NCBI GenBank assembly: GCA_964017195.1
Contig: OZ024898.1
Coordinates: 936,001-1,000,000 of the forward strand
DNA length: 64,000 nt
Direction: 5' to 3'
Source: Siderastrea radians
Taxonomy: Eukaryota; Cnidaria; Anthozoa; Scleractinia; Rhizangiidae
Part shown: piece after piece, positions 1-64,000 of the stretch
How the letters are laid out: every line of letters begins with the position of its first letter
Numbering within the stretch: position 1 is the first letter of the stretch
Program-made: the position numbers and the translations under genes
Notes under the pieces: model-generated
What the model saw: only the letters and a program-made list of their open reading frames with translations
Database searches by the model: none
Told to the model about the DNA's origin: nothing

Positions 1-141
1 ACTGCACGTGTTGCTCGCGCCGGCCAACTTGAGGGTGTAACCAACCTCAGGAGAATTACGAATCTGATCACCCTGGATGACCCTAACAACGCAGGCCTCG
101 ATACTGAAAACGCTAAGCGAAATAAAGTTTTGCTCGCATGA
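1..141 (+). CDS. Possible terminal coding exon of an upstream gene (partial)
   Basis: Frame 1 is open from the window edge for 46 codons and ends at TGA (139-141). The peptide runs TARVARAGQLEGVTNL... and ends AKRNKVLLA. Codon use (GCC, CTC, GAC, CTG) is richer in G and C than the AT-rich sequence that follows, and composition changes sharply just after the stop. A possible AATAAA polyadenylation signal lies at 755-760. I do not recognise the family. No start or splice acceptor is visible, so it could be the 3' exon of a gene whose body lies outside the window. An open frame of this length at an edge can also occur by chance. Confidence 0.4.
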   Translation, partial: TARVARAGQLEGVTNLRRITNLITLDDPNNAGLDTENAKRNKVLLA

Positions 142-1475
142 ATTTTAAAGACCTTTTCCTTCAGTTTTTAGGTTAATTTTCTCACATTTTATAAGGCAAA
201 AAGCGTTCCATCAAATTCGTATTTAATTTTTTTTGCCGTGATGGCGCTTCTTGCGTCAGTCTGCCTATAAGTGTGATTCTAGTTTTGTCTACAAAAGCAC
301 ATGGATTGGAATATCAGGAATTCGGTGAAAGAAACACACACTCGCCCCTCATAAACAAGTGAAATATCATCACTGTATACTTTTTTTGTCGAAACATTCA
401 ACTAATTTATCACCGTCTTCTGACCACAATGAAAAATCTCTCAACTTCAATTCCTCGAGCGATAAAGATTTTGTCAAACAAAGAATGTATTTGCATTGCA
501 TTTGTTTTAAATATGCAAAACTAATGCAAATTTTTTGAAAAATAACCCTTTGTTGTGGAGTATTAGTGGTGCCGTAAACAAAAGATACGGGGCAATTTTA
601 GACGTGTTCAGGCGAAAATTAATGAACTTTGTTCGCAGATAGCAATGACATTCATTTTCAGCACGAAATCATTGAACAAATTATTAAAAGTGTTTTTCGA
701 ATCTTGAGTTATATATTTAGCTCCTAGTTTTTCATTATATGGTTGCTCGAGGAAAATAAACATTATTTTGAGTCAGACGTCTGTCTCCTTTTCGAATTCC
801 AATTCTCTCACCGGCGTACAGTGAAGAAGATATAAGTTTTCCGAAGACCACTGTATCCAAAACCACAGACTCGTTTTATGAGTATATTTCTTGCAATTGG
901 TAAACCTTTTTAAAGAAATAAATCACGCAAAGTGCACGGAATTTTTGTGTCAGTGCTTTCAATTTTATTTATGCTGACAAATCACATTTTAAGGCCCCCG
1001 GCCATTTGTGCAATTGTTAGCTCCTTGAAATACCTAAATTTCTGAATTTCTGAATATCCACAATTTGCTGTGTACTCCGAGTTCATTTTATTACTTATTT
1101 TCTTCTTATTCTTCTTCTTCTTCTTCTTCTTCTTCTTCTTGACCGTTCAATAGGGTTATATTAATTAATTCAATGGGGACATTTTTAACCGAAAGGGATC
1201 CTTTTCTCGTATTTCGATTACCTCCGAACAATGTCAGTTTTATTTGATCGGATCTACAAAGAAATTCAACGATGTCACATAGATGACAACTTTCGCGTGT
1301 TTTAATTTTGGTTGAATGGTTGCAAAGCCGCGACCATGTAATTCCACAAGACATTTGGGAAAACAACCTCTATAAAGTTGAAGTTTCTCCAGCGATAAGA
1401 ATTTTTTTCTGAAATTATACAACTGACTCACTCCTTGACCCAAGCATTGTCGCCAGACTTATTCAAAGTTTCCAT
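142..1475. other. AT-rich non-coding stretch
   Basis: No supportable gene. It may hold the 3' UTR of the exon at 1-141, with an AATAAA at 755-760. It also contains a TTC/TTCTTC microsatellite at about 1100-1140, which produces a spurious poly-Glu reading frame on the other strand. Confidence 0.5.
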
Positions 1476-2460
1476 TCAACACCGCTCAACAATGTTGAAT
1501 TCGGCAAGTTATCAATGAGTTAAACGCGTTTGGGTACCCTTTTCCGTTGCCACCAAACATTCGTACAACAAAGTGGTATCCAACAATGTTGGATTTGGAA
1601 TCTGTTTTACTAAGGCTTACTCAATTTCTTCATTTTGAAAGTTAAACTCTCATCTTTTGAAAATCAGGAGCTACGGTGCCAGAAATCTCTAGTTTGCTCG
1701 TTAAATCCGAAAATTATGTCAAATTTTCTCTCGAGCCTCAACTCGCAAGTACTCAACTAGTCTATATCCTAACTTTCTCAATTTTTTTTTTCAGCTTAGA
1801 CTATCAATTCTCTCCAGTATAACAAGTTAAGACTTTTCTTTCCTATTTTAGTTCGGTATGACAATCTGGTAGTACTTCAAGACATTATCCACTTTCCATT
1901 AGTCACTGAATATCAGTTAAAGATTTTGAAAAATTCTCGCAATCTCCGGCCTGTTACTTTGCCAATATATTGTTTGAAGGTGAATGTACTCAAATAATGG
2001 CAACACTAGCAGTTGAATTGTCTTTAGTTTGTATGTCTGGACTATCAGTATACCTTCTACTCATGAGACGCCGGTCAAACGATTTCAGAACATTGTTGAA
2101 TAAAACTTTTGTTTTGCGAGAGTTTGAGGGCGATCAACTTTGTTCAGTACCATTTAAATATCATTTTCCACCATTCAGCGTTATTCAACAGCATGAAGTT
2201 TAACAGGGTGGCCAAGCGTGTTTAACCCTTTAAACCCCAAGAGTGACAAGCATCTAATTTCTCCTTACATTATCACCAGTTGATTAACTGTACAGGTCAT
2301 GAGAATAAGGGAAATGATCACCAGTCATGAAATGTGTTGATGTTTAATCAAATTCTCCCAACTAGTACCATAAGAAATATATGGAGAACAGTGAAGAGAA
2401 TATGCATGTTGGGGTTTAAAGGGTAAACACGCTGGATTCAATAATGTTGAACGGTGTTGA
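1476..2460. mobile_element. About 1-kb inverted-repeat DNA element
   Basis: Imperfect terminal inverted repeats of about 26 bp: TCAACACCGCTCAACA at the left end and its near-complement, ending in CGGTGTTGA, at the right end. Motifs related to the termini (CAACAATGTTG) recur inside. No transposase-like frame is seen, so this is a non-autonomous element. A second repeat (2225-2424) sits inside its right end. Confidence 0.55.
2225..2424. mobile_element. MITE, family A copy 1 (ACCCTTTAAACCCC ends)
   Basis: Perfect 14-bp terminal inverted repeat ACCCTTTAAACCCC / GGGGTTTAAAGGGT bounding about 200 bp. The interior is shared with copies near 11831-12008, 42210-42425, 44654-44865 and the split copy 45797-46350. 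Shared landmarks include 'ctccttac', 'tgatcac' and 'gagaatatgcat'. Nested in the element at 1476-2460. Confidence 0.65.
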
Positions 2461-3788
2461 GTGGAATCAAACGTTGAAGGCGTTTGTCCGGGGCCCAACT
2501 CTTTTCTTTACACATCCCTTGGATATAAGCAGGTCCCCCCCCCCCCGCCGATTGGCTTCTTACTGATAGCCTATCATATATCAGCCCACATCCCAGGGCT
2601 GCATCCAGAAAAAAATTATGACTGAGACAATGTCCATGGTTAAATTTTAGGGTGTTAACGAAAAAAAAAATGAATGAGAAAGCGAAAAAAATTACTAAGG
2701 CATGTGCCTAGGCCGGTTTGCCTCATACTGGCTCCGGCCCTGCATCCTAAGAGAGGCTGCGTAAAGAACGAGGCAAAAAATACTTCTTTAAACAGGAAAG
2801 TAAATTTTGGTAAGTTAAAAACATTTCTTGTTGTATAATTTTCTCTAAATTATACAATTACGTATTCCACTCAATCTCGGCGCTGTAGGTCTCCTTAGCT
2901 ATGAACTCATTCACTACTGGTTTTTGTAAAGTTTGTTGCATTGTCTGTTTTATGCCTGGACTATCACTGTAGCTTCTTTTCCTTCTGGTCATAAATTCTC
3001 TTTATCAGTAGACTACCCCTAGATCTGAGCAAGCTCGCTCCCAGTCCGATTGGCTCCATCGTAACAGACTATCAGCTCGGAACAGAGAAGGCGAGCCTAA
3101 TAAATCATGATAAAATTGCTTCTGGGAAATTAAACAAACAAAGCAGTGATTCTACTCAATGTCTTCGTTCCTGTGCTCATATCCAACTCTCCGCTGAGGG
3201 CTTCCGTGGGCATATATAGGTCTCGGGCGATAATGTATATTCGCAGGCTACTTCGTGGAATAATGGAAACCTAGTACTACTGAAAAGGGTACAAGGCAGA
3301 TACACCATCCTTGCATTTTTTCTTAATTTAAAAGTTGTTTATCCTCACACTTTTAATGACGAAAAGAGCGATCTAACCGAAGAAACTGCTTAGTGCCGTG
3401 GTTAAAAAGTTCGGTGGTTCAACGGGTAAACAATGTTTGACCAATTACATCGGACAAAGTGAGCCCACATAATGCTTTTTTGCGTATTGTCGCTGAAAAG
3501 TTGTGATTTGTTGCTGAAAGTTGCGACGTCATCTAAATTCCGTCTCTAATTAATTGCTTTTCCCCGATTGCGCAAGCCTTGTGCGAAGGTGGTTAAATTA
3601 AACAATAATAATAATAATATGAAGTTAATTAAGGTATAAAACCGCTGCAAAAACCGTGTACGATCAATCTTGCACAACGTCGGATCAGAAAGATCGTGAT
3701 CAATCAAAATTGCTAAAATTATAAATGATTGTCAAAATGACTACTGTAGAGACTGATCAAACAACGTGAAAAGACGTAGGTTACAATA
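2461..3788. other. Non-coding, repeat-derived stretch
   Basis: No gene is supported. It holds a poly-C tract near 2536-2547 and a short (AAT)n near 3603. From about 3660 the sequence resembles flanks of Penelope-like pieces elsewhere in the window. Confidence 0.45.
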
Positions 3789-3818
3789 TTTCGACTGGCC
3801 AATACCAGTCTTCATCAG
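3789..3818 (-). ncRNA. Hammerhead-ribozyme-like core (minus strand)
   Basis: On the minus strand: CTGATGA, then an unpaired A, a 6-bp stem GACTGG/CCAGTC with a short loop, then GAAA. This is the order of the hammerhead core CUGANGA - stem II - GAAA. The extra A and the following U make it non-canonical. I could not confirm stems I and III. It sits in a probable Penelope-element relic. Confidence 0.3.
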
Positions 3819-4249
3819 GTTTTATTGAGGCAAATCACGAATTTACGGAAATATATATGTAGTAAAACAATGAGTAGAGGTGACATACTATATGACGTGG
3901 TATGGCGTATTTGTATTCATTTGTTATTTACCACACATTATAAGGCACGATTACAATTACAATCTTTCTGATCTTTTAATTACAATCCTTTACGATCATT
4001 CTGATACAGTTACAATTACAAAAAGATACAAAAATGGCGTGGCTTAGAAATGATAGAAAATAAACCAAAAAAATTTACTATATGTAGTTCCAAATTACAG
4101 TTCATCACGTTTATTAATGCCTAGAGGCTCATCACGTTGAATAATAATAAATTTCAAAACCAAATAAAATAATAATAAAACATTAAAGTTAAAATGTTGG
4201 CTGAAAATGTTTGATCCACATCAATGTTGAGAGAGGCGACGAAACAGTA

Positions 4250-4481
4250 AAACATGTTCGTCCAACACCATGTTCAGACGATTTTAGTCAGGGCTTTACG
4301 GTTAGAGGCGTCTCTGGCTTCGTCCGCGATTCGCGCGAGTAAAACTCGCGGTATTCGCGCCAAATTACCGCGTTTCTTGAGGAACTGGGAACCAGTTTAC
4401 CGGAAGGGCTGTGGATAACACGAAAGGAACAAGATTTGTCACATAAACTATCTCGTTCCACGCTTGAAATCAGCTCTCATA
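4250..4481 (+). promoter_or_regulatory. Probable promoter and 5' UTR of the ADAM17 gene
   Basis: A locally CpG-rich block (about 4310-4375, with repeated CGCG and an imperfect CGCGAGT/ACTCGCG inverted repeat) lies just upstream of the ADAM17 start codon, in otherwise AT-rich DNA. No convincing TATA box. The transcription start cannot be placed from sequence alone. Confidence 0.3.
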
Positions 4482-4554
4482 ATGCTTGGATTATGTTACC
4501 TATGGAGTTTTATTTTCATTTCAATTCTTGGTAGTGTTTTTACAGCTGAAAAAG
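4482..4554 (+). CDS. ADAM17: ADAM17 exon 1: start codon and signal peptide
   Basis: ATG followed by [20 protein letters not shown], a typical hydrophobic signal peptide with a likely cleavage after ...FTA. Ends in phase 1 at a consensus GTAAGT donor. This start was chosen because it is the only ATG giving a signal sequence that joins in frame to the next exon. Confidence 0.85.
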
Positions 4555-7500
4555 GTAAGTGAGGGCTATTATGTTTGGGAAATCACATTTAGTACTCGTG
4601 ATGTTTGGATGCGTTCGGCATGAAATTGACAGTGTTGGTTTTGAAATAGACCAGCTCCCGCTTTTACCGTCGTACATATCTTTTTGTCTTGATGAATATT
4701 ATTCAATTTTTTTGTTGTAATCTTGGAAATAAAAAGAAAAGCCTTTGAAGTGTTTCTCTCGCAGCTCTTCAAATATTCTAGTTTATTCGTAACTCATTTT
4801 TGATATGTGCTTCACACTGAGCACCGCTCGTTCTTTGATTTGGCAAATTCTCACCATGCGCGCGGTCGTGTAACAAGGCCAAAATATTCCGCAAAATAAA
4901 GATAAGAGAAAGAAAAGAGGGATATTTAGATTAGAACTAGAAACTGCTTTAAAAATTCTGGCAACGTTTAACAGTACTGTGGAGCAAAAGTATTTGATGC
5001 ATAATTCTTCACGAGCCATACCTTCACACGATCATAGAGCAATCACATTGATATTGAACAACGAGTTATATTAGAGTCGGTTAATCGCTGTCATGGACAA
5101 TTCAAGACTTAATTTTGAGCTTGAAGAGTACATGAAGATTCAAGCTTAATTCTTGAATACGGTTTGTGGTAACTACTGAATGTAAATTAAGTTAGAGTAC
5201 CTCTTATAATCATGAGCAAACGTTTTCTATAACATCTGTATCGACCCACCCTGGCCTCCAAAGCCTCAGTGTTGTTGTTGAGAACTTGGTAGGGTCTCTA
5301 ATCAAGAGGGATATTTACAGGTGGTGATTGGCCGGGATTCCAAACCCCCAGCCTGGTGGGCCAGGGACAGTCCGTTAGAGCACCACACTAATTATCCCGA
5401 GTCTGCAAATGGTCCCCGACCACAAATTTTCCCGAGAGTGGACAGCAGATGATCCAGCTAAAAAAATAGGGAATGGCGTGGTGTTTTAAAACAATAAGAG
5501 GGTGCAAATTTGTATATAACATACAAAAAAAGCAGAAAAACTGATCATTTATCAGAAGAGCGAGATAGAGTATTTTAAAAACACCACAGTGGCGTAAAGG
5601 GAAAATAATGACGTTTAAAATATTTGTAACACGCATATACTTTTATGGGTGCTCAGCAGAGTCTGGTACAGTCAAGAAAGTGGCAGGTTTCCAGGATGTG
5701 GTGATTGACATCCAGCCTTGAAATCAAAGGTCAATGAGACCATGTGAGCTCTGAGTCCTGTGCGCTTAGGGAAATGGCTAAATTGCTCCTCAGTCTTTAT
5801 AGGTGTTATTGGTGTATTGTTGTTTTATTGGTGTTATCTGTTGGCATTAATGTAGGTATGTGGAGGTGACAAAGATCATAAAATGAAAATGATGGGAAAA
5901 CTGAGGAAGTGCCCGAATCGTTTCTTGTTTGAGATGGCACAACCATTTATGACTTGTTGTCTCATATTTTCTTCTTATTACAGTGCTGCATGAAATCTGG
6001 GTTTTCAACGAGGAATTGAACTAAGGCCTGCCCTAAATAGAACTCCAATCAACTTTATTGGATGAACGCAATTACTGGTGGACCCAGTAGTTCACACTGT
6101 GGCCCAAAAAACACCCCTAAAAAGGCCCTAAAATACCTAATAATGTGAAAATATAGAATAAAGCCATTGTTCAGAGCAGTTCTTGAAGCAGGGACTATTG
6201 TATTTCAGTTCTGGCACCACAACCACTCATCCATGCTCCCTACACAGACATTCAACTGCATTCCAGTAGAAATGGTTATTAATAAACAAATCGCTAGTTA
6301 CAGTGTACTTTGTGCCATTTTATATTGTGTGGTTCTAGAAAATATCCCTATCTCCATCCACAAAAACTTTGAACCTCTCCACCCCTCCGGAAATTCCAGT
6401 TTAGCTTCATACTTTCCTTTAAAGTGTATATGACAGATTTTTTTTTTATTTGCTTGATAGAATCTACACAGTGTCCTGATAACAACAGCGAAAAAAATTT
6501 TTGATGTCGATTTTTCTTCCCCGCATTTTGACCGTCTAAAAACGTAAAATTTCTCTTCCGGTGGGGTACAAAACCGCGCAAGCGAAATCGGGAGACTGGG
6601 AAAGAATATGACATCAAAACAGGACCTCTTGTTTCGTGGCAAGCAAGTTTCTTGGTCATTTCGCTAGTTGTTTTCGTGTTGGTATAAACTGTTGTGAGAA
6701 AGAATGGTGCAAATAGGTCAAACAAACTCAAAATATCCCGTCACACTGCCACAATCATAAGAAAACAACTAAGAAACGTACTTGCCGCGAAACAAGAGGT
6801 GCTGTTTTGACTTCACAATCTTTCCTAGTCTCCCAATTTCGCTTGCACGGTTTTGTACCCCACCAGAAGTGAAATTTCACATTTTTAGATGGTTAAAACG
6901 TGGGAAAGAAAAATCGATATTGAAAAATTTTTTTCGCTGTTGTTATCAGGACACTGTGTAGATTCTATCAAGCAAATAAAAAAAAAAATGTCATATACAC
7001 TTTAAAAATTTTGGCCTTTGAGACCCCCCCACCCCCTTGGAATTTCCAGTGACCATCCATGGGGAGGGTATGAATATTTTCTGGAACCACACATTGGAGA
7101 CCAAAACATAATTCTAAGTTGAAATGTCTTTGGATAGTATGCTGCTCGCTAGATCCAACAGAGTTTTCGTTGTCACTTGTTTTTTATTCTTTTTTGTCAC
7201 CTTAAATGTTAGAATTAAATTTGTTTTTGATTTTCAGGCAAACTAGAAGATGTATTACAGCACTTTGAAACGTTAGATGCCAGTGACATTTTTCATGGCT
7301 TCCATAAAAGAGATATTAACATGCAAGAAAAGATTGTTTCATTTACAACATTAGGAAGGCAAGTTATGTAGTCCAATAAGTATTTATTTAATGCTACTGT
7401 TAGTATCTTGTGAGATCTGATTGTAAAGTAATTAGATTTTTACTTTTCTCACAGACACTTCAAGCTTCATCTTACTCCGCACAAAGATCTGTTCAGTGAA

Positions 7501-10500
7501 GATTTCCATGCTTACTCTGTTGATCAAGATGATAATGAAACAGAAGTCACAGTTGATAAAGACAGCTTTTATAGAGGTTATGATGAAGGTACTGTTCACT
7601 ATAAGTTTGTATGTGTTTCCTTAAGGCCACTTTACTTTTGGGCAATTTTGGTTGCACTTATAAAATGCAAATTGTGCCAGGCTTGAGCTCACAAAGAAAA
7701 TTGCAAGTGCAAACTAGAAGCAATTTCTGTGCAAGAATTAATTATTTGTCGCTGCAATATGACAGAGGTTTCAACATGTTTGAAACTTGTTACAACTTGG
7801 TGGGAAATTGGGAAATTTAGGAAATCAGGGATCCATATTAGCTTTTTTTCAAACTCGTCAACCGTGCAAGTACATCAGAAAAGATACTTGCCCTGACAAA
7901 ATTTTACTTGCCCATTCAAAATTACGTAATAATTAAAATACAGTCAAAAACTTAAAGTTAACAACAAGTAAGTGGAAAGCTTGCATTTTATTTTCACTAT
8001 GTTACTGCAGCAGCACCACAGCAAGGCTCCTGTCAAACAATTTCATTGTACAAATCCAACTACAGACTAATTCAACAACAGACAACAAATACAAAAAATT
8101 CAACAATGGACTTAAAAGATAGACCTTCTTTGCACGTCAAAATTTAATGTTCACTGTTTAACATTTGATTTGCGCATTTACCTTTCGATCAAACTTCAAA
8201 TTTTGATGAAACTTTCATCCAGGTACTTAAGCCAAGTCACATTGGTAAAAATGCATACTTTTGTTGCTGTTTTTCGTATTTAGAACTTTACTTGGAAGAT
8301 TCACTTTTTTTCTTCCGCAGTGGTGGCAACACTTTGTCAAAGTAGCGCCACATTTTGCAAAACTCGCGTGCAGCTAAAGAGCGAGAGTCTTTGTGTTTGC
8401 ATATTGCTGGAGTACATCAGCGTTCAAGAACAAAAAATTGAGCCTGCAAACATTTCACGTCTGAGAGTACCGCGTAACGTGTCGTACTAGCAACGAAACA
8501 AAGTTTACAGTTCCCTACAGTAGGGAATCACTGAATGGCTGGTGGACATTCAAAACATGGGTACATTGACTGGTGAGAAATTGAAGAAAAAATTTTGCTC
8601 CTTAAAACTTACTCGTCCGCTGGACGAGTTTGTAATCTTTGATACTCGTCCGCAGGACTTAATAGTCGTCTTGGACAACCTGACGACTGCTAGTATGGAT
8701 CCCTGGGAAATTGTAGTAAATATCATGCTTGAAATGCAGAGAAGCACAATGAAATCACCACTAGTTTACACTAGCAACTAAAGTTGCATTGCAAGTGCAT
8801 TGCTGAGTCATATTAGGCCTGTAACACCAAGATATCCAAATAATTAGGTGTCCCCAATTACCGTATGGTTTTCCTTACACTAGATCTTTTGACACATGAA
8901 TAATAAAAAGTTATTCACTCACTCACTCACTCACTCACTCACTCACTCACTCACTCACTCACTCACTCACTCTCTCTCTCACTCACTCACTCACTCACTC
9001 ACTGAATCACTCACTCGCTCACTCACTCACTCACTCACTCGTTCATTCATTCATTCTATATTAAATGACTGTTTTGAGAAAATTTAATGTCTATTAATTG
9101 CTAACCAGCAATAACCTGGGTTTAAATGTACTGTTGCACCTTTAATGCATATTGTAATGCAACTCTTACAAGTGGAGGTACAGCTGCAGACTGCTGGCAG
9201 TCCCTTTCTGGATAGTCAAGAGGGTGCGCAAAATACCTGCGCGAAAAAGTCGAAATCTGGAGCGAACGTGCAGAGGGGGGATGGTGGGAAAGGAAAAGAA
9301 AGGGACTGAACTCTTAGCTGTAACTGATGCATTCAGGTAACTCCGCCCACAATTTGTTGAACCCATTAAAAATCCACTTAGAAATGACAACTATTTATGA
9401 ATAACAACCCCGCCTCTATTTGTCGCTTGTAGTGAATAGCCACGTGTGACCAATTTTATTCCGCTTTTACCAAGCGGTAAAACGCAGATAATGGAACGTG
9501 ACGTCCTAGGGGTGGTAGGTCAGGCAGGCTTTGCCAAAAACAAATAGCAATGAAGGCTTTATTCATAAATGAATACTCCCTATTCATGTAGCTAGAATAA
9601 AAGTCTTTCATGTCTAAAATCGTGACCGATACCTTGTTTTTCGTAGTCTAGAAATGTATCTTAGCCTTGTTCGCATTGGTTCTTATTTTGTTAGCTCTAT
9701 TCATCGCTAGTAGTTCGCCACGTTGTGTCTACTTTGCTTATAGTACAACTTTATCTATTGGCCGAACTCTGAGACACTGTCTTGCTATATAAGCAGCAGA
9801 ACATTATCCAAGTGCATTACCTTGGCAGTCTTGCACGAAAGCAACATTTGTAACAATTTCGTTTACCCACCCTCCCTCCCTTTGGAGAAGGGTCATTTTG
9901 TTGTTTTTGCTCATTAAACTGGGGTCACTCCTTGTGGTTCGGTTAAGTCTGCGTTGCGACTTCCCCCAAGCTTTTGACATTGCTTGTGTCTTGCCATTTT
10001 ATACCTTTGCCTTAATCTTGTCCGATCCAGCCCGTGCGGCGCTGGGGAGATAAGAAAGGCTCTGAATAGCCACGTGTGAATAGCCACGTGTGACCAATTT
10101 TATACCTGGATATTGCACAATCATCGTACAAGTAGATTTCCCGGAATTCTCATAGCATTCATCATGAAGTTAAGAAAACCTGGTAAATTTAAAAGATTTG
10201 GATGAGTGAAAATACGCCAATGAAAACGGTGCAAAAACGCAGGAAAAAGCCGGAAGCGCACGATGCTTCAGATTTTTGCCGTGTAGTTTGCAAGGTAAAT
10301 TTTAAATTGAACGGCATTTACCTTTCCTGCAAGAAACTGTACGAATCGAAAAAGGCCGTCACAGGGAAATCTCTCCCTAAGCAAAATAATTACTGGAACT
10401 CTTAAACTTTGTTTAAGTTTGGAACCTCATTTATCTTCCTGTGTTTGGTCGAAGTGCGTGTTGAAAATAAGAAATGCTGCAGAAGGGTGGAAATTCATCT

Positions 10501-13500
10501 GCGAAAACATCAGCGTACCACAGAAGAATTTATCAAAACAAAGGAAAGCAGCCAGGAATACGACAAGGAACATCACCGGGATCCTGAGGAAATGCTAAGG
10601 TTTGAAAGACTTGCAAAGTCTCCTGAATCGCAAGCTTGTCAAGGAATCGACAGGTCGCCGCAAAGCTGTACAGATAAAGGCGAGCAAATTAAAGCGACCA
10701 TCTTTATTTGGTGACCAGAATATGAAATACGGTATGAAATTTTTTGCCATTGTGAAAAATTGATAGATGATAGATTTCACAAAACCAGTGGGAAGAATGG
10801 CCATTACATCTTTTACCGACAGAAGCACTTCCACCGCTAGCTTATGTTCCTCTTTGAGAACTAAGCGGCCGAGTTGATCTCTTAAATTTACAGAAACATC
10901 GCTGCTATTTTCTTTCGTGACCGAAGCCATCATGTTACGTGATCTGAAATCCAAGCAATTGATTGACATCCAAACGTGTGAAGAAGTTAATTAATCTTCA
11001 AAGTTGTTTGACAGCAGCTATTGTTTATGGACCAGTCAGAATTTTCTGTTGCTGGAGTGACGGGAAATTTGAACGCGCCGGTTACAGCTAAGAGCACAGT
11101 ACCTTTTTTCTCCCGCCTCTCCCCCAGTCTCTCTTTACCCTAATCTCATGGTGCTGTTGATAACTCGCGCTCACAGCTATTTCACGCGCCCTTTCGACTA
11201 TCCAGAAAGGGACTGCTGGCAGTCTAGGGTAGAGGGGGCCTGAAGCGAGATTCCCAAGGTGGCGGGAAGTGGAGAAATAGGAGGAACACAAACTAAACTA
11301 TTAACTATTAACTATTAACCTGTGCAACACTGCACAGTAGTTTGCAATCGAAAAAGCACAAGGAGGCGAGGGCCAATAAAAATAGGGTGGGAACCAGGAT
11401 TAAATGGGTACAAGAGATGGAAAGTTTGAACCCCCCCAGCCCCTTTCCCCGCCCCCTCTTACAAGTACACCTTTTGGTTATAACAAAAGGTGACTCAGCA
11501 TCCCATGCTAGTGTTCATATATGGTTGTAACTACAATTAATTCACTTTTCTCGTTAGGTTATTTAACTTCTTGTGTTAGTGTTTCTGACGGGTTGTAACA
11601 ATTCACTGCTTCTTGTTAGGTGACTCAACCTCTCATGCTAGAGTTCATGTTGACCATGGTGTCCTCACAGCTTCAATAACAACAAAAGATGACACGTATG
11701 TTGTTGAGGTGAGATGACAAGGTCCAAAAGAGCTTGACAGAAAAGATGTACCTTGAGTCAGATCAAGCATTTAGAAAACAGATGATATATTTTTTGATAC
11801 AGCCATCTACTGTCTTGCACACACTCCATTAAACCCTTTTAGCCCTAATAGGTCAAACACTCATTCACAAGGGATGAGAATAAAGAAGGTGATCACTAAA
11901 GATATGACATCTTGATGATCAAACAAATTCTCCTTCCTAGTATCATAAGAAATGTATAGAGAACAGAAAGGAGAATATGCACATTCATATTCAGGGCTTA
12001 ATGGGTTAATAGAGACATCTCATTATCATCAGTGGGATCCAAACTTGCAGCAGGGAAGACTGAATTTGCTGAAAAATGACTCTCACTATTATTCACTTTC
12101 TGGAATATGGCACTAAGTGACTCCTGATCAAATATGAAATTCTCCCTTTGATTTACAAGCATACATAGGGCAAATTGGAAGGAGCTCCCGTACGAAAATT
12201 TGCGGCCTGACCGAGCGAGATTCCAGCCCGATTCAGGCCATAAAGTGATTTTTAAGGCGAAAACTGAGCGAGACAAAGCGAGACAACGATTTTGTCTCGC
12301 TTGTGCGACTGAACGAGACATTTGTCTGGCTGTTTTATCGTCGATAATATAGCGTGAATGACCGTGATAAAGAGCAAACCGAAAATATTAATAGCTTTCG
12401 CAACAGTACCGAGACATTTGTCAGGCCCTGTTATCGGCCATAATATACCTGATATTTTGGATCACCGATGTCACGTAGTACGTATCAACAGCACACAACA
12501 TTTACAGGTTAACAGTTGTACGATCTTGGAACCATTCTGTTTTCTTGGTATTAATATTCTTCTTTTCTTCCGCATGAGAATCTGTTACAAAAGTTGTCAT
12601 TTCAGAAAAAAAGGGGACGTGGTAGTAAATTCACGCAGGAGTGAATCGAAAAAAAACCTCAGAGTTGCGGATTGCTCAGGAGTCATGTTACATTAGCACG
12701 TGATCAGTCGGCAGGGTTTTCGCTTGCACGCAAGAGATCGAAATTACTAAGAAAAGAGTAAGCAGTCGTCTTCCCAGTCTTACACTCTTGATTTGGAAAC
12801 TCCATCACGTATCTTTCAAGTTATCCCCTTGAAAAGATGTTTATTTTAAGGTAAGACCGCCAGATGACCGATCCACTCGGAATCCCTACGTCATTGGCCG
12901 TAAAGTGATCCCAATGGAATGCATCAAACAGTCGTTATTTGGCGGTCGATAGGTTTACAGTGTTCAAAATTCATCATTTTGTCCATTGTGAAGCCTTGAA
13001 AATCTGGCAGCACACCTTTTAAATGTGAACTGCAAAACTTTCAAGAAGAAAGTTACCAAGAAGTTAAAAGAAGTTGAGCTTGGAGATGCACACAAAGCAC
13101 AGAACATCGCTGAACATTGTAAAGTTGTATGGACGCGACGTGGAGATTCATTTATGGGAATGTATGCTGGCTTCCATGTACATGTGTATGTTTCGTACTT
13201 TAGGTACTAATTTTCAAGATGGTTCATGGATTTACCGTTTGATGGATTTTAAAAGCAGAAGGATGAGAGAAGTGTTCTCTCAAACTGGTTTGCATCAGGA
13301 ATACTACGATTTTCATTAGATCTTCAGAGAATTGGTCTTATACACTACTACTAGAAAAGTTCGTTGCATGCTGGTAAGTTACCGCTTTCTTCTTCCGAGA
13401 GCACATTTTTATTTCAGCTATGCAAACGTTTCTTGTGAGCTCATTTAATTAAGGTGGAAATAAACAGTGTTGATAGGGTACGTGTAAATAAATGACTTTA

Positions 13501-16500
13501 AATGTGCTTTTTGAAGTTGTATTACTAGTAAAATGCCGAGCGATCACGGAGAACGTTAATTTAAGCATAGCAAAATTTCGCTATAGATGTCACGGCCTTA
13601 CAAATGTCTCGCTCCATTCTCGTCCATTTATAGAATAACTCACGTTTTGTCTCGTTCATTGGCATGATTTTTTTATGGCACGAATCTCGCCGGTTTATCG
13701 CCAAGAATTGCGCCCAAATGTCATGGCCATAAAAATGTCTCGTTCTGTTATCTTCCATTTATTGTTCAATTTTTATCGCTCCTGTCAGGCTGATTATCGT
13801 CACGCTCTGTCTCGCTCATCAACGGTATTTTATATGGCTTGAATCTCGCTCGTGTCTCGCTCAGAATTTTCGTACGGGAGAATGTAGCAATTCATCAGAA
13901 GTCACTTAGGGCTTTATTCCAGGAACCCCTTCAAATACTGGTTACTTGCCATTTACATGGGGAAACTAGTTGGTCCATGGTTTGTGCAAATGGTAAGCAA
14001 AAACTTCAGAGTGGAAAATTCTGTCAAGATTGTCATGTACCATTTGCGCAGTTCACTCTTATTAACCGGCCGTCGCCATGATGGCGACCGCCGGTTTATA
14101 AAATGGACACGGTTTTAGGTGAAAGCAAGTTGGCTTAACATACGAAGAAAGTGCTGTAAAGCTTGTGGTACGGGTACTCAAGAGCGGTACTGTCTTACAT
14201 AAGATGCATGCGCATGTTAGTCTTCTGAATTTTACCTTCCTATGTTTTTGTCTTTTAATTTACAGTATTTAAGATATGAACGGGGAAGGGTTGTTTAAGT
14301 TTGGGGTTTTTTGTACAGTACAGCCCAAAAATAATGCACGCGCAAGAACTTCTTTTTGCGTCCACAAGCCGAGAACTTCTTGCGGCTACTTGCAGGATGC
14401 CTGCACTTGAATACTGCAAGCCGCAAGAACGTCTTTGCGTTTAGAAGTTAAGACCGCAAGAACTTCTTTGTGGTAAGATATCTGGACCGCAAGTAAGCGC
14501 AAGAACGTCTTTGCGCTAACATCTTAAAAACCCGGAACCCGGAGAAGGTAAAAAAGAGACCACTTTGTAGCGCAAGGCACGTTCGAAATTGGCTGCCTTT
14601 GTAACTTGCAATCAGTTGTTTATTTGGTCCCTTGTAAGTTTTATTCTTCGGTTTTGAATTTTTTATCCGATAAAGAGTTCACTAGGTTCTGAATTTGACA
14701 CTGGTCGCCATCTATGTTATTTTTTAACGGCTAGGGAGAAATGAGACTTAAACGAAGCACGCGTATGTTATTGTTTATGTGTCCCGGAGTCCCAGACATG
14801 CGGTACGCTTAGCGGCGTGAAAGATTTCGCTCGATTTATTTCACTTAAATGAGGAACAATGGCAAAGCACAGTCCATCAGTCACATTATTAAAGAACCGA
14901 CATTCACCTGTTCGGACAAATACTTTTAATTAGTTGCGCTCGCACGTGTGAGAAATGAACATGGTCACTCAGATGAGAAGAAATAATACCCGAAGTCTTA
15001 ATTGGAAAAACACATTATGTTTGTAAAAATAGTTCCACTCATAACGCTGATTTTGATATCACATTTTAAATCTTCGAAGTAAACCAAAAAAGTCTGAAGG
15101 AAACTAAAACTCCGCGATCTGAAAGAAATTCGGCACGTCAATTCTAACCTGAGTAAACACAAATCTGCCGTATGCAAATTTGGTATGATTTGCTTGAATG
15201 ACATTTTGGAATGCAATGCATGAGCAGTTCTCTAAGCCGTCAAGACAGCAAGCCCCGGGCAGCAAGCTGTGTCGAAAGGCGAATGTGTAGTTGAAATCAT
15301 ATGTCTATGCTATTTCTTCGAGTATCCCTTTTTTGCTGGGAAATTAAACTGGTAAAGATGCAGGGATTCTTGATGACTTCACCCACGCGATGGCATGACC
15401 TCCTGCATGTGTAAGTCTTGTCTTGTCTTGCCTGTCAAAGAAGAGTTCGCGCAGTTTGCCACAATTATAGCTTTTGGACCTTTTTGTTTCTATTTCTTGG
15501 ATGGAATAAAAAACTGAATTGAGTCAGTTCTGAGTTGAACCCGTATCACTGTATCTGAGACACGCGAGAAAAAATTGTTCATGTTTTGTCATGTGCTGGA
15601 GATCATGTTTACCGGATGTTTATCTTGCAGTCGGAAAGCTGGCGGATATTCCATTTCGTGATGTGAATTTTCTTCGATACTTCGGTTGTTCGAACATTTG
15701 CTTCCTTGATTTTTTGATTAGCCTTGTGAACTTTCGCTTGACTTGGCGAATTGTCGCGCCAACACGCCAACACGCCAACACGGCGAAAAATCGCTCGAAA
15801 GCTCGGTGATATTCAAAGAGAATAGAGCGCGAGATTCGCTCTCATTACTTTTGTAATACCTCACGCTAACACGAGCACTACAAGTTTCTTCGGCTGGACC
15901 CTCAGTACTTCTTGCGCCTTCTCGCGGCTTGCGGTAACATTAGTAACTTCTTGCGGCTAGATTTTCAACTTCTTGCGTTTCGAATGTTCTTGCGGGTAAA
16001 CTGCAAAAACCTAGCACTTTCACTTCTTGCGCGGGCTTGCGTGTTCTTGCGGCGCAAGAACTTCTTGCGCCACTTCTTGCACGTGCATTATTTTTGATAG
16101 GATTGAATGCGAAAATAGGATTGAATGCGAAATTGACTGTGTTGTCTCATCTAGTTAGTGGTTATGGTGAAAATTTTTTAGCGCAGGAGTTTTTTGTATT
16201 GGGATTGACATTTTGAGGGGTGTAAAAATGTGGGAGTCAGAAGGATTTGTGAATGTCAGGAGCATATCACGCTTCTGTGAATTTGATTTGCTTTGAAAGT
16301 TGCGTTTTGCGTGAGAGGCAGTTTCCCTTGGCGTTTTATGTGGGGGGGGGGGTGGTTTGCGAAGTGGATTGTAAGGTTTCTGATTGGCTAACTTGTATTT
16401 CGCAGCAGACAAAAAGGACAGTTGCTTTTTGCCGGCGTAGGCTAGGAAGAGAAGGAATTGGTACTAGTATGATGATGCAATATTAGTTGATTGTACATCA

Positions 16501-19500
16501 GTACATGAAAGTTCTTGTGAACGGAGAGAAATGAGTGTTTATTTGAGGCGAGAAGTTGATACGAGGGAATCGTCATTAATAAGGAGATTAATTAATAAGG
16601 CAGGTGTTACGAGTCTTTTTGCATTGAAAGAACGAAAATATCTGAATATTATCGACGGATTTGTGTGGTTTGCGTGTGGTGTTCGCTAAAGGCTACGAGC
16701 AGTCTCACTTTCCGTTCAGAGATAGATAGTGAAGGAAAAGAAAAACAGGCGAGTGAGCGCGAAATCGATTGCGGCTCGACAGGCGTGTTAGCTTTCAAAG
16801 ACGTGGGCGACTTTCGTCCCCGCTCGCTTGTTTACCGGGTTAGCAAACTGGATTTAAACATCACGTCACGAGATATCTTGACGTGCCCCATACTCTGACG
16901 ATCTGCTCGAGCTCGTGTTTATCAAGCGTTATATTTTGATTCTACTGCTATGTTCACTGTTTGTATTTAAGGTCTAGGCACAACAGTAAATACTTCGTCG
17001 TCCCTGTGTGAGCATTCTCAGTTGTGGACAAATTCATATCGACATTCAACGTTTGAGTGATTTTGCGTTTTTCAGCACAAATAAAGCGATCAGAAAGATA
17101 AGCTGAGTCATCAGAGTTTAAACATTACGTCATCCAGTACCGCTATAGTCAAAATATTGTGTCACACAATCACACTTTTTGTCACGCCGGTTCGTAAAAA
17201 AAGAGGATCGCGCTAACATTTGTGAAACCTAGGGGTGGGGAGGGTCAGAATGGCCGGTTAAAATGCCCACTGGGCTTTCTTGTTTACAGAGATAGTCTGG
17301 AACTTGTTTGGCAATTGGCACAGGGCCCTGGAACTGGTAGAAAAAGACAAATGGAACACAATTTTCTGTTGGATATTCCAATTGGGAATTTTCGAGTACT
17401 TCTCAAGATGTTCTTGACCATTTATTCTTGAAATTTTCCTGTCAAGCAAACCAAAATAGGTGTACCATTTACAGTCCAACCAAAAGTTCAGAACTTCTTG
17501 TATTTGTAACTGGCTAACACTCACTGACTCCAAATCTTGGTGCTGAAAGTGTCATTTATAGTGGGAGTTGCCTGCACCTAATTATCTTTACCTGTGAAAC
17601 AGATAATGTCTGTCTTGAATGGTTTAAAAGTAAACAAGAAAAGCCCCAGGGGCATAAGACCCCACTATTGGTCTCCCTCTCCTAGGGTTCAAAATATATT
17701 ATGGTCACTCGAGATACAAGCCCTAACCTGTGTAGTGGAAGACACGACGAGTATTTGTTTGGCCGAGCGAAAACCGGAGGTCTGGGGCAAGTGACCGCCA
17801 AAAAAAAACAAGACAAGAAAAGCCCCAGGGGCATTTACCCCGCCGTTGTTCTCTCTGCCCTTGGGGTCCAAAATATATTACGGCCACGTAAGATACAAGC
17901 CGAAGTAGTGTAAATTTTAAAAGTTGGTGATTTATCGTAAATTTTACGTGTTTGCAATGATAATATAAATCAACACATGACCTGCCTAATCACCCTGTTT
18001 TAGCGTGCGTGACGAAGAGTGTGATGAAATATTTTGGTCATAGCGTGACTCAGCCTGGCATCATAGCTCAGTTGGTGGAGTGACGGTGTTCTAATCCGGA
18101 GGTCGTGGGTTCAAATCCCGCCGGGGTCAAAGATTTTTCTTTTATCTTGGTTCTCATTTCTAATTTCTTCTTTTAAGGCCTGTGGCCGAGGGGGGGGGGG
18201 GTGCATTATGGAGGGCAGTATTGCTCTCTTCTTGGCACTCATACATACACTTTACATCATAATTACTAAGTTCATAGCGATCGCAGGTTCATGCCAGCTT
18301 TCAAACTTGAGCTCGCTAGTACATTCGTCCTTGCTCTCGTCGAAGAAAAGTTAACTCCATTGAGTTTCTTGTACTTTTCTACACAACTTTCCCCAAAGAT
18401 TTTGGCGAAGCAAAGCAAAACTGCCAAAAAAATGCTTGCATTTCACTGTTGAATTATTCAACTTGGCAAAAGCAAGGGACTTCCCCGAATCGGCTTCTGT
18501 GTTTCAGTGATGTAATGTTTACGTGCCAGGGCAAGTTAGGCGAATTCATGCCAGCTTCAAAGCTCGCTAGCACCTTCGTTCTTGCCTTTATCGAAGGGGT
18601 TTTTATGCCATTAAATCACCAGTAATTTTCTACACCAACTTTCGTGGAAATTCCGGCGAATAAACGCTAAACGAACGAAGATTACCAGCAAGTATTGTTT
18701 TGACCGAGCGGAGGTGTGGGGCAAGTGACCACCAAAAAACAAGAAAAGCCCCAGGGGCATTAGACCCCGCCGTTGTTCTCCCCCCCCTCCCCCCCCGGGT
18801 GTAAAATATGTTACAGTCACTCAAGATAAAAGCCCTTGCCTGTGTAGCGAAAGACACGACAAGTATTTGTTTGGCCGAGCGAAAACCGGAGGTCTGGGGC
18901 AAGTGACCACCAAAAAAAAACAAAACCACGGAAAAAAATTGGGTATTACTAGACCCTGTCCTGACAGCAGGGTAAAAAAAACGGGTATTACTAGACCCCG
19001 TCCTGACGGCGGGGTGAAAAAATGGGTATTACTAGACCCCGTCCTGACGGCGGGGTAAAAAAAAAGAACAATCATTAAGAAGCAAGCCAAAACAGCTCAC
19101 AGTTGATTTTTTCACCATTTTGCAGCCAGCTTGGCGGCATATAGGAAACACCAACAGTCAACGGATGATTTCATACCGACATTCAGATGTCAAATCCGAC
19201 ATAGTGCATTCTCATAACAATCCACAGTAAGTAAAATTGAAAAACAGTGGAGTCTCATGTTGAGTGACAGTGTGCAGTTCCAGAAAATATCCATACCCCC
19301 CAGGAATTCTGAGGGGGTGCGGTCTCAAAAGCCAAAATTTGTAAAGGAAAGAGTGAACGCTAATTTGGAATTTCCAGTGGGTGGGGGAGGGGGGAGGGTT
19401 CAAACCCAAAAAACCATACTTAGAGGGGGGTATGGATATTCTCCAGAGCAACACAATAATAGCCAGTACTTGCACAATGTAAATAATACTAACAGTTTGT

Positions 19501-22500
19501 AGAACCTTAAATCAAATCAAAAGCAGTTTCCTCTGCTCTGCATCTATAATGATGGGACACCTATATAAACTAAAACTGTCACAATGTGCAGTTCCAGAGA
19601 GGGTAGGATCTTTAAAGGAAAGTATGAAGCTAAACCGGAATTTCAGAGGGTTGAGGTGTTCAAACCAAAAAACCATCTCTGAAGGTATGGATACTTTCTT
19701 GAACCACATGATGGTGTACCTTTATCAGTCATTGTGACGTGCAAAGTACATTCTCTTAGAGAATGTAATATTTTGTACTGCCTTTCGTGAAAGATGGTTG
19801 TTAGTTAATAGCAGTGCTGTATTTTGATAGAACTTACTTTACATACCAGTCAGAGAGATGGACGGGTTGACTTAAGGTGGTCGGAAAAACTTATCCGAAC
19901 ATTCCATTATTAGAGATGGATCAGTTGACCCAAGGTGGGTGGTACAATGCTAGCTAATTCACAGTTTTTAACCTACAGTTTTAATATATTTTTAGGAAGA
20001 AGAAATATAGCTTTTGTGGCCATGATTCAGTGCATTCAACTGTGTACTACAAGAAAGATGTTGGTGAGAAAGTTTACATGTACTTGGCTTCTTTGTTTTC
20101 TGTAGCCTCCAACGCAGACGTTCTTTTTGCTCGTCACACTCTCCTCCCCACATCCGTGGGGGAGAAATGGATTGCGTGACAAACCCTAAGAACATCTTTG
20201 TTAGAGGCTATGTTTTCTGTGGCTAACATTTGACAACGTGCAATTTCTCTCTCTAGCTCCAGACTACAGATCCGAGCGTAAGAGACGTGCAGTAAATCCA
20301 ACACTAATAAGATGTAGGCTTGCTTTGGTGGCTGATTACAGGTTTTACCAAGAAATGGGGCAGAACGACTTAAGGAAAAGCATCAATTATATGGTAACTG
20401 AGTCTATTTTAATTGTTAGTGATAATAAGTGTATTGATTGCGGGACAAAGCATGGTGTACAACAAGGACTATATGACTGAGTCCCCACAACTCATTTATG
20501 AGAGCTGGATTCTACCTGTAAAAACCAGGTGTATGTTAACTGAGGCTCCACTAGGAGAACAGAACGGAACAGCTTAACTATTTAGATCAAGAGGTAACTG
20601 AGCAAGAAATACGTCAAGCGGTGAAGAAATTGAAGAATAAGAAATCGCCATTTGTTGACAAAATAAGAAATGAAATGATCAAAGCGAGCCTTGAATCGCT
20701 TATGCCTATTTACATCAAACTTTTTAATCTCATTTTACAATCTGGAAAAATGCCAGATATTTGGTGTCAAGGCCTTATAACCCCAATCTACAAATCGGGT
20801 GACAAGAGTGATCCAACAAACTATAGAGGCATATGTGTATCGAGTTGCCTTGGAAAACTGTTTTGTTCCATTTTAAATCAAAGACTATACTTGTATTTTA
20901 GAGAAAACAAGATATTACACAATTCCCAAATTGGCTTTGTACCTGAAAATCGTACTGCAGACCATGTTTTCACTCTAAGGACCCTAATAGATAAATATGT
21001 CCTCTACCATAAAGAAAAAGTCTATGCTTGTTTCGTAGATTTTCGTAAAGCTTTCGACTCTGTTTGGCACGAGGGATTGTTTTACAAGCTGCTCAAAATC
21101 AACATAGGAGGACATTTCTACAATCTGATCAAAAGCCTTTATTGCAATTCAACATGTTCCATTAGAATCAGAGAAAACAAAACTCGATCTTTCTCATACT
21201 CAAGAGGTATACGTCAAGGATGTATTTTAAGTCCTCTTTTATTTAACCTTTATATAAACAATTTGCCGTATTTATTCGAAAACACGCTGTCTGATCCATT
21301 TGTTCTTCAAATGGAACAAAAATAAATTCACTATTGTATGCAGATGATTTGATCATCCTATAAAGATCCAAAACAGGATTACAAAACTGTTTAAACACTC
21401 TCTCTTCATATTGCAAAACATGGATGCTAAAAGTCAATCCCAAGAAAACAAAAATAATGATTTTCCAAAAACGCCCAAGGAAATCCGTTGACATCAACTT
21501 CAACATAGGCACCGAGCCAATTGAAATTGTTCAAGAATACACCTATTTAGGTACACGTTTAACTCCAACGGGAAACTTTACTCTTGCAGTCGAACACTTG
21601 AAAGAAAAAGCCCTGTACGCCTTTGCTAGTATACGAAAACAAACACTTCTCAATAGACTTAATCCCAATACCGCATCTCAGATTTTTGACACAATGATAT
21701 TTCCGATCTTAAGCTACAACAGTGAGATATGGGGGATGTACACTAAGCAGAATTTTAAAGCGTGGGATAGTTCCCCAATAGAAAAAATTCATCTCAAATT
21801 TTGTAAACACTACTTAGAAGTAAACAATAAGGCCTCTAACGTAGCTTGCAGAGCCGAACTTGGAAGATTACCGCCAATAATCCCAATTAATCAGAAAATT
21901 ATGAAATATTTTGTTTATCTAAACAACAAAGATAATGACTCTATAGTCAAACAATCTTTCCTCATGTCGAAGAATCTACATTTCATTAATAACTCCGGAT
22001 TTTATTCCAATTTTATGAACTTGATAGAACAATATCATCTATCCAATTTAGATCCTGAATCTTTAGATAATGATAGAATTAGGCGATATACAACTAATAT
22101 GAAAGAGAAATATATATCCTCCTGGTGACACAGCCTTGAACATTCAAAGAAATTAGAATTTTATAAAGTTTTTAAGGATGACTACGTTACATCTGATTAT
22201 TTAAACCAGCTAAGAAACTTTAATGAAAGACGAAATTTAGTGAAGTTTAGAGTAAGTAGTCACAAACTTATGATTGAACTAGGTCGATATCAAACCGATC
22301 ATATGCCCAGAGAAACTAGATTATGTCCATTATGTAAATCAAATCAAGTAGAAAATGAAACTCATTTCTTGTTGCAATGTAGCAAATACTCTCTGCAGAG
22401 GCAGACATTCTTCAATCGAATCAATGAAATAATACCTGATATTGAAAGGAAATCAACCTCAGAAAGCATAAAACTTCTCATGAACTCTAACGACTATCAT

Positions 22501-22745
22501 GTGAATAAGCTAGTAATGAAGTTTATTTCCTTGTGTATGAATATACGTGATACATTGTTATTATCAAGTGAAAGTGATGTAACTTAGGTTCATTAGCATA
22601 ATATTGCAGTAATATTAGTTTTGTTTTGTTATTACCGGTAATTACTATAAATATGCTTTTGCAATACTGTAAAATCTTGCGGTCATGCAAATAAAGCAAT
22701 TTACTACTACTACCACTACTACTACCACTACCACTACCACTACCA

Positions 22746-22781
<36 letters not shown>

Positions 22782-23823
22782 ATAATAATCTGAAAGGAGG
22801 AGGTGGTGTGGATCCTCATAATTCTTTAACATCTGCATCCTGTGCATCTTCAGAGCATTTTCCGCAAAAAAAACCCAGAAAAAAATGCCTAATATTAGTG
22901 CTAAAGCAGCTGCTTTCCATCCTCACAAACATAAAAGCCGAAGAGATTGATTATTTTGAAGCAGTTTTTCTCCTGAACATCGACCAAAACACACCGCTTT
23001 GTTTGGGAGCGATTTTAAACCTCCAGGTGTTCCACGCACCTTTTGGTGAAGAGCCTGGGCACTAGTTTTGTTGTTACACTGATTTCTATTACACGAAAAG
23101 CATTGACATTTCAGTTAGCAGTTGTTGCTAAGAAACTGCGTTTGATGACTACTTGCGCGAGAAAAATTGAATGTCTTGTCCTCTTTTGCTCGTTCGGCTT
23201 CTTAAAGAATCATCTGCGGTTTATAGTATGGATAAATTTGTCCTCAAAGAGACGAAGAAGAAGGATCCTCACTTAGCGGTTCACATAACAGCAAAACATT
23301 GGAAAGGCACAATTATCGATATTATAAATAATTGCTTGAATTTTTGCTTAATCCACGTGTTTTCCACATAATTTTATTTTTCTGCATAATATACCTAAAA
23401 ATTCCCGCATAATTTTTTAGTTTTTCCGCACCCTATCAGATGGTCTGTAATGAAACGGTTTTATTCAGTATATTCACTAGGTGGCCCTTCACCTGCAAAA
23501 CCTAAAATTACAATACAACACACATTTTAATGAATCTATTTACAATAAAACTTAGAGACTAATTAAAATGGGATTAAAAAGACTTCAACCTATGGAGAAA
23601 ATCACAAGAATGGAAAAATAAACAAGCACATAATTAAGAAATATCTCTGAATGTAACCGTTTTTTCTGGCAGTCGCCTGATGATTGCCTCGCATGAGGCA
23701 TGAAACTCAGAGTAGCGAGTAAATGTCCATAAAAACTAACTCTTGAATTCTTACTGTTATTCACCGCTCTAGTTCAGCTATTGAGCACTTTGTAGTAGAT
23801 GAGAATTTCACTCCATTTTTTGG

Positions 23824-23862
<39 letters not shown>

Positions 23863-24181
23863 TATATATATATAATCTTAGCAAGAAATGTAATCTGTGT
23901 CTTCACGAAAAGTTTGTAATAATCTGTAGAAAAGATCTATGTACCCTAAATAAGCGAAACAAATTAGCGAGTTCATGCCCTCATCGTAATAGATATGTCC
24001 TTAAGAACTTTAGAATAACATAACGCAACTACCTAGCAACCATCTGTATATAGACGCCAGCATTCGAATTTAACGGTCATTCGCCAATATTGCCTGAAGA
24101 GTGTGGTCATCCTTTGGCCATACGAAACAGAGCTGTAGCAATAAAGCGATGAAATACATCTGAAGCCTGGAATAATTTTCG

Positions 24182-24235
<54 letters not shown>

Positions 24236-27200
24236 CTGCTAATGTGCAGAATGGTTTTCAGAGAGTGCTCAACTTTTCAGGAGCAGTAAATATTATAACG
24301 AAAATTATTCCAGACTCTTCAGAGTGAGCAATCATGAAACAGTCTTGTCGGGATGAAAGTGTAGCTTTTTTCTATTTTCAAAATATACATTACACTCTAC
24401 TTTAACGTATCGAGCACTGTACTTCGGAAAATTGAAACACAAAATTTCTATATAATTTTATATATATATATAATAAGATTTTACTGTTAGATCAGTAAAA
24501 TATTGTTAATGGAACGTGACACTCATTCTCAGTGAGCCTTTCATGGCACGTTCGCTATCAATAGAACTACTATGCAGTTGGGATCCCAAGGTCACTAAAA
24601 TCAATAGCTCCGTTGTAGCTAGACCTACAACATTATGGCTTTGTTTCTAGTTAGCTTTTTCGTACGTTTTATTGCATTGGTCGATAGCATTAAGGACCTA
24701 TTCATAACTAAGATAGTACACGTGTAAGGCCAAGCTGTTGTATAGTACAGCCTTAACTACTGGCTACGTTAGCAGACACTGTCTAGATATAAAAGCTTAA
24801 GCAACCCGTTCAAGGTTCAATTTGTAATTCTCTTGTGCAGTGCAGCCAGTGTTTTGTCAATTTAGCAAAAACTTTTCCCTCCCTCCCTCCCTTTGGCAAT
24901 GGGTTGGCTATGTTATTTGTGCTTCAATAAACTAGGGTCACTCCTGCGTGGTGCGGTTAAGTCTGCGCAGCGACTTCCCCCAAGCTTGTCGGCTTCGTTG
25001 CCTTTATGCATCGCCTGCTAACCAATACTCTTGTCTGATCCAGCACGTGCTGTCTAGCATTCACCTCGTAGTGCTGGGGAGATAAGTGAGGTGTTTTTGT
25101 CACGCAAATCGGAAGTCGCATAGACTAACCAACTGCAAGGCAGTATTCCCCTCAATATCGCCATCCTGAGAGTGTTTTACTTTGTTTCGCGTGTCACGCG
25201 CTTATTTATAGCCTATTGCAGTTGCGCTACGTTCCTCAGGAACAGTGACATTAATATATATATATATATCTACCTGGATTTTTGAAAATGGTACTGCTCG
25301 GTTGAGGTGTCTGAGCGGTGTGTCACGAGCACTTTTTTGTCGTTGAGAAACTATCTCCAAAGTAGGCAATATAAAAATTATGAGTGCCAGGAGTCCTTTT
25401 TTCTTCTGCCCTCTCTTCTCTTTTCTCTCCCGTGTGGTTTCTAGGCTCATGGGAGTAAAAAAAAACCAGTTTCGGTGTCGTTCCGGTGTCGTTCCGGTGA
25501 AGATGGGCAAATCTTCAGGAGCCACCTTTTCAAAAATCCAGGTAGATATATATATATATATATTTATTAAAAACTGGACTAGGTATATTGGATTTCTAGC
25601 ATTTTGATTGGCTCAACGGAGCTAGGCTATCAGCTCATATACCTGCTCCGACCAAATATGGTCAATGAACACTCAACAACAAAATGAACAAATGAGCTGA
25701 AAGTTTTTTCCTCGCGAGCAACCCAGCGAGAAAAATGGACGAGAAAAATCACTTGCCAGCAAATTTAAATTAAGCAGAAATTGCAACAACGTCACCAACA
25801 GCGTCGTCTAACACAAGTCAAAATTGTTTGCAGAAACTGTGCAGAAATAGAAATTTAAGCATTAAGCGTTGTGTTTACAATTAATTTCTTTCATCGATCG
25901 TCACGTCGATCATTGAAATTGAGCAAACGGTAGGTATTATCAGAAAGGATTTCCACTTCAAAATATCAAGACAAGACATAAAATAAAACACAATGAAATG
26001 GGGCTAGAGCATTTAATAAAAACTATCACACATTCATGGCGAGTCGGTGCGAAAATCATGAAGTAGTCTAAACAAGTGCTAAAAAAAATACAGCTGCAAA
26101 CTACCAAGAAGGAAGGAAGGGCGAGATTGTTTTTCGGCTTTAACATGCAAAATCAGGACACTGGTTTACCTGCACTTGTTGTAGCTCTGTGTTCCAACAG
26201 GTCCAAATGCTCAGATAGAAATTGGATGCCATGTAAACGGAGTTGAATCGCTTTTCCAGTTGTTTGAATGTTGTTTTTACCATTCCGTCCGCAACCTCTA
26301 AACCGAGAACAACTGCATTTTGCGCTTTGCGTTTAACAAACTATGATGGTGAATTCTAATGTTCCTCGCTACAGTAATCTTGCTTCTGAGCTGCATAGAA
26401 AATACCTTTTCAAGTTCAACTGTTCAAATTTGTTCTGTCTTCAGTTCGATCAAACACGCACATGATGGCTCCGTTGTGCGAACAGATTACAAACTTGTTC
26501 AGTTTCAACTCCAGCAGCTATATGGTGAAATTGTACAGCTTCAATCCGCTTTGAACGATGATTACAACAATGTTCAGGAAAAATCAAACGTACCATATAT
26601 ATTTCAGAGCCAATAATTAGAAGATTTTTTTCCAAAACGTGTGCTTCTTTGTTCACTTTCGAGCAGTTTTCATTGATTCATTCAGCTTTGCAATGAAACG
26701 GTGCAACACTTCGCAAGGTTTTGGCGCCTTTTCCGTTCAGTCATGTGATCGATTCTTGTTCCGCTTAAATTTCTTTTCTCATTTTTCCCGTTCTTTCTGA
26801 TTTTTTTTTTAATAGTGGTTAAGTTTTTTAATAAAACAATTATTCTACTCGAGCTTGCTGGATATCAAATGATTATAACCAACTCGGCGCTACGCGCCTC
26901 GTTGGTTATCTATCATTCGATATCCAGCGCGCCCTCGTAGAATAATTGTTAAATATATAGAGCGGTTTTCAAATGAGTGTCGTAAAACCAAAACCAAAGT
27001 AATTACCCCAGCCAATCACAACAAACAGAAATTACCCAATCAACCAATCAGAACTGGAAGCAAATACATGTCACCGGCGTCAAGCGCGGGAAAACGCGTG
27101 CGAGCAAGTCGCGATTGGTTTGAGTTTTACTTCTGATTGGTGGAGAAAGTGGCGCGAAGTTTTTCAACCAATCACAGAGCGAAGTAAAGCAAAACCAAAG

Positions 27201-30200
27201 CAAAACGCGAATTACTTTCGACACTCAAATGAAAACCGCTCTATATATATATATAATTATATATATATACTCATTGAAGGAAAGCGAGGACGAACAACTT
27301 CTGACGACTAAAAAGTTAAAAAATTTAATAAGAAATAAAAACGTTTCGGTCTTAGACCTTCATCAGTTACATGAAAAATTGAACTTATCAAATCTACCTT
27401 AAATAAGATTACAGTACAAAACAAGACGCAAAATACAATTAAACGCTATGAGTTACGTAACCGGCGTGATTATAACAATACTAAAACGAGGATAAGTGAC
27501 ACTAATCAAAAACATTCAAAAATAAAAACAATACAGTACAATGATTATATAACGAAAAAAGGAAAACTAAACAATACTAACAATTAAACGTAATTACAAG
27601 GTGTAGATACAGGTACAACACTAAATAAATGAACGATACAAGGCAAAAATTTAACAAAAGACCGGAAATATGCTACTATAAAAATAATAATTAACAAAAG
27701 ATGACAGGTAAGGCTAAAAACTAAAAACTACTAATTCAAAAAAGATGACATTTGCAATGTGGCAAAAGAAAGAGCAGTCAAAAGGAAAGCAACCTACGTT
27801 TACGCAAACATGGATCATAACAAAATCCCAAATTGAGGCCTTTGGAGCCCCAAAGGGCCGATAGACAACAAAATCCCTGGGGGGGCCCTTAAACAATGAC
27901 CGTAATAAGTTCCCCGGACAGGGCCTTTGAGTATACCCAACACCTAAGAGGCTGACAAAATCCAAGAAAAAGGCCTTTGAACGGCCATATATCACGAACG
28001 AAGAATCGCGAAAAGAAAATTAATTATAACAAATTCTATTCCTAGAATGAAATTCTTTTCTTTTATTTAAACCATGGGGTGCCAAAGAGAACAGCTGAGC
28101 ACTCCAACAAGCCTCCTTTGTAATTAAAAGCCTGTCGATCTCGTCCGAGTTGTTTGGGGCCTGCACCTGATCAATACATTGAAACGAAAAATCATCTAAA
28201 ATGTGTGAAGTTTTGTTGAAATGCACTGCTACTTCACAAGTTGTTTTGTTTGTGAGCATAGCAGACTTGTGATTACGAAACCTAATTCGTAATCCTTTCG
28301 TAATCACAAGTCTGCTATGCTCAAACAAAACAACTTGTGAAGTAGATTTGAGAAGTTCAATTTTTCATGCAACTGATGAAGGTCTAAGACCGAAACGTTT
28401 TTATTTCTTATTAAATTTTTTAACTTTTTAGTCGTCAGAAGTTGTCCGTCCTCGCTTTCCTTCAACGAGTTTTAATTCCATGCAGTGAGGCTTGGACTGT
28501 GAATCTTTGATCCTCCTGATGCAGTGGCATTCTATGTTGGCCTGAGGCAACCATGAACTGTTTTCAATTTTATATATATAGAATATATAACAGTAAGAAT
28601 TCAAGAGTTAGTTTTTATGGACATTTACTCGCTACTGTTATTCACCGCTCTAGTTCAGCTATTGAGCACTTTGTAGTAGATGACATAAATTCAATCTGCT
28701 AATGTGCAGAATGGTTTTCAGACAGCACCCAACTTTTCAGGAGCAGTAAATATTATAACGAAAATTATTCCAGGCTTCAGATGTATTTCATCGCTTTATT
28801 GCTACAGCTCTGTTTCGTATGGCCAAAGGATGACCACACTGGAATAATTTTCGTTATAATATATATATATATATATATATGTATAAGTAGGTTTTTGGAG
28901 CTTGACTATTTGATCTTGAACATTTATTGCTACTCAGAGTTTTATGCTTACAAAGCAATCATCAGGCAACTGCCAAAATTAACTAATACATGCAAAGATA
29001 TAGAAAACTTGGGACAATGCTTACAAAAATCGCATAACATTTCCAGCAGTGTCTAGTCACTAAGTTAGGGCGGTTTTCAATAGGAACTTTCTTGAGTGTC
29101 TGCAACTTGATATCAGTTCATTTCTTTTGTTCAGAGTGGACATTTCGGGTTTACAAATTATAAAATACTTTTTCCACAAACACAAGTTGCATTTCTTACA
29201 ATGTACCGTTGCAAATCATGTTACAATCGACCATTGAAAATCTTAAATAAACCATTTAAACAAGTGTGCGCGCTAAATAGCCTGTGCGGTGTACATGAAA
29301 ACTGCACGCGCAGCATTACCTGCGCGGTGTTGTTTAACTAAATTTAAGAAAATTTAAGAATGTATTTTTTTTTGTGCCTGCAGGTGGAAATTAGTTCATT
29401 CCGCTTGTTTAGCGTTGCCAGATGTGGTTTAGTAATGATAAAAAATTTCTCAGTTAAGCATAGATTGCATCGCTTTGTGATGTTCATGTAGGCCTTTGCT
29501 TTAGCAAGGATTTTCCATTTTATCGTGCAGTTTTCTCGCTTGCTTTTAAGCTGCCGAAGGTGCTTGCTTAGTCCAGTGTCACTCTTTCGCTTCTCGTTTT
29601 TAAAAGACACCTGGTGGTTTCTCCATCTGGTTTTGAATTCCATTGATGTTATTCCTACATAAGTCTCAGTTCTATTCTTTGACTTAACAGTTGCCTGGCA
29701 AACAACTTCCTTTGTCAGGCATGCACCTTCTTGCAGGCAGGCAGGCAGGCACCTTTGAGTGCCCTTTAGAAGGTGCATGCCTGACAAAGAAAGTTGTTTA
29801 CCGGGCAACTGTTAAGGTGGCTCCCTAGAGTTTCTACAAAAGTGACTATACGAACTGACAAGACTTGCAAAAGAAGCCCTAGTTCTGTTGTCTTGCAATC
29901 TTTGTTCCTGAATTTTACCAATAAGGTTGCCAACATAATTACCCTTATTTTCCAGGTTTTGCTTCTTAGGCATAGGCCGTTGCCATGACAACAAAGCATC
30001 TCAAGAATGACAGATATTTCCCATTAATTCGTCTTTTTTCTTAAATATTTTGATTTTCCCTCGGTGAAATTTTTTTGACTAACATTTTGCATATATGGGG
30101 TCGTTCAGACGGATTCACCAATATCACGTGATTTCTTATTTTTAACCATTAAACTGGATTGCACTGACAGAATTTTTCCAAAAAATAATATGTGAAAGGT

Positions 30201-33200
30201 AGCGTTAGTATCTCAAATTGTGCAAAATTAAAAAAAAATTCACCAAAGGAAACGCGGGAAAATTTACTGTTAACTTTGCTTTTTTTGGCTATGCTGACAT
30301 CATGAATATCAGGAAAAACCTACGATTTTATGTCAGCGCGCGCAGATTACTACAGCTCACAACATCAGCGCACGCGCAGTCATAAAACTATAGGGAGCCA
30401 CCTTAAGTCGAATACAACGGATTCAAATCAAATGGGCTTAAAATTACAATCGACACGAACAAAAGAATTCGTAGACTTCTTAGACGTGACCTTCGACCTC
30501 ACAAGCAGCAGCTATAAACCATACATGAAACCCAACAACAAATTATTGTACGTCTACCAGCAGAGTAACCATCCCCCAGCATTACTAAAGAACATCCCGC
30601 TGAACAGCTATAAAAGGCTAATAAACATTTCATCCAGTAAAGAAGTCTTCGAGGCAGCCATCACTCCCTACCAAAAAGCACTTGAAGAAAGCGGATGTGA
30701 TCACAAGCTCACATACCACCCAGAGGCACAGCAAACGAGAAATAAAAGAAAACGAAAAGGGAACATTACAATTGGTACAACCTGCCAAGGAATTCAAACC
30801 TAAAAACCAACCTCGGAAGAAAGTTTTTGTGTATCATTGACAAATGCTTCCCCAAGATCCACCCGCTACACAAGATCTTCAACAGACATACGCTAAAGCT
30901 CAGCTACTCGTGCATGCCAAACATGAAATCTGCGTATCACATCACACAACAAAAGCATCCTTTCAAATGTCACACCAGCGCCAACTCAACAATCATGATG
31001 GGTGCAACTGCAGGAAAAAAATGAATGTCCCCTTGAATTTCAATGCCTCCAAACTAATGTGGTGTACCAAGCAACGGTGACAAGTGAAGCTTCAACAGAA
31101 TCATACCTGGGACTTGCAACAAACTTCAAAGAACGCTACAGAAACCACAACGCATCCTTTCGACACACAAGCAAAAGAAATGAAACTGAACTGTGAAAAC
31201 ACATACGGACTCTAAAAGACGAGAAAAAGCCCTTTAAAATTAAATGGAAAGTACTAAAAAAGTGTCAACCCTACAATAACATTAGCAAGAAATGTAATTT
31301 ATGTCTTCACGAAAAGTTTATTATCATCTGTAAGAAAGATATATGCAGCTTAAACAAACAAAATGAATTAGCAAGTTCATGCCCCCACAGAAATAGATAT
31401 GTCCTCAAGAACTTTAAAGTAACGAAATGTAACAACTGCTACCCAGCAAGCATATCTTGTATTTAACCGCCAGCATTCAAATTAACGGTCATTTGAGTAA
31501 ATTGCCTGAAGAGTGTGGTCATCTTTTGACCATACGAAACAGAACTGTAGCAATAAATCGATGAAATACTCTCGAAGCCTGGAACCTTTTTGAATAATTT
31601 ATATATATAGGAGGAGGAGCACAAGGTATATACTAGTTACAACATTCAAATTTAAAATTCGGGTCAATGGTAAATATATTTGACATGCCATGACGTAGAG
31701 CTAAAATAAGATGAAAGTAAGTAGGCTATAGAAATATCTTAATGTGGATTATAAAAATTATACAAGGCTGTTTATAGTAGGTTTGAGTCTATGAATCCAG
31801 TAATTTTCCCGAGCTCTTCTGATATCTTGATTAGGATTTCTAACTTTTTCAATAACAGTTAATTTAAGATATTTAACTCCACAGTTTTTAAAGTGCCTGA
31901 CAGTTGGAATATTTTTATGTCCATCATTAATGTCACTGTGGTGTTGATTTGCCCAGCGGTGAATGGGGTTTCTTGTTTCACCTATATACTGATTATTGCA
32001 TTTGCTGCATTCGGTCAAATATTTGATGTTACTAGTTCGGCACGTTGTGCATTGTTGTAGTGTAATTTTTTCTCCTGTAGTAGTGCTTGTCACTGTCTGT
32101 GTAAAATGTCCACATGTCTTGCAGCATGCACATCTTGTGTCCACTCCACAGGGCCTGAATTCAGAGCTATGATATTGTGTTGGCCTTATTTTGTTGCTTG
32201 TGTTTGTTCAAAAAGTAAATATATATATACCACTTGAAAAATAAATCCCACTTGAAAAATATCACGAAAACAAAAGAAAACAAAAGATAAATATATAATT
32301 ATGTACACGTTTTTCCAGTCACAATTTTTTTGAAAACAGGTGTATAATTATGTATAATATAAAATTAATTACAAATTTAATCTTGTTTTGGCCTTCGTTT
32401 CCAATAGTATCTTTGTTTCATTACTAAAAATACTAAAAACAGGACAACTCCTTAGCGAATGTGGATATTTATTAAAAAGGAAAGTGGCTTGGTCCTGAAA
32501 TGTGTGTTATGAAATGGCAGTATTTCAATCAACTGGCCTCAAATCACACCCATTAATATAAATTGCATAATATACCTGCTGTTGGATGCAAACAAATTTA
32601 CCTGGCTAATGGATATGCTAAAATAATCATACAATCTGACCAAAAAAAAGAAAGAAGATAAAAAGTCCTATCTAAAACTTGGAATTACTAGAAAAGTTCC
32701 TTTTATATTTATTTATCACTAATATTAATTTGTAAGTTGGAAACAACAAAAACTTGGCTTAGCTGCGACTTTACCTTTCAGCGATAGAGCCATTGAGTTT
32801 AGTTGTTTGATTGTGTTTTGCTAGATTGGAGTGGCAGACCGTGTGGATGCAATTTATCGGAGCACAGACTGGTCCAGTGAATACACGGGATATGGCTTTG
32901 AAATTGCAAAAGTATGCATTAATAATATGCTTGCCAGTCAACCCTTTTACTCCCAAGAGTGCCCAAAATGAGAATTCAAGACAAGTCCCAAATTTCATTT
33001 TGCAAAATGCTTGAATATAAATGTGAAAGTACTGATAAAGAGGTTTCATTTGAGTGGTCACAACAAATGGTTTCATCCACAGATTCAACAGTTAAAACCA
33101 CTTAAAAATGTCTCCCTCCACAATTGACTCAGTTAATGTTACAATGACACTGTCAAGTGCCCGAGGAATTATACCAGAAAAGAAAATTTTCATTAACTAA

Positions 33201-36200
33201 TTCATTATCAAGATTTAAATAGGATACCTCCTTGATTGAAATTTAGGCAAGCTTTTAACACAACTGATGTGTCTTTCCTTAGGTGATTGTTCACAAGGAA
33301 AGTCACCCCTCGAGTGCGAACCACTACAACAAGCTCCTTCCAAAAGATCCGTGGCTCATTAAGGATCTCTTACGGGTATGATGAGATAATTCAGAGCAAA
33401 CAATGATTAAAAATAATCTGTGGCAGCTCTTTTGAAGCATTTTTTTTGGGGGTGTAAAATGTTTTCTTATATGCAGCATAACAAGAGCTATTAAGCTATT
33501 TCCCCGTTTGTGATACAGTAAAAAGTTTATTGTTATGATACCAACTATGTGCAGTGCATATTATCTAAAATTGCGACTCTTGATGAGGTCGGCAAGTACA
33601 TACTCCTGGGTGCATGGAAACAATTTAATTCACTCTACAATGTATGATACCAAAAATAAAAAATAAATTAGAAAACCATCAAACAAACAAATTAATTCAA
33701 CCACTTGTTAGCGTCTTTCATAATTTACAGTATTTACATGTAATCTCGTTAGAAATGCTAAAATGCAAATGATACAGCAATGCGCAGGGGCCATGCTACA
33801 GCAATGTAGTTTTTGAGTGCTAATTATGTAATCTTTACTGTGGTTATTTGTTAATAAAGTTTTGGTTATAAAAAAAATGATACAGCAATGCACCAGTATC
33901 GCAGAGGCCATGGGTTCAAATCCCGTTGTAGCCTTGAAATCTTTTTTTTTTTCAGGCTAAAAAAGCAATATTGCTTAAATTGCTACGCACTGCAAAGATC
34001 ATTCTACTCATTGCACGTTAATACAGCAGTTCATATAAAAATTATATGTCTTTCATATATACATAACATCATCCATTCCACCTGCAGGATTTAAAAGAAC
34101 CCAAAATTGACCTGCTCCCAACATCTTAAGGCTTCATAGCTCAGTTGGTAGAGCAACGCACCAGTATTGCGGAGGCCATGGGTTTGAATCCCATTGTAGC
34201 CTTGAAATCTTTTTTTCAGGCTAAAAAGCAATTGCTTAAATTGCTACGCACTGTGAAGATCATTCCACTCATTTCATGTTAATGCCCTTAAAGGTATTAT
34301 TGTTGTTACAGTTTTTCATAAACCCTTCAATTAAAACCTCTCAACTGGAAGATTTAAATCTTTTTTTTTTCCCACAGACATTCAGTCTATCAAAGCAGTG
34401 GAAGGAGTATTGTTTAGCCCATTTGTTTACGTATCAAGACTTTGCTGATGGTGTCATTGGTCTAGCTTATGTTGGCAACCCAAAACGAAATGCAGTTGGA
34501 GGAATTTGCACTGAAGGTAATCTGTCAGAAGTCATTTTCTCTTGTTATTTTCAATCTGGGTCTTTCCACTTAAGGTATTGAAAAAGTCCTAGATCTAGAA
34601 GCTAATACATCTTGAAAAAGTCCTAGATCTAGACCTAATATATAATATTAATAATAATTTCTTAATCGTGCACAAAGCAAACCAAATTTTCTCAGAGTCG
34701 TGGCATTTTGGCAGGCTTTACCATATGTCTTCTGATCCAAGCATAGATCATGATTTAGCTTTGTCATTTACACTGTATGTGTCTGTGGTGGTGTAGTGGT
34801 TAGTACATTGGATTTCAGATCCGAAATGGTGGTTCGACGCCCAGTCCCTGCCATCGTGTTGTTTCCTTAGACAAGAAACTTTACCACATATTGTCTCTCT
34901 GTACTCTGTACTGTGTCTCCACCTTTTTATATGATAACTTTTGATTGCTTCCGCTCTTGTTAATAGATTACTTCACGGATAACAATTGGCTTTACCTCAA
35001 CACTGGGCTGAGTAGCAGTGTGAACTGGGGACGAAAACTGCTGACAGAAGAGGCAGACATTGTGACTGCTCATGGTATTTTTTATGTGATATAGCAAACA
35101 CGAGAAAGAGTGTTTCATCTGGATATCCAAACCCTGAGAAGTGGGTTGAAAAAACGAGGTGCAGCCAAGTTTTTTTGACCGACTTCGAGGTGTTTGGATA
35201 GCTGATGAGACACTCTTTCGGGTTTTTGATATGGCTTCTCAAACCATTCATAATTCTTGGAGAAATTCAAAGGAATTCGCAAAATTTTATGCTAATTAAG
35301 ATCCGGTATCCAAACCACCGTCACGGCAGTGATTTCCTTTGTTTTCTCTTTATGAATTATTAAGGAGTTTGAGAATTTATAGTAATAATAAGTCTTTATT
35401 CATCAGATAAGATACATATCAGATGTTACAATAAAAATGACAAGAAATAAGTGCAAAAAATACAGTACGGTTTTTAGCTGATTAAACACTGCAGCATTTT
35501 TTAAATTTTTAGGGTTTCTGATGCAGCATTTATTTAAGGGCGGCATTTATTCGAGTAAATACAGCATATAAGTGAACTAAATTCTAAAAATTTCTAAGAT
35601 CTAATATTTATATAACTAGGTTAGGCATCATTTATCCACTGCAACATTTACAAATGAAGCCCCTGCCCTATTCATTGCTATTCTTGTCTACAATTGTATC
35701 GCATCTTCTGATCTCATCTTTTCACCTTAATTTTGGCTACCCTCGTGAATGACTTATGTGTTACATGCACTGTTAAATCCCAGTCACTGGAAAAAAATTC
35801 AGTGTTACAGGTGGAATTTGAACCCATGACATTCCTCTACTATCTGAGCTGCAAATCCACAATGTGTGGCTCCAGAAAATATCCACATCCCCACCACAGA
35901 GGGTCACTGGAAATTCTGAGGGGGGGAGGGAGGGGGTCTTAAAGGCCAAGATTTTTAAAGGAAAGCATGAGCCTAAACTGGAATTTCCAGAGGGGTGGGG
36001 TGGGGGTCCAAACCCAAAAAAACCCTCTGTAGGGGGAGTATGGATTTTTTCTGGAACAACACAATGGGAAAAGCATATGGATGACTCTCACTTGATTTTG
36101 TCTGTGCAAGGGATATTTCAGCAACGAACGTGCCTAGCATGTGTACATTCTATATTAGAATCATCCTCCGATGAATCAAGTAATTTTTGCTACACTGATA

Positions 36201-39200
36201 AAAACTCATCCTGTTTCCCACTGTTTGCTTCTTCTTCCCCATCTGTCCTCTACCATTTTTGCTGCATATCCTCATGTCAAAATTTATATTTTATTATTTA
36301 TTGCCTTTTTTTCTCTTCCTTTTCTAATTTATGCCACCTGGAACAATTGCAACTTTCATAAGAAATTGGTAAGTTGTTAGTTGTATTTCTAATTTAAGAA
36401 AAAGGCAACCTTTTCTGTGTTATGTAGTAAGTAAGTGAAAACATGAAAGGAAGTTTGCGATTGTGGTGAATGGTATCGAATCAAAGAGCCAAAGGAAAGT
36501 GTTTCCTGTTCTGTTTAAAATTCCCTTGAACTTTCATGAAAGGTAGTATTACTGTTTTTAAATTTGTAGTAATAGATACATGTACACTCAAACTAATCTT
36601 CTGTTTCCACAGTCTTATTGTAGATAGCTTTTAACCAATTATCACAGTGCTTATTTCATGGAAGTTTGAGTGGATGCTTATTTCTGTAGACTTTTAGTTA
36701 GGGACATAGCATATATAATAATAACAATAATAATTAAAATTTATATAGTGCCTAATTAGTCTCCACGTCAGCTCTAGGCACTTCACAAAATGTTGAGAAT
36801 AAATTGAAAAGCTAAATTAATGCATAAACAAAATGTAACCCTACTAAGAATATGCTTTTTTAAAAAGATAAGTCTTATGTTTAGACCTATGCACCTTGTT
36901 GATTTTTTAATGTTTCATACCTAATGTTTGACCAGGAAATTATTACTGTTATTTATTACCATTATGACATCACACTTAACTAGTCTGTGAAAACTGCTTT
37001 CAGGGCACAATTTTGGCAGTGAGCATGATCCAGAAGCTGGCGAATGTGCACCAGGTGATACAAAGGCTGAGGGCGGCAAATATATCATGTATCCTGCCTC
37101 TGTCAGTGGACAACTAAAGAACAACAAGGTACGCACATCCCGGAGGTGGGGGGGGGGGGAGGCACTTGACCCACTTTTGGGTGTAGGGGTGCCACTGAGG
37201 GTATGTATGAACCTTGACCCTGTTTAGGACAAAAAAGGCCTAAGTTTCGGACAACACCCTCTATGTTAGATCCCTGTTTTGGACAAATGACAAAATAACA
37301 CTCTCTTGTTTTAAGGACAGTGCCTCCAAATACAGAGGTATTTTTGCAAAGGTTATGGCTATGGGGGAAAGGTAGATCTAAGCAAGTGTTGTTGGAATCT
37401 AAAAAGAAAAATGTGGGTCACCATACATTTTTCAGAGATAATTAAGCAAACATAATTCTAAAAGAGCTTTAAAATACAAAGAATGTATGGCAATTTCTTT
37501 CCAAATTTATGGTCGACTATTTCTGAAAAAATGTGTGGTAACCCACAATTTTCTTTTTGGATTCATTTCTGACAGCCCTTGCTAAGGGCTAGGTACTTTT
37601 TCCATGTAGTAATAAACTGCGCAAAAATATCTTTGTATTAGAAGGGAAATGAAACTTGAGTATCTTGGAGCAGACCAGAGATGCGCAGAACGTATGTGCA
37701 GTAACAAAAGGAGGCACTGCCCTTAAACAATTTTAAAGTGTTTTAAAAACCTTTCAAATGTCTCTGATCTAGGATTGCTGAATATTGGATAAGTGGTTGC
37801 CACCTTCCAATGAAACCAGTGGGTCTAACTAATTTCCTCATGCTACTGATTTACATCAGTTTTTTTGTCCTTACACAGAAGTTCTCTCCATGCAGCAAGC
37901 GTAGAATTCTTGAAGTTCTGAAATCCAAGTCAGAATTTTGTTTCACAGGTAGGACAACTCTTTCTATGTGCCCCCTGGGGATTTTTTTTCTTACTTAATG
38001 CTATATTCACCCTTTGGCACACAAAAAGAGTTCCCCCCCCCCCCCCTTAGGACTGACATAAAATAAAATGAGCACTTCGTTTTGCAAAAAGAATAAAACA
38101 CTTATTTTGGTATTTAAACAAAAGCTAACGCTTTAGAACTACACTCTTTTTTCGTTATAAGAACCATTTTTATAAGAACGTTGAGGCTGAGATTTGCCCC
38201 CAAATTTAAGAAAATGTATGGGCTAAAATAAGAACATCCTCAGGAACAAACACTTAAAATTTCAATGTTAAAACCAGCAGGGAAGTCCAATCACACTGCC
38301 TTGAAAATTAAAAGAATTGAATTACTAAGAACTCTTAAATTCCTAGACACAATTAATGGAGAATGGTGTCTTTTGTGTCTTTTATCAAATTGGGCCGACA
38401 TTATCAAAGAAGCTGCCATATCAATCACACGTAGGATCGGGCCGACAAATCTTATCGTGTAAATGGCCAAAACATGTGACCATTAAAAAAAAGCTATTGA
38501 GCAATACTCTCTGTGGTGTTTCCTGTTGTCCTGTTATTGTAGGATCCTAATGGTCTTATTATTATAATGCTGTACAAGGTGGTTCTAACATCTGAATCTG
38601 CGCATCAGACCCTAAAGCATGGCCATCAAATTAAATCTATCCAACTGTATTTTTCAAGGTTGTTCTAACTTGAAACTTTTCAAAACCTTAAGATTTTGTT
38701 TTCTTTCAGAGCCAGAAACTGCAATCTGTGGCAACTACAAGACGGAGACCAAGGCAGGTGAAGAATGTGATCCTGGAGGTATTGTTGTACCTCTAAACAC
38801 CCAGTGCTGTACAAAAGATTGCAAGCTGAAAGGCTTATGCAGGTAAGAAACTTCATTCCTTCACTAAACTAACATCTTCTCCATCTCCTCCTACTTCTTC
38901 CTTATTTTTGAAAGACATTTTATTGCAGTATTATTGTGCTACAAGGTGGCCTGTTTTTAGTAAGTCAATGCCATAGTGACTGCAATTTGAGGTGAAAGGT
39001 GGTACTTTTGGTCAAAGAAAGCCACACTAGCGAGGGTTTCAAAGATAAATACCACAAATGAACTCAAACCAGTGGAAGAAAGAGATAAACAAACATAGAG
39101 TGAAAACCTAAAATTTGAGCTCCTCTTTTTCGTGATTCAAAGATAACCGAGTTTGAGACAGCTAGTAACAAATGACTAAAAAATAATAAGCAAACCCTAG

Positions 39201-42200
39201 GGAAACAGAAACAGCTGGGGGATTGGAGTTACCCCAGGTTCCAGATCGCAGGGGATTCAAGATACCCTGGGTTCAAAATAAAGGGATATTTGAGATACCC
39301 CTTGTTAGAGATAGCAGGAGTTTCGAGATACCGTAGGCTCATCAAGACGGCAGGGGATTTGAGATACGATGGGTTATAAATACTGGGTTCGAAATACCGA
39401 GAGATTTGAGGTCCTCTTGTTCAAAACAGCGGGGGATTCGAGATATCGCGGGTGGAGATGGCAGGGGATTTGAGATCCCCTGGGTTTGAAACTGTCATAT
39501 AAATTTCTTTAATCTCTGTGATCCCTAACACACAAACATTCCAGGATAATATATTTTCTGATGATTCTTCACAATTTTTTTTCGGGTGTCTTTCTGTTTA
39601 GTGACGGCTATGACTCGCCTTGCTGTAAGAACTGTACATATCATAACACAAAAGGAACGAAATGCCGCGATGCTGACACAGCAAGATGTAAGAAAGAGTC
39701 CTACTGTGATGGTAAAAGTCACAAGTGTCCTGCTCCTGAACCCATGAGTGATGGAACAGAATGTATAGACAGGTTGGTGTTCCTGTGGAGTGGGAAAAGC
39801 ACTAGCCTGCAATGCAGGTGTGTTTTGGGGGCCAGCGAACGCTATTGCCGCCATCTTGGCAGGGCTAAAAATTAACTTCAGTGCTTGGTCGCCACTCGGG
39901 CCAGTATCCCTGAATTCTTAGTGGCCCAGGCCAAAATAAAGTGGCCCTCAAATTTTCTCTGCTAATATAACACAAAACATTTTTGCTCGAATAAACGCCT
40001 CACGGATGTTTCAGCCCGTGTTTTCTAGTAGGGTGTTCGACTGACATGCCAAAAGAAATCTGCTTGATCTTAACATGGTCTTGAAAGCTCACATTTGCCA
40101 GTGTACTGTCGAGAAATTGGTTAAATTGTTATAATAATAAAAACTTTGTTCGGTCTGTCTTGGGAATCATTCGTCTCGTTCTTCCTTGCCCTATAGGTCA
40201 GAACCTCTAGGTTCTGACTTGGTCCATAAACTCCCAAAGATTAACCGGACCATTTTTTCCTAATACGGACGAAACGATCTTCTCAACGCCTATAAACTAC
40301 AGTATCACGATTCTCAGTTTCTTTCGAATGCTTTTGAATTCAGCTGAAAAGTAAGCCTATTATATCAAGTAGTGTTGAGTGATTTTGTCGATATTCATGT
40401 TTGAAAACATACCGCATCTCGTGTCAACAAAATCAAAATGGCGTCTACATATCGGAGCGATCTAAAAACTCGATCACGAACGGTTTGAATTTTGCACTTT
40501 AGAACGAAACTTTTACTAACAATTGATGAACTAAGAGTTGAGGAAAGAAAGGAAAGAAAAGAAAGGTACTCCAAGCAAGGACATTTTCTGTTATTGTGAT
40601 TGTTATTCTTTTCGTACTTCTCAAATCGTAGTCGCCCTTCGGGCGATCAAACCTTAACTTTTAGTGGCCCTGGACAATTCTTAGTCGCCATGGGCGACCG
40701 TGCGACCGCCAAGTTTTAACCCTGTCTTGGGTTTTAAAAGAAGAGAAAGATTGGGGAGAGTAGGAAAAGCAACCAAGTGGGAGGGGGTTAGCAAATCCAA
40801 CATGACGGCGATGCTCTCTCCTCCGCAGAGGCCTCCTACGATTAACCGAGATTTTGGCACTTGCGCGTCCCCAGAAAACTTAAGCATTGCAGACTAGAAC
40901 AGCACTCGCAAATTTAATGTAAGGGTTGTTGTGTCCTGGGGAGGCAAGAAACTTTGTTGTGGACCAATCTTTGTTTTCATCAGCAGTCTTTGATCTCTGC
41001 GCTGTTATGAATTATTGAAAGGTACGATAGATTGAAAGATTATGTAGCAGATACGGAGGAGAATGTTGAAAGTCGAGGGAAATTCCTTTTTGAAAAACAA
41101 CAAATTTACAGACGTTAGTCTGTACAGTATGTTACTACAGACATGTTGCTTTCTATCTAAATCTAATAAAAGTTTAGAAGTTAGTTTCAAAAAGTGTTTA
41201 GGCTCAAATTACTCATGTGGTGTTCTTTTGGGAGGTTGTTCCATTCCTTTCCTGCAGCATACTTGAATGTAGATTAGCCCATTGCAGATTTTGTTTTAGG
41301 CAAATGGATTTCTCTGCCGTCTCTTAGAGTCTTACCACGGAGTTCAGATTTAACGTATATGCATCTCTATTGATCTGTTTAGCATTCAACTTCAGCTGCG
41401 TGATAAGATTTATTTGTCTTATCGGGATAGACTTAAAAAGTCTGCGCTTCTTGATTGTGCTCGTTACTTTGGGGATTTTATTATACCGGGGTTCGTTATA
41501 TCAGGTCAGTTCTGTTCTATGCATTTTACTGTTAGTTTGGCCGTGTTGAAGGATATCATTTGTTATACCGGGGACTGTGGGACTTTGTTTCGGATTATTT
41601 CAATGACTCTTGTAATTATAAACAATTTCCTAGAAAAGCAAAATTGGATCCCACATTTTGGGAGCTTAATTTTAACAGTTTATCTGTTCAGTCAGTGGCC
41701 AAGAAGATGTCCAATTTTATATTTTGAATTGAAATTTTCGTATTTCATGTACGTTTTTAGTGTTTATTATCCCTTCAACTCATCTTATATTTTTAATCTT
41801 CGTTAATATTAAGACTGTAGATTAGTACAATACCCCTCAAGCATGTTAATTGCTCTAATTACTGATCCTGTTTAAATAAAGGATCTACTACTACCACTAC
41901 TACTTCCGATAATTCTCATTATGCATGGAGAATCCTTCTCTTTAAGCCACTCACTTTTGTGTCTGATTATTTTAAGGGGCACCTGTTCCAGTGGCACATG
42001 CAAATCATTCTGCGAGGCAAACAATCTTGAGCCGTGCAAATGCTCCAAGGTGGAGGATGCTTGTAAAGTTTGCTGCAAGAATGGCGACGGCTGTCAACCA
42101 TTCAGAAACAGTACGACTGGCGAGACATATTTTGTTCCTGATGGGCGCTCCTGTCAAAGCGAAGAACAACAAGGGGCTTGTGTTGGGGTACTGAACTCCT

Positions 42201-45200
42201 ATAAAATGCTCTTAACCCTTTAAGCCCCAATATCAACATCCATATTCTCCCCACTATTCTCCTTATAGTTTTTATGTTACTAGTTGGGAGAATTTGATTA
42301 AAAAATCAAGACATTTGATCATTGGTGATCATTTTCTTTATTCTCAAGACCTGTATGGTTGATCAAGTAGTAATACTGTAAGGAGAAATTAGATGCTTGT
42401 CACTATTGGGGGCCGAAAGGGTTAAAGGGGCTACCTTGTGGTGAAACCATGATCAATTTTAATGTTTCCCCGAGACACATGGGAAGAACAGTTGAATCCA
42501 TTCCTTTGGTATCAAGGTAGTAATCCTGTGGTATTCCTGTGGTATCAAGGTAGTAATCCTGTGGTATTCCTGTGGTATCAAGGTGGTACTCATTTCCTGT
42601 GGTGCTGTTTATTATGTTGTACAATTTGGTTCAAACTTTTGAGTTTGTGGATGAAATCCGAAAGTGCCGTGGAAGCTACTGAGCATTACTTAGTCTTTCC
42701 CGTAGTGCTGTTTATTATGCTATACAATTTGGTTCAAACTTTTGAGTCTATTGATGGGCTCCTAAAGTGTGACCATTTAAATGAAAGCTGCTGAGCAGTA
42801 CTTTCCTGTGGTGCTGTTTATTGTGCTGTGTAAGGTGGTTCTAACTTTTGAGTCTATAGATGAAATCATTAAATGTGACCATTCAAATGAAAGCTACTGA
42901 GCAGTACTTTCCTGTGGTGCAGTTTGTTATGTTGTACAATTTGGTTCAAGCTGTTGAGTCTATTGATGAAATCCTAAAGTGTGACAATTCAAATGAAAGC
43001 TACTGAGCAGTACTTTCCTGTGGTGCAGTTTGTTGTGTTGCACAATTTGGTTCAAACTTTTAAGTCTGTGGATGAAATCAAATGAAAGCCACCGAGCAGT
43101 ACTTTCCTGTGGTGCTGTTTGTTATGCTGTACAAGGTTATTCCAACTTTTGAGTCTGTGGGTGAAATCAACTGAAAGCTACTTGAAAGCTACTGAGCAGT
43201 GCTTTCGTGTGGTGCTGTTTGTTACAGTATGCTGTATGAAGTGTTTCAAACTTTTGAGTTTGTCTGTCGATTAAATCCTCAATTGTGCAGTTGGAGTTAA
43301 TAAATTGCGTATGATATATTACAGCTTATATCCAAGCCTTAACATTGTGTCGAGATTCGCTGTTTCCAAGTGATAATATCCTTATATATGTAACTAAAAA
43401 AGTTGGTGAAATACGTTTTCTTACCAGGGCGAGTGCAAGAAAGCTCGTGACTTGATAGAGAGGTTCTGGACATTCTTGACATCCCTGGACAGCAATATAG
43501 TCGCTCAGTTTATGAAGGACAATTTGGCGGGCACAGTTGTGGTTTTCTCCTTACTGATTTGGATTCCTGCAAGTTGTTACATCAACCGCCTGGTAGGTTT
43601 AGCACTTTCTTTTCTTTTCAAACATCTTTTCACCTGTCTGTGCACTAACTTCTTTGCGGACGGAGAAAAGCTTCAACCTCGGACAAAACTCTTGACACAG
43701 CTCCGCCTGTTTTCCAATATCAACGCCACAATTAGACACCGCGAGGCAGGTACAAATTGCCCCCTCCCCATCCCCGTACGGTGTTGTTTTGGCCATGATG
43801 CTTGCTCATACAAATCCTGTGGTCTTCAAAACAACATGGAAAGAGGGGAGGGGAGGGGGAGTACAGACACTTTTGCAGTAGTGTGAGAGGTTTTACTAAA
43901 GACAGTAGAAAAGTACGGGCGTGTTTTCAACTTGTATCAAGTTAGTTTTGTCTGAGGTTTGTAGCGTATGGTTTTGTTGTTATTCATTTTTCGATTTTTT
44001 ATTTTTGTAGGATAACAAACGAGACAAGCAAGAAGCATTAGAAGCGGAATGGAGAGATATCAAGGTATTTTCTTTGACTTGCATTTTTAGTTTCCTAACT
44101 CGTGTTATAACGTACACACTCCTACAGGGGTTACTTCGTGACGAATATCACGTTTTTGGGACGAAACTAATCACAAGGTACCTTTTCTCGTTTCTTGTAC
44201 ACGATCGAAAGGCTCCTAGGACATCAATTTTTTTTTTAGACTACGGGTAATCTCTAATTTTGGCGAGCGGGCGAAATACACACACACGCGCGTGCGAAAT
44301 TTCGAGGATACCCGACGCGACCCGACCCGTCGCGTCTCCTCGAAATTTCGCGCGCGCGCGTGTGTGTATTTCGCCCGCCCGCCAAAATTAGAGATTACCC
44401 GCAGTCTAAAAAAAAATTGATGTCCTAGGAGCCTTTCGATCGTGTAAAAGAAACGAGAAAAGGTACCTTGTGATTAGTTTCGTCGCCAAAATTAGAGACT
44501 ACTCGCAGTCTAGTTTTTTCCATGTTGCAATCCAATTCCATTTGAGCCATCCGTAACCAAAAACTCTTAATTTGCTGTTTCAGAAAAGTGAAAAAGTGTT
44601 TAAAACTATTAATACTGACTGAATCCTTCTTTTTGAGTTTCCTTTGATTCTTTGAACCCTTAAAACCCTAAATGTGACGAAAGTGAAATTTCTCTGTACA
44701 TTCTCACTACTCGTTCAAACATTCAAGTGATGAGAATAAAGAAAGTGATCACCAAGGATAAGATGTCTTGATATTTAGACAAATTCTCCTTACTAGTTCC
44801 GTAAAAAATGTATAGACAACAGTTAGGAGAATATGCATTTTGATATCCGGGCTTAAAGGTTAACCTTTCACCTCCAATTGCAACAGAGATCGAAATAGAA
44901 ATATTCTAAACTAGAAATTCTCTTAGGTATCCCGAATGTCTTAACGTATCTCTCAATTTTTCCTGAAGATAGCCGTCCTAACATCGTTTAACGAATTCAT
45001 AACGAATACTAACGTTACTGACTTATATTAACGATTTTCGTTCTTCGAAGGTCTAACCTCTTAAGAATCTCTCTCAATGGTATCTTGCAAGGGTATTGTA
45101 TCCAAAGTGATTGCCAAAGATGTTCCGAAGATCTTAACTCGTACGCGTATGTTACATTTTGTGTTATTTTTCTGAACGCATTCGTAAGGAAAACTTCGAA

Positions 45201-45564
45201 GATCTTCCGATGACATCCGAAGTTGTTATCTCTCACATATCCCTTTGCAGAATACCCAATTGTTCCGCCCATCAAAGGCGTCTATCAAGGGTAGCTATAT
45301 CCACCGTCAATCGGACAGGCCTCAAAAGCCAGGTCCTACATGACGTCCCGACAGATAATTTAGCCTTCTCGGAAATTGCTTTCACAGAATACACAGTTAT
45401 TACGGCAACCTAAGCCTACGAGCAAGGGAAAGTTTATCTACAGACAAGAGTCGATTACCAGGTCCACAAAACCGGACAAGCCTTACAAGATCAAGCCGAA
45501 GAACATAAAGACACACAGGACACCTCACCTTGAGTACACGGTCCAGAGGGAAAGTAACTTGTAA
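4482..45564 (+). CDS. ADAM17: ADAM17/TACE-type transmembrane metalloprotease (whole gene)
   Basis: A sheddase that cleaves ectodomains of membrane proteins at the cell surface. Hand-joined exons: 4482-4554, 7238-7358, 7455-7588, 11620-11708, 19126-19226, 19996-20063, 20257-20393, 32825-32911, 33283-33375, 34378-34516, 34967-35074, 36363-36368, 37004-37128, 37879-37948, 38710-38842, 39602-39772, 41977-42187, 43428-43592, 44011-44064, plus one of three last exons. With the longest tail this gives 753 residues (human is 824, with a longer tail). Domains in order: signal peptide (1-22), prodomain with candidate cysteine-switch Cys180, furin site RKRR (203-206), catalytic domain with [12 protein letters not shown] (383-394) and Met-turn YIMYP (412-416), disintegrin domain, membrane-proximal cysteine-rich domain, juxtamembrane helix (about 629-650), transmembrane helix (about 654-675), short basic tail. 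Co-linearity with human ADAM17 is clear in every exon except the tail. The gene is spread over 41 kb because of repeat insertions. Confidence 0.93.
6328..7091. mobile_element. MITE family B copy 1, split by a foldback element
   Basis: Terminal inverted repeats TGTGGTTCTAGAAAATATCC and its near-complement GAATATTTTCTGGAACCACA. Body shares 'ggaatttccag' and 'tttaaaggaaag' (reverse sense) with copies at 19271-19455, about 19583-19712 and 35867-36063. This copy is interrupted at 6424-7000. Lies in ADAM17 intron 1. Confidence 0.7.
6424..7000. mobile_element. 577-bp foldback element inserted into MITE B
   Basis: Ends GTGTATATGACA / TGTCATATACAC, with long inverted arms of about 250 bp each around a short centre. 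Shared arm landmarks include 'tgatagaatctacacagtg' on both sides. Direct TTTAAA repeats flank it (6418-6423, 7001-7006), and the uninterrupted MITE B copy near 35955 has a single TTTAAA, so this is a real target-site duplication. Confidence 0.8.
7238..7358 (+). CDS. ADAM17: ADAM17 exon 2: prodomain
   Basis: Acceptor TTTTCAG. Encodes [18 protein letters not shown] and HKRDI..., which aligns with the start of the ADAM17 prodomain. It ends TTA GGA AG with the donor GCAAGT, a GC-AG intron, and joins to exon 3 to give GRHFKLHL (human has KRHFKLYL). Confidence 0.88.
7455..7588 (+). CDS. ADAM17: ADAM17 exon 3: prodomain
   Basis: Acceptor TTTCTCACAG. Encodes [17 protein letters not shown] followed by an acidic run and FYRGYDE. 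Matches the FKLYL...F segment of the ADAM17 prodomain. Ends in phase 1 at GTACTG. Confidence 0.88.
8913..9046. repeat. (ACTC)n tetranucleotide microsatellite
   Basis: About 30 near-perfect ACTC units with a few CTCT and ATTC interruptions. It yields a spurious open frame of THSL repeats. Confidence 0.95.
9488..10062 (+). mobile_element. Solo-LTR-like repeat, copy 1
   Basis: Shares its layout with 24510-25093: a start like AATGGAACGTGAC, a TATATAAG-type TATA box (about 9787), a CCTCCCTCCCTTTGG block, 'ctggggtcactcc', 'gcgacttcccccaagctt', and an end like GGGGAGATAAG. TATA box, poly(A)-like segment and length fit an LTR. No internal gag/pol is adjacent, so it would be solo. Could instead be a non-LTR promoter-bearing repeat. 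Confidence 0.45.
10595..10969 (-). pseudogene. RecQ-like helicase N-terminal fragment, decayed
   Basis: Minus-strand frame contains [20 protein letters not shown] and [17 protein letters not shown]. This matches the start of RecQ-type helicase domains (LKPEQ...LL.GKDVLAVLPTGFGKS). The Walker A Gly before Lys is replaced (GFVKS), and no downstream helicase motifs are found in frame. Interpreted as a captured or retroposed relic in ADAM17 intron 3, not an active gene. Confidence 0.6.
11620..11708 (+). CDS. ADAM17: ADAM17 exon 4: prodomain
   Basis: Acceptor TTGTTAG. Encodes [20 protein letters not shown] and [10 protein letters not shown], corresponding to human GEPDSRVLAHIRDDDVIIRI. Ends in phase 0 at GTGAGA. 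Confidence 0.85.
11831..12008. mobile_element. MITE family A copy 2
   Basis: Starts ttaaacccttttagcccta and ends agggcttaatgggtt. Interior shares 'gatgagaataaagaaggtgatcac' style sequence (in part) with the other family A copies. Diverged ends. Confidence 0.55.
12185..13880. mobile_element. About 1.7-kb inverted-repeat DNA transposon, non-autonomous
   Basis: Perfect 16-bp terminal inverted repeat CTCCCGTACGAAAATT / AATTTTCGTACGGGAG. Sub-terminal GAGCGAGACA / TGTCTCGCTC motifs are repeated and inverted in both ends (about 12210-12330 and 13600-13860). The interior (about 12360-13550) has no transposase-like frame. Inserted in ADAM17 intron 4. Confidence 0.75.
14326..16096. mobile_element. About 1.77-kb inverted-repeat DNA element with CGCAAGAA sub-terminal repeats
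   Basis: Perfect 15-bp ends CAAAAATAATGCACG / CGTGCATTATTTTTG. Both ends carry many GCGCAAGAACTTCTTGCG-type palindromic sub-terminal repeats (14340-14515 and 15900-16080). No recognisable transposase. Sits in ADAM17 intron 4. Confidence 0.75.
16890..17210. repeat. Dispersed repeat related to 54957-55500
   Basis: Shares 'cagttgtggacaaattcatatcgacatt', 'gctgagtcatcag' and 'tttaaacattacgtcat' blocks, ending in a CACGCCGGTT-type sequence, with the tandem pair at 54957-55209 and 55222-55500. Confidence 0.6.
17620..17920. repeat. Dispersed 'GCCCCAGGGGC' repeat, partial copies
   Basis: Two partial copies of a unit with AAGAAAAGCCCCAGGGGCAT, a GGTCTGGGGCAAGTGACC block and 'aagatacaagcc'. Further copies at about 18690-18925 and, reversed, at about 58700-58990. 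Confidence 0.6.
18054..18131 (+). tRNA. tRNA-like sequence, degenerate
   Basis: Box A-like TAGCTCAGTTGGTGG and box B-like GGTTCAAATCC at the right spacing, with a good T stem GTGGG/CCCGC and D stem GCTC/GAGT. The acceptor stem pairs only partly, and the anticodon stem has end mismatches. If read as a tRNA, the anticodon would be TCT (Arg). More likely a pseudogene or a SINE head. Confidence 0.4.
18942..19068. repeat. Three tandem units of about 43 bp
   Basis: Three copies of 'gggtattactagaccccgtc' followed by 'ctgacggcggggt' and a poly-A run. Each unit contains a small hairpin ACCCCG...CGGGGT. Confidence 0.8.
19126..19226 (+). CDS. ADAM17: ADAM17 exon 5: prodomain
   Basis: Acceptor CATTTTGCAG. 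Encodes [20 protein letters not shown] then [13 protein letters not shown]. Human has [20 protein letters not shown] here. Consensus donor GTAAGT, phase 2. Confidence 0.9.
19271..19455. mobile_element. MITE family B copy 2
   Basis: Begins tgcagttccagaaaatatccat and ends ggatattctccagagcaaca, with inner 'ggaatttccag' and G-rich tracts. Located just after ADAM17 exon 5. A shorter, more diverged copy follows at about 19583-19712. Confidence 0.65.
19996..20063 (+). CDS. ADAM17: ADAM17 exon 6: cysteine-switch region
   Basis: Acceptor ATTTTTAG. Encodes [20 protein letters not shown]. Cys180 in FCGHD aligns with the prodomain Cys (human VCGYL) considered the candidate zinc-binding switch residue. 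Donor GTGAGA, phase 1. Confidence 0.88.
20257..20393 (+). CDS. ADAM17: ADAM17 exon 7: furin site and start of the catalytic domain
   Basis: Acceptor CTCTCTAG. Encodes [20 protein letters not shown] (203-206) is a proprotein-convertase site separating prodomain from enzyme. It then encodes [16 protein letters not shown], matching human CKLLVVADHRFYRYMG. Donor GTAACT, phase 0. Confidence 0.93.
20572..22784 (+). mobile_element. Non-LTR (LINE) retrotransposon, 5'-truncated and mutated
   Basis: Reverse-transcriptase frames in ADAM17 intron 7. Motifs: [32 protein letters not shown] (first catalytic Asp), [20 protein letters not shown], and YADDLIIL at about 21337-21360 after a frameshift. The C-terminal part has a CPLC...H...C cysteine-histidine knuckle (about 22320-22380). 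Broken by a frameshift near 21310, a stop after YADDLIIL and a TGA at 22126-22128. The 3' end runs into a (ACT)n/(CCACTA)n tail at 22706-22781, as expected for a LINE ending in a simple repeat. Endonuclease missing. Same strand as ADAM17. Confidence 0.9.
22706..22781. repeat. (ACT)n / (ACTACC)n microsatellite at the LINE 3' end
   Basis: Trinucleotide array immediately after the LINE's 3' end. Gives false poly-Thr and poly-Ser frames. Confidence 0.95.
23677..23706 (+). ncRNA. Hammerhead-ribozyme-like core
   Basis: CTGATGA, a stem TGCCTC/GAGGCA with GCAT loop (one U-U mismatch at its base), then GAAAC. A mutated minus-strand relative at 28940-28965 keeps CTGATGA and a changed but still paired stem (TGCTT/AAGCA). 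Confidence 0.4.
23825..23873. repeat. (AT)n microsatellite
   Basis: Two TATATA runs around a short AAAATTATA break. A second long (AT)n is at about 24187-24231. Both abut Penelope-derived pieces. Confidence 0.9.
23880..24190 (+). mobile_element. Penelope-like element 3' end (GIY-YIG C-terminus and UTR)
   Basis: Frame from 23880 to TAA at 24021-24023 encodes [19 protein letters not shown] then [19 protein letters not shown], the C-terminus of a Penelope GIY-YIG endonuclease. The following UTR holds a hammerhead-like core (24094-24128), an AATAAA-like sequence, and ends near the (AT)n. Same family as 30407-31600. Confidence 0.75.
24094..24128 (+). ncRNA. Hammerhead-ribozyme-like core (Penelope UTR)
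   Basis: CTGAAGA (fits CUGANGA), then GTGTGG pairing with CCATAC (including one G-U), then GAAAC. No extra base at the stem base, so this is the cleanest core in the window. The related copy at 31506-31540 has A where this has G in the inner stem, turning a G-U into an A-U pair. Confidence 0.45.
24510..25093 (+). mobile_element. Solo-LTR-like repeat, copy 2
   Basis: Starts TGTTAATGGAACGTGAC, has a TATA box (GATATAAAAG, about 24787), CCCTCCCTCCCTCCCTTTGG, a CAATAAACTAGGGTCACTCC poly(A)-like block and GCGACTTCCCCCAAGCTT; ends in GCTGGGGAGATAAG. Same orientation and layout as 9488-10062 but clearly diverged, so they are independent insertions. Confidence 0.45.
25262..25552. mobile_element. About 290-bp MITE with (AT)n flanks
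   Basis: Inverted ends ATATCTACCTGGATTTTTGA / TCAAAAATCCAGGTAGATAT, embedded in TA-rich flanks consistent with insertion into TA sites. Confidence 0.7.
25560..26953. repeat. Non-coding repeat block ending in an imperfect hairpin
   Basis: No supportable gene. At 26838-26950 there is an imperfect palindrome: AACAATTATTCTAC ... GCTGGATATC ... ATAACCAAC paired with GTTGGTTAT ... GATATCCAGC ... GTAGAATAATTGTT. A signal-peptide-like frame at 26359-26616 has no other support. Confidence 0.45.
26954..27247. mobile_element. 294-bp MITE with AGAGCGGTTTTCA ends
   Basis: Terminal inverted repeats TATATAGAGCGGTTTTCA / TGAAAACCGCTCTATATA, continuing as AATGAGTGTCG on both sides with one mismatch. Interior has repeated 'ccaatca' motifs. 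Confidence 0.75.
27343..27366 (-). ncRNA. Hammerhead-ribozyme-like core (minus strand, left copy)
   Basis: CTGATGA, A, GGTC-TAA-GACC, GAAAC on the minus strand. Identical in core to the + strand copy at 28373-28396. Extra A at the stem base; short 4-bp stem. Confidence 0.3.
28373..28396 (+). ncRNA. Hammerhead-ribozyme-like core (plus strand, right copy)
   Basis: Same block as 27343-27366, on the opposite strand at the other end of the inverted element. Followed by GAAACGTTT, so stem III could form only from the self-complementary AACGTT, as in dimer-type hammerheads. That last point is speculation. Confidence 0.3.
28590..28875. repeat. Second copy of the 23.7-24.3 kb Penelope-end segments
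   Basis: Blocks at 28637-28682 ('ttattcaccgctctagttc' onward) and 28690-28773 ('caatctgctaatgtgcagaa' onward) repeat 23757-23802 and 24232-24313. At about 28775-28840 a minus-strand copy of the UTR of 23880-24190 follows, then an (AT)n. Confidence 0.7.
29344..29758 (-). mobile_element. Penelope-like element, GIY-YIG endonuclease part
   Basis: Open minus-strand frame encoding [20 protein letters not shown] (the YVG of GIY-YIG), [39 protein letters not shown] and [20 protein letters not shown]. Cys-rich linker, GIY-YIG core, Arg and Glu are present. No RT is joined, so 5'-truncated. A fold-back of the same sequence follows at 29767-29815. Confidence 0.85.
29684..29815. repeat. Inverted junction of two Penelope copies
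   Basis: Left arm 29684-29732 and right arm 29767-29815 are near-perfect inverted copies (landmark AGAAGGTGCATGCCTGACAA on the right), around a (CAGG)n-type spacer. Confidence 0.75.
29812..30406. mobile_element. 595-bp TTAA-ended inverted-repeat element
   Basis: 16-bp perfect ends TTAAGGTGGCTCCCTA / TAGGGAGCCACCTTAA. TTAA at both ends could be a target duplication, as in piggyBac-type elements, but the inner end GGTGGC is not the piggyBac norm. No transposase. It sits exactly at the break between two Penelope pieces. Confidence 0.65.
30407..31600 (+). mobile_element. Penelope-like element, RT C-terminus to GIY-YIG, frameshifted
   Basis: Three consecutive frames: (1) [40 protein letters not shown], a late-RT segment; (2) from about 30827, linker; (3) from about 31030, [39 protein letters not shown], then after an in-frame stop [20 protein letters not shown] to a stop near 31466. 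At least two frameshifts and one stop. The 3' UTR has a hammerhead-like core and AATAAA. Confidence 0.85.
31506..31540 (+). ncRNA. Hammerhead-ribozyme-like core (Penelope UTR, second copy)
   Basis: CTGAAGA, GTGTGGTCA/TGACCATAC (9 bp, one G-U), GAAAC. All 9 pairs form. Compare 24094-24128, where one changed base keeps pairing as G-U. Confidence 0.45.
31758..32150 (-). mobile_element. A different Penelope-like GIY-YIG fragment
   Basis: Minus-strand frame with [20 protein letters not shown], a YIGET GIY-YIG core, [10 protein letters not shown] and [17 protein letters not shown] (conserved Glu and Leu-x-Pro). Unlike the 29.3-kb and 31.0-kb copies in sequence, so a separate family. No RT upstream. 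Confidence 0.85.
32825..32911 (+). CDS. ADAM17: ADAM17 exon 8: catalytic domain
   Basis: Acceptor TTTTGCTAG. Encodes [20 protein letters not shown] then TGYGFEIAK; human has IDRVDDIYRNTSWDN...GYGIQIEQ. It is separated from exon 7 by a 12.4-kb intron full of retroelements. Confidence 0.92.
32938..33130. repeat. Dispersed 'aacccttttactcccaagagtg' repeat
   Basis: Shares 'tttcatttgagtggtcac' and 'tttcatccacagattcaa' with the minus-strand-like copy at about 45650-45780 and, in reverse sense, with the tandem array at 42590-43220. It lies in the intron after exon 8. Confidence 0.6.
33283..33375 (+). CDS. ADAM17: ADAM17 exon 9: catalytic domain
   Basis: Acceptor TTTCCTTAG. Encodes [20 protein letters not shown] and [11 protein letters not shown]. 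Includes the KHYN-like segment of the family (NHYNKL). Donor GTATGA, phase 0. Confidence 0.9.
33885..33970 (+). pseudogene. 3' half of a tRNA-like gene
   Basis: CCAGTATCGCAGAGGCCATGGGTTCAAATCCC is shared with the tRNA-like 34130-34202, and so is the following TTGAAATCTTTTTTTTTTTCAGGCTAAA and 'attgctacgcactg'. So the two loci are a local duplication. 5' half is absent. Confidence 0.6.
34130..34202 (+). tRNA. tRNA-like, possibly tRNA-Thr(AGT) derived
   Basis: 73 nt. Acceptor GGCTTCA/TGTAGCC (6 of 7 pairs), D stem GCTC/GAGC, anticodon stem about 4 of 5 pairs with loop CCAGTAT, T stem ATGGG/CCCAT with TTTGAAT loop. Anticodon AGT. Position 33 is C, not the near-universal U, and box B is GGTTTGAATCC. 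A T-run follows. Probably a tRNA-derived repeat rather than a working gene. Confidence 0.45.
34378..34516 (+). CDS. ADAM17: ADAM17 exon 10: catalytic domain
   Basis: Strong polypyrimidine tract and CCCACAG acceptor. Encodes [18 protein letters not shown] and [29 protein letters not shown] and LGLAYVG are hallmarks that separate ADAM17 and ADAM10 from other ADAMs. Donor GTAATC, phase 1. Confidence 0.95.
34783..34930 (+). mobile_element. tRNA-derived SINE, partial copy
   Basis: Box A GGTGTAGTGGTTAGTA and box B GGTTCGACGCC, then 'cagtccctgccatcgtgttg' and 'tccttagacaagaaacttta'. Two longer copies are on the minus strand at 50058-50280 and 61815-62060. Confidence 0.7.
34967..35074 (+). CDS. ADAM17: ADAM17 exon 11: catalytic domain up to the first zinc His
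   Basis: Acceptor GTTAATAG. Encodes [17 protein letters not shown], then [13 protein letters not shown]. The last complete codon is the first zinc-binding His (383), followed by a lone G before a weak donor GTATTT. Human continues directly with ELGHNFG, so the Glu codon must come from the next exon. Confidence 0.92.
35075..36362. other. ADAM17 intron before the microexon
   Basis: Contains an imperfect inverted repeat at about 35100-35225 (GAGAAAGAGTGTTTCATCTGGAT with its inverted partner) and MITE family B copy at 35867-36063. A pyrimidine-rich stretch (ttttttctcttccttttctaa) lies about 30 nt before the microexon. No other gene. Confidence 0.6.
35867..36063. mobile_element. MITE family B copy 4
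   Basis: TGTGGCTCCAGAAAATATCC at one end and ATGGATTTTTTCTGGAACAACACA at the other, with 'ttttaaaggaaagcatga' inside. This copy shows the uninterrupted target of the foldback at 6424-7000. Confidence 0.7.
36363..36368 (+). CDS. ADAM17: ADAM17 exon 12: candidate 6-nt microexon carrying the catalytic Glu
   Basis: Sequence AAATTG between a ...TTTCATAAG acceptor and a consensus GTAAGT donor. Spliced between exons 11 and 13 it reads CAT GAA ATT GGG CAC, giving H-E-I-G-H, and completes [12 protein letters not shown]. Without it the flanking exons still join in frame but give H-G-H, losing the catalytic Glu. HEIGH is common in reprolysin-family enzymes. Not demonstrated by transcript data here. Confidence 0.7.
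37004..37128 (+). CDS. ADAM17: ADAM17 exon 13: second half of zinc site and Met-turn
   Basis: Acceptor GCTTTCAG. Encodes [18 protein letters not shown], then [19 protein letters not shown]. The second and third zinc His residues (387 and 393) and the Met-turn Met414 are present. Human has GHNFGAEHDPDG...GGKYVMYPIAVSG. Donor GTACGC, phase 0. Confidence 0.95.
37310..37727. mobile_element. 418-bp MITE with TTTAAGGACAGTGCCTCC ends
   Basis: Terminal inverted repeats TTTAAGGACAGTGCCTCC / GGAGGCACTGCCCTTAAA, imperfect by one base. Interior contains inverted 'ttttctttttggatt' and 'tctaaaaagaaaaatgtg'. In the intron after exon 13. Confidence 0.65.
37879..37948 (+). CDS. ADAM17: ADAM17 exon 14: end of the catalytic domain
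   Basis: Acceptor CTTACACAG. Encodes [20 protein letters not shown] then CFT; human has [22 protein letters not shown]. Donor GTAGGA, phase 1. Confidence 0.92.
38710..38842 (+). CDS. ADAM17: ADAM17 exon 15: disintegrin domain, first part
   Basis: Acceptor TTTCTTTCAG. Encodes [20 protein letters not shown], then [15 protein letters not shown]...GEECDPG and CC..DC.L are disintegrin-fold cysteine motifs. Donor GTAAGA, phase 2. Confidence 0.94.
39225..39487. repeat. Degenerate tandem repeat, about 35-bp unit
   Basis: About seven diverged units around GCAGGGGATTTGAGATACC(CTGGGTTC), in the intron after exon 15. Confidence 0.75.
39602..39772 (+). CDS. ADAM17: ADAM17 exon 16: disintegrin domain, second part
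   Basis: Acceptor TTTCTGTTTAG. Encodes [20 protein letters not shown], then [17 protein letters not shown] and [15 protein letters not shown]. Matches human SPCCKNCQFE...YCTGNSSECPPP. Donor GTTGGT is unusual; phase 2. Confidence 0.93.
40020..41976. other. ADAM17 intron 16, no other gene
   Basis: Non-coding. From about 41040 to 41900 a LINE-like 3' region ends in AATAAAGGATCTACTACTACC, resembling the 3' tail of the LINE at 20572-22784. Frames in it lack recognisable RT motifs. Confidence 0.4.
41977..42187 (+). CDS. ADAM17: ADAM17 exon 17: membrane-proximal cysteine-rich domain
   Basis: Acceptor GATTATTTTAAG. Encodes [39 protein letters not shown], and ends [12 protein letters not shown]. Corresponds to human GKCKDGKCIPFCE...SCKVCCRD. 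Donor GTACTG, phase 0; the exact donor among GTTGGG/GTACTG is uncertain by a few bases. Confidence 0.9.
42210..42425. mobile_element. MITE family A copy 3
   Basis: Starts TTAACCCTTTAAGCCCCAAT and ends GGGGCCGAAAGGGTTAA. Interior matches family A ('ggagaatttgattaaa', 'ttctccttatag'). Lies just after exon 17. Confidence 0.65.
42500..43225. repeat. Tandem array, about 100-120-bp units
   Basis: First, three copies of a short CTGTGGTATCAAGGTAGTAA-type unit (42500-42595), then about six diverged units with 'ttcctgtggtgctgtttatta', 'ttggttcaaacttttgagtc' and 'gaaagctactgagcagtact'. In the intron before exon 18. Confidence 0.85.
43428..43592 (+). CDS. ADAM17: ADAM17 exon 18: juxtamembrane helix and transmembrane segment
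   Basis: Acceptor TTTTCTTACCAG. Encodes [20 protein letters not shown], matching the amphipathic juxtamembrane (CANDIS-like) segment of human ADAM17 (VQDVIERFWDFIDQL). It is followed by the hydrophobic span [20 protein letters not shown]. Donor GTAGGT, phase 0. Confidence 0.94.
44011..44064 (+). CDS. ADAM17: ADAM17 exon 19: start of the cytoplasmic tail
   Basis: Acceptor ATTTTTGTAG. Encodes [18 protein letters not shown], a charged segment matching human DKKLDKQYE just inside the membrane. Phase 0 donor GTATTT. It can be joined in frame to any of three downstream acceptors. Confidence 0.85.
44160..44484. repeat. 325-bp near-perfect palindrome
   Basis: Left arm starts GACGAAACTAATCACAAGGT, right arm ends ACCTTGTGATTAGTTTCGTC. 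Centre is a GACGCGAC-loop-GTCGCGTC hairpin flanked by (AC)n/(CG)n-rich DNA. Located between ADAM17 exon 19 and the candidate last exons. Confidence 0.9.
44584..44622 (+). CDS. ADAM17: ADAM17 candidate last exon A (short tail)
   Basis: Good acceptor TTTGCTGTTTCAG, then phase-0 [12 protein letters not shown] and a stop. Using it would give a 707-residue protein. It lies beyond a 325-bp palindrome (44160-44484) that separates it from exon 19. It could be an alternative end or a chance acceptor. Confidence 0.45.
   Translation, partial: KSEKVFKTINTD
44654..44865. mobile_element. MITE family A copy 4
   Basis: Starts GAACCCTTAAAACCCTAAA, ends TATCCGGGCTTAAAGGTTAA, with 'gaataaagaaagtgatcacc' and 'ggagaatatgcat' inside. 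It falls between candidate last exons A and B. Confidence 0.6.
45251..45343 (+). CDS. ADAM17: ADAM17 candidate last exon B (tandem duplicate of C)
   Basis: Acceptor ATATCCCTTTGCAG. Phase-0 reading gives [20 protein letters not shown] then [10 protein letters not shown] and a stop; a 725-residue protein if used. The first 20 residues closely match candidate exon C ([20 protein letters not shown]), 12 of 20 identical, with several synonymous differences. Possible internal donors could also let it splice onward. Confidence 0.5.
   Translation, partial: NTQLFRPSKASIKGSYIHRQSDRPQKPGPT
45388..45564 (+). CDS. ADAM17: ADAM17 candidate last exon C (long basic tail)
   Basis: Acceptor ATTGCTTTCACAG, phase 0. 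Encodes 58 residues beginning [20 protein letters not shown], continuing through a Lys/Pro-rich stretch ([17 protein letters not shown]) and ending VQRESNL before TAA. Codon use looks coding (AAG, CCG, AAC, ACA, CTT, GAG). Gives the longest protein, 753 residues. Exon B, 44 bp upstream, is its diverged duplicate. Confidence 0.6.
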   Translation, partial: NTQLLRQPKPTSKGKFIYRQESITRSTKPDKPYKIKPKNIKTHRTPHLEYTVQRESNL

Positions 45565-45796
45565 TGGGATACTCTTAGTTAACCCTTTCATTCATAGTAG
45601 TGATCAAAGTAAAAATTCGAGAACAATCCCAAACTGCAAAAACAGATAATACCGAGCAAAAGTACTGCCAAGGAGATTTCATTTGAATGGTCACACCCTA
45701 GGATTTCATCCACAGACTCAAAAGCTAGAACTGCTTTACATGACTCCATAATTGATTCTGTGAGTGAAAGGGTTAAAGTAAAGTGATACCCCGTTA
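45565..45796. repeat. Sequence after the last ADAM17 exon, with a dispersed repeat
   Basis: A minus-sense copy of the repeat at 32938-33130 ('tttcatttgaatggtcac', 'atttcatccacagactc'). No clear AATAAA directly after exon C, so the real 3' UTR end is not visible. Confidence 0.5.
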
Positions 45797-46350
45797 ACCC
45801 GTTAAGTCTCAATAGTGGCAACAACGTATCTCTAACTTCTCCTTACAATCAATATAGCCTGTTCCAGGCGTTCAGGTGGTGGCGTGTGAACTAAAAATAT
45901 TGAGAACGGAGAATAAAAGAGAAGAGACTGGGGAGTATTTTTCCTTCGCGCGCCTTTCGCTTGTTGTTTCACGCGCAATCTCGTCCCCAGAGCCCGCGCG
46001 CATTTTAGGTCTGCGGGATCTTGCATCCTTGGTGCTGGCCAAAAGGAGTGCAGCCTCTGGGAACGAGATTGTTTCGCGTTCGCGCGCCACCACCAAGCTC
46101 GTTCCCAGGGTCTCTTCTTCCTGTCCCGTCCTTTCTCGCTCCAGGGCACGGGAAGAAGAGAGACCCTGGGAACGAGGTTGCGCCAGCACCTGAAAGCCTG
46201 GAACAGGTCACTAACAATATCACTCCATGATCAAACATACACGTCGTGAGAATGAAGCAAATGTATTGCTGTTTAAAAAATTCTCCTAAGGTTTATCACA
46301 AAAATATATGAAGTCTAGTAAGGAGAACATGCATGTTGATGTTGGGGGCC
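45797..46350. mobile_element. MITE family A copy 5, split by a 350-bp insert
   Basis: Left part starts TTAACCCGTTAAGTCTCAAT (45797-45857). Right part from 46208 contains 'aacatacacgtcgtgagaat' and ends near 46350. The pieces together match one family A unit. Confidence 0.6.
45858..46207. mobile_element. 350-bp element inserted in MITE A copy 5
   Basis: Inverted ends CCTGTTCCAGGCGTTCAGGT / ACCTGAAAGCCTGGAACAGG (about 27 bp with two mismatches). Contains an internal hairpin 46099-46178 (CTCGTTCCCAGGGTCTCTTC and complement). Confidence 0.7.
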
Positions 46351-46594
46351 ATCAGCCGGCCGCGAAAATCTGGCCTCATTAGCGGTTGACCAGTTTAATT
46401 GGGGGTACTTGACTTAAGAAAATGACACAATGAGCTTTTGTACGAGACTTAGGGCGGGTTTCACTGTAGTAACAAAATGCCGTAATATCTGCTATTTTGG
46501 ATCGACTGCCGAATATTGCGCAACTTTGGTCCACTTCATGTACATGTGCTTGAACGCTTCGCAGAGTAGTGCACAAGAGAGTGGCGCTTAAGGT

Positions 46595-46877
46595 GATTTA
46601 ACGTTAAAGAGGATGTATGAACCGACGGAAAGGCTTGCGTTACATATAAACAGTTGGCAAGTAAATGCTAATATATTCAAAGTAATGCGCAATGCATTCT
46701 TCCGTGATTTTTACTTTTCGTTGTAACCTACAGTGCAACAAAGAACAAAGAAACCAGATAAAAATCACGAAGCAATGAATAACGCATTACTTTGAATATA
46801 TTAGCATCTACTTGCCAACTGTGAATTTGTAACGCAACCTTCTCCGTCTTTTCATACATCCTTTTTAACGTTAAATC
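46595..46877. mobile_element. 283-bp MITE with GATTTAACGTTAAA ends
   Basis: Ends GATTTAACGTTAAAGAGGAT / ATCCTTTTTAACGTTAAATC. Arms stay paired inward through TACTTTGAATATATTAGC-type sequence on both sides. Confidence 0.8.
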
Positions 46878-48518
46878 TAAAAGTGTTCCAGTGAATCAAT
46901 GTTAATAAGACTCAAAACTAAAATTGGTCACATCGTCAAGCACGCATGTTTAGTGTTTTACAAAAATCTATCGAGCCGTTCTTAAGATTTTCGCAAAAGC
47001 GCTCAAATTAAAAAATTACCACAAAATTATTACGCGAATGATCTTAGGAAAACAAGTCGTTCTCGAGATCGCGAACACCAGTTTCAACAAAACTTTCTAG
47101 GCGTAAAATAGTAAGTAAAAGACACATTTTAACAGTATTTACTAGCCATTTCATCAAAGCGTTGATTATTTTTCGGTGCATTTACTATTACTGGGCAAAA
47201 ACTAAGGTTGAAAATGTTTTTGCGATTTACTTCAAAACAAACATACAGAATTTTGTTGTTGTTGTATATTTTGTTTGCCATACACCACAGTTTAAGATGC
47301 TGGTATTTGCTTTTCGAAGCGAAATCTGGATTGTGCAAAATTTCAATTTTACTGTTTTCTAGGATTTTTGTTTATCGTTGTCATGGAAATATCGATTTTT
47401 ACAAAATGTAAACCACGCTAAAGTTCAATCCAAAACCAACAAGTATTGCAAATTTCACGTAGATCTGACAAGGAGAAGACTGTCTAAGAGCCGATTCAAA
47501 AAGTTCGGTATGGTCCCAAAAAAACTGTATCGAAACACCTTAAGATTTTTATTGAGCAAGGTGCAAGTAATTTACGGAATATTTCGAGGATTTGGCGCTC
47601 ATTTTACTTGTGAATTAACATACCCTGCTGCAGGCGTTCAGATTGTTGTGTGCGGAGAAGTGTCGTTCGAAGAAAAAAGTATTGAAAGTAAAAAGTAATG
47701 ATAAGCTGAAATAAGCACACGAACCAAAAAACAACAAAACAAAATAAAACAAAAACCGAGCGTTTCCAAATGCAGGTTTGCGCTGTACCTCCTCCCGTTC
47801 TCCACAAACTAAAAGCGTATTCCTAAGGGTCTTTTATTCATGAGTTATATTTGAGAAGCAGGGAGTAAAATACGCGTCTTTGCGGGCAGGTCGCTGGTCT
47901 CGCGGAAACCGATGCGTGGGATAGAAAAACCTAAAAATTAGCTTCTCTTTTGCGTGAACAAAAGTTTGTAATTATTTATGTTGTATATGAAGTAGTAATT
48001 TGGATTGTGTAAGCCACAGGAAACAATTTTGCTAAAAAGAGAACCGGTGAAGTGTTGGGATAAACTGTGACTGCAAGCAGTCGTTCTTTTTTTTTCCAAA
48101 TTTCTTTTTTTTGGAGTGCGAAGAGATCGCGAGAAGATCGAAGCGTGCGAGAGGCGAAGCCGCGAGTAGCGCAGGCGCGAAAGAGGTCCTATTTCAGTTA
48201 TTTCCTCCCTCTCCCTAACCCTTGCTTGTTTTTATTGATTTGCATAATTTCTACATTTCCGCACGTGCGAAGGATCTGAAGAAAAACAGGATTACTGATT
48301 GCAATCTGGAGTAAACTGGGGGAGTGGGGTTGGGGTAACCTTGCAATGGATTTGTACAGGATTTGTATCAGACTCACGCAGGGGAGGGGGGAGAGTGCTA
48401 ATAGGGATTACTAGTCAGTCGGTAGTTTGAGGCGAAAGTAGTTTGGATGAGAGTGAAGCGAGGTGCAAGGGGTGTTATGCTAAAGTTCGTTCATTTCCCA
48501 CGACCCTTCCCATAACAC
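46878..48518. other. Intergenic sequence, nothing recognised
   Basis: Frames at 47378-47698 and elsewhere lack domain or splice support. AT-rich. Confidence 0.4.
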
Positions 48519-48598
48519 ACTGAGTTGATAAGGTAAATTGGCCACCTTAAAGAGATTTCAATCTGTTTACGGTGGCCAATTTACCTTATCAACTCAGT
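48519..48598. repeat. Perfect 28-bp inverted repeat, 24-nt loop
   Basis: Arms 48519-48546 and 48571-48598 are exact complements (ACTGAGTTGATAAGGTAAAT... and its reverse). Could form a strong hairpin in RNA or DNA. Confidence 0.9.
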
Positions 48599-48661
48599 TG
48601 ATGAATCCAAGTTTTGTGTTTGACGTCCCCACGGACGCAGCACCACAGTTCCTTTAGAAAC

Positions 48662-48926
48662 TACCGTATTTTCTCACTTGAACGCCCCTGGTGTTTATTT
48701 CAAACTTGGCATGGTGGACCCGGCGTTTCTTTGAATCAGCAGTTTATTTTGGCCCGTCATTTTTTAGAAAGGGTTATTATTCGTTTTTCTTGGCAGCCGT
48801 GTATCTTGCCCTTAAAATCTTAAGTTTATTATACAACAAATAAACATCTGAGGGGCTTACTTACAATTCCCTCTTTTATACCCGGTGCTTATTCGCGGCC
48901 CGGCGGTTAATCGAGAAAATACGGTA
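48662..48926. mobile_element. 265-bp MITE with TACCGTATTTTCTC ends
   Basis: Perfect 14-bp terminal inverted repeat TACCGTATTTTCTC / GAGAAAATACGGTA. No coding capacity. Confidence 0.75.
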
Positions 48927-49224
48927 ACCACCTTCCCATAACACCCGGGGCACCCGGCTTCACTCGCATCCAAACTCCTCCCGCCCTAACGACTTGATAC
49001 AAGTCAGAAGGTAAAATCAGATGAAAAATATGTACCTCGAGGTACGTTTTTCCATACTTTGTACTTTATGTTCTCTGCTTCTGAATAAATGATCTTATTT
49101 TTTTAGGCGTGTCTTTTTGTTACGTCTATTTTAATAAGTGTCCGTCCCATTTCCTTAAGCGCAACCAGGAGCTCCTGGCGCAACTTCTTTCCAAACAGCT
49201 ATTCGTGGTTCAGATTCTCTTAAA

Positions 49225-49300
49225 AAGATATATTCAAGTTAATAATAATAATAATGATAATAGTATTAATAATAATAAGAAGAAGAAGAAGAAGAAGAAG
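49225..49300. repeat. (AAT)n and (AAG)n microsatellites
   Basis: Adjacent imperfect AAT and perfect AAG arrays. Confidence 0.9.
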
Positions 49301-49499
49301 TTACCTTAATCAAAAGCAAAGCAAAGCGTAGATGCTGATCTGGAATATTCTTAATGAGCAAGAAAACTCCAATCGACTTAATTTTTATCAGTAAGGAGAG
49401 CGGTCGAAACGTCGTGAATTTTTACCGTTAGTTTTTATTGTCAATCGACTTAATTTTTAAATATAAAACGTTTTGAGTCAGTTTTATCCCAAATCCTAA

Positions 49500-49745
49500 G
49501 CTTATTACTATTTTGCCAAAGGTTTTTGTTCTTCCAAAAGGTCGTAAAGTGCCAAAAAGTTACTTGCAAGACCAAACGTTTCGGACTTAGCCGTTCATCA
49601 GTGGCATATAAACGATTTTTGAATTGCGCAATTCAAAAATTCAAAACTGAGAACTTTTGCTCATCATTTGTCTGTTTTTTGTTCTTCTGCATGCTTCGTA
49701 TATGTTCTCATTTAAATTCAAAATAAACCTTATCTTACCTCAATC
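49500..49745 (-). mobile_element. Penelope-like UTR relic with hammerhead-like core
   Basis: Minus strand contains CTGATGA (49601-49595), a weak short stem and GAAAC, followed by GTTTGG. Resembles 27343-27366 in position within a repeat but is more decayed. No coding sequence left. Confidence 0.35.
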
Positions 49746-50057
49746 GTTGCGGTTTGTCGTCATTGTGCCTCTAAACGGCGAATATGAGCAATTTCCTGGG
49801 TATTGCGGTAGTTAAAATTTATACCTGGCTCCAGACCTGCGATAGAGACGTGCAGAGGCGGTTAGTGACGTCGACACTCGCGAGGGAATCACGCGCACGA
49901 CGCGATCGCACGAAAAGTGACAGAAAGTGCACTCCCACATTTCAACTCATAAAACCGGTGGAAACAGGCAGAGCTACCTCAAACGAAATAGCTTGTCCCC
50001 AACAAAGGAATCTTCACACTCTGTCAGTCGCACACGAACCCACACGGACGGAGCCCA

Positions 50058-50280
50058 TCCGGGTTCCTGTAGCATGATGCGACTGAGAGTATTACTACTC
50101 CCCCCTGGATGGGATGCTAGTCCATCGCAGGGTTGCCCCCAGCAGTATGTCGCCAGCACCCATTTATACACCTGTGGGGGAAAGTTTCTTGTCTGAGGAA
50201 ACAGCATGATGGCAGGGACTGGGCGTCGAACCACCGACCTTCAGATCTGAAGTCCAACTCTAAACACATCTGATAACCTA
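50058..50280 (-). mobile_element. tRNA-derived SINE copy 2
   Basis: Minus-strand copy of 34783-34930 with full body: GGTTCGACGCCCAGTCCCTG (minus strand), 'tcctcagacaagaaactttc', 'tgggatgctagtccatcgca' (plus strand). Directly abuts the 5' end of the LINE at 50281. Confidence 0.75.
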
Positions 50281-53240
50281 TAGGGACATCAGTAAGCTTG
50301 ACAAAGAGGCATTCATCACTTCACTTGAAGAAGCTCCCTGGGGCTGCGCTTTTGTGTTTGACGAGACGGACGGCGTTGTCGACGCGTGGTACATGACATT
50401 TAAGAGTGTTATTGATGAATACCTCCCAGTCAAACAAAAGCGCGTGAAACGCGAGGTGCAGCCTAAATTATTTACTAGTGACATTTCTCGTGAAATCAAA
50501 GAGCGTGACAAACTTCTAAACAAAGCCCACAAGAGCCAATTAGAGTCTGACTGGAGTGTGTTCAAGCAAGCGAAAAACGAAGTCACCAACCTGATTAGGA
50601 ACACCAAGCAAGCGTACTTTAAGGATAAATTTTTCAAATATAAGAACAATAATAGAAAGCTCTGGAACTTGACCGAATGCCTGTCCAAGAATGATCAGGA
50701 AAAGCAGTTTGGAATCAAGAATCTGACAAAAATGATGAAAATATCCGCCGATAAAAACACCACCGCGGAGATATTAAACAATTTCTTTATTGACCAGCCT
50801 TAGGGTGCGTTTCTTTGGGAAAATCCAAATCCCGATTCTTGTATCCAAAAACGGATTTTGCGTTTCTTTGCCTAAATCCGAAAATGGATTAATCACGGAT
50901 TAGTGATCTGAAGAATCCACACTCCGAGTGGATACATCAGATCAAATCTAAATCCGGATTTTTAGGATTCATGATCCATGCGTTTCTTTGGGGGACGGAT
51001 CCGAAAATAGTACATCTGTCAAGCGGTCTTCCATGCAAATTTACTGGTCTCGCCATATTTTCTCTCGATCTTGCGTGACAAAACATTCGATCGTGAAAAA
51101 GAAAATTCATGTGATTATTCCGTTCCGTATATTTGAAAAGTTTTCTCCAAAAGTACAGACAGAAGCATTGACACGTCAGGATAACTTCATTTGTGTACCA
51201 TTTCTGTAATTCAGGGACCAGATTTTGCTAACTGTGAACGCAAATAGCGAGTTCACTTAAATTATTTGTATTCCATTCTAGTTGAATTCTAGGGCAGTAC
51301 GAGAGAAATATCGTTCTGACATTTATATTGCGTGCCTCCAGCCTGTCTTGTCATGACAAAAAAATCCTTTTTCGGATTTTGCGTTTCTTTGGTGTCGAAG
51401 AATCCATATGATCTGGGATCACAAATCCGTTTTCGGATTTTCCCAAAGAAACGCACCCTTAAGAAATTGGTTACGGCACTTCGTAACAAAACTCTGTCGG
51501 ATTCTTTGTCTACAATTACACGGGGCAGCACCAGTGAGTTAGAGATTCCACCTATCACTCATAAGGGAGTAGCAGAGCTACTTTTATCTATCCCTGCGCA
51601 CAAGGCAACTGGCGACGATGGTACTAGCGCTAAGTTGCATTGCTGCACCTGCCATTGTCCCCTCTCTTACCAAGTTGTTAAACCATCGCTTGCGTACGAA
51701 AACTTTTCCAAACGCCTGGAAAGTTGCAAGGGTCACACCCTTTTTAAAAGGAAACGGGAACAGGAACGATAAAAGCAATTACAGACCGATATCAGTGTTA
51801 CCGGTACTATCAAAACTTTTGGAGAAACACATCTGTGATCACCTGTGGAAATTCCTGAGTGAAAATGGTTTACTTCACAGTGTCCAGTCTGTCTTCAGAA
51901 AAACATTCTCCACTGAAACGGCTCTGATACAACTTGTGGACCAGATTTTATTTGATCTTGACAGTGACCAAGTAACCGGTCTCCTCTTTGTAGACTACAA
52001 AAAGGCGTTTGATCTCATTGACCATCACCTGTTGTTAAAAACGCTCGCGACGATCGGTGCGGGCGAGGATTATCTGCCTTTATTTACTGATTACATGAGT
52101 GGCCGTAAGCAATACGTAAACATTGATGGATGTCATTCTAGTAGAAGAGACATTAGTTTGGATGTACCTCAGGGTAGCCTACTGGGTCCCGTATTGCTTC
52201 TCATATATTCAGTAACGACGTACCCTCGGCACTACAGGACACTGTAGCAGACATATATGCTGATGATACTACAATCAGTTATTCCACTGATTACATAGTA
52301 GGACCCCAGGCTGTCATTGATGGTCTCCAGTAGGATTTGAACAGACTACGGAAATGGTCAGATGACAATAAGATGATTCTTAATGAAACGAAGACCAAAG
52401 CAATGCTCGCTACGGGTAAACGGCTTGAAAAAACACTGGGGCACCAGCAGTTACAAGTTAAATTTAATGCTACTCACTTAAACAAGTAAATAGACAAAAA
52501 CTGCTGGGAGTCAAAATTGACTGCAAACTGTCCTTCGATGACCATATCGATGACCTCTGTAGGAAGCTCTCTCAGCACATTGCTGTGCTGAGTAGAATTA
52601 AGAAATTTCTTTCTCTTCGACAGCGGATAGCATATTACAACGCGATTATCAAGCAAGCAATGCTCTTTGCCTCCACGGTGTGGTCGTCGTGTTCTCTTGG
52701 GAATTTACAGAGGGTCTTTCGCCTCCAGAAGCGAGCTGCGCGCGTTATCCTTGACGCTGACATGCGAGCGAATAGTGTCGAACTTTTCCAGAAATTGAAT
52801 TGGCTTCCATTTCACCTCGAGGTGAAAGTGAATATTTGTATACAAGTGTACAAACGCATCAACGAACAAAGCCTATCCTACATGAAGGAACTCTTAGTAC
52901 TAAATTGAGACATTAATGATAGAAATAGTCGATATGGCTCTTTAAACTTGGCCTGCCCTCGTTTTAAACGAGAATCTGAAGGAGGGCGATCATTTAGCGT
53001 GAGAGCAGCTAGATTTTGGAAACTCTTCCTAATTTCTTAAAAGCGAAAGTGTACATAGTTTTAAAAAGAGCCTAATTGATTTTGATGCATCTAGTTTTTA
53101 AGGACATTCTTCACCACCATTTTATTCTTAGAACTTGTAAATTGTACATTTATCGCGTATGTCAATTTCTATTAGTTTGAGGGCCGCACGTTTATCAGTT
53201 TTTACTGATAATTATTATAATTATTATTATTATTTGATTA

Positions 53241-53273
<33 letters not shown>

Positions 53274-53275
53274 GA
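50281..53275 (+). mobile_element. Second non-LTR (LINE) retrotransposon, 5'-truncated and split
   Basis: Frames encode the linker (WYMTFKSVIDEYLPVKQKRV, KRDKLLNKAHKS-like basic stretch) and then RT: NYRPISVLPVLSKLLEKHI, GLLFVDYKKAFDLIDHHLLL, LDVPQGSLLGPVLLLIY, YADDTTISYSTDY at about 52257-52290 (after a frameshift), and a thumb/C-terminal region to the stop at 52908. Motifs fit the Jockey/CR1/L2 group. Interrupted by a MITE (50803-51458), several stops and frameshifts. Ends in a (ATT)n tail at about 53209-53273. Confidence 0.88.
50803..51458. mobile_element. Harbinger-like MITE inside the LINE
   Basis: 656 bp. 24-bp perfect inverted ends (GGGTGCGTTTCTTTGGGAAA...), with TTA target duplications at 50800-50802 and 51459-51461. 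A 3-bp TWA target and GGG-initial ends are the PIF/Harbinger pattern. Internal repeats of GCGTTTCTTTG. No transposase. Confidence 0.85.
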
Positions 53276-54115
53276 GGAGCCAGCGCGCTAGCGCGTCAGC
53301 GGAGCTCCATTGCTAAGGAAATTTGGTAATCTATCAAGCCAAAAAATTTTGGTAGTGACGTAGTAGTCACGTGACCGTCCGTCCGTACATCCGCACGTCC
53401 GTCCGTCCGCACCACAGGACTACCAATACACTTCCTACACTGGATAGAACCCTGTGGGGAATCCCGTGTGTTTTCGGCGCGAAATCGCATGTTGACCCGC
53501 GTTGTAGCAAAACAAGCAAAGACAACAAAAGTCAAAAACAAATTTGTTAGTGGAAAAAAAAAGGTCAAAAGAACACTCAGTTGTCTTTTTGGTGGAAGGG
53601 GAAAAGTTCAATCTAGGCGAAAGAAATTCGGCGATAAAGTTCAGGCAAAAAGTTCAAATTTTTTCGCAGCGGTTTCGACGCCAAATATAGCAGAGCTAGT
53701 GCTTTTTGGTTTTTTCTGTCCACAACCATGGTTTTTACGGCGTTTCGAACACATTTTGCCAGGAAAAACACCAGCATTTTCATGCTGATAGGCAGCTTGT
53801 CACGAAGAAAGAAATAAGTATTAAAATTAACTACGAAAACAATGTCAAACGCCCATGGCCTAGTGGACTAGTTACCGGCATCTCACGCCGACGAGCCGGG
53901 TTCGACATTCAGCGGAAGCAAAAATTTTTTTCTTTTTTTTTCTTTGGGTTTTTTTTTTTAATAAAACGACTTGGATGAGAGTATTTTCACAAATTAATAA
54001 CTGCCAGCAAAAACAAAACAAAAAAACAAAACAAAAAACAAAAGCAAAAAACAGACAAAACAAAAAGGGGGCTCCGCTTTTAGGCTTGGCTAAATCTATA
54101 TATTATTATTATTAA
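53270..54115. repeat. Composite repeat with a tRNA-like head
   Basis: Starts AGAGGAGCCAGCGCGCTAGCGCG and ends in GGGGGCTCCGCTTTTAGGCT, followed by (ATT)n. Inside, 53850-53925 has box A-like ATGGCCTAGTGGACTAG and box B GGTTCGACATTC, typical of a tRNA-derived SINE. Confidence 0.55.
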
Positions 54116-54956
54116 CCGACGAAGTCGAGTTAGAGCAGTCGTGTCAAGAGCGTCGACTGGTTTGGTCGGTCAAAATACGTCGTGTAAGGTTCACAAGGTG
54201 TGTATTTCGCTATGGCCCACGGGATGGGGTGACGTGAGAACAAGAGCGGACGAGTCGCCATCTTAAATTGGCAGGTCAAGAAAGGTGACGGAGGCTTGGT
54301 GGAAGATTTGCTTCGACTTTGTTGTGGTATAATTTTGTGCTGACCTCTGAACATATAGAGAAGAAGTTGTACACAGACATCGATTAGTACACACACGCAC
54401 GCACGATAGGACAAGGGTCCACATAAAAAGTATCGTAGATATAGAAGCACACGTACCGCCGAGCAGTGTTGGCTTTGGACGGACTAAAATATCTGCAATA
54501 CTAGTGAAAGAAAGCAAGGAGGACTGATAATAACAGGAGGTGAAGTCCAGTGGCACTGTTGATGCTGGTGGGACCAAAGTGTTGCTGAGGCATCGTAAGG
54601 ATAGATAAATGTTACGAGAGGAAAATTCCGGCGTATGTTGTTGTGGTTATGTTTAATACTTGGAAAGTATCTAGCTGCCGACGTTATGAAAGGTTATTGG
54701 CAGGTGGGAAATGAATTACTACACGAGGCTGGATCTTCTTGGATAGTATAAGCGGCACAGAAGGATATACCAGTTAATCTTTTTAATTTTTCTGCTTTAC
54801 TTTTGATTTTGAACCGATTTGTTCGATTTTAGAGTTCGAGACACTGACTTGCTGACTCCGGAAGAGCAAACCGAATTTAACGATTACGTCTTAAGACATG
54901 TTTTAACGTGTTTGAGATAAAGCGACGACTTCGCTTTTTTACTAATTTCTCCAGAT

Positions 54957-55500
54957 TCTGACGGCGTGTTTGTCTTAATCGATAACCTGTTTTTATAGTG
55001 CCATATTCACAACAGTATATAAATACATCGCTCACAACTCTCGGTAACGGCAGGTTCAGTTGTGGACAAAATCTAGCTTTAAAGTTTAATTTTAATTCAA
55101 CAAAATATTCAAAGTGATAAGACAGATGAGCTGAGTCATCACATTTTAAACATTACGTCGTTCGGTAACGCGAAAGACAAAATACTGTCACAATTTTCGT
55201 CACGCCGGTTAGCACGTTGAGATTCTGACGATGTGTTTGTCTTTAACGATAATCATGCTTTTGTAGTGCCCCATTCACAACAGTATATAAATACATCGCT
55301 CACAACTCTCGGTAAAAGCATGTTCAGTTGTGGACAAATTTATATCGACATTTAATTTTTTAGTTTAATTTAACAAAATTAAATATTCAAAGCGATAAGA
55401 CAGATGAGCTGAGTCATCAGATTTTAAACATTACGTCATTTGGTAACCCAAAGGGCAAAATACTGTCACAATTTTCGTTACGCCAGTTAGCACGGCACGT
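54957..55500. repeat. Two tandem copies of a 265-bp unit
   Basis: Copies 54957-55209 and 55222-55500 share 'atacatcgctcacaactctcg', 'agacagatgagctgagtcat' and 'tttaaacattacgtc'. A third, more distant copy is at 16890-17210. Confidence 0.85.
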
Positions 55501-56267
55501 AGAGCCAAGTAAAAACATTTATCGAGGGTGGAGTGGGTCAAAACGACTGGTAAATGCCTATAGTGCGCTTTCTTGTAACCTGTACGATAGAGCATAGCAA
55601 TGATTTATTTCGTATTTGCATTCACAATTTGGCTTAAGAAGCCCTTGACATGATTAAAGGAAACTGTGCACAAAGTGTGGTTCCCAGGCGTGGGGAAAAG
55701 TTCAATTCTTTTGGGCTGCGGGTGCCCATGCTGATCAATCGTAAAGATGTGGTGACTTTTATATTGGGAATTTATCGCCCATTTTTTGGAATGCGTCTGT
55801 TTTGAGAATTGTAATGTTTTTTTTGTTCAGGGTTTTGAGGAAGACCGACCAAAAGACAGCGAAAAATGATCTTGAGTGAAGAATGCATGAGGTCATTGGC
55901 GTAGTCTGTGGGGCTATGTTAGGTGAGGAGAGGGTGAATAATTCAGTTGACCTCCTTTCCAGGGTATTGGTGGCCTTTTCAGTTGGTCAAATTTCAGCGT
56001 TAGTTACAGTGGCGCACTTTTGCTGCAACTTGCTGTTACAGATGCTTGAATGTTATTAAACCTTCAGTCACGCACGCTGCGCTTGCTTTCTTTTCGAGAC
56101 GAACCAACAATTCGTCGGTTCTGCACGCATTGCGGGCCTATGTTTATTATAACGCGCTAACCACCACTGCACCACCGCGCCCCCACGCTCTCTGTCAAGT
56201 CTTTGTTACACTGAATAGCTACAAACAGTTGACGATGATGGCGCTAATCATCATGCACGATTCCTAA

Positions 56268-56491
56268 AGCGGCCTTCACACGTCAAACTGATATTGGCCA
56301 ACTCATGTTGGCAAACTCAAATTGGTGTGTGTGAACGACACAAAAACATGTTGGTGAACTGTTGACGACAAATAGAACTTGTCTCTATTCTTGCCAACTT
56401 TTCGCCAACATGTTGTTGCGTCGTTCACACACACCCATTTGAGTTTGCCAACACGAGTTGGCCAACATTAGTTTGACGTGTGAAGGCCGCT
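56268..56491. mobile_element. 224-bp MITE with long inverted arms
   Basis: Ends AGCGGCCTTCACACGTCAAA and its complement. Arms continue through TTGGCCAAC and AACTCAAATTGG to the centre, so nearly the whole element can fold. Lies about 330 bp upstream of the cyclophilin start. Confidence 0.85.
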
Positions 56492-56821
56492 CAAGAAACT
56501 CAACGAAATGTTTGCGCTCAGCTCTGTTTTTCACTTCCCGCTTGGCTAGAAGTGCACTCTGAATTTGCCTGAAAGAGAGCACTTTCTCTACCTACCCCTC
56601 CCTCAAACCCTTGGGCGTCGAGTTATTATTTGATTGACAGCTATTGTTATTGGCACCAATGAAAACTCACCAATGTTAAAAGCCTAGGGGTGGTCCGCAG
56701 CATTTTCAGGGCATCACTGCACACGTGCCTTTCGGAAGAAGTCTTTCACTTCTGCCCTTCCCTTACAAAAGCTACTCTGGCGAGACTTTTCTTTACGTTT
56801 TGTCGGTTTGCAAGCACAGCA

Positions 56822-56890
56822 ATGTCGAGAGCAAGGGTGTTTATGGACATTACCGCTGATGGTAAACCGTTAGGACGTATTGTCATTGAA
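56822..56890 (+). CDS. PPIA: PPIA exon 1
   Basis: ATG to GTAAGT donor, phase 0. Encodes residues 1-23 ([20 protein letters not shown]...). Confidence 0.95.
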
Positions 56891-59800
56891 GTAAGTTCAT
56901 AAAACCATCTTTTCATTGTGATTGTTGATTTGACAGTTGATCGACTTGTTCGCCATCCAGCGCAATTGACCATAAATTTTACTTTGCTAATTTTTGTTTT
57001 GTGTTGTCTTTCACAGCTCAGACCTGACGTTGTTCCCAAGACAGCAGGTCTGTTTAGTTTCTTTGCTCTTTCTTGGTACTTTTTTTTCTTGAAATCTTGC
57101 AAAGCAATGTTCAGACAAAGTTGTACATGCAAATGTTGGAAGTAATTTCACTCGATACGAACCAGCATGCACGCAATCTTATTAGTCGCCTTTCAACATT
57201 CTCTTTTAACTCTTTAATTTCATCAGTTGCAAGCATTTTAAAGTTCCCTAATTTTTTAAGAGAGACGACGTTCTACGCGTAGGCTTGTTATTATTTTGAG
57301 ATTTCGACCTCCCGATCTAATTTATGGAGCGAATGGTGCGAATTTTGCATTCTCGAAGACTTCCGCTCAAAGCACTTACTATTCTCTGGGTTAATTTTCA
57401 ATCTTGCTATTTCGTTGAAAAGTTCCCCGGAAGAAGAAAAAAGTACAGTGAAAGCATTAAGAGAATAATTCTCTTATTGCAAATGACAGTGTCATCTGTA
57501 TGCTGAAGAAGCTAAAAAATTCGCTCGCGTGCCTCCAGAGACCTTTATATCCACAGCGATGCTCTTCATTCATAATTGTGCAATCTCGCAATAAGCTTGA
57601 AAATGCTCCGAGGCAATTCCAGTAACAAAAGTTTAGATGATAAGCATTGATATTTCGAATGCAGTTGACTGGCCAGGTCATTACCACCTTGACCTGGTGG
57701 TAAATGCTGGAGAATGTTGCTAAGATTTCTTATTATACCCCGAAAAAGTTCCTAGACTAAAAAAACTGAACCCCAAAAAGTCCAACAGCTCAGAACATAA
57801 CCTAAAGAAAGTCATTTTTGAGAATTTCAGAAAATCGTAAAACTTACTGAAAATAACAAACAACAATTATCAAACAAGCAGCAGTTAGGTATACACTTAA
57901 ATTTTTCCTTAGTATTAGGCCATCCTCTTTTCTTATTTGGCTGGTGTTGTCCGACCAACCCAAATTGTCGCGTTTTCAAAGAAAAAAATTTGTTATGAGG
58001 AAGGTAATGATGTAGTCAAACATTTTTTCACCTTTAATCTGAAAAATAAACATTGGTTTTGCAATTACAGATTTATTAACGACATTTCTTAAAGATGAAT
58101 ACCAATTTCAACCAAAACCACCACATCGATCTTGTCTCCCTCAACCTCCATTACTGCCATGTTGATTTTCTAACCACATCTTGTTATTTCCAGGCTCAAC
58201 GGCAATGATGCTAGGGTACCAGGCCTCTTAGTTCCAGACTTCTCCTGATTTTTTGGGGGGCCTTTCTTTTAATCCAACCAACCAACCCAAAATCAGGAAA
58301 CTCATTTGATGCTAAGCGAAAAAAGGGGGGGGGGGCTTAAAATTTTGCTGTTAATTTATGCCTGAGGAACCGTTGGAAAATTTTGAGCTGAGAAAATGCA
58401 CAAAGTACTTAAAAATGCTTGGACTGCCTCAAAGATCACTTCTTTTGTTGAAATGATTTTACTGACTGGGGATACTTTTGACTAAACTTGCACACTGTCT
58501 TCCTGACTCTGAGATTCAGTATTTTAAAACACTGAGGTTTCAAGACTTGGTGATATTTTGCAAAGTCTCGTCATTGTTGATAGACCCTTCTACACTTCTT
58601 GTATATAAAACACACACGATTTGGGTTTCTACACCACCATTGCCAATATGGCAACGATGGGGTCTTGTAATACCTGGCTTTTTTCCTTTCATATTCTTTT
58701 TTGTTTTTTAGCGGTCACTTAACCCAGTCTTCCGGTCTTCGCTGGGCCAAACAAATGCTCGTTGCAAACTTTTGGTAAATTTAAGCATTGTCTTCAGTCA
58801 TTTCACGTCAATGCACCAAAATTTTCATGAAAGTCAGTGTAGAAAATAGCTAGGGAGTAGTGGCTTAAAAATCCCTTCGACAAGAGCAAGGACAAAGATG
58901 CCAGCAAGCTTTGAACAGCACCGATTCAATCTTGTTATTTTTATGGGTTACTTGACCTGAGCTTCCGGTTTTCACTCTGCCAAACAAGGTGAAATATTCA
59001 GCAGTGAAATGCAAGCATTTTTTGGCAATTTTGCTTTGCTTTGCCAAAATCTTAACGAAAATTAGTGTAGAAAAGTCCAAGGAATTCAATGGAGTTAACT
59101 TCTCTTCAGTGAGAGCACACTTACCATCAGGCAACTGTTCTATTCTTCTTTCAGAGAACTTTCGTGCACTGTGTACTGGTGAGAAAGGATTTGGTTACAA
59201 GGGAAGTTCGTTCCATCGAATCATTCCAGGTTTTATGTGCCAGGTAAGTTTCTGGTGTATTAAAATTTAAACCCCAGTAGTGATAAGCATCTTATTTCCT
59301 TTTCTAATTAATATCAATGAATTTTTGAACATGCAGTTCACGAGAATTGAAGGAAATAATCCCCAAAGATGAATTGCCAATGTTCAAAGAACTTCACCCA
59401 CCTTCAACTACAACAAATTTAGGGAGATCAGCAAGGAGAATTTTTAAGTTAATATTTAGTCTCACAGGGTTGCATATAAACCTGATGCAGAGTGGCAGTT
59501 AACTATGAATGCTAAGGTCAATCCAAAAAATGTTGACCTTCTAGCATACAAATCTGAATGGTCTTAGCCACTTAATGATTCCATCCAGACTCTAACTCTA
59601 GATGTGCAGTTCAATAAACAGAACTGCAGTAGGAGTGGGGCTAAGATTTCGAACAGCTTGAATTTTGTTTATCAAAGGCGCTAGCAGAAAATGTGGGTCA
59701 CATTGTTAACTAAACGGGATTTTTGGACAGAAAGTGAAGAAAAATCAATTCTATGAGTTAAAATGCTAGAAATTGGCCTGTGGTAGTGCTTCTGATTGGT

Positions 59801-61134
59801 TGAAAGAAAATTTCAACCAATCAGAAGCACTACTATCTGGATGGACCTGTCCTTGCTGTGTTAGTTAGTCATCAAAACAATCTGGTGTGGTCAAAGAATG
59901 ATGACGTCACAAGTGGCTCAATGTCTACAACTCCAGTGTCGGGAAAAGTCGACTTTTGCAGGGAAAGAGATAAAGAGGTTTTTTTTTTGGACAGGGTGGA
60001 GACTTCACTCGGGGTAATGGGACTGGAGGCAAGTCCATATATGGAGAAAAATTTGCTGATGAAAACTTTACGCTGAAGCACACTGGTCCAGGTAGGAGTC
60101 AAATGCTTAATTCTTTTAACCCAGTGCATGCCTTTTGTGCCCTTTCCAGTGGCTGGGCCATGAATATGGTACGAATGGTACCAAATGGAGAGTTCTGAAA
60201 CACTACTGAAAAACTTGTTTGAGTTTGCTTATAAAAGCGGACCAATGTTTTCTGATAAAACAAGTTAAAGCGTTCTTGGTTATGTTTTGTAAGTGGAAAG
60301 TCGATAAGTGAATGAAACCCCAATTGATAAAACTGTTATGACAAAAGGATTTCCAGAGGTCAGGGAAAAGTTGGTTGGGTCTTTGTGTGGCCGGGACCTG
60401 GGGGGGGTACTCCCCTGTATAAGCTATATAGGTATGTGCAGTGCCAAAGGGTATGGTTTTGAGCCCTTTTGGTCTGAAATAGGGTGAGGTTTGTTTCTGA
60501 TATGGGATCTGGTATGGTTCTCACAAGAAGCTATCTTTTTATTAATTTTCTTTTGTTAATTTTCTTCTCCAAAGAACCGAGGTTTGATCAGTGTTGGGAA
60601 TTTGAAGCCCTTCTCAAATGTTTATGCAAACAAAATAGGGTTAGGGTCTGGTCTGAAATAGGGTATCAAATTTTGGGTCAGGTCTGAAATAGGGTAGGGA
60701 AAATCACCTATTTTGGTCTGAAATAGTGTAAGCGTTCCCAGAGAGCGTGCAGCACACCCCCGCCCAAATCTCTGGGAAGTAACCCCCCCCCCCCCCGGGC
60801 CCCGGGAAAAATTTGATATTGCGAAGAAACCTAACAGCCAGTTCATTTTTTTAGTAATTCAAAGAAAAACTGTAAGTGAAAACCTCATCCATTAATTCTG
60901 AATTCTCTTACCCTTCCTGAAGGAATTCTCTCTATGGCTAATGCTGGTCCTAACACCAATGGCTCTCAGTTCTTCATTTGCACTGCCAAAACGACTTGGT
61001 TGGATGGCAAACATACAGTGTTTGGATCGGTGGTTGAGGGGTACGACAGTGTCGTCAAAGCAATGGAGAAATGTGGTAGAGATGACGGAAAGACGACCAA
61101 GAAGGTGACGATTGCAGATTGTGGCCAGCTTTAG
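56822..61134 (+). CDS. PPIA: Cyclophilin A-type peptidyl-prolyl isomerase, complete (5 exons)
   Basis: Catalyses cis-trans isomerisation of Xaa-Pro bonds; cytosolic (no signal peptide). Exons: 56822-56890, 57017-57047, 59155-59243, 59995-60091, 60923-61134; total 498 nt, 165 residues plus stop, exactly the length of human PPIA. Starts [20 protein letters not shown]. All active-site residues are present at human numbering: Arg55, Phe60, Met61, Gln63, Ala101, Asn102, Phe113, Trp121, Leu122, His126. Ends [12 protein letters not shown] poly(A) signal AATAAA lies at 61189-61194. No indel versus the family. Introns 2 to 4 carry repeats only. Confidence 0.97.
57017..57047 (+). CDS. PPIA: PPIA exon 2
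   Basis: 31-nt exon, acceptor TTTCACAG. Encodes [10 protein letters not shown], residues 24-33. Donor GTCTGT, phase 1. Confidence 0.92.
57048..59154. other. PPIA intron 2, repeats
   Basis: No gene. Contains reversed partial copies of the GCCCCAGGGGC/GGTCTGGGGCAAGTGACC repeat (about 58640-58990). Confidence 0.55.
59155..59243 (+). CDS. PPIA: PPIA exon 3
   Basis: Acceptor TTCTTTCAG. Encodes [20 protein letters not shown] and [10 protein letters not shown], including active-site Arg55, Phe60, Met61, Gln63. Confidence 0.97.
59995..60091 (+). CDS. PPIA: PPIA exon 4
   Basis: Acceptor TTTTGGACAG. Encodes [20 protein letters not shown] then [12 protein letters not shown]. Donor GTAGGA, phase 1. 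Confidence 0.97.
60923..61134 (+). CDS. PPIA: PPIA exon 5 and stop
   Basis: Acceptor CTTCCTGAAG. Encodes [40 protein letters not shown] and the C-terminus ending in DCGQL. TAG at 61132-61134. Confidence 0.97.
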
Positions 61135-61188
61135 TTAGATGGAACCTCAGGTCCTTAACCTTGTAGTTGAAAGTGTTGGAAAGTAGGA

Positions 61189-61194
61189 AATAAA
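61189..61194 (+). terminator. AATAAA polyadenylation signal of PPIA
   Basis: Canonical hexamer about 55 nt after the PPIA stop codon. Confidence 0.75.
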
Positions 61195-61814
61195 ATTTCA
61201 TGCTGTCTGTTTGCAGTGTGCTTTAGTCTTTCTTGTATATGCTAAGGGTCATGCCTTTGAGCATGTTTCCTTAGACAGGAAATTTTGCCCCACTTGTAGC
61301 AAATGCTGCAGGTAACCTTGCAATCGACTACAACCTTGGACGAAACTGTTGAGACCCTTTGCAGTGAGAGGAAACTTTGTCCTTGAAAATCAATAGCAAC
61401 AACACATCTTTCCCCCTTCCTTCCTAACAACATTGAGTGATGGGAAGGGGAAGCATTTCTGTGATTTTGAAAATGTTCCTACATGTATGGAGGCAAATTG
61501 GGAAATGGTGTTCTAATCACGTCTCGAACAATTCTGTCTGTGGGGGGAATTCCACTCTGCCGGCCATACGTTACTAAACTTGGGAATGGAATAACCTAAA
61601 AATGGATGCGACTACAATAAACAGGAATGACCCAGAAGGTAACAATGACACCAGTGAAACACAACAGAAATGTCGGGGCATTGAACATGATTCATTCTGA
61701 TGTTGTTCCAGTGACAAGGAAATCCTAATAAATGTGCATGTAGCTCCATTTAGGTAGGTGTAGTCAAGTTGCTCATGAGCCAAGGTGGCCCACACAAGCC
61801 GGAGCTTAACCTGG

Positions 61815-62060
61815 TTTCTGAAGCATGAAGCAACTGAGAGTATTGCTACTCCCCCCAAGATGGGATGCTAGTCCATCTCAGGGTTACCTCCAGAAGTATG
61901 TTGCTGGTACCCATTTATACACCTGGGTAGAGAGAGACAATGTGGGGTAAAGTTTCTTGTCCAAGGAAACAACACCATGGCAGGGACTGGGCCTTGAACC
62001 ACTGACCTTCAGATTTGAAGTCCAACGTGCAAACCACTACACCACACCCCCACAACCTCC
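61815..62060 (-). mobile_element. tRNA-derived SINE copy 3
   Basis: Minus-strand copy: GTGGTGTAGTGGTTTGCACG, GGTTCAAGGCCCAGTCCCTG, then 'ggacaagaaactttacccca' and 'tgggatgctagtccatctca' on the complementary strand. Confidence 0.8.
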
Positions 62061-62806
62061 ATTTGGTAGCCTGTGTAGGAAGCATTCTTGTGTGTGGTGG
62101 CAGATTAACAGCAATTTTTTTCTCTTTCCCTACAACTCTTGTGTGGGATAAAAGTGTAAAACTTCCTACATCTGGGTGTAGAAAATCCATGGAAACAAAA
62201 TTAATGCTAGGCATGCTATCAATGTAACCAATACTTTATCAAGCCTCCCAGAGAGTAATGGAGGAAGGATGGCACATTTGGATTTGGAACAGTGACAAGA
62301 CTTGTTCTTGATAAACCACTTGCTCCTGACAGATGCACTATAAAAACATGGACTCGATGGCATGATGATGAGAAGATTTTTAGTCTACAAGGCATTTCAT
62401 GGTCTAGCATGTGAGCAAGCTTGGGGGGGGGGGGGGAGAGAGAGCTTGCTGGCAGGCTGCTATGCATGTTCAAATGATAATAGTCATTAAAGAGTGTGGA
62501 ATGCAAACGTTTTTAGGGTGCTTTACAATGAGCTATAATTTACAAAAATGTAGAGATCATCTACAAACAAACATTTCATCAACAAAAAGCTTCCTAGTAA
62601 AAAAGATTTAAAAGTTCCCTGTCAGTCATATCCCAATCTTTGAAATTAGGAACATTAAGATTTTATCTTTCAAAAACTTAGCATTTTGAAGTTTCTTTTA
62701 AGTAGTTGCCCTTTTTATATTACGAACTTTTTCTCCAATTTCATTTTATTATTTTTTATATTTCCATTTCTCCCTGTTGTATTACTATTAGAGGATGATC
62801 TGTGCA

Positions 62807-63234
62807 TTAAAATTTTGTCCGCATTCTTTCAACTACTGAGATGATGTTCTCCAGGCCAAACAGATAGTTACTATCAACATCTGATGAGGTAAATACGTGA
62901 GCAGTGTCGATCATCCGGGCCTCCACCAAAGTTCTTGTTGACTGTGACTGCTTTTGGCAGTTCTTCAACACTGGAAATTGATCAGAGTTTAATTCTTGCA
63001 TTGTTTCAGTTGAGGCTTGGTCATTGCAGGTAGAAGAGCAATTTGCACCAGTCATGGTTCCACTTGTGTTGTCACAACTGTCTCCTTCATAAGCAATAAG
63101 AATAGAACTTGCGATGAATCTGTAGAGCCTTTGAGTTCTGAACCATTTCTCAATGTCTCTGAGTTTTGTCAAAAGTTGTTGTAATATGGTGTCCTTGAGT
63201 TCATTGTTCATGCTACCAAAGAATTTATGAAAAG
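62807..63234 (-). CDS. IPMK: Inositol polyphosphate multikinase-like, last exon (partial gene)
   Basis: Minus strand. Family enzymes phosphorylate inositol phosphates (InsP3, InsP4) in nucleus and cytoplasm. Acceptor CTACCTCTGCAG, then FHKFFGSMNNELKDTILQQL, LRDIEKWFRTQRLYRFIASS, ILIAYEGD, an acidic Ser/Thr-rich linker, and ARMIDTAHVFTSSDVDSNYL, FGLENIISVVERMRTKF. IEKWF..Q...FIASS.L..YEGD and RMID.AHVF...D..Y.FGL are the C-terminal IPMK/IP6K signatures. The conserved Phe after RMID is Thr here. The rest lies beyond the window. Minus-strand AATAAA near 62745. Confidence 0.88.
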
Positions 63235-63739
63235 CTGCAGAGGTAGAAAAAAAATAAAATTTATTTTGGTGTGCGTGATTACCCAGAGAAGTCCCTGAAT
63301 CAAAAACTAACTTTTAATAATATTACTTTGACAGTCCCTTTCCACATTTGCTAGGGATGGGGGGGGGACCATTTGACCATGAAAAAATGAAATAATTGCT
63401 GTCAAAGATATCCTGGTCAAACATGTTTAACAGGTGTGACCCTTAGCTGAAACTCGATCTAGATTTAAAATGAAGCAACTAGGAGTTTTATTATTTCTCC
63501 CTAAGTGGTACGCTAGTCCATCGCAGGATACCCAAATAATGAAGCAACTATGCATACTGGATGCTGGGAGGGGCTGGTAGCCCTACCACTTTTTTTGCTT
63601 AGGTTGATTTTTTAGGGCCCTTCGATGACATGGATAATGTATGAATTTTACCACTTGAAAGTAACAAAATACATCTAATCTTGCATATGCACTTCACAAA
63701 GTCTTGGCCAGATTTTTTAGCCCTTTCCACTTAAAAAAA

Positions 63740-64000
63740 TGGTCTCCTCGGTCCCTGGCATGGGACACTAGTCTATCACAGAATACCCAAATATAAAGCA
63801 ACTAGGAGAACTGGATGGGACGCGTGTCTATCACAGGATACCCAAATATAAAGCAACTAGGCACATTGGATGGGACAAACACTAGTCTATCACAGGATAC
63901 CCAAATATAAAGCGACTAGGAGTACTGGATGGGAGGCGTGTCTATCACAGGATACCCAAATATAAAGCAACTAGGAGAACTGGATGGGACGTGTGTCTAG
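63740..64000. repeat. Minisatellite, about 55-60-bp unit, runs off the end
   Basis: At least four units of GGGACGCGTGTCTATCACAG and 'gatacccaaatataaagcaac' plus 'taggagaactggat'. An earlier relative at 63505-63560 ('gctagtccatcgcaggatac') links it to the SINE body. Confidence 0.9.

Follow-up and report, generated by a model that had tools for sequence, protein, structure and literature searches.

A six-nucleotide microexon, AAATTG, supplies the catalytic Glu of the HEXXH zinc site of ADAM17 in the coral Siderastrea radians, a conclusion well supported by sequence, reading frame, chance statistics and the residues of related proteins. The window, the whole 64,000-nucleotide stretch of contig OZ024898.1 that was analyzed, contains an intact ADAM17 gene at positions 4482-45564 of the forward strand, comprising 20 exons that encode 753 amino acids with no internal stops. 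The gene was found by tblastn with proteins P0001, P0002 and P0004, and its exon boundaries were placed by eye and then checked by script:

4482-4554, 7238-7358, 7455-7588, 11620-11708 and 19126-19226, forward strand: exons 1-5
19996-20063, 20257-20393, 32825-32911, 33283-33375 and 34378-34516, forward strand: exons 6-10
34967-35074, 36363-36368, 37004-37128, 37879-37948 and 38710-38842, forward strand: exons 11-15
39602-39772, 41977-42187, 43428-43592, 44011-44064 and 45388-45564, forward strand: exons 16-20

The encoded protein matches the Pfam families Reprolysin, Disintegrin (PF00200, 38.2 bits against a cut-off of 35.1) and ADAM17_MPD, the membrane-proximal domain (PF16698, 30.9 bits against 26.2), while the propeptide family PF01562 reaches 21.0 bits and stays under its cut-off of 23.7. 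The metalloprotease part resembles human ADAM17 structures, and the peptide of exons 11-13 is nearer to ADAM17 (E values of 5e-25 to 2e-23) than to ADAM10 (about 2e-12). The zinc site HEXXHXXGXXH, here HEXGHN[FW]GSEHD, is present only when the six-nucleotide exon is included and is reduced to HGH without it, as laid out by the following features:

34967-35074, forward strand: exon 11, ending CAT G, in which CAT encodes the first zinc His and the G begins the next codon (phase 1)
35075-35080, forward strand: exon 11 donor GTATTT, 6.6 bits with the gene's own matrix
36363-36368, forward strand: exon 12, the microexon AAATTG, phase 1-1, placed from sequence, frame and relatives
36369-36374, forward strand: microexon donor GTAAGT, 7.3 bits (range of the gene's 17 other donors, 1.8-11.1)
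37004-37128, forward strand: exon 13, starting GG CAC after TTTCAG and encoding the other two zinc His and the Met-turn

Joined to the G that closes exon 11, AAATTG encodes the catalytic Glu and an Ile and contributes its final G to the start of the Gly codon. The junctions read GCTCATG/GTATTT, AG/AAATTG/GTAAGT and TTTCAG/GGCAC (from 37004), and both the coordinates and the letters given in an earlier note on this DNA were correct. Translation with all 20 exons restored HEIGH, as that note had proposed, and translation without exon 12 gave the HGH it had predicted, in a frame that stays open to the stop. The microexon acceptor is weak: the 20 bases preceding its AG reach 0.8 bits with the gene's own acceptor matrix, and the 17 other acceptors (leave-one-out scores of -0.5 to 13.2) include only one that is weaker.

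Among the seven AG-N6-GT arrangements between exons 11 and 13, AAATTG ranks first by 6 bits. When this region was dinucleotide-shuffled 5000 times and scanned with 30 bases excluded at each end and the AG-free zone kept outside the splice score, any arrangement encoding E-X-G arose in 843 shuffles, and in 90 its splice score equaled or exceeded the observed one; for E-I-G the corresponding counts were 75 and 3. The last of these figures also bears on the idea that the locus is a pseudogene or inactive paralogue truly reading HGH. Such a gene would be compatible with the preserved frame when exon 11 is joined straight to exon 13, but it would need this good HEIGH microexon to have arisen by chance and is hard to square with 20 in-frame exons, 753 amino acids and the presence of the main domains, all of which makes it extremely improbable. 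An equally implausible alternative takes the Glu codon from a different exon, for which the intron does hold two arrangements, HEVGH and HEKGH:

35139-35144, forward strand: rival six-nucleotide site AAGTGG (HEVGH), with donor GTTGAA and 64 nt of upstream intron
36399, forward strand: start of AAAAAG (HEKGH), a third arrangement if a GC donor is allowed

The first of these had been described as the only other arrangement of the right shape, which holds for GT donors and fails once GC donors are admitted; its particulars, including the inverted repeat in which it sits, are all present. It was set aside on its splice score (-5.0 bits against 8.1 for AAATTG), its AG-free zone (28 against 182 nt) and the inverted repeat. 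Neither Val nor Lys occupies the place of the Ile in any of the 219 relatives that bear HE. Longer-exon solutions were likewise rejected, as HE[ILVFM]G, E[ILFVM]GH and AHE are nowhere read contiguously in a forward frame of 35075-37003.

The related proteins agree with the residues that AAATTG predicts. The 10 closest intact relatives all have the Ile after the Glu, whereas sea anemones have Phe there. HEIGH occurs in 10 relatives: four are named stony corals (Montipora, Oculina, Pocillopora and Acropora digitifera) and six are coral-like proteins (P0001, P0002, P0003, P0005, P0009 and P0013) with 69-76% identity to the model. The longest contigs of these six measure 2.0-4.1 kb and are most likely spliced cDNA, since the gene spans 41 kb here; every one of the six proteins includes the microexon residues. 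No coral HGH protein appeared among the 20 matches (proteins of about 413-1314 amino acids) of a search favoring the skipped form, in which P0028 of Acropora cervicornis proved to be mis-built over a longer stretch. Together with P0015 of Actinostola, it is one of two Hexacorallia models mis-built at the junction of exons 11 and 13.

The explanation we favor, and consider likely, is a six-nucleotide microexon carrying the catalytic Glu that is mostly or always spliced in and that predates the split of cnidarians and bilaterians; splicing in this species, near-constitutive use and age are what we infer from the sequence and its relatives. Exon 12 would supply the Glu and the next residue of HEXXH, and its joining between exons 11 and 13 in most or all messages would yield an active protease. 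Gene models suggest that this six-nucleotide exon sits between the same pair of introns in chelicerates, in cnidarians besides this coral and probably in molluscs, and from these models, rather than from DNA, we infer that the microexon is older than the cnidarian-bilaterian split.

One of the searches behind the pattern among more distant proteins favored the skipped form and covered 120 of its 1048 matches; clustering at 90% identity can hide either form. HE is retained in 219 of 228 relatives, a count that compares proteins and leaves exon structure aside, and exactly the same two residues are lost in seven of the 228. (P0012, filed under the sponge Haliclona but resembling anemone proteins, is counted among the 228 and was otherwise unused.) The HGH relatives are a probable cnidarian, a snail (two copies), three ticks, a spider and a sea spider, and one of these forms is RefSeq isoform X4 of Ixodes; the short-contig sources lgn, ena and jgi contributed none of them. 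In the HGH models all three zinc His are intact, as is the Met-turn. Around the motif, the five chelicerate proteins share 29, 29, 29, 29 and 28 of 30 residues with the HEFGH enzyme of the beetle Tribolium, compared with 64-70% over the rest of the catalytic domain. This contrast alone proves little, because in ordinary HE proteins the flank is likewise more conserved (63-73% against 43-54%). The near-identity of the flanks to a beetle HEFGH enzyme nevertheless argues that the exon was missed rather than lost, and the chelicerate HGH forms are probably annotation misses. Compared with Tribolium, the aligned Bulinus snail copy is identical at only 13 of the 30 residues around the motif and in 23% of the remainder; the snail copies might be decaying. 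The cnidarian-like model P0121, represented by its protein sequence only, matches at 19 of 30 flanking residues and carries an altered residue in GSNHD.

These divergent snail copies and the cnidarian-like model lend more weight to the view that the microexon is real in corals while the chelicerate and snail HGH forms reflect a true loss of the Glu that has nothing to do with it. All five chelicerate-like proteins do lack the residues, in a search that favored such forms. A true loss would nonetheless have to spare the surroundings, which in the chelicerates agree with the insect protein at 28-29 of 30 residues, along with the zinc His and Met-turn, and remove the identical two residues in three separate lineages; we judge it quite unlikely. 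Overall, the HGH forms outside corals look like annotation misses, with real isoforms as a possibility, and the favored explanation suggests a microexon that is ancient and easily overlooked by annotation. If so, the catalytic residue of a central signaling protease has hung on a six-base exon since before the coral-bilaterian split, and some public ADAM17 models from ticks, a spider, a sea spider, a snail and one cnidarian-like source wrongly look catalytically dead, which would affect studies that infer activity from sequence.

The intron upstream of the microexon has the following features:

36181-36362, forward strand: 182-nt AG exclusion zone ending at the microexon acceptor, 70% pyrimidine
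36228-36240 and 36304-36325, forward strand: pyrimidine runs within the zone
36195-36199, forward strand: candidate distant branch point CTGAT (A at 36198, 164 nt from the AG), proposed from its consensus match only
36327, forward strand: A of a nearer candidate branch point, CTAAT, 35 nt from the AG, likewise a consensus match only

The zone is the longest before any of the 3758 AGs on the forward strand of the window; when the region was shuffled 2000 times, any AG gap that long turned up in only 4 cases. The zone lies within the range (at least 150 nt of AG exclusion) of exons with distant branch points. Recognition of the microexon probably depends on its good donor and on pyrimidine-rich sequence that follows a branch point, possibly a distant one; the acceptor AG would be reached by scanning through the 182-nt AG-free zone. 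According to excerpts of Gooding 2006 (PMC1431707), 32.5% of human exons with zones of at least 150 nt are cassette exons, compared with 19.8% overall, and a small tested group of large-zone exons is PTB-regulated; in the excerpted literature, poor splice sites and long AG exclusion zones are also found to be more typical of alternative exons. The coral intron resembles the exons in those excerpts in its 182-nt zone and in having, toward the 5' end of that zone, pyrimidine-rich sequence and a motif that looks like a branch point; it differs in that its branch point is a candidate with nearer ones present, the species is not human and the exon is 6 nt long. Exons of that class use a branch point more than 100 nt upstream; besides the A at 36198, a further candidate A, by consensus only, lies at 36208. 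TGC motifs occur upstream of the microexon; these and the lists of binding motifs around it carry no weight.

The cis features, namely the long zone and the weak proximal acceptor, lean weakly toward regulation, in which inclusion would give active ADAM17 and skipping a protein disrupted at the zinc site but otherwise whole, under the control of the zone. That skipping leaves the frame exactly intact, that the zone contains two pyrimidine runs and recalls the human cassette bias (excerpts of PMC1431707), and that HGH gene models exist, including the Ixodes isoform, all fit a regulated switch. Set against it are the absence of a coral HGH protein from the skip-favoring search, the presence of the exon in all six cDNA-like coral-like proteins and the absence of HGH forms from the short-contig sources, so that we regard it as rather unlikely. 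Of the interpretation first offered for this site, the microexon as source of the Glu is upheld by the Ile of the 10 closest intact relatives, whereas paired active and dead forms have no transcript support and a regulated dead decoy in the coral is unsupported. We also think unlikely a broader version, in which a microexon predating the cnidarian-bilaterian split would act as an on/off switch of ADAM17 across animals, with a dead form competing for substrates or partners, and would have escaped notice through the loss of six-nucleotide exons in mapping and gene prediction. The site also offers a clean natural example of six-nucleotide exon recognition and a direct test of an on/off splice switch.

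Searches of related material gave little. Related DNA in viral contigs yielded no relative, a genome-contig search returned one Flavobacterium locus that was set aside as a chance match, and a scan for bacterial promoters and terminators, irrelevant here, found nothing. Among the open-access matches listed, no title or abstract opening named an ADAM17 or ADAM10 microexon; in the portions of PMC4633719 and PMC12308364 available, "ADAM17" and "microexon" both occur, in unrelated places. One cited passage, available as an excerpt, treats the same protein region but assigns the zinc-binding domain to one exon.

Neural microexons that depend on SRRM4/eMIC are included in neural tissue and require an eMIC protein. 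Vertebrate microexons are reportedly the subject of work by Irimia in 2014 and Torres-Mendez in 2019. In excerpts of Li 2015 (PMC4317164) and PMC13149111, vertebrate microexons are typically 3-15 nt long and, like the coral exon, are tiny, in frame, set between longer introns and poorly served by standard RNA-seq mapping; aligners drop reads over such exons (excerpt of PMC4317164). They differ in that the vertebrate microexons of those excerpts mainly shape tissue-specific protein interactions, whereas the coral exon holds an indispensable catalytic residue, and skipping it should for that reason abolish activity.

Modelled with three relatives' proteins as guides (P0001, P0002 and P0004), the ADAM17 gene comprises 20 exons at 4482-45564 and, with exon 12 included, encodes 753 aa with no internal stops. 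Of its introns, 18 of 19 begin with GT (GC in intron 2) and all 19 end with AG, while the reprolysin, disintegrin and ADAM17 membrane-proximal domains score above the Pfam cut-off and the propeptide domain slightly below it. Given the open frame, the intron ends and the Pfam domains, this copy looks functional on sequence grounds, on condition that exon 12 is spliced in. Identity to the model is 76% for P0001 and 63-72% for the four named stony corals, a similarity that points to a coral host. Intron 2 (7359-7454, 96 nt) pairs a GC donor (AG/GCAAGT) with an ordinary AG acceptor.

An earlier note had assigned the catalytic Glu to a six-nucleotide microexon, and the letters and coordinates it gave agree with the window sequence as read directly:

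34967-35074, plus strand, exon 11, ending GCT CAT G, with GTATTT next
36363-36368, plus strand, exon 12, the microexon AAATTG
37004-37128, plus strand, exon 13, beginning GG CAC and preceded by TTTCAG

With the microexon the zinc site reads HEIGH and without it HGH. The claim that the frame is kept on skipping also holds, as translation of the window without AAATTG gives a spliced product of 751 aa with no internal stops. From what is established for HEXXH metalloproteases, skipping would abolish M12B catalysis, since the Glu would be missing and the first and second zinc histidines would no longer stand at i,i+4. When the peptide from exons 11, 12 and 13 is searched, human ADAM17 structures score E 5e-25 to 2e-23 and ADAM10 far more weakly (E about 2e-12).

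Among the best 120 of 861 matches in a first search, HEIGH was found in ten proteins, from Montipora, Oculina, Pocillopora, Acropora digitifera and six coral-like sources (P0001, P0002, P0003, P0005, P0009 and P0013). The longest contigs behind these six measure 2.0-4.1 kb against an ADAM17 span of 41 kb in the window, which makes spliced cDNA their most likely source. In Nematostella, Actinia and Exaiptasia, the anemones identified by name, the motif is HEFGH. Across our set, 219 of 228 proteins are HE-bearing, and the residue between Glu and Gly in these is Leu (131), Phe (77), Ile (10) or Ser (1), and Val or Lys in none of the 219. One member filed under the sponge Haliclona caerulea (P0012) is anemone-like (HEFGHNFGSDHD), lying near Actinia, which suggests a mixed sample.

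The region scanned for competing sites, namely the 1929 bases separating exons 11 and 13 minus 30 bases at each end, holds seven AG-N6-GT arrangements. Scored with a matrix built from the 17 other introns of ADAM17, a small number, AAATTG reaches 8.1 bits versus 2.0 for the runner-up (HDTWH), and the alternative AAGTGG (35139-35144, giving HEVGH), whose donor the earlier note already called poor, obtains -5.0 bits. Of 5000 dinucleotide shuffles, 843 contained any E-X-G arrangement, 90 of them having one that scored at least as high as observed; for E-I-G the counts were 75 and 3. The acceptor contributes weakly to the AAATTG score (0.8 bits). Stronger evidence than the splice score is the AG-free stretch closed by the AG at 36361-36362, which at 182 bases (70% pyrimidine) is the longest preceding any of the 3758 AGs on the window's plus strand; the zone of AAGTGG is 28. 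When the region was shuffled 2000 times, 4 of the shuffled sequences contained a gap of at least 182 bases, wherever it lay and whether or not it ended at the microexon AG. Branch-point-like motifs lie, among other places, 164, 154, 88 and 35 nt upstream of this AG.

The microexon thus combines a good donor, a weak proximal acceptor and a long, pyrimidine-rich AG-free zone, an arrangement in which U2AF and the branch point would act farther upstream and the first AG downstream of the branch point would be the one used. According to PMC1431707, human AG-free zones of at least 150 nt accompany 165 of 67,334 exons, cassette splicing in exons with such zones is 32.5% versus 19.8% overall, and PTB regulates the small number of cases that were tested. 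Human micro-exons (at most 51 nt) are described in PMC4317164 as about 81% constitutive, a share that drops with size, and the constitutive ones tend towards strong sites and short introns, from which the coral microexon differs. In light of these human data, its cis features lean mildly towards regulation; we nevertheless consider a functional switch operated by skipping improbable. The transcript-like evidence, from cDNA-like relatives, has the microexon included, and constitutive or near-constitutive use is ranked first.

Two Hexacorallia models are mis-built exactly at the microexon junction: that of Actinostola (P0015) has AHGCPGH here, compatible with the acceptor in front of GG CAC having moved by 9 bases, and that of Acropora cervicornis (P0028) joins the inside of exon 11 to HNFG. 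A second search, with the two residues deleted from the query, gave no coral HGH protein among its 20 matches and yielded two HGH proteins from other sources. One (P0121) comes from EukProt under the tag GoldUCD, presumably a jellyfish genome, and its top matches within the set are cnidarian or anemone-like; the other (P0122) is a single model from the snail Bulinus truncatus with two copies, both HGH. A third search, with four HGH junction variants as query, returned six HGH proteins among the best 120 of 1048 matches, namely P0122 and those of Haemaphysalis, Ixodes, Rhipicephalus, Argiope and Nymphon; the Ixodes protein is RefSeq isoform X4, from a cluster of 14. With clustering at 90%, an included form may share a cluster with a skipped one.

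Exactly the two residues are therefore absent from 7 of the 228 proteins, with two further models mis-built there. The seven (P0125, P0126, P0127, P0128 and P0134 from ticks, a spider and a sea spider; P0122; and the cnidarian-like P0121) span Chelicerata, Mollusca and a probable cnidarian, with Nymphon, Argiope and the ticks Haemaphysalis, Ixodes and Rhipicephalus belonging to Chelicerata and Bulinus to Mollusca. Eight of the nine HGH or mis-built models lie on contigs of at least 0.67 Mb and so are genome gene models, P0121 is named like one, and none of the nine has a short-contig source. At face value, the HGH models would pass for inactive proteases.

In the one copy of each HGH model that was aligned, all three zinc-binding histidines are retained, as is the Met-turn. 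Compared with Tribolium (HEFGH), the five chelicerates agree at 29, 29, 29, 29 and 28 of 30 residues around the motif versus 64-70% in the remaining catalytic domain; in ordinary proteins, too, the flank is more conserved than the remainder (63-73% versus 43-54%). Such a flank match should not be seen had the enzyme already been dead in the ancestor of chelicerates; this, together with the kept histidines and Met-turn, suggests that the 6-base unit was missed rather than lost in chelicerates. The snail copy may instead be decaying or fast-evolving, as the one aligned matches Tribolium at only 13 of 30 flanking residues and 23% of the remainder; P0121, at 19 of 30 and with one motif residue altered (GSNHD), likewise speaks against a missed exon. 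For the equal 6-base omission in separate lineages, a common 6-nt exon would be the simplest cause, and tiny exons are poorly handled by standard mapping, as noted in PMC4317164.

Microexons and distant-branch-point exons are already known kinds; the unusual point is a catalytic residue on a 6-nt exon. Among the listed matches in open-access literature, no paper on an ADAM17 6-nt exon was found. The microexon appears very old and seems to be absent from several public gene models.

Other elements in the window are as follows:

20394-32824, intron 7 of ADAM17, 12.4 kb
20555-21322, reverse transcriptase (RVT_1) in intron 7
21364-22125, its continuation in intron 7, below cut-off
31761-32207, minus strand, GIY-YIG domain in intron 7
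35091-35232, nested inverted repeats with arms of 29 and 32 nt, close inside intron 11
35860-36066, further inverted-repeat pair
51573-52244, plus strand, second reverse transcriptase fragment (RVT_1), downstream of ADAM17

The reverse transcriptase and GIY-YIG domain of intron 7 resemble retroelement insertions, and the nested repeats at 35091-35232 look like a small hairpin element.
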